From the NCBI GenBank assembly GCA_015064345.1, contig SVSK01000007.1, forward strand, positions 1 through 52,487: a DNA stretch of 52,487 nt, read 5' to 3'. Position numbers and translations under genes: made by a program. Below, in pieces: positions 1 through 52,487 of this stretch. The stretch is from Oscillospiraceae bacterium (GTDB taxonomy: Bacteria; Bacillota; Clostridia; Oscillospirales; CAG-272). The notes under the pieces were generated by a model. That model did not search any database. It had not been told where the DNA came from and was given only the letters and a program-made list of their open reading frames with translations. Position 1 is the first letter of the stretch; every line of letters starts with the position of its first letter.

Positions 1-322
1 CAAATTACATATAACTTTGTATTAACCTGTTTGAACTTCCTCGTACGGCTTGCATTTTTCGCGGCCGTTATTTTATTTTCACAATTTTATTTTTTCTATG
101 GAGGAAAGCATGGAACAGTTTCTCGCATGGGACATCTCCGACACGTTCAACGGTCTCATGATGATCCCCAACCTGATCGGTGTGCTCTTTATGATCCCGC
201 TGGTCGTTAAGATCACAAAGAACTATATCGACCGTAAGGTTAAGTGCAAGGACGTTGCTCCCATCATCTCTTACGATCCCGAGATCGAAGCTGAAGCAGT
301 TGCAAATCCCGATGAAGAATAA
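1..322 (+). pseudogene. C-terminal end of a sodium:alanine symporter (AGCS family), apparently frameshifted
   Basis: The frame from 110 to 322 encodes the tail of an AGCS-family Na+:alanine/glycine carrier: a WDISDTFNG segment, the MMIPNLIG membrane motif, a last transmembrane helix and a charged cytoplasmic end (VANPDEE). Bases 1-104 are open in a different frame reading a hydrophobic stretch that ends YFFYGG. Removing one A from the AAA run at 105-107 joins both frames as YGGSMEQFLAWD, which suits the family. GGAGG at 100-104 lies 5 nt before an ATG at 110, so a 70-residue remnant could also be translated alone. A true frameshift or an assembly error are both possible; most of the gene lies outside the window. 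Confidence 0.6.
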
Positions 323-338
323 AATATCATAAAACTAA

Positions 339-382
339 AATGCGCTTCCGTTGACTTTAGTCTCGGCGGCGCATTATTTTTC
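339..382 (+). terminator. Putative intrinsic terminator after the symporter
   Basis: Arms AATGCGC (339-345) and GCGCATT (369-375) pair perfectly, with extra GAC/GTC pairing inside, followed by ATTTTTCT. Seen directly; function inferred. Confidence 0.6.
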
Positions 383-391
383 TCCAAAAAC

Positions 392-420
392 TTGTTTTCT
401 TTCCTATGCTATGGTATAAT
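392..420 (+). promoter_or_regulatory. Promoter of the GH31 gene
   Basis: TTGTTT (392-397), 17-nt spacer, TATAAT (415-420) with an extended -10 TG at 412-413. It lies 41 nt before the ATG at 462. Confidence 0.7.
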
Positions 421-461
421 TAATAAAATAATAAATCTATTCCAAAAGCGAGGTACGCTCG

Positions 462-2174
462 ATGAAAAAATACACACTCGGCACACCTGATGAGTTCGTT
501 CCGTCAAAGTTTTGCAAAAAGTTCAACTATGTTGAAACTGATGTGAAATACCCTGCATCCAATTTCAGATGCAAGCAGACCAAGGCAGGCTTTATCGTTG
601 AGTTTCCCATGGAACCGGGCACTCAGGTATTCGGTTTCGGTCTTCAGCTCAAGCAGTTCAACCATACAGGCTCCAAGCTGAAGCTCTGTGTTAACTCTGA
701 CCCTGTTTCAAAGAACGGTGACTCTCATGCGCCTGTTCCCTTCTTCGTTACAAACAAGGGCTACGGTATGTATTTCGATACTGCACGCTACGCTGACTTC
801 TACTGCGGAAAGAGAAAGAAAGCTCCCCGCCAGGTGAATGACGTTATCGAAGGCGGCGGAGATTCCGAGGCAGAGCTTTACAAGATCAGACTTGAAAATG
901 ACCTGGTAATGAGCGTGCTTATCCCCGTTTCCGAGGGTGTTGACGTTTACGTATTCGAGGGCGACACCATTACAGATATTGTTAAGCAGTACAATATGCT
1001 CTCAGGCGGCGGTGCGGACGTTCCCGACTGGGGTCTTGGCATGATGTACCGTTGCTACACACGCTGGGATGCAGAGAGAATCAAGCAGACTGCCGATTAC
1101 ATCAGAGAATCCGACATTCCCTGCGACATGATCGGTATCGAACCCGGTTGGCACAGCCACAAGTATCCCTGCACATTCGAGTGGAATCTTGAAGGCTTCC
1201 CCGATCCCAAGGGCTTTGTTTCATATCTTAAGGATAAGGGCTTCCATGTAAATCTGTGGGAGCATGCATATACGCACCCTGAGAGCTGCCTTTACGACAA
1301 GCTTTACGATTACGCAGGTGACTACTTCACCATGAGCGGTATTGTTCCCGACTTTTCTATTCCCGAAGCGAGAAAGCTCTTTGCCGACCACCACAAGAAA
1401 GAATGTGTTGACATCGGTGTTGACGGCTTCAAGCTTGACGAATGTGACTCCGGAGACTACGTTGGAAGTTGGGGATTCCCCCTTCTCACACAGTTCCCCT
1501 CCGGTATGGACGGTGAGCAGTATCACTCTCTCTTCGGCACACTGTACTCCGGTGTAATGCTTGAAGCGCTGGGAGATACTCCCACATACTCCCTCGTCCG
1601 TCAGATGGGTGCGCTTGCGTCCTCCTATCCCTTCGTTCTTTACAGCGACCTGTACGACCACAGAGAGTTCGTACGCGGTGTTGTCAACTCCAGCCTCTCC
1701 GGACTTCTTTGGTCTCCCGAGGTGCGCTTCTGCTTCGGCACAGAGGACTGCATCCGCCGTCTTCAGATCGTTGCAATGTCTGCAATGTGTCTCGTAAACG
1801 CATGGAACTATGACGGTATTCCGTGGGTAGTTCACGAATGCGAAGAAGAAGCAAGAGAGATCTTCAAGCTCCGCTATAAGATGCTTCCCAGACTCCGCGC
1901 GGCATTTGACGAATACAAGGCTACCGGCAAGCCTCCGATGCGCGCACTTGTAATGGACTACACAAGCGATCCCGAAACATACAAGATCGATGACCAGTGG
2001 CTGTTCTGTGACGATCTGCTAGTTGCACCTATCTTCCCCGGCACCAACGACGAGCGCGACGTATATTTGCCTGTTGATTCGAAGTGGGTAAACTACTACA
2101 CAGACGAACCTGTAGAATCCGGTTGGACACATATTCAGACAAAGGATATTCCGATCTTCAGAAGAGTTGACTGA
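462..2174 (+). CDS. Glycoside hydrolase family 31 (alpha-glycosidase), cytoplasmic
   Basis: A 570-residue TIM-barrel glycosidase without signal peptide. The GH31 nucleophile motif appears as DGFKLDECD with Asp326 as nucleophile, preceded by the strand IGIEPGWH and a hydrophobic barrel strand HVNLWEHAY. A segment YSDLYDHREF (about 394-403) occupies the place where GH31 enzymes carry their acid/base Asp, with Asp396 the likely residue. The all-beta N-terminal domain (about 1-185) is typical of the family. Substrate (alpha-glucoside, xyloside or galactoside) cannot be read from sequence. It starts 41 nt after a good promoter and is followed closely by a large toroid-like protein, so the pair probably handles one oligosaccharide inside the cell. 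Confidence 0.85.
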   Translation: MKKYTLGTPDEFVPSKFCKKFNYVETDVKYPASNFRCKQTKAGFIVEFPMEPGTQVFGFGLQLKQFNHTGSKLKLCVNSDPVSKNGDSHAPVPFFVTNKGYGMYFDTARYADFYCGKRKKAPRQVNDVIEGGGDSEAELYKIRLENDLVMSVLIPVSEGVDVYVFEGDTITDIVKQYNMLSGGGADVPDWGLGMMYRCYTRWDAERIKQTADYIRESDIPCDMIGIEPGWHSHKYPCTFEWNLEGFPDPKGFVSYLKDKGFHVNLWEHAYTHPESCLYDKLYDYAGDYFTMSGIVPDFSIPEARKLFADHHKKECVDIGVDGFKLDECDSGDYVGSWGFPLLTQFPSGMDGEQYHSLFGTLYSGVMLEALGDTPTYSLVRQMGALASSYPFVLYSDLYDHREFVRGVVNSSLSGLLWSPEVRFCFGTEDCIRRLQIVAMSAMCLVNAWNYDGIPWVVHECEEEAREIFKLRYKMLPRLRAAFDEYKATGKPPMRALVMDYTSDPETYKIDDQWLFCDDLLVAPIFPGTNDERDVYLPVDSKWVNYYTDEPVESGWTHIQTKDIPIFRRVD

Positions 2175-2193
2175 TTTTCGGAGCTTATACGAA

Positions 2194-4104
2194 ATGATTT
2201 ACAATCTCCCATTTGACGTAGTTTTCTGCCCTGACTATAAAACTGAAACAATAGTTGAAGGTTGGCGTCAGGCAGAAGCGGAAGGATATACATACTACGA
2301 AACAAAAATCGGCTCTCTTTGCTTCTTTTTGCTCTCACACATTGACGGAAATATGTACCTGAAGGTATTCAATTCCGGGAGTGAAGCGGTAACGGGATTC
2401 GTTGGCGTCAGATTCCCTTGGCGGCACGGTAAGGACTCTTACACACTTGTGCCTGCTATATATTACGACGGCAACTGTGGTGAGACATACGAGATCCCGA
2501 AGATATCTCTACCGGATATGCCCAAGTTCTCCGCGTCAATATCCGCCGCATCTTATCCTACGGTCATTGCCAAAGACGGTGTGCAGGGATACGCTTACGA
2601 TTTCTCTCCCACATCCTTTGCAGGTTGGAACGGAATAGAGCTGGATGCAGAAAAATCCACATTCACCATATTTGCTCCTGCCAAGGAAGAGGATATATAT
2701 GAATGCGGAAACTTCCGTGGCGAGAGCAGACCTCCCTTCACATGGCATAAATACAGCACAGTCTGCATCCGTTTCAGACGCAGTGAGTTCGACTGTCCCG
2801 AAATAAAGTCAGTTTTCGATTACCATTGGAATACTGCCATCCGAAACAAGCTCTATCCTGCATCAAACTCTCCCAAGCTGTCGGAATCCGAGGGTGCTTC
2901 CCTTGTCCGCGACTGGGTATATGATATGCACATGCTCATTACTCCCAAGGACGAGCCACTTATTCTTGCCGCTTTCATGGATCAGAATAACCGTTGGCCC
3001 AGTCCCGTGTGCGCCGAATGGGGAATTCAGATCGGTTGGTCAAGCGGTACACTTACTGCCCTGCCAATGCTTAAATTCGGTGGAAAGTACAGAGAGTTTG
3101 CCATCCGCTACTTTGACTTTATTGCGACAAACGGAAACTCAAAGAGCGGTGTTAAGTATTCCGTATACGATGGAAATCGGTGGATGACTCCCGACCATCC
3201 CGAATACGGCAACCGTGATTACAACCACCTCCGTTTCTGGGGAGATCATCTCTATTACCTCGGCCGAGCTATTACTTTTGAGCGTAAGTCGGGCATCAGT
3301 CATCCCTTGTGGGAGAAGGAATTCCGCTGTGGTATTGACATCATCATAGGCGTTTGGAACCGTGAGCATGACTTCGGATACAGCTGGAATATTGAAGGCG
3401 AGCAAGTAGAGATAAAGCGTCGCGGAACAACCGTAGGTGCTTACTGCTTAGCTGCTCTCTCCGAGGCTGTGGCACTTTATCCGAACGACGAAGAACTGAG
3501 ACGTGTGTTCGAGGAAGCCTGCAAAGCATACTACAAGCGCTGGATTCTCACAGGTCACACTTGTGGCGGTCCTACAGATATTCTTGACGCAGATGACTCC
3601 GAAAGCTGTGCAACACTTGCAACTGCACTTGTACGTCAGTATCAGCTCCTCGGTGGCAAAGATAAGCTTGAGATGGCAGTTGACGCCTGCAAGATGTTTG
3701 CAACGTGGGTTGTGAACTATCAGCCTGCCTTCCCGGGTGGATCGATGTTTGAGGGAATCAACGTATGCGGCGGTGTTATTGCAAACGTACAAAACCGACA
3801 CATAGGACCCGGCATTTGCGTAAATTCCGCAAGATTCCTTTACGATATTGGTGAGATCACAGGGGACTCAAGATTTACCGATCTGTACTACCGTATCAAA
3901 CACGCGGCGATAAACATGATGTCGTCATATGACGGAGAATTTTTCGGGCTGACCTTTGATTCTCCTTTCATGAAAGGTATGCTCAGTGAACAGATAAACA
4001 TCACAGACGCACTCAATCCTGCAGGTGAGACATGGAAAGTCAGCGCTTGCTGGCCTGCTTCTGCGGTACTTATGGGTTGGTTTGACACTCCCGACACAAA
4101 ATAA
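2194..4104 (+). CDS. Large hypothetical protein, possible (alpha/alpha) toroid carbohydrate enzyme
   Basis: About 636 residues, no signal peptide, no membrane segments, and no motif I can name. The N-terminal third looks beta-rich; the C-terminal half (from about residue 360) alternates helices with conserved aromatic and acidic residues (YSWNIEGEQ, GGPTDILDADDSE, SSYDGEFFGLTFDSP), as in six-hairpin glycosidases and lyases. That class is an inference. GGAG at 2180-2183 sits 10 nt before the ATG at 2194; a TTG at 2167 overlapping the upstream stop would add nine residues but has no spaced ribosome site. It follows the GH31 gene directly with no promoter, so co-expression and a shared glycan substrate are likely. 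Confidence 0.6.
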   Translation: MIYNLPFDVVFCPDYKTETIVEGWRQAEAEGYTYYETKIGSLCFFLLSHIDGNMYLKVFNSGSEAVTGFVGVRFPWRHGKDSYTLVPAIYYDGNCGETYEIPKISLPDMPKFSASISAASYPTVIAKDGVQGYAYDFSPTSFAGWNGIELDAEKSTFTIFAPAKEEDIYECGNFRGESRPPFTWHKYSTVCIRFRRSEFDCPEIKSVFDYHWNTAIRNKLYPASNSPKLSESEGASLVRDWVYDMHMLITPKDEPLILAAFMDQNNRWPSPVCAEWGIQIGWSSGTLTALPMLKFGGKYREFAIRYFDFIATNGNSKSGVKYSVYDGNRWMTPDHPEYGNRDYNHLRFWGDHLYYLGRAITFERKSGISHPLWEKEFRCGIDIIIGVWNREHDFGYSWNIEGEQVEIKRRGTTVGAYCLAALSEAVALYPNDEELRRVFEEACKAYYKRWILTGHTCGGPTDILDADDSESCATLATALVRQYQLLGGKDKLEMAVDACKMFATWVVNYQPAFPGGSMFEGINVCGGVIANVQNRHIGPGICVNSARFLYDIGEITGDSRFTDLYYRIKHAAINMMSSYDGEFFGLTFDSPFMKGMLSEQINITDALNPAGETWKVSACWPASAVLMGWFDTPDTK

Positions 4105-4109
4105 TAAAA

Positions 4110-4145
4110 AAGCGGTGACTTCAATGGATTTCGAAATCACCGCTT
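4110..4145. terminator. Bidirectional terminator between convergent genes
   Basis: AAGCGGTGA (4110-4118) and TCACCGCTT (4137-4145) form a perfect 9-bp stem flanked by A-rich sequence on the left and ATTCTTTT on the right, between the + toroid-like gene and the - cyclase gene. Confidence 0.85.
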
Positions 4146-4154
4146 ATTCTTTTG

Positions 4155-4748
4155 TTAGAGCTCAATGAGCACAGCTCGGCATGGTGAACCGTCCGCTCCT
4201 TTTATGGAGATAGGTGCCGCGCTCAGAATATATACTCCGTCCGGTACTTGACTGAGTCTGATTCCCTCAAGCAAAACAACTTCTGCTCCGAGTAACACTT
4301 TGTGTACAGCAATAGGTCCATCCTCCGGTCCAACTGTCTGGGATTCGTTGCCCACGAGAGCCACGCCCGATTCAGCGAACACTTCTGCCGCCTCAAGAGT
4401 TACAGTAGCCTTGCCTTTTATAAGTATTCGCTTTGCAGATTCAGCGCATTTGCTTCTTGCTGCCTCGAGAATTGCTCTTGCACCGCCGGCATCAATATCA
4501 CCTGTCATCTCTTTGACGAACGCATATCCAACAAGCTTTGTAAGATCAAGCTGTTCTACAGTTTTGCCGTCCTCAAGGAAGTGAAATGGCGCATCAATGT
4601 GAGTTCCGTTGTGGGCACACATGGAAAACGCAGTCAGGTTGCAAATGTTGCCGTCAGCAATAGAATAAAGTCTTTCCGCTTTAGGGGCAGGGTCACCGGG
4701 AAACACAACACATTCGGTAAGTTCCTGCGAAATATCGTAAATTTTCAT
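4155..4748 (-). CDS. Cyclase-family metal-dependent hydrolase (kynurenine formamidase-like)
   Basis: 197 residues. The metal-binding signature HNGTHIDAPFHF (about 46-57) identifies the cyclase superfamily, whose members include kynurenine formamidase (KynB) and isatin hydrolase, acting on amides, lactones or lactams with bound Zn or Mn. No kynurenine genes are nearby, so the substrate is open. It is the last gene of the long minus-strand run and starts 15 nt after the chromate-transporter gene stops; its 3' end is closed by the terminator at 4110-4145. Confidence 0.8.
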   Translation of the reverse strand: MKIYDISQELTECVVFPGDPAPKAERLYSIADGNICNLTAFSMCAHNGTHIDAPFHFLEDGKTVEQLDLTKLVGYAFVKEMTGDIDAGGARAILEAARSKCAESAKRILIKGKATVTLEAAEVFAESGVALVGNESQTVGPEDGPIAVHKVLLGAEVVLLEGIRLSQVPDGVYILSAAPISIKGADGSPCRAVLIEL

Positions 4749-4763
4749 TCATTCCACCCCGTT

Positions 4764-5330
4764 TTACAGAGAATACACTATCATTCCAAGCACCGCAGAT
4801 ATTACGATAAGCAGTATTGGGGAGATCTTTTTCTTCTTGATCTTCTGCCACAGAAAAGCGATCAAAGTAACAATAGCGAATATTATCACTGCGCCAAGAT
4901 CAACTGAGAAGCCGTCTGCAGTAAGTCCGAGAAGTGTAGTAAGAAGCATTGTCACACCCACACCGGTAATAAGGCCAACAACGCAAGGACGGATACCGCC
5001 AAGCACTGCTTTTACACCTTTGTATTTAAGAAATCCGGTGATAACTGACGAAATAAGCAGAATTATTATAAATGACGGAAGGACTACACCCAGTGTTGCC
5101 AGCATAGCACCAAATATTCCGCCCTGTTCAGAGCCGATAAATGTTGCCATATTTACCGCAATAGGTCCGGGAGTGGATTCTGATACTGCAATCATGTTAA
5201 GCAGTTCTTCTTCACCAAGCCAACCGTGAGAGAGTACCTTTTCGCGGATGAGCGGGATCATAGCATAGCCGCCGCCGAAGGAAACCGCGCCAATTTCAAG
5301 GAAAGTAAGGAAAAGCTGAAGATAAATCAT
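4764..5330 (-). CDS. Chromate transporter family protein, second half-size subunit
   Basis: 188 residues, about six membrane segments. It carries the CHR-family signatures SFGGGYAMIPL (about 17-27) and SESTPGPIAVN. Short-chain CHR proteins are encoded as adjacent pairs that together equal one full-length ChrA; the 4-bp overlap with the neighbour (5327-5330) is the usual arrangement. The family exports chromate, though many members have unproven substrates. Confidence 0.85.
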   Translation of the reverse strand: MIYLQLFLTFLEIGAVSFGGGYAMIPLIREKVLSHGWLGEEELLNMIAVSESTPGPIAVNMATFIGSEQGGIFGAMLATLGVVLPSFIIILLISSVITGFLKYKGVKAVLGGIRPCVVGLITGVGVTMLLTTLLGLTADGFSVDLGAVIIFAIVTLIAFLWQKIKKKKISPILLIVISAVLGMIVYSL

Positions 5331-5935
5331 TCTTTATCCTCCTTTCCCGCGCGAGCTTTATTTACAAGAGATGCACAAAATCCGATAGCACCGCAGATAA
5401 GGATGAAGTAAATGCTCGAGAACTTAACGGAGAAGATCGAGAACAATACTGAACAAAGCAGTACCACCGTGATGATTGTGAGATTGAACGGTGTTTTCTT
5501 CACGCCCTTGAGCATCTTGATACCTGCAGAGAGGATCAGGTATACCACGCAAGCCTGAATTCCGCGGAAAGCGTATTCCACGATTGTCAGCTTGAGGAAT
5601 GCATCCAAAAACAGGGATATTACGAAAATTATCACGAATGATGGAATGCAGACACCGAGAGTGCCGAAAAACGATCCCCAAAATCCGCCAACCTTGTATC
5701 CTATGTAAGTGGATGAGTTGATCGCAATAGGACCGGGAGTTGACTCTGCAATTGCCACCATATCAAGGAATTCTTCCTTTTCCATCCACTTTTTCTTTTC
5801 AACGAACTCGTTCTGCAGAAGAGCAATCATGGCATATCCGCCGCCGAACGTAAAGAGCCCGATCTTCAGCATTGTGAGAAACATGTTCAGCACAACGCCT
5901 CTCTTTTTCACTTTGTTGTCCATACTAATTCTCAT
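5327..5935 (-). CDS. Chromate transporter family protein, first half-size subunit
   Basis: 202 residues, about six membrane segments, with FTFGGGYAMIALL and AESTPGPIAIN matching the partner gene. The ATG at 5935 has GAGG just upstream; a second ATG at 5923 (MDNKVKK) is possible. It begins 5 nt after the peroxiredoxin stop, and its 3' end overlaps the second subunit by 4 bp, so the two halves are translationally coupled. The paired architecture suggests a heterodimeric oxyanion exporter in the cytoplasmic membrane. Confidence 0.85.
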   Translation of the reverse strand: MRISMDNKVKKRGVVLNMFLTMLKIGLFTFGGGYAMIALLQNEFVEKKKWMEKEEFLDMVAIAESTPGPIAINSSTYIGYKVGGFWGSFFGTLGVCIPSFVIIFVISLFLDAFLKLTIVEYAFRGIQACVVYLILSAGIKMLKGVKKTPFNLTIITVVLLCSVLFSIFSVKFSSIYFILICGAIGFCASLVNKARAGKEDKE

Positions 5936-5940
5936 TTACC

Positions 5941-6402
5941 TCATTCTCCCTTGAGATACGACAGAATTTCCGCTGCATTTGTGTCAGGCTTCACTTTCGG
6001 CATGACCTTTTCGATGTTTCCGCCCTCGTCAATGATGAATGTGGATCTTACCACTCCCATTGACACCTTGCCGTATAGTTTCTTCTCCTGCCACACGCCG
6101 TATGCCTGTACTGCATCAAGCTCCGTGTCAGAAAGAAGAGTAAACGGAAGTGAGTATTTCTCGGCAAACTTCACATGAGACTGAACACTGTCTCGGCTGA
6201 TTCCAATTACCGCGACTCCAAGGTCAGAAAAGCCCTTATACGCCGAGGCAAAAGCGCAAGCTTGACGTGTACAACCGGGAGTGTTATCTTTCGGATAAAA
6301 GTACAGCACCACCTTTTTTCCGAGAAAGTCAGACAGCGATACCATATTGCCGTCTTTGTCGGGGAGTGTGAAATTCGGTGCTTTTGTTCCTATTTCAAGC
6401 AT
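5941..6402 (-). CDS. bcp: Thiol peroxidase of the Bcp/PrxQ peroxiredoxin family
   Basis: 153 residues. Peroxidatic Cys44 and resolving Cys49 lie in TPGCTRQAC, the spacing typical of PrxQ/Bcp two-Cys enzymes, preceded by VVLYFYPKDN. It reduces hydrogen and organic peroxides using thioredoxin. The start is set at 6402 because GGAGG lies 6 nt upstream; an upstream TTG at 6414 overlaps that ribosome site and is unlikely. It lies in a minus-strand run of oxygen and iron genes, which fits peroxide defence. Confidence 0.93.
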   Translation of the reverse strand: MLEIGTKAPNFTLPDKDGNMVSLSDFLGKKVVLYFYPKDNTPGCTRQACAFASAYKGFSDLGVAVIGISRDSVQSHVKFAEKYSLPFTLLSDTELDAVQAYGVWQEKKLYGKVSMGVVRSTFIIDEGGNIEKVMPKVKPDTNAAEILSYLKGE

Positions 6403-6426
6403 AATTTCCTCCAAATCAGTCTGCTG

Positions 6427-7179
6427 TTAACCGAGCAGCACGTCTGTGATAAGCATGATACAGAATCCCACAAGCAATGCGTATGTAGCTCCTCTCTCAC
6501 TTCCGTGAGCATGAGTCTCCGGAATCATCTCGTCGCTTATAACATAAAGCATTGTACCGCCTGCGAAAGCCAAAGCAAAAGGCAATATTGCAGATGCAAT
6601 GCTTACCGCAAAGTAGCCGATCAGCGTACCGACAACTTCTACAAGACCTGTTACCATAGCGCAGAGAAATGTCTTTTTAGGTGTTACACCGGCCGCGAGC
6701 ATAGGACCGATAATAACCATACCTTCGGGAATATTCTGGAGTGCAATACCGCCCGCAATGATCATCGCCTGTGACACGTCTCCCGAGCCAAATCCTACGC
6801 CTGCCGCGATACCCTCGGGCAGATTATGGATCGCGATTGCAGTCACAAATAAGAGCACCTTGCTGAGGCTTGAGTTTTTGTGGTTCTCAATGTCAGCGCC
6901 CATCAGCTTATGAAGATGCGGCACCAGCTTGTCCACAAGATTAAGGCAAAGTGCGCCTGCGAATATTCCCGCAACGGTAATCAGAAGTCCGAATTTACCG
7001 CCATACTCAATGGATGGAAGCACAAGCCCAAGCACTGCCGCTGCAAGCATTACTCCCGCAGCAAAAGATAGAACTATGTCTGAAAACTTATGTGATATTT
7101 TTTTGAATACAAACCCTATAACGGAGCCGATAACTGTCGCGCCACCCACACCTAGTGCAGTCAAAAGTACCATTTCCAT
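6427..7179 (-). CDS. ZIP-family metal transporter
   Basis: 250 residues, about eight membrane helices. Helix IV holds HNLPEGIAAG and helix V holds LQNIPEGM, the two metal-binding signatures of ZIP carriers (ZupT-like). These import zinc, iron or manganese into the cytoplasm. The position between ferritin and peroxiredoxin genes suggests metal supply under redox stress, but ion choice cannot be read. An unusual 9-bp-stem hairpin sits in its leader (7201-7248). Confidence 0.9.
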   Translation of the reverse strand: MEMVLLTALGVGGATVIGSVIGFVFKKISHKFSDIVLSFAAGVMLAAAVLGLVLPSIEYGGKFGLLITVAGIFAGALCLNLVDKLVPHLHKLMGADIENHKNSSLSKVLLFVTAIAIHNLPEGIAAGVGFGSGDVSQAMIIAGGIALQNIPEGMVIIGPMLAAGVTPKKTFLCAMVTGLVEVVGTLIGYFAVSIASAILPFALAFAGGTMLYVISDEMIPETHAHGSERGATYALLVGFCIMLITDVLLG

Positions 7180-7200
7180 AGTTTTTCTCCTCTATACCGT

Positions 7201-7248
7201 ACACACCGAAAGAGTATCGGATGTAAAGTACAACCGATACTCGTGTGT
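7201..7248. promoter_or_regulatory. Strong intercistronic hairpin upstream of the ZIP gene
   Basis: GAGTATCGG (7212-7220) pairs perfectly with CCGATACTC (7234-7242); outer arms ACACAC (7201-7206) and GTGTGT (7243-7248) extend it. On the minus-strand transcript there is no poly-U after it, so it may be a processing or stability element and not a terminator. Confidence 0.5.
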
Positions 7249-7249
7249 T

Positions 7250-7459
7250 TTATACTTTTTCGGGTCCCATCAAGATTTCGGAAATAACGTCAAGCACCTT
7301 GTCATGACATCCACCGCATCCGGTTGAGCAATGAGTGACTTTTTTCACATCCTCAAATGCTTCAAGCACGTCGGAAAAGGTCTTGTGCTCATGGAGAGCA
7401 TTGGCTATATCGTTATAACTTACTTTCTTGCAATTACAAATCGTGTAATTTTCTTTCAT
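7250..7459 (-). CDS. BFD-like [2Fe-2S] protein
   Basis: 69 residues. CxC at Cys8/Cys10 and CGGC at Cys48/Cys51 (plus Cys44) are the cluster ligands expected of the BFD-like [2Fe-2S] domain. Bacterioferritin-associated ferredoxins of this fold help release iron from ferritin; here a ferritin gene lies 200 nt upstream in the same run, which supports that role. It could equally pass electrons to another partner. Confidence 0.85.
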   Translation of the reverse strand: MKENYTICNCKKVSYNDIANALHEHKTFSDVLEAFEDVKKVTHCSTGCGGCHDKVLDVISEILMGPEKV

Positions 7460-7476
7460 GGAGTGCCGCCTCGGAA

Positions 7477-7638
7477 TTATTCAGCCTCGCTGAAGTTGTC
7501 CTTACCTACTCCGCAAAGAGGACATTCGAAATCCTCGGGAAGATCTTCAAACTTTGTGCCGGGAGCAATACCGTTATCGGGATCGCCTACAGCTTCATCA
7601 TATTCCCATCCACATACGTCGCATACATACTTTTTCAT
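7477..7638 (-). CDS. Rubredoxin
   Basis: 53 residues, easily missed for its size. It begins [16 protein letters not shown]; ligands Cys6, Cys9, Cys39 and Cys42 (CPLCG) form the one-iron centre, and the [10 protein letters not shown] segment is diagnostic. GGAGG lies 7 nt before the ATG at 7638. It carries electrons to the flavodiiron protein or to peroxidases, and its place between ferritin and the BFD protein fits an oxygen-reduction chain. Confidence 0.95.
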
Positions 7639-7670
7639 AATTGTTTCCTCCGTAATATTTAATTTTTATC

Positions 7671-8183
7671 TTACAGCACGAGAGAAGGTGCTGAGTAAAT
7701 TCTTCCTGCAAGCTCCTGATTGAGCATATACAGACTCTTGGGATCTGAGCCGAACAGCTCCATCTTGGATATCAGATCGTTGGCATTTGTCTCTTCCTCG
7801 CCCTGCTCCTTCACGAACCAGTCAAGGAACTGCATTGTACGGAAATCTCTCACGTCATATGCCGCACCGTAAATGTCGTTAATGAGAGATGTAACGTATT
7901 CTTCATGCTCAAGTCCTGCCTTAAGCACGTCCATGTGGCACTCAAATGTCTTATCCGGCTTTGCTATTGCCTCGAGAGTTACAGGCATATTCTCGTTCTG
8001 AAGGTAAGTGTAGAAGAGCATAGCGTGGTCTCTTTCTTCCTGAGCCTGGATCAGATACCAGTTTGCAAATCCGTCAAGTCCCTTTGCCTTGAAGTAGTTT
8101 GAGAAATCCAGATAAAGATATGCGGAGTAAAACTCCTTGTTGATCTGCTGATTCAGTAATTCGTGTACTTTAGCGTTCATCAT
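7671..8183 (-). CDS. Non-haem ferritin
   Basis: 170 residues. The four-helix ferritin carries the ferroxidase ligands in the helix around NKEFYSAYLYLDFSNYF, in EERDHAMLF, and later KEQGEEETNA. It oxidises Fe(II) and stores it in a 24-mer, consuming oxygen or peroxide. The start is placed at 8183 (MMNAKVHELL) because GGAGG lies 8 nt upstream; the open frame continues to a TTG at 8198 that includes the ribosome site. It is the second gene after the flavodiiron protein. Confidence 0.95.
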   Translation of the reverse strand: MMNAKVHELLNQQINKEFYSAYLYLDFSNYFKAKGLDGFANWYLIQAQEERDHAMLFYTYLQNENMPVTLEAIAKPDKTFECHMDVLKAGLEHEEYVTSLINDIYGAAYDVRDFRTMQFLDWFVKEQGEEETNANDLISKMELFGSDPKSLYMLNQELAGRIYSAPSLVL

Positions 8184-8216
8184 TGTAGTGTCCTCCAATA
8201 CAGAATTTATTATTAT

Positions 8217-10007
8217 TTATTTTATTTCTTCGAAATCAGATGCACCGTGCTTGCAGAGAGGGCAGATAAAGTCTTCAGGAAGCTCGTCTCCCTCGTAAAC
8301 GTATCCGCATATCTTGCAGACATATCCCTTCTTGCCGTCTGTCTCGGGCTTCGGCTTTACATTGTCAAAGTAGTAGGAGTAGGTCATTGTTTCTCTGTCG
8401 GAAAGAACTCTTGCCTCTGTCACAGAGCAGATGAACATTCCGTGAGTGTCAATGTCAATATACTGCTCAACCTTCAGAGACATAAAGGAGTTGATATATC
8501 TCGGGAGAACCACAAGGCCGTTATCGGAGCGGAGAGGCTCGCAGTCAGCAAACTTGTCAACATTTCTGCCGCTGACAAAGCCAAAGCTCTCGAACACCTT
8601 AAAGGGTGCATCCACAGTCAGGCAGTTGATGTTCATAACACCTGTCTGCTTGATGATGTGGTGGGAGTAGTTTTCTTTGTTGATAGTAACAGCAACGCGG
8701 TTCGGTGTGTTCGTTACCTGCGTAACAGTGTTTACGATAAGTCCGTTGTCTTTCTTTCCGTCGTTTGAAGTAACAACGTACAGTCCGTAGCCGATGTTGA
8801 AGAGAGCTGTCATATCGTTCTTGTTTGCTGTAGAATCCTGCAGTGCAAGATATTCCTTGCAAAGCTCATCGGCAAGAGCGTTCACCTGCTGTGTGCTTTC
8901 TTCATTGAGTGCAGAGAGGATCTTTACAGTAGTATCGGCAAAGGTGATGTTCTTGCAGTATTCAAGAAGCCCTTTCATGATCTTTGCCGCAAGAGGAGCC
9001 CAGCTTCCGTTCTCAATAAGTCCAACAGTACGGTTAGAGAAGTTGCGCTCCGCAAGATGTTCAATAAACTCACGCATAAACGGGAATATCTCTGCGTTGT
9101 AAGTTGTGGTTGCAAGAACGAGCTTGCTGTACTTGAATGCATCCGCCACCGCCTGTGCCATATCACATCTTGCAAGATCATGAACAACTACCTTGGGGCA
9201 TCCGTTTTCCTTAAGCTTTTCGGCAAGCCTCAGCACCGCTTTTTTAGTATTACCGTAAACGGATGTATATGCAACAACAATGCCTTCCTCTTCAGGCTGA
9301 TAGCCGGACCATGTGTTGTAAAGGTTCAGGTAATATCCCAGATTTTCATTCAACACGGGGCCGTGGAGAGGACAGATCGTCTGTATGTCAAGTGCAGAAG
9401 CCTTCTTAAGAAGAGACTGTACCTGTGTGCCGTATTTGCCTACGATGCCGATATAATATCTTCTTGCTTCGTCCACCCAAGGCTCATTTGCATCAATGGC
9501 ACCAAACTTACCGAATCCGTCAGCGGAGAACAGGATCTTATCTGTGCTATCATATGTTACGATTACCTCGGGCCAGTGTACCATGGGCGCTGTAACAAAG
9601 GTGAGGTTATGCTTGCCGAGAGACAGGGTGTCACCCTCTCCCACAACAATACGGTTATCGGTGAAATCTGTTCCGAAGAAATTTTTCATCATGGCAAATG
9701 CTTTAGCGGAAGAAACTATCACAGTATTCGGATACGCCTTCATGAAATTCATGATATTGGCGCTGTGGTCAGGCTCCATATGCTGAACTATAAGATAATC
9801 GGGCTGTCTTCCCAGGAGTGTGTTTCCTATATTGTCAAGCCATTCGTGAGTAAAAGCCGCGTCTACTGTATCTACAATAGCAATCTTCTCGTCAATTATC
9901 GCATATGAATTATAGGACATTCCGCTCGGAACTTTATACTGCCCCTCAAAAAGATCAATCTTATGGTCGTTTACGCCGATGTATTTTACATCTCCGGTAA
10001 TTATCAT
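8217..10007 (-). CDS. Multidomain flavodiiron protein: lactamase, flavodoxin, flavin reductase and rubredoxin modules
   Basis: 596 residues in four modules: a metallo-beta-lactamase-like diiron domain (about 1-245, ligands in HMEPDHS, with further His at MVHWPE and CPLHGP), a flavodoxin-like FMN domain (about 253-395, VAYTSVYGNTKKA), a flavin-reductase-like domain (about 400-545), and a C-terminal rubredoxin (YVCKICGYVYEG and CPLCKHG). Flavodiiron proteins reduce O2 to water, or NO to N2O, in the anaerobe cytoplasm; fused reductase and rubredoxin modules shorten the electron path from NAD(P)H. It heads the oxygen/iron operon, with a promoter at 10038-10066. Confidence 0.95.
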   Translation of the reverse strand: MIITGDVKYIGVNDHKIDLFEGQYKVPSGMSYNSYAIIDEKIAIVDTVDAAFTHEWLDNIGNTLLGRQPDYLIVQHMEPDHSANIMNFMKAYPNTVIVSSAKAFAMMKNFFGTDFTDNRIVVGEGDTLSLGKHNLTFVTAPMVHWPEVIVTYDSTDKILFSADGFGKFGAIDANEPWVDEARRYYIGIVGKYGTQVQSLLKKASALDIQTICPLHGPVLNENLGYYLNLYNTWSGYQPEEEGIVVAYTSVYGNTKKAVLRLAEKLKENGCPKVVVHDLARCDMAQAVADAFKYSKLVLATTTYNAEIFPFMREFIEHLAERNFSNRTVGLIENGSWAPLAAKIMKGLLEYCKNITFADTTVKILSALNEESTQQVNALADELCKEYLALQDSTANKNDMTALFNIGYGLYVVTSNDGKKDNGLIVNTVTQVTNTPNRVAVTINKENYSHHIIKQTGVMNINCLTVDAPFKVFESFGFVSGRNVDKFADCEPLRSDNGLVVLPRYINSFMSLKVEQYIDIDTHGMFICSVTEARVLSDRETMTYSYYFDNVKPKPETDGKKGYVCKICGYVYEGDELPEDFICPLCKHGASDFEEIK

Positions 10008-10037
10008 TGTCTTATGCTCTCCTGTGGTATTTTTTAC

Positions 10038-10066
10038 ATTATATCACATAATTATAAACTATTCAA
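10038..10066 (-). promoter_or_regulatory. Promoter of the oxygen/iron operon, with a PerR-like half site
   Basis: Reading the minus strand: TTGAAT (10066-10061), 17 nt, TATAAT (10043-10038). Within the spacer the stretch TTATAATTAT matches the left part of the PerR box consensus TTATAATNATTATAA; the right half is poor. Promoter is well supported; PerR control is only a suggestion. Confidence 0.7.
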
Positions 10067-10141
10067 TGGGGTTTTGATTCATTTTACATATCACTTTTTC
10101 ATTTTATGTTTATAGTATATCACTTCCGCAGCAAAAGATAT

Positions 10142-10155
10142 GTTGAAATTTCAAC
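10142..10155. promoter_or_regulatory. Perfect 14-bp palindrome in a divergent intergenic region
   Basis: GTTGAAATTTCAAC is its own reverse complement and lies between the divergent flavodiiron and helical-protein genes. It could be an operator for either; no family was recognised. Confidence 0.35.
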
Positions 10156-10250
10156 AAAACAATATTTTAATTATAAAAAATCTATTTTCAATAAATATTA
10201 CGCTTCGTTTCGGAAATAATGATAACATACCACGGAAAGGATGAAAATAA

Positions 10251-10685
10251 ATGATCGAACAGGACACAATAAAGCTACTCAGAGAATGTGACGCGGGCGT
10301 GAAAATGGGAGTAAGCTCAATAAACGAGGTTATTGACTTTGTCAAAGCAAATGAGCTGAAAGATAACTTAAATGAGTGCAAGAGAAAGCATGACAAGCTC
10401 AGCGCAGAAATTGACGGTCTGCTCCACAAGTACCATGATGACGGTAAGAATCCAAATCCCATAGCCAAGGGAATGTCATGGGTCAAGACCAACGTAATGC
10501 TCAGCGTGAATGAGTCGGACCACACCATAGCAGACCTTATTACAGACGGCTGCAACATGGGTGTGAAGTCCTTAAACAAATATCTGAACAAGTATGAAGC
10601 CGCAGACGAGGTCTCGAAGGATATCGCAAAGCGACTTATCAATCAGGAACAAGAGCTTACCGAGAGCATCAGTAAATTCCTGTAA
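10251..10685 (+). CDS. Small helical protein of unknown function, ferritin-like (DUF2383-type) character
   Basis: 144 residues, almost entirely helical, without signal or membrane segments. Segments ECDAGVKMGVSSINEV, ECKRKHDKLS and DLITDGCNMGVKSLNKYL look like the helices of a four-helix bundle related to the DUF2383/PA2169 ferritin-like group, but a conserved iron site is not obvious. An AAAGGATG ribosome site lies about 8 nt before the ATG. It is divergent from the oxygen/iron operon, so a role in redox stress is plausible but unproven. Confidence 0.65.
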   Translation: MIEQDTIKLLRECDAGVKMGVSSINEVIDFVKANELKDNLNECKRKHDKLSAEIDGLLHKYHDDGKNPNPIAKGMSWVKTNVMLSVNESDHTIADLITDGCNMGVKSLNKYLNKYEAADEVSKDIAKRLINQEQELTESISKFL

Positions 10686-10690
10686 TGAAA

Positions 10691-10723
10691 AAGCACCGGT
10701 CGGGGATGATCCAATCGGTGCTT
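10691..10723. terminator. Bidirectional terminator between the helical protein and trpB
   Basis: AAGCACCG (10691-10698) pairs with CGGTGCTT (10716-10723); A-rich sequence on one side and ACTGTTTATTT on the other. Confidence 0.8.
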
Positions 10724-10732
10724 ACTGTTTAT

Positions 10733-11953
10733 TTATCTGATGCCGTAATTTTCGATAACGTAGTCCATATCCTTGTCGCCGCGGCCGGAGAGGTTGATAA
10801 GCACAGAGCCGTGCTCCATTGTTTTCGCCAGCTTCATGCCGTATGCAACTGCGTGAGAGCTTTCGATAGCGGGGATGATACCCTCAAGGCGTGCGAGCTT
10901 GTAGAATGCGTCGATAGTTTCTTCGTCGTCGATAACGTCATACTTAACTCTGCCGATCTCCTGAAGGAATGCGTGTTCAGGACCGGAGGAAGGATAGTCA
11001 AGGCCGCTTGCTACGGAATAAACGGGAGCGGGATCGCCGTTTTCATCCTTCAGCATGATGCTGTTGAAGCCGTGCATGATACCCTCTGTACCGTACTTAA
11101 GGCTGGCAGCGTGGTCACCGAGTTTAGGACCTCTGCCGAGAGGCTCAATACCGTAAATGTCAACAGGATCGTTGAGGAAGCCTGCGAAGAGACCTGCCGC
11201 ATTGGAACCACCGCCTACGCAGGCAACGATTGCTGAGGGCAGGTGACCTGTCATGTCGATAAACTGCTCTCTTGCCTCGATACCGACAACGCTCTGGAAG
11301 TCACGAACCATCATGGGGAACGGGTGCGGGCCGAGAACTGAACCGATGCAGTAGATAGAATCCTTATACTCACGGCTGTATGCATCAAATGCCGCGTCAA
11401 CCGCTTCCTTGAGAGTCTGGAGACCGTGTGTTACCTCAACGACGTTTGCGCCGAGGATCTTCATTCTTGCAACGTTGGGTGCCTGCTTCTTAATGTCAAC
11501 AGAACCCATGTAAATGTCACATTCAAGTCCGAAATATGCTGCCGCAGTAGCAAGAGCAACACCGTGCTGACCTGCGCCTGTTTCAGCGATAACCTTCTTC
11601 TTTCCCATGTACTTTGCAAGAAGTGCCTCACCCATACAATGATTCAGCTTGTGTGCACCGGAATGGTTGAGGTCCTCACGCTTTGCGTAAAGCTGTACTC
11701 TTCCGCCAAGTGCATCGGACAGTCTTTCAAGATGGGAAACGGGTGTGGGTCTGCCCTGGAATTCTTTTCTGATTCTGCGAAGCTCCGCAATGAACTTTCT
11801 GGACTGGGCGATGGAGAAATAAGCCTCTGTGATCTCCGCCATAGCCGCCTTCAGCTTGTCTTCGATGTACGCACCGCCGTATTTTCCGAAATAGCCGTCC
11901 TTGTCGGGATAATTGCTGTAATAGGTATCAAAATCTACGTTGCCGATTTTCAT
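10733..11953 (-). CDS. trpB: Tryptophan synthase beta chain
   Basis: 406 residues, the usual length. The PLP lysine is Lys102 in HSGAHKLNH, the phosphate-binding loop is VGGGSNAAG, and [10 protein letters not shown] is the conserved active-site loop. It condenses indole and serine to tryptophan. No trpA or other trp gene is adjacent, so this is an orphan beta chain in this window, possibly used for indole salvage or paired with a distant trpA. Control is by the Trp-specific T-box leader just upstream, so expression should rise when uncharged tRNA-Trp builds up. Confidence 0.97.
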
Positions 11954-11988
11954 TTTGTTTTCCTCCGATATATCTTAACTTAAATTAG

Positions 11989-12057
11989 TTACTGTAGTGT
12001 TGTAGTATGGCTATTATGTGAGTCCGGCGCCCGCCATCGTTTTGTAAGCAGTACCAT
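11989..12057 (-). CDS. Possible 22-codon leader ORF between the T-box and trpB
   Basis: After the T-box terminator, GGAGG lies 5 nt before an ATG at 12057 that opens 22 codons (starts MVLLTKRWRAPD, ends TTTLQ). One Trp codon is present. It stops 35 nt before trpB. No homology can be judged; it may be chance. Confidence 0.25.
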   Translation of the reverse strand: MVLLTKRWRAPDSHNSHTTTLQ

Positions 12058-12064
12058 AGTCTCC

Positions 12065-12405
12065 TCCGAAAAATGAAAAAACCTTAACAGAACTGTTCTC
12101 TGTCAAGGACGAATAAACATTATCCGCGGTGCCACCTTGATTCACGGTCTCCCATGCGCTTGCGAGATACGGCAAAATGCGATATCCCCGACAACTAACG
12201 TATGCCATACGTTGCAGAATACTCGGGTTTCCCCTTTGACTGCACCCTCAGCGGCCCATTCGATCCTACGATCGGCAGATATCTGCTGACGACTTGTTTC
12301 TTACCCGATTCTCATCCTCGCGGGCTCTCTGTGAAGTCATGATCGCCTTTATCTCCGCTTCAACGGTTTACTGTTGAACTAATCAACGGTTTATGATGAT
12401 ATAGT
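12065..12405 (-). promoter_or_regulatory. T-box riboswitch leader, Trp specifier TGG
   Basis: The minus strand carries the T-box sequence AAGGTGGCACCGCGG (12138-12124), which pairs with the uncharged tRNA acceptor end. It is followed by a terminator with stem CCTTGACAGA/TCTGTTAAGG and TTTTTT (12109-12076). Upstream stem I shows AGAGAG, a GAGAATCGGG distal-loop element, and the specifier context GAATGGG with codon TGG at 12258-12256. A stable stem AACGTATG/CATACGTT lies between. TGG specifies tryptophan, matching the downstream trpB. Read-through is expected when tRNA-Trp is uncharged. Confidence 0.93.
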
Positions 12406-12431
12406 ATAGCACTATCCTCCCGTTTTGTCAA
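12403..12431 (-). promoter_or_regulatory. Promoter of the T-box/trpB transcript
   Basis: On the minus strand, TTGACA (12431-12426), 17-nt spacer, TATACT (12408-12403). A near-consensus vegetative promoter. Confidence 0.9.
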
Positions 12432-12511
12432 TAGCTAATTTGTATTTTTATGCAGGAATAATTCATAAGTATAATTTATTGAAAGAAACCTGCCTAAAAC
12501 GCCTGTTTTTA

Positions 12512-12540
12512 TTGACAAAACCTGCCGTACAATGTATACT
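12512..12540 (+). promoter_or_regulatory. Promoter of the arabinose operon
   Basis: TTGACA (12512-12517), 17-nt spacer, TATACT (12535-12540), 38 nt before the kinase ATG. It is divergent from the trpB promoter. Confidence 0.88.
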
Positions 12541-12553
12541 AAAAATATACATT
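12531..12553 (+). promoter_or_regulatory. Operator-like inverted repeat on the arabinose promoter
   Basis: AATGTATA (12531-12538) and TATACATT (12546-12553) are perfect inverted arms with a 7-nt spacer and overlap the -10 box. The position fits repression by a sugar-responsive regulator (AraR or LacI type), which is not encoded in the window. Confidence 0.6.
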
Positions 12554-12577
12554 ACGGAACGCGAGGATTAATAAACC

Positions 12578-14107
12578 ATGAGCAAATTATCTCTTGGAAT
12601 CGAGCTTGGATCTACCCGAATCAAGGCAGTCGCCATTGATGAAAATCACATTCCCGTAAGCTCAGGAGACTACACCTGGGCAAGCAGATACGAAAACGGT
12701 GTTTGGACCTACGACCTCTCCGAAGCGTTGGAGGGTCTGAAGACAGCACTTCGCGGCGTTGAAGGACTTGAGAACATTGGAGTCGCAGGTATTTCTGCGA
12801 TGATGCACGGATATCTTGTGTTTGATGAGGACTGGAATCTGCTTGTTCCCTTCCGCACCTGGCAGAACACCATAACGGCTCAGTCTGCCGCAGAGCTTAC
12901 CGAGCTTTTCGGATTCAACATTCCTCAGCGTTGGAGCATCGCACACATTTACCAGGCAGTGCTGAACAACGAGGAGCACATACATAAGATCGCGCACCTC
13001 ACCACTCTCTCCGGATATATCCACTACATGCTCACAGGCGTTAATGCTGTTGGTATGGGCGAGGCATCCGGTATGTTCCCCATCGACAGTGACAAGCTCT
13101 GCTTTGATGAAGAAATGGTTGAGAAGTTCGACAAGCTTACCGCGTCAAAGGGAGTTGAGTGGAAGATCACTGACGTTCTTCCGAAGATACTCTTGGCAGG
13201 CGAGGCGGCTGGCACAATAACCGAATCCGGTAGCGCACTTATCGACGGGCTCCTCCCCGCAGGTGTTCCCATGTGTCCTCCCGAAGGCGATGCAGGCACA
13301 GGTATGACCGCCACAAACGCGGTTGCACCGAGAACAGGTAACGTTTCCGCAGGTACGTCTATTTTCTCAATGATCGTTCTTGAAAAACCCCTTTCCAAGG
13401 TTTACGAAGAAATTGACATGGTAACCACTCCCACAGGTAAGCCCGTTGCAATGGTTCACGGAAACAACTGCACCAACGACACAAACGCTTGGGCATCTGT
13501 ATTTGGTGAAACAGCAAAGCTCTTTGGGGCGAATATCACAACAGGCGAGCTTTACACCAAGCTTTACGAAAAGAGCCTTGAGGGAGATGCTGACTGCGGC
13601 GGTGTTCTTGTATGTAACTACCTTGCAGGTGAGGGCGTAACTCACATGGACGAGGGCAGACCTCTCGTTGCACGCCGTGCTGACAGCAAGTTCACTCTGG
13701 CAAACTTCTTCCGTTCACAGCTTTACTCCACAATGGCAACCCTAAAGATCGGTATGGACATTCTTGCTGAAGAAAACGTGGCTGTTGACTCGCTCACAGG
13801 TCACGGTGGACTCTTCAAGACTCCCGTAGTAGGTCAGAGATACATGGCTGCTGCGACAGGTGCTCCCGTAACCTGCATGGAAACTGCAGGCGAGGGCGGT
13901 CCTTACGGTATGGCACTTCTCGCGGCCTATCTCGCGAACAAAGCTGACGGTGAAACTCTGGAAGATTATCTTGATAATAAGGTGTTCGCAGGCGCCGTCG
14001 GCACAACACTTGCACCCGATCCTGCTGACGTTGAAGGATTTGAAGCATACATGAAGCAGTACCGCGCTTTGCTTGAGGTAGAGCGTGCCGCAATCGCAAA
14101 TATTTAA
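12578..14107 (+). CDS. FGGY-family carbohydrate kinase, likely L-ribulokinase by context
   Basis: 509 residues. The N-terminal phosphate loop GIELGSTRIKAV and the central ATP-domain segments (PEGDAGTGM, VSAGTSIF, HGGLFKTP) are those of FGGY kinases. It is more xylulokinase-like than classical AraB, but the next two genes are araA and araD, so phosphorylation of L-ribulose is the best inference. It is the first gene of the operon, directly behind the regulated promoter, and starts at the ATG preceded by GCGAGGATT. araA begins 28 nt after its stop. Confidence 0.85.
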   Translation: MSKLSLGIELGSTRIKAVAIDENHIPVSSGDYTWASRYENGVWTYDLSEALEGLKTALRGVEGLENIGVAGISAMMHGYLVFDEDWNLLVPFRTWQNTITAQSAAELTELFGFNIPQRWSIAHIYQAVLNNEEHIHKIAHLTTLSGYIHYMLTGVNAVGMGEASGMFPIDSDKLCFDEEMVEKFDKLTASKGVEWKITDVLPKILLAGEAAGTITESGSALIDGLLPAGVPMCPPEGDAGTGMTATNAVAPRTGNVSAGTSIFSMIVLEKPLSKVYEEIDMVTTPTGKPVAMVHGNNCTNDTNAWASVFGETAKLFGANITTGELYTKLYEKSLEGDADCGGVLVCNYLAGEGVTHMDEGRPLVARRADSKFTLANFFRSQLYSTMATLKIGMDILAEENVAVDSLTGHGGLFKTPVVGQRYMAAATGAPVTCMETAGEGGPYGMALLAAYLANKADGETLEDYLDNKVFAGAVGTTLAPDPADVEGFEAYMKQYRALLEVERAAIANI

Positions 14108-14135
14108 CTTTAATTATACATCGGAGGATAAAATA

Positions 14136-15605
14136 ATGAGCAAGACATACAAGTTCTGGTTTGTAGTCGGTTCACAGTTCCTGTACGGTCCCGAGGTGCT
14201 TGAGACAGTTGAAAAAAGAGCACGCGAGATGGCAGAGGAGATGTCAAAAAGACTTCCCTACGCACTTGAGTACAAGGTAACAGCAAAGACCAATAAGGAA
14301 ATCACCGATATCGTAAAAGAAGCTAACTACGACGACACATGTGCAGGTATCATCACATGGTGTCACACCTTCTCTCCCAGTAAGATGTGGATAAACGGCC
14401 TCGTCAATCTTCAGAAGCCTTACTGCCACTTTGCAACACAGTACAACCGTGAGATCCCGAATGATGAGATCGATATGGACTTCATGAATCTCAACCAGGC
14501 TGCACACGGCGACAGAGAACACGGATTTATCGCAGCCCGTCTTCGCATGCCCAGAAAGGTTATCGCAGGTTACTGGCAGGATGAAGCTCCCCTTAAGAGA
14601 ATCGGTGACTGGATGAAGGCGGCGGTTGGCGTTGCTGTGTCCAAGAGCCTCAAGGTAATGCGCTTTGGCGATAACATGCGCGAGGTTGCCGTAACTGAAG
14701 GCGACAAGGTAGAAGTGCAGACCAAGCTTGGTTGGCAGGTCAACACTTGGGCAGTTGGCGACCTTGTTAAGGAAATGAACGCTGTAACTGAAGCTGAAAT
14801 CGACGCGCTCATGGACGTTTACACCGCTGAATATGACATCGCAACAGATAATATCGGTGCTATCCGCTATCAGGCTCGCGAAGAGATCGCAATGAAGAAG
14901 ATGATGGACCGCGAGGGCTGTCTTGCATTCTCCAACACATTCCAGGATCTCTACGGCATGGAGCAGCTTCCCGGCCTTGCATCCCAGCATCTCATGGCAC
15001 AGGGCTACGGCTACGGCGGTGAGGGCGACTGGAAGGTTTCTGCTATGACTGCTATCATGAAGGCTATGGGTGAAGGTGGCAACGGTGCGTCTGCATTCAT
15101 GGAAGACTATACATACCACCTTGAAGCGGGCCGCGAGTATAGCCTTGGCGCCCATATGCTTGAAGTATGCCCCAGCCTCGCAGGAAGCAAGCCTCGCATT
15201 GAGACACATCACCTCGGCATCGGCATGAACGAAAAGGATCCCGCTCGTCTCGTATTTGAAGGCAAAGCAGGTCCTGCTATCGTAGTATCTCTCATTGATA
15301 TGGGCGGCAGACTTCGTCTCATCGTTCAGGATATCGAATGTGTTAAGCCTATTATGGAAATGCCCAATCTTCCCGTTGCAAGAGTAATGTGGAGAGCAAT
15401 GCCTGACCTCGCAACCGGTGTTGAGTGCTGGATCACTGCAGGCGGCGCGCATCACACAGTCCTCTCCTATGACGTTTCTGCGGAACAGATGAAGGACTGG
15501 GCAAGAATGATGGACATCGAGTTTGTTCACATCACAGCGGACACTACTGTGGATTCTCTCGAGAAGGAACTTTTCCTTAACAATCTTGCGTGGAAGCTGA
15601 AGTGA
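14136..15605 (+). CDS. araA: L-arabinose isomerase
   Basis: 489 residues, the family length. It begins MSKTYKFWFVVGSQFLYG; the metal site is formed by Glu in the GYGGEGDWK and FMEDYTYH segments and His in ETHHLGIG and GGAHHTVLSYD. It converts L-arabinose to L-ribulose in the cytoplasm with Mn. The start at 14136 has GGAGG 9 nt upstream; the frame extends 51 nt further up into the kinase gene but without a ribosome site. Confidence 0.97.
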   Translation: MSKTYKFWFVVGSQFLYGPEVLETVEKRAREMAEEMSKRLPYALEYKVTAKTNKEITDIVKEANYDDTCAGIITWCHTFSPSKMWINGLVNLQKPYCHFATQYNREIPNDEIDMDFMNLNQAAHGDREHGFIAARLRMPRKVIAGYWQDEAPLKRIGDWMKAAVGVAVSKSLKVMRFGDNMREVAVTEGDKVEVQTKLGWQVNTWAVGDLVKEMNAVTEAEIDALMDVYTAEYDIATDNIGAIRYQAREEIAMKKMMDREGCLAFSNTFQDLYGMEQLPGLASQHLMAQGYGYGGEGDWKVSAMTAIMKAMGEGGNGASAFMEDYTYHLEAGREYSLGAHMLEVCPSLAGSKPRIETHHLGIGMNEKDPARLVFEGKAGPAIVVSLIDMGGRLRLIVQDIECVKPIMEMPNLPVARVMWRAMPDLATGVECWITAGGAHHTVLSYDVSAEQMKDWARMMDIEFVHITADTTVDSLEKELFLNNLAWKLK

Positions 15606-15613
15606 GGTAAGCA

Positions 15614-16312
15614 ATGCTCGAACAACTGAAAGAAATCGTTTGCCGCGCAAATCTTGAGTTGCCAAGATACGGGCTTGTGACATTCACCTGGGGAAACGTA
15701 TCAGGTGTTGACCGTGAAAGCGGACTTATGGTCATCAAGCCGAGCGGTGTTGATTATGACAATATGACAGCGGATGATATGGTTGTAGTTTCTCTTGCCA
15801 CAGGTGAGCGTGTTGAGGGTAAGTGGAAGCCCTCATCCGACACTGCCACCCACGTTGCGCTGTACAATGCCTTCCCCACTCTCGGTGGAATCGTGCACAC
15901 CCATTCCCGCTATGCAACATCATTTGCTCAGGCAGGTAGAGGAGTTCCCGCTTACGGCACAACCCACGGGGATTACTTCTACGGTGAGATCCCCTGCACC
16001 CGCAAAATGACTCCCGAGGAGATCGGCGGTGCTTATGAGCATGAAACGGGCAACGTGATCATCGAGACCTTCAAGAATCGCGGAATCGATCCTGCATTTG
16101 TACCTGCTGCACTGGTTTACAGCCACGGACCGTTTACATGGGGCAAGGATCCCGCTGAAGCCGTACACAATGCGGTGGTGCTTGAGGAATGCGCGCTCAT
16201 GGCAATCCAGACCGAAGCGCTGAATCCCTCCGTTACCCCCATGCAGCAGGAGCTTCTCGACAAGCATTTCCTCCGCAAGCACGGCAAAAACGCATATTAC
16301 GGTCAGAATTAA
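15614..16312 (+). CDS. araD: L-ribulose-5-phosphate 4-epimerase
   Basis: 232 residues, class II aldolase fold. FTWGNVSG and KPSGVDYD bind phosphate; zinc ligands are the two His in IVHTHSRYA and the His of YSHGPF. It makes D-xylulose-5-phosphate, feeding arabinose into the pentose phosphate pathway. It starts 8 nt after araA, completing a kinase-isomerase-epimerase operon. No arabinose transporter or regulator accompanies it here. Confidence 0.96.
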
Positions 16313-16374
16313 AATAAATTCACACGAAAAAGGGTGTTATTATTATTTTGATCCTGCTTGCGGTGACGTTAGAG

Positions 16375-16396
16375 ATAACATTTATGACAATATAAT
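16375..16396 (+). promoter_or_regulatory. Weak promoter candidate before the zinc-ribbon membrane gene
   Basis: TATAAT at 16391-16396 with a poor -35 TTAGAG 16 nt upstream (about 16369-16374). The gap 16313-16421 also has a weak CACAC/GGTGT hairpin followed by TTATTATTATTTT that may end the ara transcript. Confidence 0.4.
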
Positions 16397-16421
16397 CTAA
16401 ATAGACGGAGGCATTCATACT

Positions 16422-16856
16422 ATGTTTAGAAACATCGGCAAAAAAATCATGTCCCTTGCAAGAGTGATATCGGGTATCATCATTGCACTCTTCTCAATTG
16501 GCGGCATCATAATCATCGTTGAGGCTGTTAATAATGAGGAAGAAGGTCTGATCATATCGGGCTTGCTTGTCATTGCTATTGGAATTCTTGTGGCGTGGCT
16601 CTCGTCCTTTATGCTCTACGGTTACGGTCAACTCATCGAAAACACATCCGAACTGAATGAGATTAACGAGAGTCTCAAATCAATACGAGCAATGTATGCT
16701 ACTGATAGAATGACACGCGAGAATAATACATACGCCCCTGAATCGAAGACAATTTTCTGCCCGACCTGTGGAACAAGAACAACCTGTCCCATTGATGCAG
16801 CAGTATGCTTCTGTAAAAACTGCGGAGAAGAAATACAAATTCCCGACAAAAAATAA
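16422..16856 (+). CDS. Small membrane protein with C-terminal zinc ribbon, unknown function
   Basis: 144 residues. Two membrane helices (about 12-38 and 43-65) are followed by a helical linker and a C-terminal zinc ribbon with ligands in CPTCG and CKNCGE (about 109-135). The ribbon should face the cytoplasm. Good GGAGG ribosome site. Function unknown. Its layout recalls the zinc-ribbon membrane proteins of the TerY cluster at the right end of the window, but the tails are not alike. Confidence 0.7.
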   Translation: MFRNIGKKIMSLARVISGIIIALFSIGGIIIIVEAVNNEEEGLIISGLLVIAIGILVAWLSSFMLYGYGQLIENTSELNEINESLKSIRAMYATDRMTRENNTYAPESKTIFCPTCGTRTTCPIDAAVCFCKNCGEEIQIPDKK

Positions 16857-16865
16857 TTCGCACGC

Positions 16866-16907
16866 AAAAAGCTCTGCGGACCCAACTCGAGTCTACAGAG
16901 CTTTTTT
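16866..16907. terminator. Bidirectional terminator
   Basis: AAAAAGCTCTG (16866-16876) pairs with CAGAGCTTTTTT (16896-16907), with inner GAC/GTC pairing. It serves the + zinc-ribbon gene and the - MFS gene. Confidence 0.9.
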
Positions 16908-16908
16908 G

Positions 16909-18078
16909 TTATGCTTTTTTCTTTCTGTGCACCGCGTATGTGGCGATCATGAGGCAAGCGAACAGGCCCATGAGATAATAAGGCAGGGTGAATATACCAA
17001 TGTGCTGTGCAAGCTGTCCGAACACCAGAGGAGCGACCATCAAGCCAATCGTTGCCGCCGCACCCTCAGCACCCATAATCGACTGTGACACTTCAACACC
17101 AAACATTCCGGGTGTAACGTACATGAGATTAGGCCACAGAGGTGCATTGCCGAAGCTACAGAGGAACATACCGACGGTAAACATAACAGGATTCTTTGCC
17201 AGCGCCATAATGGTGATAGCGATAATCACTACCGCCTGACCGGGGAAGATGATTTTCCATCCGGACAGCTTGGTGGAGACAATACCCGCGGTGAATCTGC
17301 CCAGGGCAAGTCCCACATAGTAGAACACCACGAGGAATGCCGCTTTATCGGAGCTCTCGCCGAAATGCTCAACCAGATATGTACTGCTCCAACCACCGCA
17401 CACGAACTCAATGGAGCATGAGCAGATGAACATGAAGCACATCGGAATCATTTTCGGAATTTTTATCATTTCTCGCACGGTAAGCGTTGTCTGGGTGATC
17501 TCGGCTGTCACCTCACCGTCTTTGACAAACTTCACCTTTTTCCAAAGGGGGTACGACACCGCAACTACCATCGTAATGGCAAGCTGTACAAGTGCAACCG
17601 TTCTGTAGCCGCCACGCCATCCGCCTGCACCCGCAATTGCGTATGACATGAGGTACGGGCTGAGCGCAACTCCAATGCCGTAGAAGCAATGGAGGAAGTT
17701 GATGTGCATCGCCTTGTAGTGGATCGCGGTATAGTTGTTAAGTCCTGCATCAATGGCACCTCCGCCAAGTCCGAGAGGAATGCTGAGGAGACAAAGTGCA
17801 AGGAAGCTGTTTGCGTAAACGTGAGCAAAAAGTGAAACCGCAGTGAGAAGTGTGCTGACCACAGTTACGCGGTAAACACCGAATCGGTTAATTATTCTCG
17901 GACTGAAAAGACTGGAGCAGAATGTGCCTATCAGACCTACAGCGGAGATGATACTCGCCCATGATATAGGCAGGTCAAATTCAGTGTATATTTCAGGCCA
18001 TGCGGCTCCCGTCAGAGAATCGGGTATGCCAAGTCCAATATAGCCTATGTAAATAACAATAAGAAGTAAAGTTGCCAT
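16909..18078 (-). CDS. Major facilitator superfamily transporter
   Basis: 389 residues, 12 predicted membrane helices. MFS loop features are visible: RIINRFGVYRV after helix 2 and GLALGRFTAGIVSTKLSG at the equivalent place in the second half. Helix 4 holds GLGGGAIDAGLNN, a pattern common in sugar/cation symporters of the FucP and related groups. Substrate unknown. It is monocistronic, with its own TTGACA/TAAACT promoter. Confidence 0.85.
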   Translation of the reverse strand: MATLLLIVIYIGYIGLGIPDSLTGAAWPEIYTEFDLPISWASIISAVGLIGTFCSSLFSPRIINRFGVYRVTVVSTLLTAVSLFAHVYANSFLALCLLSIPLGLGGGAIDAGLNNYTAIHYKAMHINFLHCFYGIGVALSPYLMSYAIAGAGGWRGGYRTVALVQLAITMVVAVSYPLWKKVKFVKDGEVTAEITQTTLTVREMIKIPKMIPMCFMFICSCSIEFVCGGWSSTYLVEHFGESSDKAAFLVVFYYVGLALGRFTAGIVSTKLSGWKIIFPGQAVVIIAITIMALAKNPVMFTVGMFLCSFGNAPLWPNLMYVTPGMFGVEVSQSIMGAEGAAATIGLMVAPLVFGQLAQHIGIFTLPYYLMGLFACLMIATYAVHRKKKA

Positions 18079-18108
18079 AGTTTTTCCTCAAAATATAATA
18101 CTTTCCAT

Positions 18109-18137
18109 AGTTTAGCAGAATTATTCTTTTTTGTCAA
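18109..18137 (-). promoter_or_regulatory. Promoter of the MFS gene
   Basis: On the minus strand, TTGACA (18137-18132), 17-nt spacer, TAAACT (18114-18109). Confidence 0.75.
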
Positions 18138-18159
18138 TGGAATACGAAAAAGCCGATAA

Positions 18160-18200
18160 AATATGTAAACCGTGCAGAGTGACCCACACGGTTTGTTTTT
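18160..18200 (-). terminator. Terminator of spoVT
   Basis: AAACCGTG (18167-18174) and CACGGTTT (18187-18194) form an 8-bp stem just after the spoVT stop; the minus-strand transcript continues ACATATTTTATC. Confidence 0.65.
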
Positions 18201-18738
18201 AGCTTTCAAGCTGTTTGCCAAGGAAACCTGCCGCAGTCTGGATGAGTTTCGCTTCAAGCTCGGGAGCGATCTTTCCGTCATTCTCACCTGTGCGAAGAGA
18301 TGCTACACAGCCGGTAATATCTCCCTCGGTGATAATAGGCATGAGGCATCCGATGGGATAACCTCCGTCAACGATGCTCACACCGCCGCTTTCGTGAGAG
18401 TGGTAAAGCTGACGGTTTTCGATCAGGCTCTCAGCCTCGGCGGCAATCTTGCGGTCGATATATTCCCTCTTCGGCACACCTGCGCACGCGATAACCACGT
18501 CTCTGTCGCAGATGGCTACGGAGAGTCCGCAGGTCTTGTGAAGTGTCTCCGCATACTGTCCCGCAAACTGTGCCATTTCTCCGATGGGAGAGTATTTCTT
18601 GAAAATGACCTCGCCCTCGTGGTCTGTGTAGATCTCAAGCGGGTCGCCCTCGCGGATACGCATTGTGCGTCGGATCTCTTTGGGTATAACAACTCTGCCA
18701 AGGTCGTCTATACGGCGTACTATTCCTGTTGCTTTCAT
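18199..18738 (-). CDS. spoVT: Stage V sporulation protein T, AbrB-type regulator with GAF domain
   Basis: 179 residues. The N-terminal swapped-hairpin AbrB domain (GIVRRIDDLGRVVIPKEIRR, about 5-24) binds DNA; the rest is a GAF-like sensor domain as in Bacillus subtilis SpoVT, whose length it matches. SpoVT tunes forespore gene expression late in sporulation. A sigma-G-like promoter lies upstream (18774-18802), which supports the assignment and a sporulating ancestry. Confidence 0.95.
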   Translation of the reverse strand: MKATGIVRRIDDLGRVVIPKEIRRTMRIREGDPLEIYTDHEGEVIFKKYSPIGEMAQFAGQYAETLHKTCGLSVAICDRDVVIACAGVPKREYIDRKIAAEAESLIENRQLYHSHESGGVSIVDGGYPIGCLMPIITEGDITGCVASLRTGENDGKIAPELEAKLIQTAAGFLGKQLES

Positions 18739-18773
18739 ATCTAAATCTCCTTTATTTGTCCGGTTGACGATGT

Positions 18774-18802
18774 TAGTATGTGCGAATATTGGAGAATTAT
18801 AC
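18774..18802 (-). promoter_or_regulatory. Sigma-G-like promoter of spoVT
   Basis: On the minus strand, GTATA (18802-18798), 17-nt spacer, CATACTA (18780-18774). This fits the forespore sigma-G pattern GnATA/CATnnTA and is 36 nt from the start codon. Confidence 0.65.
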
Positions 18803-18810
18803 TGCGATGA

Positions 18811-18839
18811 TTTACTTTTTGAGTTAAGTGTGATATAAT
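18811..18839 (+). promoter_or_regulatory. Promoter of the 139-residue hypothetical gene
   Basis: TTTACT (18811-18816), 17 nt, TATAAT (18834-18839), followed by an AGGTGGTG ribosome site. Confidence 0.65.
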
Positions 18840-18859
18840 AATAAAAAGGTGGTGATTAT

Positions 18860-19279
18860 ATGCTTATAAGACGTAAACTTTTGAATTGTGATGTTGAAAT
18901 GGATAACGAGCAAACTGCACAATGGTATGCCTACGCAGAAGATTGGGGATGTGAATGTGTAAATTGCCTCAATTTTTTAGAAGTTGCCAGACGTGGGTTA
19001 CTCCCGCCATATATCAAAAATCTTTTAGTAGAACTGCATATTCCCCCTACCAAAGCAACATATGTTTGTCTTTTGGACGGAGAACATCTATATCAATTCA
19101 GTTATCGAATCGTTGGAAATATATTATCTGTCCAATCTGAGTGGGAAGAAGACGGTCGTTGCTGCCATGAATCATATCCTTATGGTGCTCCCGATTTTCC
19201 CGCACCACACTTCGATATTGAGTTCTTTGTTGAACTGCCACAATTACAGATTAACATTTCAAATACAACAGCGGAGTGA
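18860..19279 (+). CDS. Conserved hypothetical with a W-x-CxCxxCxNF motif
   Basis: 139 residues, cytoplasmic. The signature DWGCECVNCLNF (about 29-40) clusters three Cys and may bind a metal; further on, PPTKATYVCLLDGEHLYQFSYRIVGN resembles a common but uncharacterised Firmicutes family. Codon use looks more AT-rich than in neighbouring genes (by eye), consistent with acquisition. No function is proposed. Confidence 0.65.
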   Translation: MLIRRKLLNCDVEMDNEQTAQWYAYAEDWGCECVNCLNFLEVARRGLLPPYIKNLLVELHIPPTKATYVCLLDGEHLYQFSYRIVGNILSVQSEWEEDGRCCHESYPYGAPDFPAPHFDIEFFVELPQLQINISNTTAE

Positions 19280-19298
19280 TTTTCACCTCGCTTTTTTC
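19270..19298 (+). terminator. Terminator of the 139-residue hypothetical gene
   Basis: Imperfect stem GCGGAGTGA/TCACCTCGC overlapping the stop codon, followed by TTTTTT. Confidence 0.6.
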
Positions 19299-19314
19299 GT
19301 CTCCCTCACAACGC

Positions 19315-19347
19315 AAAAAATGGTTACGCCGAAGCATAACCATTTTT
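19315..19347. terminator. Terminator of the nucleoside ABC operon (bidirectional)
   Basis: ATGGTTA (19320-19326) pairs with TAACCAT (19337-19343), inside A- and T-tracts on either side. It lies just past the last permease stop. Confidence 0.85.
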
Positions 19348-19350
19348 ATT

Positions 19351-20325
19351 TTATCTTTGTCCCTTATCGTAGGGAATTCCCTCTGCCTTTGGCGCTCTCG
19401 ATTTACCTGAAGCAAATGCAAGGATGAGAAGCACTACTACATACGGGATGATATTGTAGAAATAGATCGGAAGTCCTAAGTCTTTGAGGAAGAAAACTCC
19501 GTCTCCGTTTATATCAAGTGATGCGTAAGTCGCGCCTATACACTTGAGAAGTCCGAAAAGGAGTGAGCCAAGTGCAATGCCGATCGGCTTCCAGTTACCG
19601 AAGATCATGATTGCAAGTGCGAGGAAGCCCATTCCCGCAACTGTTCCCTCTGCAGTTCCGCTTGCAGTGGTTGCGATATAGATATATCCTCCCATACCTG
19701 CCAGCGCACCTGAAATTGTTGTGCCCAGGTATCTCATCTTATACACATTGATACCCACGCTGTCCGCCGCCTGAGGATGTTCACCGCATGCTCTCAAACG
19801 CAATCCGTACTTTGTCTTATAGAGAAGTATGGAAAGAATAATGAAAAGCGCTATAACAATGTAGGTAGAAATGAACATTTTATCGAAGAACGGCTTAAAA
19901 GCGTTTCCGATATCAGGATTGAACACTACGAAATTGAGGGGCTTGGGCATTGCAAGTCTGTCCTGCATGGAAACTATCTTTACTATGAGAAGTGTCGCCG
20001 CAGGAGCGAGCATATTGAGTGCTGTACCGCCGATAGTCTGGTCCGCCTTAAGGTTGATTGCGGAGAACGAAAGCAGAAGTGAAAACAGTGCACCAAATAT
20101 TGCCGCGATTGCCATTGCAATGATGAACATTACCTGCGGCTTGTCGATCAGTATGTTGTTATTCTGCATGAAGTGCACCGAAAGCGCGCCCATAAACGAT
20201 CCAAAGATCATCATACCGTCGAGAGCAATGTTGATAATACCGCTTCGCTCTGCAAATACTCCCGCAAGAGCAACTATCATAAGGGGGATAGTATAAATTA
20301 AAGTTTGCTGAATGAGAAAGGTCAT
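19351..20325 (-). CDS. ABC transporter permease, nucleoside (BmpA-associated) type, second subunit
   Basis: 324 residues, about 9 membrane helices, of the branched-chain-type permease family (BPD_transp_2). The GIINIALDGMMIFGSF segment and the EAA-like loop RACGEHPQAADSVGIN are those of NupQ-like permeases that import nucleosides with a BMP lipoprotein. It overlaps the upstream permease gene by 4 bp and is last in the operon. Confidence 0.88.
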   Translation of the reverse strand: MTFLIQQTLIYTIPLMIVALAGVFAERSGIINIALDGMMIFGSFMGALSVHFMQNNNILIDKPQVMFIIAMAIAAIFGALFSLLLSFSAINLKADQTIGGTALNMLAPAATLLIVKIVSMQDRLAMPKPLNFVVFNPDIGNAFKPFFDKMFISTYIVIALFIILSILLYKTKYGLRLRACGEHPQAADSVGINVYKMRYLGTTISGALAGMGGYIYIATTASGTAEGTVAGMGFLALAIMIFGNWKPIGIALGSLLFGLLKCIGATYASLDINGDGVFFLKDLGLPIYFYNIIPYVVVLLILAFASGKSRAPKAEGIPYDKGQR

Positions 20326-21566
20326 TTGTTTTCTTCCTCCTCATCTTCAGATTTATCCTTCGTGTCCGTTTTCTCAATAGCCTTTACTGCTCTGCGTCTT
20401 GAGAGCATTTCCTTAATAAGCTGTGAGAAGCTTGCGAAGTAAATGATAACCGCGATAATAAGGTCCGAAACGTATTCGTTATAGGCGGTGAATCCTGCAA
20501 GGTTATATCCACCCTTGTCGATAAAGCGAAGGAATACCGAACTAAAAATTACGCCAAGAGGATTGTTGCTCGCAAGAAGAGCTACGGGGATTCCGTTGAA
20601 TCCGGTATCGGGAAGACGTCCGTATGTATTCCAAGCAAGCTCTGCTCCGCCGTTCAGATAATAAAGTGATGCGCCAATTGCTGCAAGTCCACCGGCTATT
20701 GCCATGGAGAGCATGATATTGCGCTTCTCGTTCATTCCGGCGTATTTTGCTGCATTTCTATTGTATCCGCAGGCCTTAAGCTCGTATCCCAGTGTCGTTT
20801 TGTTCATAAGAACGAATATTCCTGCCGCGATCACTATGGCGATGAAGATACCTATATCAATGTTTGAACCGGGGAAAAGCTTGTCAAGACCAAGTCTCGG
20901 AGTGGATACCCCGTTTGCTGTGGTGGGAAGCGTATATGCGGTTTTTCCGCCTGCAGTATTGATAAACTGCTTATGATTTGCGAACACCCAGCTGACTATA
21001 TTCGCCGCGATCCAGTTGGTCATGATGCAGACGATAACCTCGTTGACGTTGAGGAATGCCTTGAAAAATCCGGGAATAAGCCCCCAGATCATTCCGCATA
21101 TCATTCCCACAAGAAGTGCCAAAAGCCATACCCAAAATGCCGTTTGAGGTGTGGTGGGAATGGAAAGCGCAACGATTACCGAGCCCATGGCACCCATAAG
21201 ATACTGTCCCGGTGCTCCGATGTTGAAAAGTCCGGTTTTGAAAGCTATGGCAACCGAAAGACCTGTCATAAGAAGAGGTGCAGCCTCAAAAAGCATATCG
21301 CCAAAAACGAATGCGATATTTCTTGATCCGCCGCTGGCAAAGGGACCTGCGAGAATTATTCCAAGTCCTCTGAATGAGTCGTAGAGCGGTATCTTTTCTG
21401 AAGTTAGAGCGAGGATAACAAGCACAAGCCATCCCACAAGAATACCCGAAATTATACAGAGTAAGGACGAAATAACTGCTTTTGTCCCGTCTTTTTTATA
21501 GATGGAGAGAAGCCACGAGTCTTTTCCTTTTTCAGAAGTCAATGAAGATCCGAGTCTTTTTTTCAT
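20322..21566 (-). CDS. ABC transporter permease, nucleoside (BmpA-associated) type, first subunit
   Basis: 414 residues. A soluble charged N-terminus, about 10 membrane helices, a coupling loop KACGYNRNAAKYAGMN, and a charged acidic C-terminal tail (KSEDEEEENK). NupP-like. It overlaps both neighbours by 4 bp, indicating tight translational coupling of the ATPase and the two permeases. Confidence 0.88.
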   Translation of the reverse strand: MKKRLGSSLTSEKGKDSWLLSIYKKDGTKAVISSLLCIISGILVGWLVLVILALTSEKIPLYDSFRGLGIILAGPFASGGSRNIAFVFGDMLFEAAPLLMTGLSVAIAFKTGLFNIGAPGQYLMGAMGSVIVALSIPTTPQTAFWVWLLALLVGMICGMIWGLIPGFFKAFLNVNEVIVCIMTNWIAANIVSWVFANHKQFINTAGGKTAYTLPTTANGVSTPRLGLDKLFPGSNIDIGIFIAIVIAAGIFVLMNKTTLGYELKACGYNRNAAKYAGMNEKRNIMLSMAIAGGLAAIGASLYYLNGGAELAWNTYGRLPDTGFNGIPVALLASNNPLGVIFSSVFLRFIDKGGYNLAGFTAYNEYVSDLIIAVIIYFASFSQLIKEMLSRRRAVKAIEKTDTKDKSEDEEEENK

Positions 21567-23152
21567 TCTGTTACCTCCCCTCTCTGCTGCCGTTTTGCTC
21601 CTGCCATGTAAAGTCCAAGTTCCTGTACGGTAACGGTCTTGGGGTTAAGCTCACCCACTATCTCACCCTCGTACATAACGAGAATTCTGTCTGAGAGACT
21701 CATTACCTCTTCAAGTTCAAGAGAAACAAGAAGCACAGCCGTGCCGTTATCTCTTGAGTTTACAATCTGCTTGTGGATATATTCAATAGCACCAACGTCA
21801 AGTCCGCGAGTGGGCTGAACTGCAACCAAAAGCTTGTGACTGCGGTCCATCTCCCGGGCAACGATGGCTTTTTGCTGATTTCCTCCCGACATTGAACGGG
21901 AAGTAGTGACGGCACCCTGACCGGAGCGCACATCAAACCGATCTATGAGATCGTTCGCATAGTCACGCACAGCGTCAAAGCGTATAAATCCGTTCTTTTG
22001 AAATGTAGGTTCGAAATATCTTTGAAGCACCATATTCTGCTCAAGAGAATAGTCAAGCACAAGTCCATGCTTATGTCTGTCCTCCGGGATATGGCTCATT
22101 CCATGGGTGTTTCTGTATCTGATGCTCTTGTTTGTTATGTCCTCGCCAAGAAGACGGATGGCTCCGCTTTCTACCTTAGTAAGACCTGTGAGCGCATGTA
22201 CAAACTCTGTCTGGCCGTTGCCATCAATACCTGCAATACAAACGATCTCACCTTCTCGCACTGACAGGGACACGTCATGAACGGAGTCTTTCTTACCTGC
22301 GCCGCCCTTAACGCACATCTTCTCGATCTCAAGCACCAGTTCTCCCGCTTTTGCGTCTTCTTTGTCAACAACAAACTTAACGTCACGTCCAACCATCATG
22401 TTGGAAAGTTCTTCCTTTGTTGTTTCGGCTATATTGACCGTACCGATATATTTACCCTTGCGAAGTACTGTACATCTGTCAGCCACCGCCATGATCTCGT
22501 TAAGCTTATGAGTTATGAAAAGGATAGATTTACCCTCACTCGCAAGCCCGCGCATAACGCTCATCAGCTCGTCGATCTCCTGGGGAGTCAGTACAGCAGT
22601 CGGCTCGTCAAAAATCAGAATTTCGTTGTCACGGTACAGCATCTTAAGGATCTCTGTTCTCTGTTGCATACCTACGGTGATATCTTCAACGATTGCGTCG
22701 GGGTCAACATTGAGGCCATAAGTGTCCGAAAGTCTCAAAACCTTCTCGCGCGCCTGCTTTTTTCTGAGGAATCCCGCCGTATTGGGCTCTACCCCGAGAA
22801 TGATATTATCAAGCACCGTAAACACGTCAACAAGCTTAAAGTGCTGATGGACCATTCCGATACCGAGTGCGTTTGCGTCATTGGGGTCCTTTATGGTAAC
22901 TACCTCACCGTTTTTCCGTATCTCGCCATGCTCAGGCTGATAGAGGCCGAAAAGTACGCTCATGAGAGTAGATTTACCCGCTCCGTTTTCGCCAAGAAGC
23001 GCGTGTATCTCACCTCGCTTAAGCTGCAAGGTAATGTCGTCATTCGCTATGATGCCCGGAAACTCCTTTGTGATGTTACACATCTCAATAATGTATGGAT
23101 ATTCCTCATTCACAGCCTGTGCGACCTCGTCCTTTCTCATTTTTTCACTCAT
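21563..23152 (-). CDS. ABC transporter ATP-binding protein with two nucleotide-binding domains, nucleoside uptake
   Basis: 529 residues from the ATG at 23152, which has AAAGGAG 8 nt upstream; the frame stays open to 23305 without support. The first NBD has Walker A GENGAGKST and Walker B ILIFDEPTAVL. The second NBD has a degenerate Walker A GIDGNGQTE and the signature MSGGNQQKA. This asymmetry is typical of RbsA/NupO-type ATPases, which drive the adjacent permease pair. Confidence 0.92.
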   Translation of the reverse strand: MSEKMRKDEVAQAVNEEYPYIIEMCNITKEFPGIIANDDITLQLKRGEIHALLGENGAGKSTLMSVLFGLYQPEHGEIRKNGEVVTIKDPNDANALGIGMVHQHFKLVDVFTVLDNIILGVEPNTAGFLRKKQAREKVLRLSDTYGLNVDPDAIVEDITVGMQQRTEILKMLYRDNEILIFDEPTAVLTPQEIDELMSVMRGLASEGKSILFITHKLNEIMAVADRCTVLRKGKYIGTVNIAETTKEELSNMMVGRDVKFVVDKEDAKAGELVLEIEKMCVKGGAGKKDSVHDVSLSVREGEIVCIAGIDGNGQTEFVHALTGLTKVESGAIRLLGEDITNKSIRYRNTHGMSHIPEDRHKHGLVLDYSLEQNMVLQRYFEPTFQKNGFIRFDAVRDYANDLIDRFDVRSGQGAVTTSRSMSGGNQQKAIVAREMDRSHKLLVAVQPTRGLDVGAIEYIHKQIVNSRDNGTAVLLVSLELEEVMSLSDRILVMYEGEIVGELNPKTVTVQELGLYMAGAKRQQRGEVTE

Positions 23153-23220
23153 ATCAAGTGCTCCTTTATTTATGTGTACGTTCTTCATTTTTGTTAACCG
23201 CACAAGGGAGTGTAGCAAAC

Positions 23221-23297
23221 AAAAAGGAAGGACACTTTGCATCCTTAATCTTTCGATAATTAACGGACGCGGAGCCCTCCCTCGGGAAAACTCCGCG
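23221..23297 (-). promoter_or_regulatory. Intercistronic hairpins between the BMP lipoprotein and the ATPase
   Basis: CGCGGAG (23268-23274) pairs with CTCCGCG (23291-23297). Downstream on the minus transcript a weaker AAGGA/TCCTT hairpin precedes CCTTTTTG (23247-23221). Such structures commonly let the binding protein be made in excess over the membrane components. Confidence 0.5.
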
Positions 23298-23341
23298 AAC
23301 CGCATTGTTTATGAATTACAATCTTCGACTAATAATATATA

Positions 23342-24451
23342 TTATTCAAAGTCTACTACAACGTACTCAAAATCTGCAAGCCAGTCAGCATTGTTAGCAT
23401 CGGCGGGAGTTGTTGCATCGGGAACGATTGTGCCGTCCTTGATCTGTGCGAGAAGAGCGTTGTACTCGTCAGCTGTGAATGTGGTGAATCTGGATGTTGC
23501 GATAGGAAGACCTGTAGCATCGTCGGAAGCACCGAGGTTCTGAGTCTTGCCTGCAAGCTCTGTATCCCACTTGTCTGCATAGTACTGTTCAAGTACCTTA
23601 CCAACGGATTCCTTAAGGCCCTTAACTGCACTTGTGATAACAAGGTCAGAAGCATAGGACTGGTCAACGTCAACACCAATGATCTTGGAGCCGGGGTTTG
23701 CCTCAGCCGCAGACTTAACGCTCTCGAACATGGAGCCGCCGCATGCGAATACTACTTCTGTTCCGCTGCTGTACCAACCGTTGATCTGAGCCTGAAGTTC
23801 TGCAGATGCACTGAAGCTTGCGCCGTGCTGATAGCTGTACTTAACTGTTACTTCACCCTTTTCAAGGCCGAGAGCCTTTGCAGCTGCTTCTGCGCCCTGA
23901 ACGAAGCCGTAACCAAAGCGGTTACAAGCAGGGTTGGAGCCGCCGCCACCACCGGTATAACCGAGGTTTCTGTAGCCGTCCATAACTGCTGCGTAGCCTG
24001 CGAGGTAGCCGGATTCCTGTTCCTTGTAAACAACTGCTGTTACATTGGGAAGAGCGTTGCCAGCGTCGTCAGTAAGTGTCCAACCGTCGATGAATACGAA
24101 CTTAACGTCGGGATTTTCCTTTGCAACTGTTGTCATAGCGGTTGCCTGAAGGAAGCCGGGAGCAATAATGATCTTTGCGCCGTTTGTGATAGCCTGTCTC
24201 ATAGCTGCGATACGGTCGTTGTCAGTAGCATCGGAGCCGTTTGCGGGCTGGTAGTACTTGTAGGTCTTGCCGTTAGCCTTAGCGAAAGCTTCAGCACCTT
24301 CCCATGTACCCTGGTTGAAGCCCTTGTCCATGAGCTGACCAACGTCAGTAACTACTGCGATCTCATATGTATCACTACCCTTGCACGCTGTAAGAACCAT
24401 AGCGGACATAACCATAATGATGCACAGGATCAAACTTAAAGCCTTTTTCAT
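23342..24451 (-). CDS. BMP-family nucleoside-binding lipoprotein
   Basis: 369 residues. A lipoprotein signal peptide ends in the lipobox VLTAC with lipidated Cys23. The mature part has the PnrA/BmpA fold: VVTDVGQLMDKGFNQGTWEG near the N-terminus and FACGGSMFESV and IIGVDVDQS later, which line the nucleoside pocket. The start at 24451 has a GAGGAG ribosome site; the frame continues to 24550 without one. It heads the operon and would deliver purine nucleosides to the two permeases. Confidence 0.93.
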   Translation of the reverse strand: MKKALSLILCIIMVMSAMVLTACKGSDTYEIAVVTDVGQLMDKGFNQGTWEGAEAFAKANGKTYKYYQPANGSDATDNDRIAAMRQAITNGAKIIIAPGFLQATAMTTVAKENPDVKFVFIDGWTLTDDAGNALPNVTAVVYKEQESGYLAGYAAVMDGYRNLGYTGGGGGSNPACNRFGYGFVQGAEAAAKALGLEKGEVTVKYSYQHGASFSASAELQAQINGWYSSGTEVVFACGGSMFESVKSAAEANPGSKIIGVDVDQSYASDLVITSAVKGLKESVGKVLEQYYADKWDTELAGKTQNLGASDDATGLPIATSRFTTFTADEYNALLAQIKDGTIVPDATTPADANNADWLADFEYVVVDFE

Positions 24452-24487
24452 GTTTTTCTCCTCTATTTTGGGTGTTACCCATATTTT

Positions 24488-24502
24488 AGCATTATTTATG
24501 CT
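24488..24502 (-). promoter_or_regulatory. Inverted repeat in the BMP leader
   Basis: AGCAT/ATGCT arms with a 5-nt spacer lie directly downstream of the -10, where a repressor could bind. A second element GGGT/ACCC lies closer to the start codon. Confidence 0.4.
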
Positions 24503-24508
24503 ACTTTC

Positions 24509-24537
24509 ATTATAAACTAATCGTGCAAAACTGTCAA
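24509..24537 (-). promoter_or_regulatory. Promoter of the nucleoside ABC operon
   Basis: On the minus strand, TTGACA (24537-24532), 17 nt, TATAAT (24514-24509): full consensus. Confidence 0.92.
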
Positions 24538-24552
24538 TGCTTTCATACAAAA

Positions 24553-24575
24553 AATATTAATATATTCTTAATATT
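24553..24575. promoter_or_regulatory. AT-rich inverted repeat upstream of the BMP promoter; rest of the gap is featureless
   Basis: AATATTAA (24553-24560) and TTAATATT (24568-24575) are perfect arms with a 7-nt spacer, 16 nt upstream of the -35. It may be a regulator site or an UP-like AT tract. The gene-free stretch 24452-24785 otherwise holds the two divergent promoters; nothing is recognised in 24576-24728. Confidence 0.35.
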
Positions 24576-24728
24576 TCAACGGTTTTTGCATAAATTCACA
24601 CCATTGTGCCCAAAATTAACGAAAAATCCCGCAAAATCCTCAATGATTATTCAAAATATCGAATACTCCCACCGTTACAATGCATGCAGGCTGTTAAAAT
24701 CTGCGCGGCGACCCATGGCTTAAAATCA

Positions 24729-24757
24729 TTGACAAACTCGTTAGACAGATGTATAAT
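24729..24757 (+). promoter_or_regulatory. Promoter of the BlaI-type repressor gene
   Basis: TTGACA (24729-24734), 17 nt, TATAAT (24752-24757): full consensus. Confidence 0.92.
24742..24755 (+). promoter_or_regulatory. Probable autoregulatory BlaI/CopY-type operator
   Basis: TAGACAGATGTATA is a near-palindrome containing GACAGATGTA, one mismatch from the TACAnnTGTA core bound by BlaI/MecI/CopY proteins. It overlaps the -10 of the promoter of a BlaI-type gene. Confidence 0.6.
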
Positions 24758-24785
24758 ATAAATAAAACAACTCAAAGGAGTCGTT

Positions 24786-25175
24786 ATGGATAAAGAAATC
24801 AACTATGATACAAAACTTCCCGAGAGCGAGCTTGATGTGATGCTTGCAGTTTGGAATACTGAGGCGCCGGTTACATCTCCTAAGCTGATGAAGGCTCTCG
24901 GAAATGATCGCGGATGGAAGGCTCCCACGCTCATCTCGTTCCTGAATCGACTTGAGGAGAGGGGATTCATCGCCTCGTCAAAGAGCGGCAAGGAGAGGAT
25001 CTACACAGCCCTCGCTGACAAGGATAAATATCTCCATCGCTTGGCCTGCTCATTTGTTGAGAGATGCTACAACGGTTCAGTAGGTGACTTCCTCAACTCT
25101 CTTTACATGAACAAAATGCTTGACAACAACGATATCGATGCCCTTCTCACCTGGCTGAAGGCGAAGTACAACTGA
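24786..25175 (+). CDS. BlaI/MecI/CopY-family transcriptional repressor
   Basis: 129 residues. A winged-helix N-terminal domain (about 10-80: LPESELDVMLAVWN, WKAPTLISFLNRLEERGFI) and a short helical dimerisation domain match the family. No BlaR1-type sensor protease or beta-lactamase is nearby; the partner is the unknown gene 1 nt downstream. A CopY-like site over its own promoter suggests autorepression. Confidence 0.9.
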   Translation: MDKEINYDTKLPESELDVMLAVWNTEAPVTSPKLMKALGNDRGWKAPTLISFLNRLEERGFIASSKSGKERIYTALADKDKYLHRLACSFVERCYNGSVGDFLNSLYMNKMLDNNDIDALLTWLKAKYN

Positions 25176-25176
25176 T

Positions 25177-25923
25177 ATGATACTGAACAAAGCACGGTTT
25201 TACAATATCACCTATAATCTCACCTTTGACGTGCACGAGCGGTTCAACATCGGCACGTACAAGGAGAAAACTCTTCATCTGGCGCTGAAACGATACTTTG
25301 AGGAAAGCGACGACTATCACGAGGTCCCCACAAACGGATTTATTGCGGATGTCCGTCGGGATAATGAAATAACGGAGATCGAGACCCTCGGCTTTTCGGG
25401 GCTTGTTCCCAAACTGAGTGCCTATCTTCCTGAATACAAGGTAAATCTTGTGCATCCGCTCGCCGCAAAAAAGTACGTTTCCTGGATCGATCCAGGCACA
25501 AGGGAAATATCCCAGAGACGCATTTCCCCTAAAAAGGAAACTGTTTACGACGGACTGTATGAGCTTGTAAGAATTCTGCCGCACATCAAAAACGAAAATC
25601 TGAACGTGGTGTTTTTGCTTCTTGAAATGGACGAATACAAGCTGCTTGACGGCTGGAGCCGCGACAAGAAGCGTGGTGCACACCGTTTCGAGCGCATCCC
25701 TACGGACGTTTTCGAGCTCATAGAGATAAACTCTGACGAGGACTACATAAAATACATACCCGATAGCTGTGTCCGGGACTTCACAGTCAAGGATTTTGCA
25801 CGCGGTGCAAAAATTGATACCGGAGTGGCGCGGGCCGTGGTCAAGGTCATGGAAGCGCGCGGCGTCATAGAAAAGATCGGCAAGTCGGGACGCTCCTTCA
25901 TTTACTCCAGAGCCGGGATATAA
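25177..25923 (+). CDS. Unknown protein with a C-terminal winged helix, coupled to the BlaI-type gene
   Basis: 248 residues, soluble. The N-terminal half has the pattern IADVRRDNEITEIE followed by GFSGLVPKLSAYL, then HPLAAKKYVSWIDPGT; the spacing of Asp, Glu and Lys is reminiscent of a PD-(D/E)XK nuclease core, though this is only suggestive. The C-terminal 65 residues (FTVKDFARGAKIDTGVARAV, KIGKSGRSFIY) look like a winged helix. The ATG follows the repressor stop by 1 nt, so translation is coupled. I know no function for it. Confidence 0.6.
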   Translation: MILNKARFYNITYNLTFDVHERFNIGTYKEKTLHLALKRYFEESDDYHEVPTNGFIADVRRDNEITEIETLGFSGLVPKLSAYLPEYKVNLVHPLAAKKYVSWIDPGTREISQRRISPKKETVYDGLYELVRILPHIKNENLNVVFLLLEMDEYKLLDGWSRDKKRGAHRFERIPTDVFELIEINSDEDYIKYIPDSCVRDFTVKDFARGAKIDTGVARAVVKVMEARGVIEKIGKSGRSFIYSRAGI

Positions 25924-25946
25924 TACATTATTTTTCCCGAAATATA

Positions 25947-25975
25947 TTGAAATCCCCCACCATATTTGATATAAT
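25947..25975 (+). promoter_or_regulatory. Promoter of the sugar isomerase gene
   Basis: TTGAAA (25947-25952), 17 nt, TATAAT (25970-25975). Confidence 0.8.
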
Positions 25976-26024
25976 GATTAGTAACGGATAAACCGAATAA
26001 ACTAAATAAGGACGGTAATTAATT

Positions 26025-26744
26025 ATGAAATACGGCATTCAGATGTACAGCATCCGCGACGTAGCTGAGGTTGACCTCAAGGCGGCTCTTAAGGCTGCAG
26101 CAGATATCGGATACAAGAAAATAGAGTTTGCAGGCTTCTTCGGCCACTCTGCTGAAGAAATCAAGTCCTGGCTTGATGAACTCGGTCTCGAGTGCTCCGG
26201 TACACACAGCGGCCTTGCTGATCTCGTAAACAACTTTGACGAGACAGTAAAATTCCACAAGACTATCGGCAACAAGTACTACATCATCCCCGGCCACGAC
26301 CTTTCCACAAAGGCAAAGCTGGACGAATTTATCGAGCAGTGCAACATGGTTGCTCCCAAGCTTCGTGAGCACGGTATTGAGCTCGGCTTCCACAACCACC
26401 ACATCGAGTTCGAGATCATGCCCGAGGGCTACCAGATCCACAAGGAGCTTGAAGAGAGAGCTGACATTTTCTTCGAGATCGATACATACTGGGCATTCGT
26501 TGGTAAGCAGGATCCCGTTGCAACTCTTGAAAGACTGAAGGACAGAATCCGCGTTATCCACCTCAAGGACGGCTCTCCCGAGGGCGTTGGTTGCTCTCTC
26601 GGCAGTGGTTCTGCACCTGTAGCGGCTGTTAAGGCAAAGGCTCAGGAGCTTGGATTCGGCATCGTTGTTGAAAGCGAAAGCCTTACTCCCACAGGCCCCG
26701 AAGAAGTTAAGCGCTGCATGGATTACCTGAGAACTCTCGACTGA
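26025..26744 (+). CDS. Sugar phosphate isomerase/epimerase (xylose-isomerase-like TIM barrel)
   Basis: 239 residues. The AP-endonuclease-2/TIM fold has metal ligands visible in GFHNHHIEFE, the EIDTYW strand, VIHLKDG and the VESES strand. Relatives include IolE, hydroxypyruvate isomerase and tagatose epimerases. Substrate cannot be assigned. It has its own promoter and is followed 51 nt later by the XpaC-like gene. Confidence 0.85.
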   Translation: MKYGIQMYSIRDVAEVDLKAALKAAADIGYKKIEFAGFFGHSAEEIKSWLDELGLECSGTHSGLADLVNNFDETVKFHKTIGNKYYIIPGHDLSTKAKLDEFIEQCNMVAPKLREHGIELGFHNHHIEFEIMPEGYQIHKELEERADIFFEIDTYWAFVGKQDPVATLERLKDRIRVIHLKDGSPEGVGCSLGSGSAPVAAVKAKAQELGFGIVVESESLTPTGPEEVKRCMDYLRTLD

Positions 26745-26795
26745 TACTTGACCCAAGATACTCACAAAATACAGTAAAGGAGTGCAACCGAATAA

Positions 26796-28061
26796 TTGGC
26801 AAACAAAAACAAATTCAATTTTGAAGTTCCGGGTATTCTAATCTTTATCGGATTCTGCGTCAACCCCGCGATCGGAATAATTATGGCTGTGCTCCGTACT
26901 ATTTCAAGAAACATTGCAAAAGAAGCGGAAGCCGCCTCAAAGAAAAGCGGTAACCCGTACTATCATACGTCGATGAGGGGCGACAGTGCCCACTACGGTT
27001 CAAGTGCAAAGGCTAAGTCAAAGAGGAAAAAATCCTCTCCCGCATACAAGCTTATGGTTGCCGGTATCATCGCGTGTTTGGCATTTGCAATCATTGGCGG
27101 AATCTCAGTTGAGTTGTTCAGCCTGTCATTCAGATCAATGGTCGGAGCTTTCAGTGTTGCTGTGCTTCCCTTCCTGATTGGAGCCGGTGGATTCTACCTC
27201 GGTTCAAAAGTTGTCAAAAATCGTGACGTTCGATTTGACCGCATCAGAACACTCATCGGCAGTCGCGACAGTCTCAATCTTACAAAGATCGCCGTCGCAT
27301 CAAACGAAAGTCTCAAGCGCATCAGACGGGATCTTCAAAAGATGATCGACGACGGTGAGTTTGGTGATAGAGCTTACATCGACCTTGGCACAAACAACTT
27401 TATGAGAACCCCCGACGCAACTCCCGATGAACCCGAGCAGTTTGATTACCGCAAGGTTTACGGAAATGTGTTCAAAAATGAGGCGAAGGCAGAAAAGCCT
27501 CAGACAAAGGGCGAATCGAGTGCCAAATCTGGAGAAAAATCCTCTGACAGAGACAACTTCGACACGATACTGTGCGAGATCCGACGTCTCAACGACGATA
27601 TCAAGGATGACGAGGTGTCTGATCGCATCTACAAGATCGAAGCGCACACCAAAAACATCTTCGATTACGTCACCGATCATCCCGAAGCAATGCCGCAGAT
27701 CCGCACGTTCATGAACTACTACCTGCCAACGACCTTGAAGCTTCTTGAATCCTACAGCAGGATTGAGCGTGTAGGTGTTGCGGGCGAGAACATGAAGAAG
27801 TCTAAGGAGAACATCGAGAAAACTCTTGATATGCTTGTCACGGGCTTTGAGGGTCAGGTTGACCAGCTGTTCAAGAACGAGTCGATCGACATTTCCACCG
27901 ACATCAGCGTGCTCGAAACAATGATGCAGAAAGACGGCATCGGCACAAAGAACTACGATATTGCCTCAATGCTCGCTGAATACACCGACGAGATCAGCGA
28001 TGATCTCACAGACGAAGCGGGCGGAGCAGGCGGCGCGGCGGCACAAAAAAGAAAAGAATAA
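26796..28061 (+). CDS. XpaC-like membrane protein (5-bromo-4-chloroindolyl phosphate hydrolysis family)
   Basis: 421 residues. An N-terminal hydrophobic segment, then two further helices (about 85-110 and 118-142), a variable charged linker, and a C-terminal helical domain with IRTFMNYYLPTTLKLLESYSRIE, which marks the XpaC family. Bacillus XpaC is named from a phosphatase screen, but its true role is unknown; relatives are often next to TelA toxic-anion genes, absent here. It starts with TTG at 26796, behind AAAGGAG. Confidence 0.8.
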   Translation: MANKNKFNFEVPGILIFIGFCVNPAIGIIMAVLRTISRNIAKEAEAASKKSGNPYYHTSMRGDSAHYGSSAKAKSKRKKSSPAYKLMVAGIIACLAFAIIGGISVELFSLSFRSMVGAFSVAVLPFLIGAGGFYLGSKVVKNRDVRFDRIRTLIGSRDSLNLTKIAVASNESLKRIRRDLQKMIDDGEFGDRAYIDLGTNNFMRTPDATPDEPEQFDYRKVYGNVFKNEAKAEKPQTKGESSAKSGEKSSDRDNFDTILCEIRRLNDDIKDDEVSDRIYKIEAHTKNIFDYVTDHPEAMPQIRTFMNYYLPTTLKLLESYSRIERVGVAGENMKKSKENIEKTLDMLVTGFEGQVDQLFKNESIDISTDISVLETMMQKDGIGTKNYDIASMLAEYTDEISDDLTDEAGGAGGAAAQKRKE

Positions 28062-28067
28062 CAAAAG

Positions 28068-28100
28068 AAAAGTATGGACTCGACGTGAATCCATACTTTT
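28068..28100. terminator. Bidirectional terminator
   Basis: AAAAGTATGGA and TCCATACTTTT form a perfect stem between the convergent XpaC-like and carrier genes; it closes the fumarate-reductase operon. Confidence 0.9.
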
Positions 28101-28115
28101 GTTTATGTTTGGTTA

Positions 28116-29303
28116 TCAGATCATAATAAGAATCTTCGCCACCAGCACGACTGCAACAAGTGCAACGGGATAAGTAGCCGCATAAGCCGCAGCCACCTCA
28201 TCAGTACCGGCTGTGGAGATAAGCGCACCGAGAGCGGGTGTAGAGGTCATACCTCCGGTAATAGAGCCAAGGTTATTGAAGATACCGAGCTTGAACACAT
28301 ATCTTGCGAAGATGTAACCCACGATCATAGGGATAGTGGTAAGAGCAACGCCGTAGAGGAAATATTCAAGCTGGAGATTTTCAACAAACCGTACACCACC
28401 CGGAACACCTGCCCCGATAAGGAACAGCACAAGACCAAGCTCGCGGAACACGTTAAGATTGTTCTTGCTTACTCTCATATCAATAGGTCCAATGTGAGCA
28501 AAGTGACCGAACAGGAGACCGGACACCAGTGTGCCGCCGGAGGTACCAAGTGAGAAGTTGGTTCCGGGGATCTTGATGGAACCTATGATAACGCCCACTG
28601 CAACCGCCAGGAAGAAGGGGAAGAAATCAAGAGAATCAAGCTTTATGAGCTTACGCTTGGGCTCGGGAATGGTGATCATACCTGCCGCAACGAATGCCTC
28701 GCGCTCCTTTGCAACATCAACCTTCAGAATCTTCGGCATGAGCTGAACGAACAGCACAACGCCAAGCACACCGTAGATATACGCAATGCCGTAGCCCGCT
28801 GTAGCCGCGTTGGATACTTCCTCAGCCACACCTTCTGTAGCCGCAGAAAGACCGGGAGTACTTGTAAGACCGCCTGTGAGAAGTCCCACAACCATACCTG
28901 CGTCAACCTTAAAGATAAGGATAATAGCAACAGCAACAAGGGCGCCGGATGCGATGACGATAAGTCCCATGAGGATGTATGCAAGAGACTTTTTGTTCAT
29001 CGTTCTGAAGAACTTGGGCCCTGCTATATATCCCACGGCGGTCACAAACAATGCTGTGCCGATACTCGAGAACACCTTGAAGCCTGCGGGATCATAAAGA
29101 GATATCTCCGCACCGCCGAGAGTAAATGAGGGGATATAGTTCACAAGAATACCGTAGACAAGTGCCACAAGAAGCACGCCTGCAGTACCGAGAGACACGC
29201 CTTTGATGCTGATGCCGCCTACAAGATATCCCACAGCACCGATTGCAAAGGCGATAAAGATAAGTGAAAACATGGAGTCAAGAACTCCGCCGAGAAATGC
29301 CAT
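28116..29303 (-). CDS. AspT/AAE-family membrane carrier, possible dicarboxylate exporter
   Basis: 395 residues, about 10-11 membrane helices in two repeats. Each repeat carries the family motif: GGLTSTPGLSAATE and GGMTSTPALGALIS. This is the aspartate:alanine exchanger (AAEx, Asp-Al_Ex) family, but without the central TrkA-C regulatory domains of AspT. Last of 12 genes in the fumarate operon, 15 nt after frdA, so export of succinate or exchange of C4-dicarboxylates is the best inference. Confidence 0.8.
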   Translation of the reverse strand: MAFLGGVLDSMFSLIFIAFAIGAVGYLVGGISIKGVSLGTAGVLLVALVYGILVNYIPSFTLGGAEISLYDPAGFKVFSSIGTALFVTAVGYIAGPKFFRTMNKKSLAYILMGLIVIASGALVAVAIILIFKVDAGMVVGLLTGGLTSTPGLSAATEGVAEEVSNAATAGYGIAYIYGVLGVVLFVQLMPKILKVDVAKEREAFVAAGMITIPEPKRKLIKLDSLDFFPFFLAVAVGVIIGSIKIPGTNFSLGTSGGTLVSGLLFGHFAHIGPIDMRVSKNNLNVFRELGLVLFLIGAGVPGGVRFVENLQLEYFLYGVALTTIPMIVGYIFARYVFKLGIFNNLGSITGGMTSTPALGALISTAGTDEVAAAYAATYPVALVAVVLVAKILIMI

Positions 29304-29318
29304 GATGCTCGCCTCCGA

Positions 29319-30935
29319 TTAAACCTTTCTTGTATAGTCAGGCAGGAGCTTGGGAGACTGAACGGTGGACTCAACGCCGCATTCAGCCAGTTCCGCTTCA
29401 AATTTTGCTATATGGTCAAGTGTAAGTGCGCCGAGAGTTACGTTCTTTGCCCGCTCGGATGCCTGCTGACCTGCGTTTCTACCGAATACGATGATGTCAA
29501 GCAGCGAGTTGCCCATAAGTCTGTTTCTGCCGTGGATACCGCCTACTACTTCACCTGCGGCGTAAAGGTTCTCTACCCCTGTCATGCCGTCAGCGGAAAT
29601 ATCAAGACCGCCGTTCTGGTAGTGAAGTGTGGGATATACGAGGATGGGCTCTTTTCTGATGTCGATACCGTACTTACCGAACATACGGAGCATTGCGGGG
29701 ATTCTCTTCTCGATTGTTCCCTCGCCGCCCTTAAGCTCGATCATGGGAGTGTCAAGCCACAGACCAAGTCCGTCGGATGTTTCAAGTCCGTTGCCGCGGT
29801 CAGTGCACTCACGGATAATGGATGCCGCAGAAACATCACGGGTCTCCAGAGGATGCATGAATACCTCACCATTTGCGTTAACAAGCTTTGCGCCCAGCGA
29901 ACGCACCTTCTCTGTTACAAGTGCACCGAAGATCTGCTCGGGGAATGCAGCGCCTGTGGGGTGATACTGAAGTGTGTCTGCATAAAGAAGCTTTGCACCT
30001 ACTCTGTAACCGAGTACAAGACCGTCCGCTGTTGCACCGTAGTGGTTGGATGTGGGGAATCCCTGATAGTGGAGTCTGCCCGCGCCGCCCGTTGCCATGA
30101 TAACAGTCTTTGCTCTTGCTACAAGAAGCTCACCTGTTTCCATGTTCTTGAGTACTGCACCTGCACACTTGCCGTTCTCGTCAAGGATAAGCTCGATTGC
30201 AGATGTAAAGTCGATTACCGGAATACCGCAGTTGAGTACTTCATCACGAAGTGTTCTCATGATCTCAGCACCGGAGTAGTCCTTTGCCGCGTGCATTCTC
30301 TTTCTGGACGTACCACCGCCGTGGGTCGTTACCATTGTGCCGTCGGGAGTCTTGTCGAATTCAACACCAAGCTCGTTGAGCCACTGAATAGCCTCGGGGG
30401 CGTCGCACACCAGCTTACGGAGAAGCTCGGGCTTTGCCGCAAAGTGACCGCCGCCAAACGCATCAAGATAGTGGATAGCAGGGCTGTCGTTAGGCTTATC
30501 AGCCGCCTGGATACCGCCCTCTGCCATCATTGTGTTAGCGTCGCCAATTCTGAGCTTTGTTACGATCATTGTGCTCGCGCCGTTCTTATGTGCCTCGATA
30601 GCCGCAGATGCACCCGCACCGCCGCCACCGATAATGAGAACGTCTACGTCATAGTCGATCTTTGTAAGATCCACATCAGATGCGCTGATCCTGCTCTTTC
30701 CCTGGAGAAGTGCAGCCAGCTCTGTGGGTACCTTGCCACCCTTGTTTACGCCTGCCTTCAGAACTTCAAACTCGCTCTGCTTGTAGTCGGGGTGATATGT
30801 TGCAAGAAGGGTCTCCTTCTCTTCTGCTGTCATTCTGCGAGGCTCGAATGCTGTATTAGCTGCTCTTGCCGCTTCCACCTTTTTCATGGATTCGAGCATC
30901 GCTTCGGTATATACCGCTGTTCTCTTTTCTACCAT
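29319..30935 (-). CDS. Fumarate reductase flavoprotein subunit, soluble type
   Basis: 538 residues. FAD-binding GGGGAG (103-108) begins a FrdA/SdhA-like domain. Catalytic residues of fumarate reductases are present: His325 in HPTG, Arg366 in TRDVSA, His438, and Arg472 in NRLMGNS. The His that covalently holds FAD in quinol-linked enzymes is Asn134 (NTMMAEGG), so FAD should be non-covalent, as in L-aspartate oxidase. A roughly 90-residue N-terminal extension precedes the Rossmann fold, and the usual C-terminal helical domain is shortened. It should reduce fumarate to succinate with electrons from the FrdB-like protein upstream. Confidence 0.9.
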   Translation of the reverse strand: MVEKRTAVYTEAMLESMKKVEAARAANTAFEPRRMTAEEKETLLATYHPDYKQSEFEVLKAGVNKGGKVPTELAALLQGKSRISASDVDLTKIDYDVDVLIIGGGGAGASAAIEAHKNGASTMIVTKLRIGDANTMMAEGGIQAADKPNDSPAIHYLDAFGGGHFAAKPELLRKLVCDAPEAIQWLNELGVEFDKTPDGTMVTTHGGGTSRKRMHAAKDYSGAEIMRTLRDEVLNCGIPVIDFTSAIELILDENGKCAGAVLKNMETGELLVARAKTVIMATGGAGRLHYQGFPTSNHYGATADGLVLGYRVGAKLLYADTLQYHPTGAAFPEQIFGALVTEKVRSLGAKLVNANGEVFMHPLETRDVSAASIIRECTDRGNGLETSDGLGLWLDTPMIELKGGEGTIEKRIPAMLRMFGKYGIDIRKEPILVYPTLHYQNGGLDISADGMTGVENLYAAGEVVGGIHGRNRLMGNSLLDIIVFGRNAGQQASERAKNVTLGALTLDHIAKFEAELAECGVESTVQSPKLLPDYTRKV

Positions 30936-31012
30936 ATCTATATTATCATGCCTTTCTTTGCATTTGCGGAACTATATCTAAAAAATCAGTTATCTTCCGG
31001 GCGCAAATGAGT

Positions 31013-31058
31013 GTCTGAAACAACTCACTTACGATTTCCGGTCGCTTCATTTTCAGAC
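31013..31058. promoter_or_regulatory. Intercistronic inverted repeat between frdB- and frdA-like genes
   Basis: GTCTGAAA (31013-31020) and TTTCAGAC (31051-31058) are perfect arms in a 134-nt gap, the largest inside the operon. Possible processing or stoichiometry element. Confidence 0.4.
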
Positions 31059-31069
31059 GGACCTTCCTT

Positions 31070-31744
31070 TTACTTCTCGATTTCTCTGTTGTTGTAAAGC
31101 TCTTTCATCTCGGAAACAGGCTTCTGCATAAGTGCCTCTATCAGCTCCTCAAAGGTGCCGTCCTTGATCTCGCGTACTCTGTCTTCCAGATGCTCGGACT
31201 TTGGAGCAAGATACTTGCCGTTGATTCTTCTTGCAAGCACGCCCACCTGGGGATGAGAGATACCTGCAGGGCAACGGGATGAACATACACCGCACATTAC
31301 GCAGTCGAAGGATTCTTCAGCGCAAGCCTCAAAGTCACCTCTCTGTGCGTATGCAATGTACTGCATTACATTAAGTCCCTGTGTGCAAGCCTTTGTACAA
31401 GCGTTGCATCCGATGCAAGAGTAGATCTCAGGGTAAAGCTGCATCATTACAGCTTCGCTCTGTGGAACGGTCTCAATATCATATACCTGCTTTACAAGGG
31501 GGAAGAAAGGCAGAGTTGCCACGTACATTCCCTCTTCTACCTTGGTCTGGCAAGCGAGACAAGCCTTAAGCTCACGCTCGCCCTTGATTCTGTAGATAGT
31601 AGCGCAAGCACCGCAAAATCCGTTTCTACAGCCGCATCCGCGAACAAGCTGGTAGCCTGCGTATTCCATTGCTCCCATAATGGTAAGGTTAGAAGGCACT
31701 TCATACTTCTTACCGAACAGGAACACGTTTACTGTATTTTCCAT
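31070..31744 (-). CDS. Fumarate reductase iron-sulfur subunit (TfrB/HdrC-like), no membrane anchor
   Basis: 224 residues. N-terminal [2Fe-2S] ligands (Cys39, Cys44, Cys47, Cys62 in CRNGFCGAC and ACLAC) are followed by two [4Fe-4S] motifs, CIGCNACTKAC and CVMCGVCSSRCP. It resembles the first part of methanogen thiol:fumarate reductase TfrB but lacks TfrB's C-terminal HdrB-like CCG domain, and no SdhC/D or FrdC/D anchor is encoded. It should pass electrons from the Hdr/Flx complex to the FAD of the next gene. Confidence 0.88.
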   Translation of the reverse strand: MENTVNVFLFGKKYEVPSNLTIMGAMEYAGYQLVRGCGCRNGFCGACATIYRIKGERELKACLACQTKVEEGMYVATLPFFPLVKQVYDIETVPQSEAVMMQLYPEIYSCIGCNACTKACTQGLNVMQYIAYAQRGDFEACAEESFDCVMCGVCSSRCPAGISHPQVGVLARRINGKYLAPKSEHLEDRVREIKDGTFEELIEALMQKPVSEMKELYNNREIEK

Positions 31745-31771
31745 AATATATCTCCAAATTTAAGTAATATC

Positions 31772-32602
31772 TTAATACTCGTCGGGAAGCTCTGAAAGCT
31801 CATCCATTCTGAACACAGGACCGTCCTTGCAAACGTATTTTGCACCAACGTTGCATCTGCCGCACTTGCCGATTCCGCACTTCATCTTCAGCTCAAGTGT
31901 GGTGTAGATCTGTGTTTCCTCAAATCCAAGCTCTTTAAGCCCTGCAAGGGTGAACTTGATCATGATCGGAGGTCCGCAGAGAACTGCCACCTTGTTTGTA
32001 TCAAAGCCAAGCTCTTTTACATAGTTCGGCACAAATCCAACGTGACCGTCCCAGCCTTCCTGTTCTCTATCAATGGTAAGATGAACGTGAACATCACGAT
32101 CGTCATTCATCCATTCATTCACGATCTCATCGTAGAACGCGAGGTCTTCCTTGGAACGGGCACCGTAAACGATGTCTATTCTGCCGTAGCGGTCGCGATA
32201 ATGTCTGCAGTAATTGATCACGGAACGCACAGGAGCCATGCCAACGCCACCTGCAATAATAAGCAGATCATGTCCCGCAAACTCGTCGTCTACGGGGAAT
32301 GCGTTACCGTATGGTCCGCGAACTGTGATCTCCTGACCGGGCTCGATCATGTGAAGCCAATTTGTCAGGCATCCGCACTTCTTGATTTCAAACTCGAGAT
32401 ATTCTTCGTTGGTGGGAGAGGATGTTATGGAGAACATTGCCTCGCCGATTCCGGGGAGTGACACCATTGCGCACTGTCCCGGCTTGTGGATAATGGGCTT
32501 CTTACCGTCTCTGCCAACCACGCGGAAGTTTTTAATATCAGGTGTGTCTACTCTTACGTCGGTAACCACACCAACTACGGGGATAAGTGTTTCAAAATTC
32601 AT
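31772..32602 (-). CDS. FAD/NAD(P)-binding oxidoreductase subunit (FlxA-like, AsrB/HydG family)
   Basis: 276 residues. An FAD-binding beta barrel (KPGQCAMVSLP, MFSITSSPT) and a nucleotide domain (IIAGGVGMAPVRS, VLCGPPIM) are followed by a C-terminal [2Fe-2S] motif CGIGKCGRCNVG. The family includes sulfhydrogenase gamma subunits, AsrB and PyrK. In FlxABCD complexes this is the NADH-oxidising entry point. It starts 2 nt after the upstream FeS gene stops. Confidence 0.88.
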   Translation of the reverse strand: MNFETLIPVVGVVTDVRVDTPDIKNFRVVGRDGKKPIIHKPGQCAMVSLPGIGEAMFSITSSPTNEEYLEFEIKKCGCLTNWLHMIEPGQEITVRGPYGNAFPVDDEFAGHDLLIIAGGVGMAPVRSVINYCRHYRDRYGRIDIVYGARSKEDLAFYDEIVNEWMNDDRDVHVHLTIDREQEGWDGHVGFVPNYVKELGFDTNKVAVLCGPPIMIKFTLAGLKELGFEETQIYTTLELKMKCGIGKCGRCNVGAKYVCKDGPVFRMDELSELPDEY

Positions 32603-32604
32603 CT

Positions 32605-33627
32605 TTACTCCTCCTCACCCAGCGTTTTCATTACTTTTACAATGTTCATTGATATCGGGCAGGACGCAAGACATCTTCCGCAGCCTACGCAACCGAATTC
32701 TCCGTTGTTGTTTTCGGGGAAATACACAAGCTTGTGCATAAATCTCTGACGGAATCTCTCCTTCTGGGTAAGGCGATTGTTTCCGTGTGCCATCTTTGTA
32801 AAGTCTGAGTACATACATGAGTCCCAAGTTCTGAATCTCACTACTCCGTGGCCTGTGTCAAAGTCCTTGATATCGTAGCACTGGCATGTTGGGCAAACGA
32901 ATGTGCAGGTACCGCAAGCAATGCACGCTTCGGAGAGTGATGCCCAGTTTTTGTCGTTCCAGAACTCTTCTGTCTTGCCTCCGCCAAACTTTGCTGTATC
33001 GATATTGGACAGAGGAAGCAGGTCAATGATCTCTTTTGTCTTTGCCTGTGCTGCTTCTGCGGGAGTACTGTCTCTGTCTTCGAAAATGTCTCCGAGAGAA
33101 TCAACAAATGCACTTCCCTTTTCTGTCTTCGCTTCAATGAAGTAGCCGCCGTCAGCTTCAGTGAACACTACGTCTCCTTCGGGAGCAGATGCGTCAATAC
33201 CGAATGCCTTACAGAAGCAGGTCTCTTCAGGTCTACGGCATGCCATGGAAATGATAACTCCGTGTTCACGTCTGTTCTTGTAGTATGTGTCTACAGGTTC
33301 TGCGAGGAACACCTTATCAAGGATAGAGAAACTTCTTACGTCACAAGCGCGAACTCCGAAGATAGCGAAGTCTTCTGTTTCACGTCTCGGGTCGATGATC
33401 TCGATCTTACGGTCAGTCATCTTGAACTCTACAAGGTTCTCAGTCTGTGGGAAGAAGAAATCCTTTGCGCTTCTTGTGGTGTGGAGTTTTTCGGATACCT
33501 TTGTTCCGCTCTTCCACTTCTTGTATGCTGAATTTGTACCATCCGTGTCTACGGGAACGTATACGTTCAGCTTTTTTGATGCAGCTTCAAAAAACTGCTC
33601 AAGGTTTGTTTTCGCGATGTATTTCAT
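32605..33627 (-). CDS. 4Fe-4S dicluster protein (FlxB-like; HydB/AsrA family)
   Basis: 340 residues. The N-terminal domain (FGVRACDVRSFSILD) is that of sulfhydrogenase beta and AsrA subunits. Two clusters follow: CIACGTCTFVCPTC (about 245) and CVGCGRCLASCP (near the C-terminus). It is predicted to wire the NADH-oxidising flavoprotein to the rest of the complex. ATG overlaps the previous stop (TAATG). Confidence 0.85.
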   Translation of the reverse strand: MKYIAKTNLEQFFEAASKKLNVYVPVDTDGTNSAYKKWKSGTKVSEKLHTTRSAKDFFFPQTENLVEFKMTDRKIEIIDPRRETEDFAIFGVRACDVRSFSILDKVFLAEPVDTYYKNRREHGVIISMACRRPEETCFCKAFGIDASAPEGDVVFTEADGGYFIEAKTEKGSAFVDSLGDIFEDRDSTPAEAAQAKTKEIIDLLPLSNIDTAKFGGGKTEEFWNDKNWASLSEACIACGTCTFVCPTCQCYDIKDFDTGHGVVRFRTWDSCMYSDFTKMAHGNNRLTQKERFRQRFMHKLVYFPENNNGEFGCVGCGRCLASCPISMNIVKVMKTLGEEE

Positions 33628-34601
33628 TATTCCATCCCCCTTTCGCGTACGATTGAGGGTTCTGCATCGTCGTATGTAAAGGAGATGAGGGGGTGCTTTA
33701 CGTCTTCATCCTCGCCTGCCTGATATTCGCCGTAAAGCTCGTCCATATCCTTGATGAACTTTCTGTTCAGTAGGTGAAGCGGAATATGCTCGGGGCATAC
33801 TCTGGAGCACTCGCCGCAGTCAGTACATCTGCCCGCTACGTGATATGCTCTGATGATGTGGAACAGCTTTTCTTCAAAGGAATCTGCCGCCGCCTTCTGA
33901 GCCACACCTGATGCGGGATTATCAAATACGCACTGCTCGCAGGTACAAGCGGGGCACACATTACGGCAAGCATTGCAGCGGATGCATCTGGAAAGCTCAC
34001 CCTGCCAGAACTCGAATCTCTCCTCAGAGGTCATCTGCTCAAGCTTTTCTACAAGGTCAAATCTGCCCGAGTTTGCGATCTCCTCGCCGTCCTCGCCAAT
34101 GATCTCGTCATATGCCGCCAGTTTCTTTGATTTGCAGGTGATGCATCTGTCAGCCATAACGTCCGCTTTTGCTACAGTCTCGTCGCCGTACACGGTCTTT
34201 ACGGTGTAGTTGTCTCCATCAGCCTCGATACCAACAATACCGCTGATACCTCTCGCCTTGATCTTCTCTACGTCCGCTTTTCCTTCGCAACCTACGCCGA
34301 TAACGTAAATCTTTTCTCTGTCTACTCTCTTCTCAGCTGTAAGCTGGTTGAGAGAATAGGTATCGCAGGGCTTTAAGAATACAAGAGTCTTGCCGTCCAG
34401 TGTCTTTACCTTAAGCAGATACTTTGACACGTTTGCGGCGGTAAAATCGTCATATACGAAGTCTTTTTCTATCTCATCAGCTGTCTCGAATATTGCAGGC
34501 GTTGCATCGTATGCAAACTCGCCCTTCTTCCAGCCGATCACTCTTGCCACCTCACCGGACTCGAGAAGCTCGATGGCTCTTTTTTTCATTACTTCTTGCA
34601 T
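33627..34601 (-). CDS. 4Fe-4S protein (FlxC-like)
   Basis: 324 residues. The N-terminal part resembles FrhB-like domains (VFLKPCDTYSLNQL, VIGVGCEGKADVE), then two cluster motifs CIRCNACRNVCPAC and CTDCGECSRVCP. An additional CITC at about 170 may hold a further metal. GGAGG lies 7 nt before its ATG. It overlaps the MvhD-like gene by 13 bp. By order and domain content it is the second FeS subunit of an FlxABCD-type module. Confidence 0.82.
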   Translation of the reverse strand: MQEVMKKRAIELLESGEVARVIGWKKGEFAYDATPAIFETADEIEKDFVYDDFTAANVSKYLLKVKTLDGKTLVFLKPCDTYSLNQLTAEKRVDREKIYVIGVGCEGKADVEKIKARGISGIVGIEADGDNYTVKTVYGDETVAKADVMADRCITCKSKKLAAYDEIIGEDGEEIANSGRFDLVEKLEQMTSEERFEFWQGELSRCIRCNACRNVCPACTCEQCVFDNPASGVAQKAAADSFEEKLFHIIRAYHVAGRCTDCGECSRVCPEHIPLHLLNRKFIKDMDELYGEYQAGEDEDVKHPLISFTYDDAEPSIVRERGME

Positions 34602-35026
34602 CTGAGGTCCTCCAATCTGCGGTTAGGTCCAAGGCTTGTGATCTCTTCTACAAAGCTGTTCATTGTTGCAGCAAACTTTGCGCCCTCTGCAGCAGAGACC
34701 CATTCGAGGCGGGTTCTCTTTCGCTCAATACCCATAAAGTCGAGCATTGAGAACAGCATTGTCATTCTGCGTCTTGCATAATAGTTACCCGTTGTATAGT
34801 GGCAGTCTCCGGGATGGCATCCGCAGATAATAACACCGTCCGCGCCTCTCTGGAATGCACGGAGAATGAACATGGGGTTCACTCTGCAGGAGCAAGGCAC
34901 GCGGATGATCTTTACGTTCGCGGGGTACTGCAGGCGGTTGGTTCCCGACAGGTCAGCACCTGCGTAGGAGCACCAGTTGCAACAAAACGCAACGATTGTG
35001 GGTACAAATTTTTCGTTTACTTGCAT
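34589..35026 (-). CDS. MvhD/FlxD-like hydrogenase iron-sulfur (delta) subunit
   Basis: 145 residues. FCCNWCSYAGAD, VPCSCRV and CGCHPGDCHY are the signatures of MvhD, the small [2Fe-2S] protein that connects electron-donating modules to HdrA in bifurcating complexes. Its gene sits between hdrA (10-bp overlap) and flxC-like (13-bp overlap), the expected structural junction. Confidence 0.93.
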   Translation of the reverse strand: MQVNEKFVPTIVAFCCNWCSYAGADLSGTNRLQYPANVKIIRVPCSCRVNPMFILRAFQRGADGVIICGCHPGDCHYTTGNYYARRRMTMLFSMLDFMGIERKRTRLEWVSAAEGAKFAATMNSFVEEITSLGPNRRLEDLRCKK

Positions 35027-37008
35027 ATTGCGTCAACCTCCGCCATGATCTGTTCGTTTGAGAATCCGTAGAGGTCCATTGCAGTTGACGGGCAGGTTAC
35101 GGTACATGCGCCGCATCCCTGACATACTGCGGGATTTACATATGCTACTCTTCTCATCTTTGTTGTTCTGTCTGCCATTCTGAATTCCTTTTCGGAATAT
35201 GTGATAGCACCGTAGGGACATACGTTTGCACACTGGCCGCATCCGTTACACATGAGCTCGTCTGAATGTGCTACGCAGGGGTTGCAGGTCAGCTTGTCCT
35301 TTGCGAGAAGTCCCACTACCTTTACCGCGCAAGCACTTGCCTGAGATACGGTTTCGGGAATATCCTTCGGTCCCTGGCACGCGCCTGAGAGGAAGATACC
35401 TGCTGTGGGAGACTCAACGGGACGAAGCTTTGCGTGTGCTTCCGTGAAGAAGTCGTTTGTGTCCATACTTGCTGTAAGCATTGTCGCAAGAGGACGTGCG
35501 GACTTATCAGGCTCAATTGCGGCTGCAAGAACCACAAGGTCAGCCTTGATGTGAAGCTGTTCGTTCATGATAAGGTCGGAGCCCTGAACGTCAAGTGTTC
35601 CGTCTGCTCTGGGTACTACCTTACCGACAGCGCCCTTTATGTAGTGTACGCCGTAGTCCTCAACCGCTCTGCGATAGAACTCGTCAAAGTTCTTACCGGG
35701 TGTGCGGACGTCGATATAGAACACGTACACGTCTGTATCGGGGTACTTTTCTCTTGTGAGCATCGCGTGCTTTGCCGTGTACATACAGCAGATCTTTGAG
35801 CAGTAGCTCTTTCCCTTTTCGGGTGTGCATCTTGAGCCAACGCACTGGATGAAAACGATGGTGTGGGGATGCTTTCCGTCGGAGGGACGAAGAAGTGTGC
35901 CAGATGTAGGCCCTGCCGCATTGGTAAGACGCTCAAACTCAAGAGATGTGATTACATCCTTGGACTGTGAGTAAGCGTACTCGTCGTACTTATCAACCTT
36001 AATGGGGTTAAAGCCTGTTGCCACTACGATAGCGCCGTACTTTTCCTCAATGATCTGATCCTGCTGCTTGTAGTCGATAGCACCAACGGAGCAGATCTTC
36101 GCGCAAACACCGCACTTGCCGCTTTTCAGCATCGTGCAGTAATCCGCGTCGATAGTTGCGATCTTCGGCACAGCCTGTGCAAATGGGATGTATATTGCAC
36201 GTCTGTTGTCCATGCCCATGTTGAACTCGTTGGGCACCTTCTTCTGTGGGCACTTTTCCGTACAAAGTCCGCAGCCGGTACATTTTGTCTCGTCTACGTA
36301 ACGGGCTTTTCTCTTGATCTTTACTGAGAAGTTACCAACGAATCCGGAAACAGACTCAATTTCGCTGTAGGAGTATATCTTGATCTTCTCGTGCTGTGCG
36401 CAGTCTACCATTTTGGGCGTGAGAATACATGCCGCACAGTCAAGGGTGGGGAATGTCTTGTCGATCTGGGTCATCTTACCGCCGATGGTGGGGTTCTTTT
36501 CTACGATGTCAACCTCGTATCCCGCCTCAGCAATGTCAAGGGCTGTCTGGATGCCCGCAATACCGCCGCCGATGACCAGTGCTCTCTTTACAACAGGGCT
36601 TTCTCCCGCGGTAAGAGGAGCGTTGAGGAGCACCTTAGCGATGGCAGTTCTTCCGAGGATGATTGCCTTTTCTGTCGCTTCTTCTATATTTTTATGTATC
36701 CAGGAGCACTGCTCTCTGATGTTTGCGATCTCAACCATATAGGGGTTAAGACCTGCGGCTGTTGCTGTTTTTCTGAATGTTGCCTCGTGCATACGGGGTG
36801 AGCAGGAGCAAACTACGATGCCTGTAAGTCCGTATTCACGGATAGCATCCTTGATCATGTTCTGTCCCGCTTCTGAGCACATGTACTGGTACTCAACTGA
36901 AAGCGCAACTGAGGGTTCACGGCCGAGAGCTTCTGCAACTGCTTTTACGTCAACCGTAGCCGCGATGTTTGTACCGCAATGGCACACAAATACACCAATT
37001 TTTTGCAT
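35017..37008 (-). CDS. hdrA: Heterodisulfide reductase subunit A-like, bifurcating FAD protein
   Basis: 663 residues. N-terminal Cys-rich domain (FVCHCGTN, VVCSCSPRMHE), then FAD-binding GGGIAGIQ (about 147), the conserved TFPTLDCAACILTPKM loop, an inserted ferredoxin motif CTGCGLCTEKCP, and two C-terminal motifs CNGCGQCANVCP and CQGCGACTVTCP. HdrA carries the FAD that performs electron bifurcation in methanogens and other anaerobes. No methanogen genes are present; here it is embedded in a fumarate-reducing operon. GGAGG ribosome site; overlaps the MvhD-like gene. Confidence 0.95.
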   Translation of the reverse strand: MQKIGVFVCHCGTNIAATVDVKAVAEALGREPSVALSVEYQYMCSEAGQNMIKDAIREYGLTGIVVCSCSPRMHEATFRKTATAAGLNPYMVEIANIREQCSWIHKNIEEATEKAIILGRTAIAKVLLNAPLTAGESPVVKRALVIGGGIAGIQTALDIAEAGYEVDIVEKNPTIGGKMTQIDKTFPTLDCAACILTPKMVDCAQHEKIKIYSYSEIESVSGFVGNFSVKIKRKARYVDETKCTGCGLCTEKCPQKKVPNEFNMGMDNRRAIYIPFAQAVPKIATIDADYCTMLKSGKCGVCAKICSVGAIDYKQQDQIIEEKYGAIVVATGFNPIKVDKYDEYAYSQSKDVITSLEFERLTNAAGPTSGTLLRPSDGKHPHTIVFIQCVGSRCTPEKGKSYCSKICCMYTAKHAMLTREKYPDTDVYVFYIDVRTPGKNFDEFYRRAVEDYGVHYIKGAVGKVVPRADGTLDVQGSDLIMNEQLHIKADLVVLAAAIEPDKSARPLATMLTASMDTNDFFTEAHAKLRPVESPTAGIFLSGACQGPKDIPETVSQASACAVKVVGLLAKDKLTCNPCVAHSDELMCNGCGQCANVCPYGAITYSEKEFRMADRTTKMRRVAYVNPAVCQGCGACTVTCPSTAMDLYGFSNEQIMAEVDAICK

Positions 37009-37023
37009 TTTTGCTCTCCTCCT

Positions 37024-37407
37024 TTATTTTGCGTACTTTCTCATTGCCGTCATGAGCAGCTGACCGGGGGTGTCCTCGTCAAGTAATGCGGGAATATCGT
37101 CTGACTTCAGATGATTCTTTCCCTGCTGACGGATCACCTCAAGGCGTACTGCTTCCACTACCTTTGCAGGCTCAACACCACGGGGGCATCTCTCCACACA
37201 GGCAAAGCAGGTGAGGCACTTGTAGATAGACTCGGACTCCATCAGCTTTTCGATGTTACCCTCGTTTACCATAGCCACAAACTGATGAGGATGGTATTCC
37301 ATCTCATCGTATGACGGGCATGTTGCAGAGCATTTTCCGCATTTCATGCACTTTCTTACTTCTGCTCCGCTCATTCGAAGGATCTGTTCTTTTCTCTTCT
37401 GTTCCAT
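37024..37407 (-). CDS. hdrC: Heterodisulfide reductase subunit C-like
   Basis: 127 residues. Two [4Fe-4S] motifs, CMKCGKCSATCP (about 21-32) and CLTCFACVERCP (about 64-75), relay electrons between HdrA and HdrB. It lies 11 nt after hdrB and 15 nt before hdrA, with a strong ribosome site. Confidence 0.93.
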   Translation of the reverse strand: MEQKRKEQILRMSGAEVRKCMKCGKCSATCPSYDEMEYHPHQFVAMVNEGNIEKLMESESIYKCLTCFACVERCPRGVEPAKVVEAVRLEVIRQQGKNHLKSDDIPALLDEDTPGQLLMTAMRKYAK

Positions 37408-37418
37408 CTCGATCCTCC

Positions 37419-38201
37419 TTAGTCTATGAGACCGAGCGCTTCTGCCAGCACTTCGGTGAAGTATTTTACTTCTATCTTCTCGTCTGCGTTCTTCTTAAGA
37501 TTGTACTCGCAGAGGGGGCACGCTGTGATCATAAAGTCCGCACCCATTTCGGTAGCGTTCTCAGCCACTGCACTTGCTCTCTTCTTTGCCGCATCCTTGT
37601 CTTCAAGGGTAATATATCCGCCGCAGCATTCGTTACGCATTGAGTACATTACAGGCTCAGCACCCAGAGCACGGATGAAGTCTTCCATGATCTTCGGGTT
37701 CTCAGGATCGTCAAACTTCAGTACACTTGACGGGCGGAGAAGCAGGCAGCCGTAATATGCGGCGATCTTCTTGCCGGTGAGGGGCTTTACTACTGCTTCC
37801 TTGATCTTATCAAAGCCAACTTCGTCACGGAGCATTTCAAGGAAGTGGATAACTTCTCCTTCCCCGTGATACTCCATATCGGGTGCCATGTAGTTGTTCA
37901 CTCTTCTGTCAAAGTCGGGGTTTACTTTGAACTCGTTGTTTGTCTGCTTCAGAACATTGTAGCAAGCGGAGCAAACGGTGAGCACTCGTCCGCCGTTGTC
38001 ATATCCGTTCTTCAGTGCTCTGACGGAGGGCAGTTTGGTTGCAATTTCATCCTTTGCGGAGGTATATGCACCGCCACAACACTGCCAATTTTCTATTTCG
38101 CAAAGCTCTATTCCAAGTGCAGCCGCCGATTCTCTTGCATATCTGTCAAGATCCTTCGCCTTGTTCTTCAGCGTGCATCCGGGATAATATGCTACCTTCA
38201 T
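37419..38201 (-). CDS. hdrB: Heterodisulfide reductase subunit B-like
   Basis: 260 residues with two CCG domains: Cys9, WQCCGG and CSAC in the first; YGCLLLR, ECCGG and CPLC in the second. These bind the non-cubane [4Fe-4S] clusters of HdrB, where disulfides are reduced in methanogens. Since no CoM/CoB exists here, it may hand electrons to the FrdB-like protein or a small thiol. It is first of the hdr genes and 33 nt after fumC. Confidence 0.93.
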   Translation of the reverse strand: MKVAYYPGCTLKNKAKDLDRYARESAAALGIELCEIENWQCCGGAYTSAKDEIATKLPSVRALKNGYDNGGRVLTVCSACYNVLKQTNNEFKVNPDFDRRVNNYMAPDMEYHGEGEVIHFLEMLRDEVGFDKIKEAVVKPLTGKKIAAYYGCLLLRPSSVLKFDDPENPKIMEDFIRALGAEPVMYSMRNECCGGYITLEDKDAAKKRASAVAENATEMGADFMITACPLCEYNLKKNADEKIEVKYFTEVLAEALGLID

Positions 38202-38234
38202 ATCTTCTCTCCAAAATTTAGTTTTCGCTGTTTA

Positions 38235-39620
38235 TCAGAGATTTCCTGCCATCTCTTCGGGCTTGAATACTTCGTCAAACTTCTCTGCTGTAAGGAATCC
38301 AAGCTCTACGCACGCTTCCTTCAGAGAAATGTTGTCCTTGTATGCCTTCTTCGCAGTCTTTGCCGCATTTTCGTAGCCAATGTAGGGGTTGAGCGCCGTT
38401 ACGAGCATAAGGGAGTTGTAAAGGTTATCGTGCATCTTCTGCTCGTTTGCGCGGATTCCGATAGCGCAGTTATCGTTAAAGGAAACGATTGCTTCTGCGA
38501 GAAGTCGGCATGACTGCAGGAAGTTGTAGATGCACACAGGCATGAACACATTAAGCTCAAAGTTACCCTGAGATGCTGCCATTGTTACTGCCACGTCGTT
38601 ACCCATTACCTGTACCGCTACCATTGTTACCGCTTCGCACTGGGTGGGATTTACCTTGCCGGGCATAATGGAAGAGCCGGGCTCGTTCTCGGGAATTGTG
38701 ATCTCACCGATACCAAGTCTCGGACCGGATGCAAGCCAACGAACGTCATTTGCTATCTTCATCATGTCGCAAGCAAGGGCCTTAATTGCTCCGTGAGCGA
38801 AAACAAGCTCGTCCTTGGACGTGAGTGCATGGAACTTGTTTTCCGCTGTCTCAAAATCCTTACCTGTGATTGCGGAAACTGCCTCTGCTACCTTTGTGTC
38901 AAATCCTACAGGTGCGTTGAGGCCTGTTCCCACTGCTGTACCGCCCAGAGCGAGAGTCTTAAGTGCAGGGAGAGACTTTTCGATAAGTGCGATGTCCATT
39001 TCAAGGGAGGAACGCCAACCGGAGATCTCCTGGCTGAATCTGATGGGTGTTGCGTCCTGAAGATGTGTTCTGCCGCTCTTGGTAATTCCCTCGTGCATCT
39101 TTTCAAGGCGACGGAATGTGGTGATAAGCTTTGCAACCGCGGGAATGAGCTTGTCTTCAAGAGCTTCTACTGCCGCGATGTGCATTGCTGTGGGGAAAGT
39201 ATCGTTGGAAGACTGGCTCATGTTGATGTCGTCGTTGGGGTGACACAGTTTCTTGCCTGCAAGCTCGTTTGCGCGGTTTGCGATAACCTCGTTTGCGTTC
39301 ATGTTAGACTGTGTGCCGCTACCTGTCTGCCATACTACAAGGGGGAAATGCTCGTTAAGCTCTCCTGCCATTACCTCGTCACAAGCCTGAGAAATATATA
39401 CGAGCTTTTCATCAGTCATCTTCTGAGGACGGAGCCGGTTATTCGCGATAGCGGCCGCTTTTTTCAGCACACCGAATGCCTTGGTGATCTCGCGGGGCAT
39501 TGTTTCAATTCCAACACCGATCTTGAAGTTTTCGTGGCTACGCTCTGTCTGCGCTGCCCAGTATTTGTCAGCAGGCACTTTTACCTCGCCCATTGAGTCA
39601 TGTTCGATTCTGTATTCCAT
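38235..39620 (-). CDS. fumC: Fumarate hydratase class II
   Basis: 461 residues, the standard length. SGSGTQSNMNANEV, the GRTHLQDATP region and the GSSIMPGKVNP signature identify class II fumarase. It interconverts malate and fumarate without an FeS cluster, so it is oxygen-stable. Between the dehydrogenase and hdrB genes, it most likely supplies fumarate to the reductase of the same operon. Confidence 0.97.
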   Translation of the reverse strand: MEYRIEHDSMGEVKVPADKYWAAQTERSHENFKIGVGIETMPREITKAFGVLKKAAAIANNRLRPQKMTDEKLVYISQACDEVMAGELNEHFPLVVWQTGSGTQSNMNANEVIANRANELAGKKLCHPNDDINMSQSSNDTFPTAMHIAAVEALEDKLIPAVAKLITTFRRLEKMHEGITKSGRTHLQDATPIRFSQEISGWRSSLEMDIALIEKSLPALKTLALGGTAVGTGLNAPVGFDTKVAEAVSAITGKDFETAENKFHALTSKDELVFAHGAIKALACDMMKIANDVRWLASGPRLGIGEITIPENEPGSSIMPGKVNPTQCEAVTMVAVQVMGNDVAVTMAASQGNFELNVFMPVCIYNFLQSCRLLAEAIVSFNDNCAIGIRANEQKMHDNLYNSLMLVTALNPYIGYENAAKTAKKAYKDNISLKEACVELGFLTAEKFDEVFKPEEMAGNL

Positions 39621-39639
39621 GTTTATTCCCCTTTACGAT

Positions 39640-40587
39640 TTATATGTTCAAGCTTTTAATTACTGCTTTGAGACTGTCTGCACTCTTTCTGAGCAATACT
39701 TGTTCTGCTTCTGTGAGCACAGGATTAAGTTTTCCGCGAATTCCGTCACGTCCGATGATGCTGAGTGTGCTGAGACAAATGTCATCAATGCCGTATTCAC
39801 CGTGCATCATTGTTGAGATGGTCAAAGTCGTGTCCGTTGCACTGAGCAGGCATTTGCAGATGTGGCAAACGGAAAGAGATACCGCATAGAAGGTAGCGCC
39901 CTTACGCTGGATTACTCTCGCGCCGGACTTTTTCATGTATGCCTCTACCTCTTCCTTGTTCAGCGAGGGATAGAGGTTGCTTTCGCTGTTTATTACGTTG
40001 TGATATTCGTGGATCGGCACGTTGGAGATATTGGCGATGGACCACGGAACAAAGGAGCTGTCACCGTGCTCACCGAATACGTACGCGTGTACGTTCTGCT
40101 GGTTGATGTTATAGTACTCCGAGATTCTCGCACGAAGTCTGGATGTATCGAGAATAGTACCGGAACCGATTATCTTTGTTTCAGGCAGATCGGAATACTT
40201 GCACCAAACGTATGTGAGAACGTCCACAGGGTTTGACACGATTATGTATGTTGCATCCGGTGCATATGTAGTGATCTGGGGGATGATGGACTTGATTATA
40301 TCAACATTGGTCTGTGCCAAATCAAGTCTTGTCTGTCCGGGCTTTCTTGCCACGCCTGATGTAACGATCACTATGTCTGAGTCACACGCATCGCGGTAAG
40401 AGCCCGCATATATAACAGTACCGGGAGAGCAGAAAGGCAAGCCCTGACGGATATCAAGAGCTTCGCCGAGTGCCTTTTCTCCGTTGATGTCGATAAGCAC
40501 AATTTCGTTTGCAAGTCCTTTCACCGCAAGAGTATAAGCAACGGTAGAGCCAACACTTCCCGCACCGATTATCGAAATTTTTGCCAT
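39640..40587 (-). CDS. Lactate/malate dehydrogenase family, predicted malate dehydrogenase
   Basis: 315 residues. NAD-binding GAGSVG (8-13); catalytic His174 in FGEHGDS, Asp147 and Arg150 in LDTSRLR, and Arg87 on the mobile loop. The overall sequence is LDH-like (IGSGTILDT), but the specificity position (Gln102 in lactate dehydrogenases, Arg in malate dehydrogenases) is Arg81 in VARKPGQTR. That favours oxaloacetate/malate, and the next gene is fumarase. An automatic pipeline would probably call it L-lactate dehydrogenase. First gene of the operon, with a promoter at 40641-40669. Confidence 0.85.
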   Translation of the reverse strand: MAKISIIGAGSVGSTVAYTLAVKGLANEIVLIDINGEKALGEALDIRQGLPFCSPGTVIYAGSYRDACDSDIVIVTSGVARKPGQTRLDLAQTNVDIIKSIIPQITTYAPDATYIIVSNPVDVLTYVWCKYSDLPETKIIGSGTILDTSRLRARISEYYNINQQNVHAYVFGEHGDSSFVPWSIANISNVPIHEYHNVINSESNLYPSLNKEEVEAYMKKSGARVIQRKGATFYAVSLSVCHICKCLLSATDTTLTISTMMHGEYGIDDICLSTLSIIGRDGIRGKLNPVLTEAEQVLLRKSADSLKAVIKSLNI

Positions 40588-40640
40588 AGGATATTCTCCT
40601 TTATTTATTGTTTGAAAATAAGCATAGGTATCTATATTAG

Positions 40641-40669
40641 ATTATATCAAATATCGCCCCAAAATTCAA
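40641..40669 (-). promoter_or_regulatory. Promoter of the malate-to-succinate operon
   Basis: On the minus strand, TTGAAT (40669-40664), 17 nt, TATAAT (40646-40641). It is the only clear promoter seen for the 12 genes down to 28116. Confidence 0.85.
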
Positions 40670-40745
40670 TAGAGGCATGGAATTTTACCGTTTTGCCGCA
40701 GTAGTTATTTCGACGAAAATACTGAAATTTTTTGGTCATTTTAAC

Positions 40746-40777
40746 AACAAAAAAGGGTCAGCTTTTTCACTAACCCT
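40746..40777 (-). terminator. Terminator of the UDP-GlcNAc 2-epimerase gene
   Basis: On the minus strand AGGGT (40777-40773) pairs with ACCCT (40758-40754), with AG/CT inside, followed by TTTTTTG. Confidence 0.75.
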
Positions 40778-40786
40778 ATATTTGAT

Positions 40787-41884
40787 TTACAGTTTTTCAC
40801 AAAGTATGTCCGCAATTCGTTGACAGGCAAGTCCGTCACCGTAAGGATTGGACGCACGGCTCATTTTCTCGTATTCCACGCTGTCGTTCAGCAGCTGCTT
40901 GAATGAAGAATAGATCACCTCTTCGTCAGTTCCCACAAGCTTGAGAGTTCCCGCAGCAATACCCTCGGGACGTTCGGTGGTATCGCGCATAACAAGCACA
41001 GGCTTACCGAGTGAGGGTGCTTCCTCTTGAATTCCGCCGCTGTCAGTAAGGATCATGTAACTGCGAGCGATTAAATTGTGGAAGTCAAGCACCTCAAGGG
41101 GCTCGATAATGTGTATTCTGTCGCAGTCACCAAGCTCTTCCCTCGCCGCTTCACGAACAACGGGATTCATGTGGATGGGATATATGGCGCAAACGTCGGG
41201 ATGCTCGTCAATTATCCTACGGATCGCGCGGAACATATTGTGCATAGGCTGACCGAGATTCTCTCTGCGGTGCGCTGTGATAATGATAAGCCGACGGTCT
41301 CCCACCCACTCAAGCTCGGGATGGTTATAGTCCTCGCGAACGGTTGTCTTCAGCGCGTCAATGGCAGTGTTTCCCGTAATGTAGATGGTGGACGGATCCT
41401 TGCCCTCTTTTACGAGGTTATTTTTCGACAGCTCTGTGGGAGAGAAATTGAACTTTGATATGATGCTGACCGCTTGTCTGTTGAATTCCTCGGGATAGGG
41501 AGAGTAGATGTCATACGTGCGAAGCCCTGCCTCAACGTGTCCCACAGGGATCTGCAGATAGAAGCAAGCAAGCGCAGTCACAAACGTAGTCGATGTGTCA
41601 CCATGAACAAGCACTGCATCCGGCTTGATCTCAGTTAGAAGATTTCTGATACGGTCGAGAATATTGATGGTTACATCGAATAAGGTCTGCTTTTCCTTCA
41701 TTATTGAAAGGTCATAGTCAGGAGTAATTCCAAATGCCTCAAGTACCTGGTCAAGCATCTGACGGTGCTGGCCTGTAACGCAAAGAGTCACGTCCAACTC
41801 AGATCTCTTTCGAAGCTCAAGCACAAGAGGACACATCTTTATTGCCTCGGGCCGCGTACCGAACACTACCATAACTTTTTTCAT
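40787..41884 (-). CDS. wecB: UDP-N-acetylglucosamine 2-epimerase (non-hydrolysing)
   Basis: 365 residues. GTRPEAIKMCPL (9-20), HGDTSTTFVTAL, GHVEAGLRT, HRRENLG and DSGGIQEEAPSLGKPVL are the family's substrate and UDP-binding motifs. It makes UDP-ManNAc for cell-wall teichoic acids or surface polysaccharide. It is monocistronic between its own promoter and terminator. Confidence 0.96.
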   Translation of the reverse strand: MKKVMVVFGTRPEAIKMCPLVLELRKRSELDVTLCVTGQHRQMLDQVLEAFGITPDYDLSIMKEKQTLFDVTINILDRIRNLLTEIKPDAVLVHGDTSTTFVTALACFYLQIPVGHVEAGLRTYDIYSPYPEEFNRQAVSIISKFNFSPTELSKNNLVKEGKDPSTIYITGNTAIDALKTTVREDYNHPELEWVGDRRLIIITAHRRENLGQPMHNMFRAIRRIIDEHPDVCAIYPIHMNPVVREAAREELGDCDRIHIIEPLEVLDFHNLIARSYMILTDSGGIQEEAPSLGKPVLVMRDTTERPEGIAAGTLKLVGTDEEVIYSSFKQLLNDSVEYEKMSRASNPYGDGLACQRIADILCEKL

Positions 41885-41928
41885 ACGTCTGCACTCTCCT
41901 TTTTTGGCGGAGTAATCATTCTTTTTAT

Positions 41929-41957
41929 ATTATACAATAATTGTCATGCAATGTCAA
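41929..41957 (-). promoter_or_regulatory. Promoter of the UDP-GlcNAc 2-epimerase gene
   Basis: On the minus strand, TTGACA (41957-41952), 17 nt, TATAAT (41934-41929): full consensus. Confidence 0.92.
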
Positions 41958-42012
41958 CCGAGTGTCAATATAGAGTAAAAAGGCAAGTTCCGGGCAATTT
42001 TCAAAAAAAGTA

Positions 42013-42041
42013 TTGCAATTATCCGCAATGTGTGATATAAT
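42013..42041 (+). promoter_or_regulatory. Promoter of tRNA-Val
   Basis: TTGCAA (42013-42018), 17 nt, TATAAT (42036-42041), 11 nt before the tRNA. Confidence 0.85.
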
Positions 42042-42052
42042 GCAAGCACCCT

Positions 42053-42126
42053 GGAGGCATAGCTCAGCTGGTTAGAGTACTTGCTTGACATGCAAGGGGT
42101 CACTGGTTCGATTCCAGTTGTCTCCA
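42053..42126 (+). tRNA. tRNA-Val (anticodon GAC)
   Basis: 74 nt. The acceptor stem GGAGGCA pairs with TGTCTCC (one G-T), discriminator A at 42126. The anticodon stem CTTGC/GCAAG encloses loop TTGACAT with anticodon GAC. The T-arm loop is TTCGATT. The 3' CCA is not encoded. It stands alone and is followed at once by a terminator. Confidence 0.95.
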
Positions 42127-42162
42127 TAAAAAAGTCGTAGGACATAGTCCTGCGACTTTTTT
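42127..42162 (+). terminator. Terminator of tRNA-Val
   Basis: GTCGTAGGAC and GTCCTGCGAC pair (one G-T) around ATA, with A6 before and T6 after. Its right arm is the first element of the 153-bp repeat. Confidence 0.9.
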
Positions 42163-42489
42163 AATTGAGTTAATTGGCCTGAGAAGCAGTATCGAGATGC
42201 CGACGCTGACTGACAAGTATAATTCACCCGCAGGCATCTCGTAACTTTGCTTGCAAAGTAGTGGTTCGATGTGGTAAACTGCGAAACGCGTAATTGACAC
42301 GCCTGCGACTTTTTTACTTGAGTTAATTGGCCTGAGAAACAGCATCGAGATGCCGACGCTGACTGACAAGTATAATTCACCCGTGGGCATCTCGTAACTT
42401 TGCTTGCAAAGTAGTGGTTCGATGTGGTGGACTACGAAATGCGTAATTGACACGCCTGCGACTTTTTTAATTGAGTTAATTGGCCTGAG
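42151..42489. repeat. 153-bp tandem direct repeat, 2.2 copies
   Basis: Copy 1 is 42151-42303, copy 2 42304-42456, and a partial third copy runs to about 42489. Copies 1 and 2 differ at about 9 of 153 positions, mostly transitions. Each full copy holds inverted arms CGAGATGCC/GGCATCTCG about 34 nt apart and the palindrome ACTTTGC-TT-GCAAAGT, and begins with TGCGACTTTTTT, the right arm of the tRNA terminator. No gene is seen in 42127-42510. Repeat identity is unknown to me. Confidence 0.9.
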
Positions 42490-42510
42490 GATCCGCACTG
42501 AGTCCTCGCA

Positions 42511-43491
42511 TTAAAGCAAATCGTCACTGTCGGCTCTTTTGAAAAATGATGTCTTCGATGTTGAACTGTCTTTATATGTCTTTGCCGGTTCTATCGGTGA
42601 TTTTGGCACTTCCGGTTCAGGCTTTTCCGCGACATGTTCGGGTTGTGACAATTTAGCAAACACTTGATTAAGTGTGGGTCTCATCTCCGGATCCTTATTC
42701 AGCATTGCTGCAATCTGCTCCGCAATATTCTCCGGTATAGATTCATCAATTGCTATCTCACCTTCATCCAATACAGCCTCAAATGCGTATGTGTATTTCT
42801 CTGTGTCGAAATGAGGTAGATTTCCCGTATAATACTGATGAAACAGTAGTCCTAAAGCAAATACGTCTACTTTGCTGTTTATTGTTCCCTCTTCATTCGC
42901 AATAAGCAAAAATGCTTCAGGTGCAAAATAAACCATGTCACCTTGGAGTTCATTGAATGACGGCGGTGAAGATTCAAGAAAACTGCTGTCAAAGTCGATC
43001 AACTTAGTAGTGTATGCGAACTTTGTTTTCTTGATAATAACATTGTTAGGCTTAATATCACCATGCACAATACCTTTGGCATGAAGCTGCGACAAATTAA
43101 ATGCAAGAACCTTTATAAGTACCGATTTTTCGTATGAGGTTAACGAGCTCGAAATACTTGAAACATCCATTTTATCAGAATCTATCTTGTCAGTCACTAT
43201 ATAATATTTACTGCCATGTCTGAAAAAATCCTTGATTACTACGATGTTTCCGGTATCACATTCATTTAGCCGATTATAAAGTGCACGCTTGCGCTTTTCA
43301 AAATCGCTGCATACAGCTCTTTTCCTTTGGATCTGAGAGAAATCAATAGGAGAATCATCGGGAGGATAGACCGGAGTAAGAAATTCTTTAATGAAATATT
43401 CAGTTTTGTTTTTCGTTGCAAATCCCCACTTGGCAAATCCGCTGTCATCATTTTTCAGCTCACCAAGCAGTTTATATTCCCCTATCTTCAT
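42511..43491 (-). CDS. Serine/threonine protein kinase of a TerY-P triad
   Basis: 326 residues. The kinase domain (about 1-275) has catalytic Lys in YFIKEFL, catalytic loop HGDIKPNN, a DFG motif changed to DFD (LIDFDSS), APE in YFAPEAF, and DVFALGLLF in subdomain IX. The glycine-rich loop is degenerate. A Pro-rich linker follows, ending SFFKRADSDDLL, which resembles the tail of the 45208-46344 protein. Its ATG overlaps the phosphatase stop by 4 bp. Kinase, PP2C and vWA genes side by side form the TerY-P triad known from comparative genomics. Confidence 0.9.
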   Translation of the reverse strand: MKIGEYKLLGELKNDDSGFAKWGFATKNKTEYFIKEFLTPVYPPDDSPIDFSQIQRKRAVCSDFEKRKRALYNRLNECDTGNIVVIKDFFRHGSKYYIVTDKIDSDKMDVSSISSSLTSYEKSVLIKVLAFNLSQLHAKGIVHGDIKPNNVIIKKTKFAYTTKLIDFDSSFLESSPPSFNELQGDMVYFAPEAFLLIANEEGTINSKVDVFALGLLFHQYYTGNLPHFDTEKYTYAFEAVLDEGEIAIDESIPENIAEQIAAMLNKDPEMRPTLNQVFAKLSQPEHVAEKPEPEVPKSPIEPAKTYKDSSTSKTSFFKRADSDDLL

Positions 43492-44474
43492 TTTCCGCTA
43501 TACTTCCTGTAATATACTTTCTTGTACTCTCTCCACATATCATGCAAAGAGTTTGATGTTACGCCGTCAAGTTTAGATATGTATCTTGTATACAAAATCT
43601 TGTGCCTTTTCAAAAACATTTTCTTAAGCTTTTTGAAACTGCCAAATCCGGCCACAGCTATCGCCATAGTGTAATCGTCACCTGTATATTTGAGGATATA
43701 TTCGTTGAGCGTTTCCTTCCACTCATTGATACTTGATGAATGAATCAAAGTATCAAGAAGCATATACTCAAACTCCATAGGCGTGGAAAAATATCCAAAG
43801 CATCCGTCCGTGGCAGTAATTACAACACTTTGCTTTTCTCTTTTGATCAACGTATGATTAAGCTCAAATCTACCGTCAGCAGAGATGAAATTAGCCAAAT
43901 TTCCATCATTTTTCAAGTTGCTCAACGCGTCCTCAGATCCATTAACATCGTCTTTTGTCACTTGAGTAAGTCCCGACGGTGTAAGAATAAATCCCCTGGA
44001 ATCTCCTGCCCAGGTGAAGAAATAGCTATATCGTTTCTGCTCATACTTAAAGAGGATCCCGGACATCGTGGTGGGAAAGTTTTTGGCAAGAGATCCTTTA
44101 ATGAGCGACTGACGTGATCCGCTGTCAAAAGCAGACAGTCTTTCGGTAAAGATATCCTTCAGAGCGCGGGCAATTTCAGGAAAAGTATTTGCTGTAATCT
44201 TCGCGGGACTCACAGATATTTCGCCAAAGTAATCGTATATTGCATTTGCACAAGCACGAGATGCAATGTATGCGCCGCTTTTTCCGCCATAGGTTTCATA
44301 CTTACGAGATCCAATGCCACCGCATCCGTCGAAAACACTGATATATCCTATATCTTCTTTGACCGAAAAAGAATAACTGTCTTCCCCGTTGTCTTTGATC
44401 ATCTCACCATCCACAACGAAGACTGCATCAATGCAATCGCTAAGTATATGTTTTTTCGATTTTCCTAATTTCAT
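43488..44474 (-). CDS. PP2C-family protein phosphatase of a TerY-P triad
   Basis: 328 residues. Metal-site motifs in order: GEDSYSF, ISVFDGCGGIGS (the DGxGG motif), WAGDSRGF, ITATDGCFGY and GDDYTMAIA. These are the Mn/Mg ligands of PP2C enzymes, so it should be active. The last 60 residues are basic (LKKMFLKRHKILY) and may bind a partner or nucleic acid. It lies 4 nt after the vWA gene and overlaps the kinase gene, indicating coupled synthesis of writer and eraser. Confidence 0.9.
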   Translation of the reverse strand: MKLGKSKKHILSDCIDAVFVVDGEMIKDNGEDSYSFSVKEDIGYISVFDGCGGIGSRKYETYGGKSGAYIASRACANAIYDYFGEISVSPAKITANTFPEIARALKDIFTERLSAFDSGSRQSLIKGSLAKNFPTTMSGILFKYEQKRYSYFFTWAGDSRGFILTPSGLTQVTKDDVNGSEDALSNLKNDGNLANFISADGRFELNHTLIKREKQSVVITATDGCFGYFSTPMEFEYMLLDTLIHSSSINEWKETLNEYILKYTGDDYTMAIAVAGFGSFKKLKKMFLKRHKILYTRYISKLDGVTSNSLHDMWREYKKVYYRKYSGK

Positions 44475-44478
44475 ATGT

Positions 44479-45165
44479 TTAGATTGTATTGGAAATTGTA
44501 TCGATGATCTGAGAATAGTCGAATTCGTTAAGACCCTTACCTGCTACTGAGGGGAAATGAATAACGTTGTCCCAAGAGTCAGAAATAGTACTCCAGTAAT
44601 TATCATTTGGGGTGAAGAGAAGGAGTCTCTTTGCGTTCTGATCAATGAATCCGGAGTTCTGCTTATCTCCCCACCAGCTTGTGAGCTCGTTGAAATCCGT
44701 TGCCATATTCTTGGGATAGTTTGCTGCAGAGCTTCCGTAGCCGAGCTTATGTGTTGCGGCATCACTCCACACAACAATTACCTGACGCTTCTTCATTCCT
44801 TCAGGATTCCACTTTGACTTGATTGCATATGCAAGCGCTTCGAGACCATCTTCAGGATCGTCTCCGCCGCCAAATGCTTCAATGCTCTTTACGCAGTTCT
44901 CAAAATCTGACGCCTGGCCGGGAAGTTCAAAGAAGTCAGTAACAAGCATCGCATCATCTCCGTCTGCCAAATAGTCTCTATATGCTACAATTCTGACGCG
45001 CAGAGTGTCAATCATCTTGCTCTTCTTTGCCATATTCTCCATAACGTCATTATAGAGATTAAGAGCATTTTTCTTTACCATGTTGATTATTCCGTCCATA
45101 CTTCCTGTTGCATCGATACAGAATACCATATCCACGTTGTAGGAAATCTTATAGTTGCTACCCAT
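44479..45165 (-). CDS. TerY-like von Willebrand factor A domain protein
   Basis: 228 residues, a single vWA domain. The MIDAS motif is DATGSM (19-24), with FGGGDDPEDG and VVWSDAATH supplying later ligands. TerY proteins bind metal ions and are thought to scaffold or sense in tellurite-resistance-linked systems. No TerB, TerC or TerD gene is in the window. It heads the vWA-phosphatase-kinase set. Confidence 0.9.
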   Translation of the reverse strand: MGSNYKISYNVDMVFCIDATGSMDGIINMVKKNALNLYNDVMENMAKKSKMIDTLRVRIVAYRDYLADGDDAMLVTDFFELPGQASDFENCVKSIEAFGGGDDPEDGLEALAYAIKSKWNPEGMKKRQVIVVWSDAATHKLGYGSSAANYPKNMATDFNELTSWWGDKQNSGFIDQNAKRLLLFTPNDNYWSTISDSWDNVIHFPSVAGKGLNEFDYSQIIDTISNTI

Positions 45166-45207
45166 TTTTTCTATCTCCTTATTTATGTATGTTGTAATAG
45201 ATATTAT

Positions 45208-46344
45208 TTACAGATCTGAAGGCTTATTGAAGAATGACTGTCCCGCAGCCTTCTTTGCAGCTTCCTCAGGGGATTCAGAAGGCTTTGTTCTCATCGTGGA
45301 TTTGAGACCAACATGAGTTTCATCGGAACATGAGGAATGTGCTTCATTAATGTCTGCAAAATGATGTTTAGATAAATAATCTTCTGTAGTAGTATCCGGT
45401 ATTATTGTTTCTTCACGCTTGGGAGAAGGTGAAGTTCCATTTAACATGAATCCGCAATTAAAGCAGAACACTGATGTTCCCTCTACATCCGCATTACAAT
45501 TTGGACAAATATTTTTGTTTATTGCCGCGGCTGATGCTACATGTACTGTCTCAGGCACTTTAGGCTCAGGCATCGGTTTTTTCGCGGAAACTGCATCAAG
45601 TGAATAATGGTTGTCATAACTTGGAGCTTTATTTTCCATCTTATTGACGGTTGAAACGGGAGATCCGCAGATTCCGCAAAACATTTCACCTTCTTCAACA
45701 TGATTTTCACACACCGGGCATACTATGGTTCCCGGTATTGCTGCCTTGGGTGTAGGTGTAAAAGGATGCGGAATATTATCTGCAACGATCTTTTTCTTTC
45801 CTTTTACCTTAATGCACATTACGATCAGCGCTATGTTAACCAAAAAACCTATGACGGCAAATGCAGCAACATCTATAGTAACCGACTCTGTAATTAATGG
45901 TATATACTGGTCTCCAAGCCCTTCTCCTGCTATAATTGCACGAGACATATCAGACACGTGAGTTACCAAATAGCACGTCCACACTGCATGAATTGATGCT
46001 AACGCAATTGACGTTTTACGGAACTTAGTACCTAAAATAGCCAAAGCAAGTGCCAACAGAGGTAGCATGAGCGCTGCAAAGCTTATACCATAATTTTCAG
46101 GGTACTCTTCTGCCAAAATTTTCCCTTTACCGAAGGTGAATTCAAAAAGAGAGACTTTATCTTTATATATATACATATCTCTGGCTTTTGCAAATCCTTC
46201 ATCTTCATACTCATTATACAACTCATCATAATACTCATAATCCTCCTTTGCTTCCGCATCATAAATGCTAACAAAGGGCAGGAAAAAGAATGCTATCAAA
46301 ACTACCGCTAAAATTCTCACGATAATATCTTTTGAGATTTTCAT
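45208..46344 (-). CDS. Membrane protein with two cytosolic zinc ribbons
   Basis: 378 residues. One N-terminal and about three further membrane helices (about 8-28, 88-106, 113-131, 157-176), an extracytoplasmic acidic, Tyr-rich loop near 32-60, then two zinc ribbons (CPVCENHVEEGEMFCGICG at about 210 and CPNCNADVEGTSVFCFNCG at about 280) separated by low-complexity linker. The C-terminus ends QSFFNKPSDL, like the kinase tail. The Ser/Thr-rich tail is a candidate substrate of the adjacent kinase. No function is known. Confidence 0.75.
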   Translation of the reverse strand: MKISKDIIVRILAVVLIAFFFLPFVSIYDAEAKEDYEYYDELYNEYEDEGFAKARDMYIYKDKVSLFEFTFGKGKILAEEYPENYGISFAALMLPLLALALAILGTKFRKTSIALASIHAVWTCYLVTHVSDMSRAIIAGEGLGDQYIPLITESVTIDVAAFAVIGFLVNIALIVMCIKVKGKKKIVADNIPHPFTPTPKAAIPGTIVCPVCENHVEEGEMFCGICGSPVSTVNKMENKAPSYDNHYSLDAVSAKKPMPEPKVPETVHVASAAAINKNICPNCNADVEGTSVFCFNCGFMLNGTSPSPKREETIIPDTTTEDYLSKHHFADINEAHSSCSDETHVGLKSTMRTKPSESPEEAAKKAAGQSFFNKPSDL

Positions 46345-46353
46345 AAAGTCCTC

Positions 46354-46563
46354 CTAAAAAATCAATAGTAATAGAATTATTATAGCAACAATAAACAAAG
46401 TGAGACTTGAGTAAAGGAACCACTGAATTATCCGGCTCTTTATTTCCGTTTTTTTGTTTTTTGAAGCTTTTAACGGCGAATAACTCAACTGAATTTTCTC
46501 TTTGCAGTACATACAACAATTGTCTTCCAGTCGAATTTGTTCCCCACATTTTGGGCAAATCAT
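46354..46563 (-). CDS. Tail-anchored zinc-ribbon mini-protein
   Basis: 69 residues. CPKCGEQIRLEDNCCMYC near the N-terminus is a zinc ribbon; a basic linker and one C-terminal membrane helix (about 46-69) follow, so the ribbon faces the cytoplasm. It starts just after the LRR gene stops, behind a G-rich ribosome site, and ends 9 nt before the next gene. Confidence 0.8.
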   Translation of the reverse strand: MICPKCGEQIRLEDNCCMYCKEKIQLSYSPLKASKNKKTEIKSRIIQWFLYSSLTLFIVAIIILLLLIF

Positions 46564-46567
46564 TATG

Positions 46568-49276
46568 TTATCCCCCCATGTTAAGTTTCGTTCCGCACAC
46601 AGGACAGAATTGTTCGGATTCCTCTACATACTGGCCGCAAACAGGGCAAGATACTTTTCTCGGGGCAGGAGCTTGTTTTATTAATGTCTGTTGCCTTGGT
46701 GCTTGAACTGTAAGTGTCCGGTTATTTGCAGAAAGTTTCTTATTCTTTATTGACAAAACAATAATCACAATAACCAAAACTACTATTGCACCGCAAGCAA
46801 TTATTAGCAAAGGCAAATTATCATCGAGAAATTCTTCAAATGACGATTTGTTTTCTTGGGGTATTGTTTCAACCTTTTGCTCTAAGCAAATCGCACATGT
46901 ATAATACTTATATGCGACATTCTCTCCTTTAACAGACATCATGTACGCCAAAACCCATTCATGCTTGCAGGCTTTGTTGGAAAGATCATCGATAACTTCA
47001 TCTTTTGAAGGATCATCTCGAGTTTCAACAGGCTCCTGCGTTTCGGTAGGCTCCTGTGTTTCGATAGGCTCCTGTGTTTCGATAATCTCATCTTTTGAAT
47101 ACTCATCTTGGAACACAACAGTCTCAGCATCCACAAGGCGCTCGTTGCCATTTGTTGTTACAATTTGAATATTTTTCCAATCATCTTTTGTCCCATCGTA
47201 ATATATGGTAGGTAGCTTCTCCGTAGTACTATGATGTATTCCGAACAAATCATCGCCGATATAGACCACACTTGAAGGAATATATACACTTTCCAAATAG
47301 TCACAATACGCAAGTGAAAAACTTTCGATCCAAACAACATTGGAAGGAATGACAATACTCACCAAATTTGTATTAATTAAAGCTGATGGACCAAGAACTT
47401 TCAAAGAATCAGGTAGATCAATTTGAGTTATCCTTGTATTGTCAAATGCTGATCTTCCAATGTCAAATACAGAAGCTCCTATTTCAACAGATGTTAAGTT
47501 ACGACAAGACGCAAAGCTATAATCTCCAATACTTGTTATGGAATCTCCTATAATGACCTTCTTTATATATGCACTATTGTCAACCGTCCAGGAACGATAA
47601 GGTGATCCCCATGGACGTTCGTAAGGTTCCTCGTCTAAATCGTACATGGCAAAGTCCCACATATCACCCGAGCCGTCTATTGTTAATACACCACTTTCAA
47701 TGTCAAGACTCCAATATGCACCGTCACCACACTGACCGCTTAAAAGCGCTGAAGGCTCTTCTGAAGGAGCAAGTGTTTCGGTTTCTACAAGTTCGACTTC
47801 ACGTGTCTGATATGCAGAGCAGTCTGCGTTAGTACAATAGCTTATTTCGATGCCCTGGCCGTTCATAACCGAATTATAGTCAAGTTGCCACTCGCTATAG
47901 CTGTGACCTGTGGGAGAAATATCCTCAACCTTGGATGCGTTGCAGACCGAGCAAATGTAGTTTTTGCTTCCCTTTTCTGTACAAGTAGCAGGAGTGGTAT
48001 CTACATAAACCCAGGTGTGGTCCGACAGTCCTAGCTCTTCTCTATAAGACTTGCCGCACTCGGTACAAACATGGAGATTGTAACCTTTTTCGAGACAAGT
48101 GCCAGGAACCGTTCTCTGTACTACATAATTGCAAGTATGAGATTTAAGCTTGACAAACTGATACTTATTTGCATTTGCATATGCCTCTGCCTTAGAGTTT
48201 TGATAGCCGTATATTGTAAAATCGTCGCTAACAAACTCAAATACGTATAAGCCAAACGATACATTTCTCGAATATATTGACGCTTGGGTAAGAGATGTGC
48301 ACCAAGCGAAAGCCTTCTCACCTATTGCAGTAACACTGGTGGGGATTATAAGCTTGCCTGGAAAACCTTTACAACTATAGAAAGCGTACTCACCTATTGT
48401 TCTAACGCTGTTGGGAATAATAAGATTTCCAGTGAAACCACTACAACCTGAGAAAGCATCATCACCTATCACGATGACACTGTCGGGAATAATGAGCTCT
48501 CCTGTGAAGCCATAGCAATATGCGAATGCTCCCTCTCCTATCGTAGTTACACTGTCAGGGATTACAAGACTCCCTGTGAAGTCACATCCAATAAATGCAT
48601 CATCACCTATCTTGATTACGCCACTAGGAATTACAAGTTCTCCTGTCTTACCTGCTGGTGCACATATCAAAACAGTTTTATTCTTGTTGTAAACAATACC
48701 GTCAACAGATGAGTAATTTCTATTGTTAGCATCCACAGTAATTGATGTGATCCCAAAAAGATACATAAATGCGCCTTTTCCAATCGTAGTTACACTATCA
48801 GGGATAATAATCTCTCCCGCGAAACCTTCACATTCGCGAAATGCTCCCTCTCCTATCGTAGTTACACTGTCGGGGATTATGAGCTCTCCCTTAAAACCAC
48901 TACACCATGCAAAAGCATAATCACCTATCGTAGTTACACTATCGGGAATTATAAGCTCTCCCGTTAAACTCTTACAATATGAAAAAGCATGGTCACTTAT
49001 CGTAGTTACACCATTTTCAATAGTAAGTTTTGTTAATGAGTTGGAATATTTTCCCCACGGAGCTACGGTTATATGCATCGCACCATTAATGTAATCACTT
49101 GAAGGTATATAATCCCACATAGGTCCGGTTCCGCTGATTACCAACTCGCCATCATCATGCAAGGTCCATGTGAGATTGTCGCCACACTTACCGCTATCTA
49201 TTACCGCCGAAGCACCAACCGCGCAAAGTATTGCCAAAGAAATAACACACAGAATATATATTATTGATCTTCTCAC
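46568..49276 (-). CDS. BspA-like leucine-rich-repeat surface protein with transmembrane and cytosolic zinc ribbon
   Basis: 902 residues from a GTG at 49276 (MRRSIIYILCVISLAILC), giving a proper signal peptide; the frame is open to 49339 but would overlap the ATPase gene. Two modules each begin with a CGD...W.L..G.L.I.G.G.MWD block and continue into LRR_5 repeats with the core LIIPDSVTTIGEGAF. Between them lies a CxxCG-rich segment (HTCNYVVQRTVPGTC, CTECGKSY). After an ETQEP repeat come a membrane helix (about 820-845) and a C-terminal zinc ribbon CPVCGQYVEESEQFCPVCG. The ectodomain should bind proteins or glycans outside, the ribbon a partner inside. Confidence 0.85.
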   Translation of the reverse strand: MRRSIIYILCVISLAILCAVGASAVIDSGKCGDNLTWTLHDDGELVISGTGPMWDYIPSSDYINGAMHITVAPWGKYSNSLTKLTIENGVTTISDHAFSYCKSLTGELIIPDSVTTIGDYAFAWCSGFKGELIIPDSVTTIGEGAFRECEGFAGEIIIPDSVTTIGKGAFMYLFGITSITVDANNRNYSSVDGIVYNKNKTVLICAPAGKTGELVIPSGVIKIGDDAFIGCDFTGSLVIPDSVTTIGEGAFAYCYGFTGELIIPDSVIVIGDDAFSGCSGFTGNLIIPNSVRTIGEYAFYSCKGFPGKLIIPTSVTAIGEKAFAWCTSLTQASIYSRNVSFGLYVFEFVSDDFTIYGYQNSKAEAYANANKYQFVKLKSHTCNYVVQRTVPGTCLEKGYNLHVCTECGKSYREELGLSDHTWVYVDTTPATCTEKGSKNYICSVCNASKVEDISPTGHSYSEWQLDYNSVMNGQGIEISYCTNADCSAYQTREVELVETETLAPSEEPSALLSGQCGDGAYWSLDIESGVLTIDGSGDMWDFAMYDLDEEPYERPWGSPYRSWTVDNSAYIKKVIIGDSITSIGDYSFASCRNLTSVEIGASVFDIGRSAFDNTRITQIDLPDSLKVLGPSALINTNLVSIVIPSNVVWIESFSLAYCDYLESVYIPSSVVYIGDDLFGIHHSTTEKLPTIYYDGTKDDWKNIQIVTTNGNERLVDAETVVFQDEYSKDEIIETQEPIETQEPTETQEPVETRDDPSKDEVIDDLSNKACKHEWVLAYMMSVKGENVAYKYYTCAICLEQKVETIPQENKSSFEEFLDDNLPLLIIACGAIVVLVIVIIVLSIKNKKLSANNRTLTVQAPRQQTLIKQAPAPRKVSCPVCGQYVEESEQFCPVCGTKLNMGG

Positions 49277-49289
49277 ACAATCACCCCAT

Positions 49290-50585
49290 TCACGCTTTAT
49301 TAAACTTAAACAGGAACGGTTCAGCTCCCGGAAGACCAACTATAGCTTCACCCAGTCCAAGACGGCTGATGTCCCAGTCTTCTACCACATAAGCCTCTCG
49401 GATGTTCTCTGTCAATGCTTTTGATGCAATTGATGAGTATATATCCTGTTTGATATTCTTGCCATGGATATTTTTGATATATTCTCGTGAATCGCCGTCA
49501 TTAACTCTGAAGCAAACGGTTGTCAAAAGACCTGAGAGAATACTCTTAGCTCGTTCTTCGCCGTACGCGTCATATATCTGAGAAATGTTCTGAACGCCCA
49601 CCATAAGCTTTATACCCTGACCTCTACCGAAGTTAACAGCATCATCGATATGCTGGAGATTAGGCAGTAGCTTAAACTCGTCGGTTATCAGATATACATT
49701 ACCAATTGTTTTATGCACGGATAACGCTTCTTTGATTGCCATGTCAAACATGAGCTTATATATAGGCGTAAGTAGTCCTCCAATTGCAAGGTCATACTCA
49801 ATAAATACTTTTCTTCCTTTTTTCTGACGGACAAGATTTCTAATAGAAAGCGTACCTTTTTTCTTGAAGTTACCGATAAAGATCTCTCTTATGGTTGTTT
49901 GTAATTCAGACATAACGCCTTGTGTCTGAGGTGAATAATCATCTTCTATGTAACTCACCATTGCCCGGAACTCAGGATACATTTCCAGCATTTGGCGTAT
50001 TTCTCCTGTTGGCGATCGGTCCAAGAAAGAGCGTAGAGCCTCATTATTTGTTTCAGACGCTCCTGAACGCACAAGATGCGTAAGCACTGCCGAGAATATT
50101 CCTTTTGCCGCTAATGGGAAGAACGGCTGACTTGTTTTTTCTATCTTGTCAGAAAACAGGCAATTAGCTATCTCTATAACATTCTCCTCGAGATGCTCGT
50201 CATTTTCCATTTCATTAAATATATTCCAATAATCCGCTCCAAATGTGCCTCTTGCTCGGTCATCATTACTTATAACAACGTCACCGGGCGAATAGAATCT
50301 CTCAAGGAAGTCGCCTTTGGAGTCAAAAATAATCATTACATCATTATCTGCGAGCTGATGTCTTAATTGATTTACAAGTTGGAAGAAGGAATTTGTTTTA
50401 CCAGTACCAATCCCCCCAAGAAACAGAATGTGTCTACTCAACAGATCATTATTAAACGGAATCATTGCAGGGGTTCCGTCAAATCCTTTTCCAAGAAAAG
50501 CACATTTGATTTGATCCTGCGGTATGTTTGCCGGTCTTGGTGTTTGATAAAGCCTGTTACCGTCAAGAATTTCAGTCGCTCTCAT
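49290..50585 (-). CDS. VirD4/TraG-like coupling-protein ATPase
   Basis: 431 residues. Walker A GGIGTGKT (about 56-63), a second conserved strand MIIFDSKGDF, and Walker B-like LITDEFKLLPNL with a VGVQNISQ sensor segment identify the FtsK/HerA superfamily, VirD4/TraG-like branch. No N-terminal membrane helices are seen, unlike true coupling proteins. No relaxase or type IV secretion gene is in the window. It may pump or remodel DNA or protein for the envelope complex encoded around it. Confidence 0.85.
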   Translation of the reverse strand: MRATEILDGNRLYQTPRPANIPQDQIKCAFLGKGFDGTPAMIPFNNDLLSRHILFLGGIGTGKTNSFFQLVNQLRHQLADNDVMIIFDSKGDFLERFYSPGDVVISNDDRARGTFGADYWNIFNEMENDEHLEENVIEIANCLFSDKIEKTSQPFFPLAAKGIFSAVLTHLVRSGASETNNEALRSFLDRSPTGEIRQMLEMYPEFRAMVSYIEDDYSPQTQGVMSELQTTIREIFIGNFKKKGTLSIRNLVRQKKGRKVFIEYDLAIGGLLTPIYKLMFDMAIKEALSVHKTIGNVYLITDEFKLLPNLQHIDDAVNFGRGQGIKLMVGVQNISQIYDAYGEERAKSILSGLLTTVCFRVNDGDSREYIKNIHGKNIKQDIYSSIASKALTENIREAYVVEDWDISRLGLGEAIVGLPGAEPFLFKFNKA

Positions 50586-50647
50586 TATATATACCTCTTA
50601 GTAATTTCAAAAAATTAATACTGTATTATGCAATCTATCATTTACAC

Positions 50648-51688
50648 TCAGTCGGTCCACTTACTTATTCCGTAATCGCCATATTTCTGAATATCAGAAA
50701 CCATCGCGCCAAGTTCTTTTGCAACAATATCTGTCTGAGGAGTCTCATACATGTATACAAACATGCCAAGATTATTCATATTTAAGATACCCATCTTGCT
50801 ACCTGAGCAATCAATTGGTGTTGCTCCACCGGATTTAGATGACACAACGAGTGAGATGGTTAATTTGAAAAGATTCTTCATGAAAGCAATTAATAAAAGA
50901 ACTGAAAGAGCAATCATTCCTATGTAGCATACAATTACAGCAATTCCCGCATTGTTACTGGATTCACTATAGCCAATAGAATCAATCATACTTACCATTG
51001 AATTTCTTATCATTGCACCAAAAGGATATCCAACACCTACTATAGTAGTCAAATACATCCAAACATAGTGCTTTGAATATAAAAGCCATGAGCCTAACGC
51101 AATCAATCCAAGCGTAATAACCATGCTAATGAAGGATTGTCCCGACGCCAGGCCTATGCCAAGACCTATCAGTGTCATAGGAAGTGCAGTTAAAATTGCC
51201 ACAATCAAGAACCAAAGATTAATTGAGGTGGTCTTTTCAACAGATACTGCAGCCACATCATCAACGGAAAATTCGCTGTGTGAGTATTCTTTACCCATCC
51301 TAGATACGCCAATTTTGTTATATATTATTCTCTTGTTTGTAACCTGCACAACGCCTTCTGCTTTATAACCGGCAATTGGCAACTTCATTTTCACAAAGCT
51401 ATACTGCTTTATATGTTTTTCATCATTGCATGGAGCAACAACATCAGGAGTAAGTCTTCTTGGAACCGTATATGAACCGTCGTATTTCTTTCTTAATTCA
51501 TCGTACTCATGTTTAACAGAATGGTATGCTCCTTTAACGGTTGCTGTGAAATCTCCTGTTGATTCGCCGCTTGGTGTACGCGCTGAATAAGTCGCATCGG
51601 CAGGTTTCTCCGGTAGCTTTGATCCGCATGCGGTACAAAAACGCAAATTCGGATTAGTAATCTCTTTGTTACAATTTGGACATCTCAT
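50648..51688 (-). CDS. Zinc-ribbon and PH-like-domain membrane protein
   Basis: 346 residues. An N-terminal zinc ribbon (CPNCNKEITNPNLRFCTACG, residues 3-22) is followed by a linker, a bacterial PH-like domain (about 105-155, GVVQVTNKRIIYNKIG), and about four membrane helices (about 160-182, 188-208, 212-232, 250-275), then a C-terminal soluble part. GGAGAAAAAAT lies before the ATG. Unknown function. Zinc ribbons here and in three neighbours suggest a common partner. Confidence 0.75.
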   Translation of the reverse strand: MRCPNCNKEITNPNLRFCTACGSKLPEKPADATYSARTPSGESTGDFTATVKGAYHSVKHEYDELRKKYDGSYTVPRRLTPDVVAPCNDEKHIKQYSFVKMKLPIAGYKAEGVVQVTNKRIIYNKIGVSRMGKEYSHSEFSVDDVAAVSVEKTTSINLWFLIVAILTALPMTLIGLGIGLASGQSFISMVITLGLIALGSWLLYSKHYVWMYLTTIVGVGYPFGAMIRNSMVSMIDSIGYSESSNNAGIAVIVCYIGMIALSVLLLIAFMKNLFKLTISLVVSSKSGGATPIDCSGSKMGILNMNNLGMFVYMYETPQTDIVAKELGAMVSDIQKYGDYGISKWTD

Positions 51689-51729
51689 ATTTTTTCTCCT
51701 TCAATATAATTAGTAAATAATTGTAATAG

Positions 51730-52487
51730 TTATCTGCCCATTCCCCTAGATCGTGAGCCTCCGCCACTTCCGGTTCCTGAAGATTTCGAGCCAGAGCTAG
51801 AAGAACCACCGCCACCACCACTTCCGCTTCCTGAGGATTTCGAGCCAGAGCCAGAAGAACCACTGCCTCCGCCGCTTCCGCTTCCTGATGTTTGAGATGG
51901 TGAATTTGTTGAGCCTTCTCTACCACCTGTATTACCATTTGCTGTTTGTCCAGGATTGGTACCATTAGTGTTGGTGGCTCTAATATTTGCATTTACATTT
52001 CCTTGCGAGTTGCCATTATTTGCTTCGGGACTTGCGTTTTGTTCTACGCCTGCGGTTTGTGCTACGCCTGGTTTTTGTGCTGCGCCTGCGTTTTGTGCTG
52101 CGCCTGGGCTCTGTGCTGTGCCTGGTTTTTGTGCTACGCCTGCGTTTTGTGCTGTGCCTGGGTTTTGTGCTGCGCCTGCGTTTTGTTCTACGCCTGCGGT
52201 TTGTGCTGTGCCTGGTTTTTGTGCTGTGCTTGGTTTTTGTGCTGCACCTGCGTTTTGTGCTGCGCCTGCGGTTTGTGCTGTGCCTGGTTTTTGTGCTACG
52301 CCTGCGGTTTGTGCTGTGCCTGGGTTTTGTGCTACGCCTGCGTTTTGTGCTGTGCCTGGGTTTTGTGCTGCGCCTAGTTTTTGTGCTGCGCCTGCGTTTT
52401 GTTCAACGCCTGCGGTTTGTGCTACGCCTGGTTTTTGTGCTGCGCCTGCGTTTTGTGCTGCGCCTGCGGTTTGTGCTGTGCCTGGTT
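51730..52487 (-). CDS. Partial gene: hexapeptide-repeat protein with Gly/Ser-rich tail
   Basis: 251 residues visible, 5' end beyond the window. The frame (codons at positions divisible by three, minus strand) is open throughout. It starts with 25 copies of a hexapeptide with consensus (A/P)G(T/V/A)AQ(N/K/T) from 52485 to 52036, then an Asn/Thr-rich stretch (EANNGNSQGNVNANIRATN) and a Gly/Ser-rich tail with two SGSGS..KSSGSGS blocks, ending SRSRGMGR and a TAA at 51732-51730. The stop is 41 nt before the zinc-ribbon/PH gene. It may be a long flexible or surface-exposed linker domain. No start codon is visible. Confidence 0.7.
   Translation of the reverse strand, partial: PGTAQTAGAAQNAGAAQKPGVAQTAGVEQNAGAAQKLGAAQNPGTAQNAGVAQNPGTAQTAGVAQKPGTAQTAGAAQNAGAAQKPSTAQKPGTAQTAGVEQNAGAAQNPGTAQNAGVAQKPGTAQSPGAAQNAGAAQKPGVAQTAGVEQNASPEANNGNSQGNVNANIRATNTNGTNPGQTANGNTGGREGSTNSPSQTSGSGSGGGSGSSGSGSKSSGSGSGGGGGSSSSGSKSSGTGSGGGSRSRGMGR
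52036..52485 (-). repeat. 18-bp tandem repeat, 25 units
   Basis: Each 18-bp unit encodes a hexapeptide (A/P)G(T/V/A)(A/E)Q(N/K/T). Some triplets of units recur (AGAAQK-PGVAQT-AGVEQN at both ends), showing block duplications. The array continues past the right edge. Confidence 0.9.

Follow-up and report, generated by a model that had tools for sequence, protein, structure and literature searches.

A candidate NADH-linked, electron-bifurcating HdrABC-FlxABCD-FrdAB fumarate reductase operon in a Clostridia-type bacterium

The thiol:fumarate reductase TfrAB is a soluble, quinone-free enzyme. The 8-methylmenaquinol:fumarate reductase and SdhE-type enzymes face the membrane and quinones, and in quinol:fumarate reductase the third iron-sulfur centre is held by three cysteines ([3Fe-4S]). 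A FlxABCD-HdrABC system of Desulfovibrio vulgaris, reportedly the subject of work by Ramos et al. in 2015, is said to have no FrdAB in its operon, and its acceptor is reportedly thought to be a thiol/DsrC-type disulfide. Clusters of the type tfrAB-korABCD-flxABCD-hdrABC occur in tubeworm symbionts and Thioflavicoccus (PMC6315080) and a Tfr-Mvh-Hdr cluster in Ca. Celaenobacter (PMC8542988), according to the passages of these papers that deal with them. For another Clostridia species, Pseudoclostridium thermosuccinogenes, the relevant passages of PMC7282089 describe a ‘succinate operon’ (CDQ83_RS03365-03315), propose the same NADH/ferredoxin/fumarate coupling as considered here and refer to a 2019 preprint (10.20944/preprints201912.0288.v1). 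They also report that this operon was about 4-fold up under CO2 limitation by RNA-seq, although not significantly for every subunit, and that added H2 almost abolished succinate formation, an indirect observation which the authors call fitting. A preliminary description of the locus analyzed here knew of no experimental account of such a combination; going by these passages, a same-order operon, the same idea and RNA-seq data were already published, and the statement stands for biochemical proof of the chemistry, of which we found none in the open PMC literature.

The window, a stretch of 52,487 nucleotides from an Oscillospiraceae bacterium (contig SVSK01000007.1), contains twelve co-directional open reading frames that fill positions 28116-40587 of the minus strand in the order MDH, FumC, HdrB-HdrC-HdrA, FlxD-FlxC-FlxB-FlxA, FrdB, FrdA and AspT-family carrier (Table 1). 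The host is a Clostridia-type bacterium whose close relatives live in animal guts. Intergenic gaps range from -13 to +33 bp with the sole exception of frdB/frdA (134 bp), and the ribosome site of frdA, as read from the sequence, appears weak. The promoter-like site just upstream matches 10/12 positions and is among the two best of 12 such sites in the region; their number is uninformative because shuffles yield 13.3, and it is the location of this site that counts. Terminator-like sites are enriched in the region (23 vs 11.6 in shuffles), and the two best-paired ones on the operon strand flank both ends of the operon. This confirms the earlier view of twelve co-directional genes with a promoter, and the gene identities given then are supported by family and profile matches of the proteins.

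Table 1: Features of the operon region in the window.
Feature	Position	Strand	Basis
Terminator-like site 3' of upstream gene (wecB-like)	40754..40777	-	
Promoter-like site TTGAAT-17-TATAAT, TG ahead of second hexamer (extended -10)	40641..40669	-	
NAD-dependent malate dehydrogenase (MDH), LDH-like family, Arg before KPG	39640..40587	-	profile and residue reading
fumC, class II fumarate hydratase	38235..39620	-	TIGR00979 above cut-off
HdrB, two CCG stretches	37419..38201	-	ligand sets CX31CCX34CXXC and CX39CCX34CXXC
HdrC, two CxxCxxCxxxC [4Fe-4S] sites	37024..37407	-	
HdrA, FAD and multi-[4Fe-4S] subunit, candidate bifurcation site	35017..37008	-	
FlxD/MvhD	34589..35026	-	PF02662 FlpD
FlxC iron-sulfur protein	33627..34601	-	
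FlxB iron-sulfur protein, HydB/ShyB/AsrA-like	32605..33627	-	
FlxA, FAD/NAD(P)H-binding subunit, HydG/ShyC/AsrB/PyrK-like	31772..32602	-	
FrdB without CCG domain; one 2Fe-2S and two CxxCxxCxxxC [4Fe-4S] sites	31070..31744	-	
FrdA, fumarate reductase flavoprotein, short C-terminus	29319..30935	-	
AspT-family carrier, candidate succinate exporter	28116..29303	-	PF06826 twice
Terminator-like site, operon end, 3' of carrier	28068..28100	-	

A full FlxABCD-HdrABC set is adjacent, comprising the NAD(P)H/FAD subunit, two FeS subunits, MvhD, HdrA, HdrB and HdrC. The likely cluster ligands of HdrA and those of the non-cubane centres in HdrB are intact: in a by-eye comparison with the solved HdrA 5odc all cysteines but one are retained, including the ligands of the C-terminal two-cluster part, which is thought to serve ferredoxin, and both HdrB ligand sets are kept in 79/79 rows compared. 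HdrB scores 157.6 bits to the SdhE model and 154.5 bits to the HdrB model. In FrdB both [4Fe-4S] clusters have four cysteines in 100/100 rows compared; the protein reaches only 38.3 bits against the TfrB model (cut-off 385), and a profile alignment has FrdB, HdrC and HdrB covering successive parts of TfrB. Its structure prediction (mean pLDDT 47.8) was left unused, that of FrdA (75.4) was used for the fold only and matched 1kf6_A (E 9.9e-26). FrdA scores above no cut-off among the best 25 of 60 NCBIfam models, including TfrA, NadB and Frd/Sdh: the best match is TfrA with 342.4 bits (cut-off 718), and the NadB equivalog gives 268.5 bits (cut-off 452.75). An identity as L-aspartate oxidase NadB was rejected on this sub-cut-off score and the adjacent FrdB. 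The dicarboxylate site is present as His, Thr-Glu, Arg, Arg, His and Arg, to which we presumptively assign their usual roles, and these residues are invariant in all 93-94 covered relatives (5-6 of 99 rows are uncovered), which supports the earlier proposal of fumarate as the likely high-potential acceptor. At the position of the covalent-FAD His stands Asn134, and Asn is found in 98/98 covered relatives. FrdA further carries a conserved N-terminal extension of ~95 residues, modelled chiefly helical (pLDDT about 78-91 from residue 11), for which a Pfam search gave no match.

In the profile search the first gene comes out as an L-lactate dehydrogenase. We dropped this label because the residue preceding KPG is Arg, in the window and in 48/48 covered relatives, and we take Arg here to be the malate-type residue; it is likewise found in 1y6j, the nearest chain of solved structure, which bears the name LDH. 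Of the malate/lactate dehydrogenase proposed before, the malate half is thus kept and the lactate half given up despite the profile score. In the carrier no Pfam domain besides the two PF06826 copies was found; the AspT family includes a succinate exporter, as stated in the relevant part of PMC9527358, and judged by this family membership the carrier probably exports succinate.

In order to follow the operon in other genomes we scanned genome contigs and kept the best 80 loci, which are close kin. The nine-gene core (hdrBCA-flxDCBA to frdBA) is contiguous in all 57 long-enough loci among them and in 17 of 20 diverse genomes; in two more it is broken off by contig ends with matching order as far as visible, and one (G323) has all nine genes in a different order, a rearranged set that recurs in another class (G495). 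A FlxA-FrdB fusion suggested by an open frame of 503 aa in G005 was discarded, as the two genes sit in different frames. FumC, immediately 5' of hdrB in 55/59 long-enough loci among the best 80, adjoins the core in only 4/20 diverse genomes. Gene linkage is far above chance. A distant comparison covered 20 FrdBA loci of the same FrdAB subfamily from other classes of the phylum, where the neighbours are HdrBC alone, HdrA-MvhD, cytochrome b561, NapC/FMN proteins, or none of these. No Hdr/Flx gene lies in the stretch around FrdBA in 12/20 loci, two of which have just 2-2.5 kb upstream, so FrdAB can probably use other drivers; by gene content Flx-Hdr is apparently dispensable for it outside the Clostridia class and FrdAB looks like a plug-in module. 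Conservation of the hdrABC-flxABCD-frdAB order, which the preliminary description had left to a genome search, therefore holds within the class and fails across the phylum. The FrdA alignments begin at residue 6-9 in 20/20 distant loci, Flx-Hdr-free ones included, and for this reason the N-terminal extension was rejected as a Flx-Hdr-specific docking mark. HdrC-HdrB-FrdB-FrdA without HdrA/Flx in the stretch was seen in 3/20 loci; a 662-aa frame upstream in one of them (L186), considered as a hidden HdrA, is a DctM transporter. Tentatively, and leaning slightly towards doubt, we picture FrdAB as a fumarate-reducing head whose electron source was swapped several times in the phylum and which in Clostridia became locked to Flx-Hdr in a nine-subunit, cytosolic, bifurcating NADH:fumarate reductase, the non-cubane clusters of HdrB being a plain wire to FrdB and no disulfide site.

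The host genome (79% complete) encodes RnfC, D, G-like, E, A and B in a single run, HydA as a group A6 [FeFe] hydrogenase, and a GTP-PEPCK, and thus has both the Rnf and the H2 outlet suggested earlier; searches of it found no ATP-type PEPCK and no match to UbiA, our proxy for quinone synthesis. This gene content is in keeping with a quinone-free system. No membrane anchor family was found by Pfam in the ten operon proteins scanned and the carrier is AspT-type, in support of the claim that an anchor subunit is missing. Among 45 carrier genomes, UbiA above cut-off is absent from 40 and present in five, and a full Fer2_3 match (conventional SdhB/FrdB) is absent from 42. All 45 have RnfC above cut-off or [FeFe] hydrogenase. 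RnfC above cut-off is found in 25/45 carriers vs 32/35 sampled non-carriers, the samples being unmatched for kinship; Rnf-based ferredoxin re-use is therefore not general and Rnf is not supported as an obligatory partner. The hydrogenase (43/45 carriers vs 34/35 non-carriers) is uninformative, since non-carriers have it equally often.

Genes, order, ligands, catalytic residues and genomic partners are established here, and from them we infer complex formation, direct HdrB-FrdB transfer, bifurcation and direction. We consider it fairly probable that a soluble HdrABC-FlxABCD-FrdAB complex splits NADH electrons between fumarate and ferredoxin, with HdrB feeding FrdB directly and in the succinate-forming direction. 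In a fermentative branch oxaloacetate would be converted to malate by MDH, to fumarate by FumC and to succinate probably by this complex, the carrier probably exporting the product. NADH would deliver a hydride to FlxA and the electrons would pass FlxB/C/D to the HdrA flavin and be split there, one going via HdrC and the HdrB non-cubane clusters directly to FrdB, the FrdA flavin and fumarate, the other to ferredoxin. The net reaction, 2 NADH + fumarate + oxidised Fd → 2 NAD+ + succinate + Fd(2-), yields -33 to -53 kJ/mol as computed from standard potentials, and Fd(2-) might be reoxidised by Rnf or [FeFe] hydrogenase.

NADH:fumarate reduction alone is strongly exergonic (-68 kJ/mol) and RnfC above cut-off is missing in 20/45 carriers, as would suit an enzyme sending both NADH electrons to fumarate via Flx-Hdr-Frd with HdrA as a mere relay. 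This is unlikely in view of the retained HdrA ligands, those of the C-terminal part included, and of Rnf or hydrogenase in every carrier, though the hydrogenase is equally common in non-carriers. HdrABC-Flx might also reduce a disulfide, whose thiols instead of HdrB would feed FrdAB as in methanogen TfrAB; the conserved HdrB ligand sets fit this, and Flx-Hdr passes electrons to ferredoxin and thiols in the relevant passage of PMC7282089. Such a detour is decidedly improbable, as FrdAB is without a CCG domain for thiol oxidation, the operon is without a second CCG protein, and the HdrBC-only loci favour direct HdrB-to-FrdB transfer by their gene content.

That FrdA exceeds none of the model cut-offs would agree with another enoate or dicarboxylate as substrate and fumarate as incidental, which the invariant fumarate site, the fumC gene directly 5' of hdrB in 55/59 long-enough loci among the best 80, and the fumarase, malic enzyme or pyruvate carboxylase adjoining FrdBA at single distant loci make very improbable. 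Reverse operation, in which electrons from succinate and from reduced ferredoxin would be confurcated to form NADH, is hardly to be expected at all: the reactions are formally reversible and in L192 and L187 a succinyl-CoA-ligase-type gene (ATP-grasp_2 and Ligase_CoA) follows FrdBA, but this direction is endergonic by 33 to 53 kJ/mol, MDH, FumC and GTP-PEPCK suit a reductive branch, and replacement of the covalent-FAD His, here Asn, reportedly goes along with lost succinate oxidation in E. coli FrdA mutants.

If bifurcation with direct HdrB-FrdB transfer is true, many gut and rumen Clostridia that lack quinones would, by making succinate, both dispose of electrons and gain reduced ferredoxin, which through Rnf or H2 would alter their ATP and hydrogen balance. 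HdrB would act as a wire that passes electrons to an enzyme that is no disulfide reductase, and quinone-less gut bacteria would have a soluble counterpart of fumarate respiration. The module-swap series would offer natural controls on which partner feeds FrdB.

Compared with known systems, the operon lacks the anchor, covalent-FAD His and three-Cys centre of quinol:fumarate reductases (FrdABCD/SdhABCD), and its host has no UbiA match. In 8-methylmenaquinol:fumarate reductase and SdhE-type enzymes a CCG protein (SdhE) partners FrdAB, as HdrB would here. In contrast to TfrAB, FrdA falls below the TfrA cut-off and carries an extra N-terminal part, and FrdB and the CCG parts are separate proteins. 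The D. vulgaris FlxABCD-HdrABC has the same seven subunits. The clusters of PMC6315080 and PMC8542988, as far as described in the passages cited above, likewise group a fumarate reductase with Flx-Hdr or Mvh-Hdr and a functional link was proposed; unlike the window they belong to reverse TCA carbon fixation, name TfrAB and include a 2-oxoglutarate oxidoreductase. The listed P. thermosuccinogenes operon shares with the window the order fumarase, Flx-Hdr (RS03360-30), fumarate reductase (RS03325-20) and putative succinate carrier, a likeness known from gene order, and differs in having no MDH among the genes listed. With the same order and proposed role described there, our reading is plausible and not new; what is new is the module-swap series of electron partners around the same FrdAB subfamily.

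The region between the operon's flanking signals is filled by twelve ORFs on contig C16 of the source genome G000 (2.0 Mb, 79% complete), separated by −13 to +33 bp with 134 bp between frdB and frdA as the sole exception. Promoter-like sites are not in excess (12 observed against 13.3 in shuffles) and terminator-like sites are (23 against 11.6), and it is the position of one promoter-like and two terminator-like sites rather than site frequency that is telling. The twelve minus-strand ORFs, their short gaps and these flanking signals bear out the preliminary description of twelve co-directional genes as one operon.

Coordinates of the operon, its signals and neighbouring features in the window
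Feature	Position	Strand	Remark
Operon	28116-40587	minus	twelve ORFs
Promoter-like site	40669-40641	minus	TG ahead of second hexamer
Terminator-like site	40777-40754	minus	3' of preceding gene
Terminator-like site	28100-28068	minus	operon end
frdB-frdA gap	30936-31069		only long gap in operon; frdA ribosome site weak
FrdA N-terminal extension	30651-30935		residues 1-95
PF10112 (Halogen_Hydrol) protein	26796-28061		convergent with operon end
Tandem repeat	42149-42489		153 bp, 2.2 copies, 94% matches; adjoins kinase gene
Protein kinase gene	42511-43491
ORF spanning 72-bp repeats	46568-49339		923 aa
18-bp repeat	52033-52484		25 copies; window end

Protein families were assigned with Pfam and NCBIfam. 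The first gene belongs to the LDH/MDH family and passes the L-LDH model. Arg before KPG is the specificity residue of malate dehydrogenases, and we regard the gene as malate type despite that model, since its product carries this Arg, as do all 48 relatives covered there (a 49th was not). The second gene is FumC (TIGR00979, over cut-off) and the last encodes an AspT-type permease domain twice, the scans giving nothing else. HdrC, MvhD/FlxD, FlxC, FlxB and FlxA were identified in the same scans, and HdrB shows two CCG stretches whose ligand sets are both kept (79/79). HdrA reaches 783 bits with the HdrA2 model (cut-off 1100), the last part of which matches the separate FlxD. It aligns end to end with the solved HdrA 5odc (E 1.8e-204), all 5odc cysteines being matched except one in the FRRC stretch (alignment read by eye), and the cysteines that probably serve as its ligands show little or no variation among relatives. 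At the sequence level there is no sign of lost bifurcation, and nothing proves bifurcation either.

Against the PDB, FrdA hits Frd/Sdh chains, and the first match of its predicted model is E. coli FrdA (1kf6_A). The dicarboxylate-site residues His, Thr-Glu, Arg, Arg, His and Arg are invariant (93-94/93-94 covered relatives; the other 5 or 6 of the 99 rows lack coverage here) and the covalent-FAD His position is Asn in 98/98 covered relatives. FrdA starts with a conserved extension of some 95 residues that gave no Pfam match; it consists mainly of helices in the predicted model and is common to the near and distant loci examined. A 2Fe-2S site plus two complete CxxCxxCxxxC motifs are present in FrdB (100/100 rows), which therefore lacks the third centre with three Cys of the quinone-facing kind.

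FrdB was found in 30/59 relatives (E 1e-20), in 54/391 genomes of the class (E 1e-15) and by profile in 39/398 genomes of the phylum (E 1e-20), G000 being counted each time. Among 20 genomes with an FrdB match (carriers) fetched from the first two sets, HdrB-HdrC-HdrA-FlxD-FlxC-FlxB-FlxA-FrdB-FrdA is contiguous and in this order in 17, one of them (L074) with HdrA in two pieces; two loci cut by contig ends agree as far as present, and G323 (L081) has all nine genes in the order FrdB-FrdA-HdrB-HdrC-HdrA-FlxD-C-B-A. An aldehyde:ferredoxin oxidoreductase gene (PF01314/PF02730) follows the latter. FumC lies beside HdrB in only 4/20. Confirmed named loci number at least 487, and the 80 best of these, which are close kin, were analysed. 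Where long enough, they show the nine-gene core in 57/57, FumC directly 5' of HdrB in 55/59, MDH-FumC in 38/59 and the carrier protein after FrdA in 52/62, and ruminant gut sites figure in 38 of the 80 record titles, for example L102 (water buffalo rumen). Two MAGs labelled Treponema (L141, L153) contain the operon with FrdB 80-82% identical, reflecting either transfer between phyla or mis-binning.

For genomic partners, 45 carriers (G000 plus those 44 of the 53 other class carriers that are at least 90% complete) were set against 35 non-carriers, most of which belong to the order of G000. RnfC, counted only over cut-off as weak matches are common, is present in 25/45 carriers against 32/35 non-carriers (sets not matched for kinship), [FeFe] hydrogenase in 43/45 against 34/35, and one or the other in 45/45 carriers. 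Rnf, whose search had been proposed earlier, is indeed present in G000: RnfC, D, an FMN-binding RnfG-like gene, RnfE, A and B form one run, and a second Rnf-like cluster (L163, contig C14) encodes RnfC, a member of the NQR2/RnfD/RnfE family, a protein of 392 aa bearing two FMN-binding stretches and RnfB. G000 also scores over cut-off for an NADH-dependent [FeFe] hydrogenase of group A6. UbiA exceeds its cut-off in 5/45 carriers and gave no match in G000, whose 79% completeness weakens this absence. A full Fer2_3 match, typical of conventional SdhB/FrdB, occurs in 3/45 (G314, G161, G233); the only one in G000 is the operon FrdB, weakly. GTP-PEPCK is over cut-off in 27/45 including G000, and ATP-PEPCK was not found in G000, the one (79% complete) genome searched for it.

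Outside the class we chose 20 of the 38 non-G000 positives of the phylum profile search, spread over families and scores, with stretches that extend 2.1-13.2 kb upstream of FrdB (short in L178 and L189) and no less than 3.8 kb downstream. Complete Flx-Hdr accompanies FrdBA in two (L184; L193 with L194, in G323 order), three have HdrC-HdrB-FrdB-FrdA only (L186, L188, L191), three have HdrA and FlxD without clear FlxA/FlxB (L181, with only 4.2 kb upstream, L182, L187), and in 12 no Hdr/Flx genes were found in the fetched stretch. Conservation of the order thus holds within the class but not throughout the phylum. Pfam scans of chosen neighbours of FrdAB revealed a Fer4/cytochrome b561 membrane protein (L174, L177, L178), NapC-type cytochromes (L175, L180), an FMN-binding/Fer4 protein (L192), malic enzyme (L180 and, with fumarase, L190), pyruvate carboxylase (L179), a succinyl-CoA-ligase-type gene (L187, L192) and a PrpD-type gene (L174). 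In L186, HdrCB-FrdBA is preceded by a gene for a DctM-type transporter. A quick tree was built from 51 FrdA rows: that of the window, those of the 20 carriers and the 20 distant loci, and 10 taken from the 80 named loci. On it, Flx-Hdr linkage changes at least 5 times (short search; 15/48 branches weak; some long ends). FrdAB thus appears to act on C4 acids and to draw on several electron sources; the distant loci speak for fumarate being the substrate and for HdrB being an immediate neighbour of FrdB, and tell against FrdAB always meaning Flx-Hdr.

HdrB could act either as a wire to FrdB or as a disulfide site. Pfam/NCBIfam scans found no CCG domain in FrdAB, and together with the HdrCB-FrdBA loci this leads us to favour the wire. 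With E0' of +33 mV for fumarate and −320 mV for NADH (PMC5861303) and −400 to −500 mV for ferredoxin (PMC12773636), 2 NADH + fumarate + ferredoxin yields −33 to −53 kJ/mol as computed from these sources.

The operon is of a widespread kind already described and already interpreted this way. The preliminary description knew of no experimental account; this stands for biochemistry, as no study of such a complex was found in the open PMC literature, covered mostly at title/abstract level, but not for the operon and its interpretation. The Pseudoclostridium thermosuccinogenes operon is described in PMC7282089 (2020), and Blautia luti fumarate reductase was assayed with methyl viologen (PMC12773636, 2026). 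New is the comparative angle of partner swapping by FrdAB. Compared with TfrAB, the thiol:fumarate reductase of methanogens, FrdA has TfrA as best family model at 342 bits, below the cut-off of 718, and is therefore not filed as a TfrA. Along the TfrB model (488 positions) the best stretches are 19-94 for FrdB, 124-220 for HdrC and 262-487 for HdrB, so that the operon seems, judging from these matches, to hold parts of TfrB as separate proteins. A similar functional link between Flx-Hdr or Mvh-Hdr and fumarate reductase has been proposed for reverse TCA clusters in PMC6315080 and PMC8542988.
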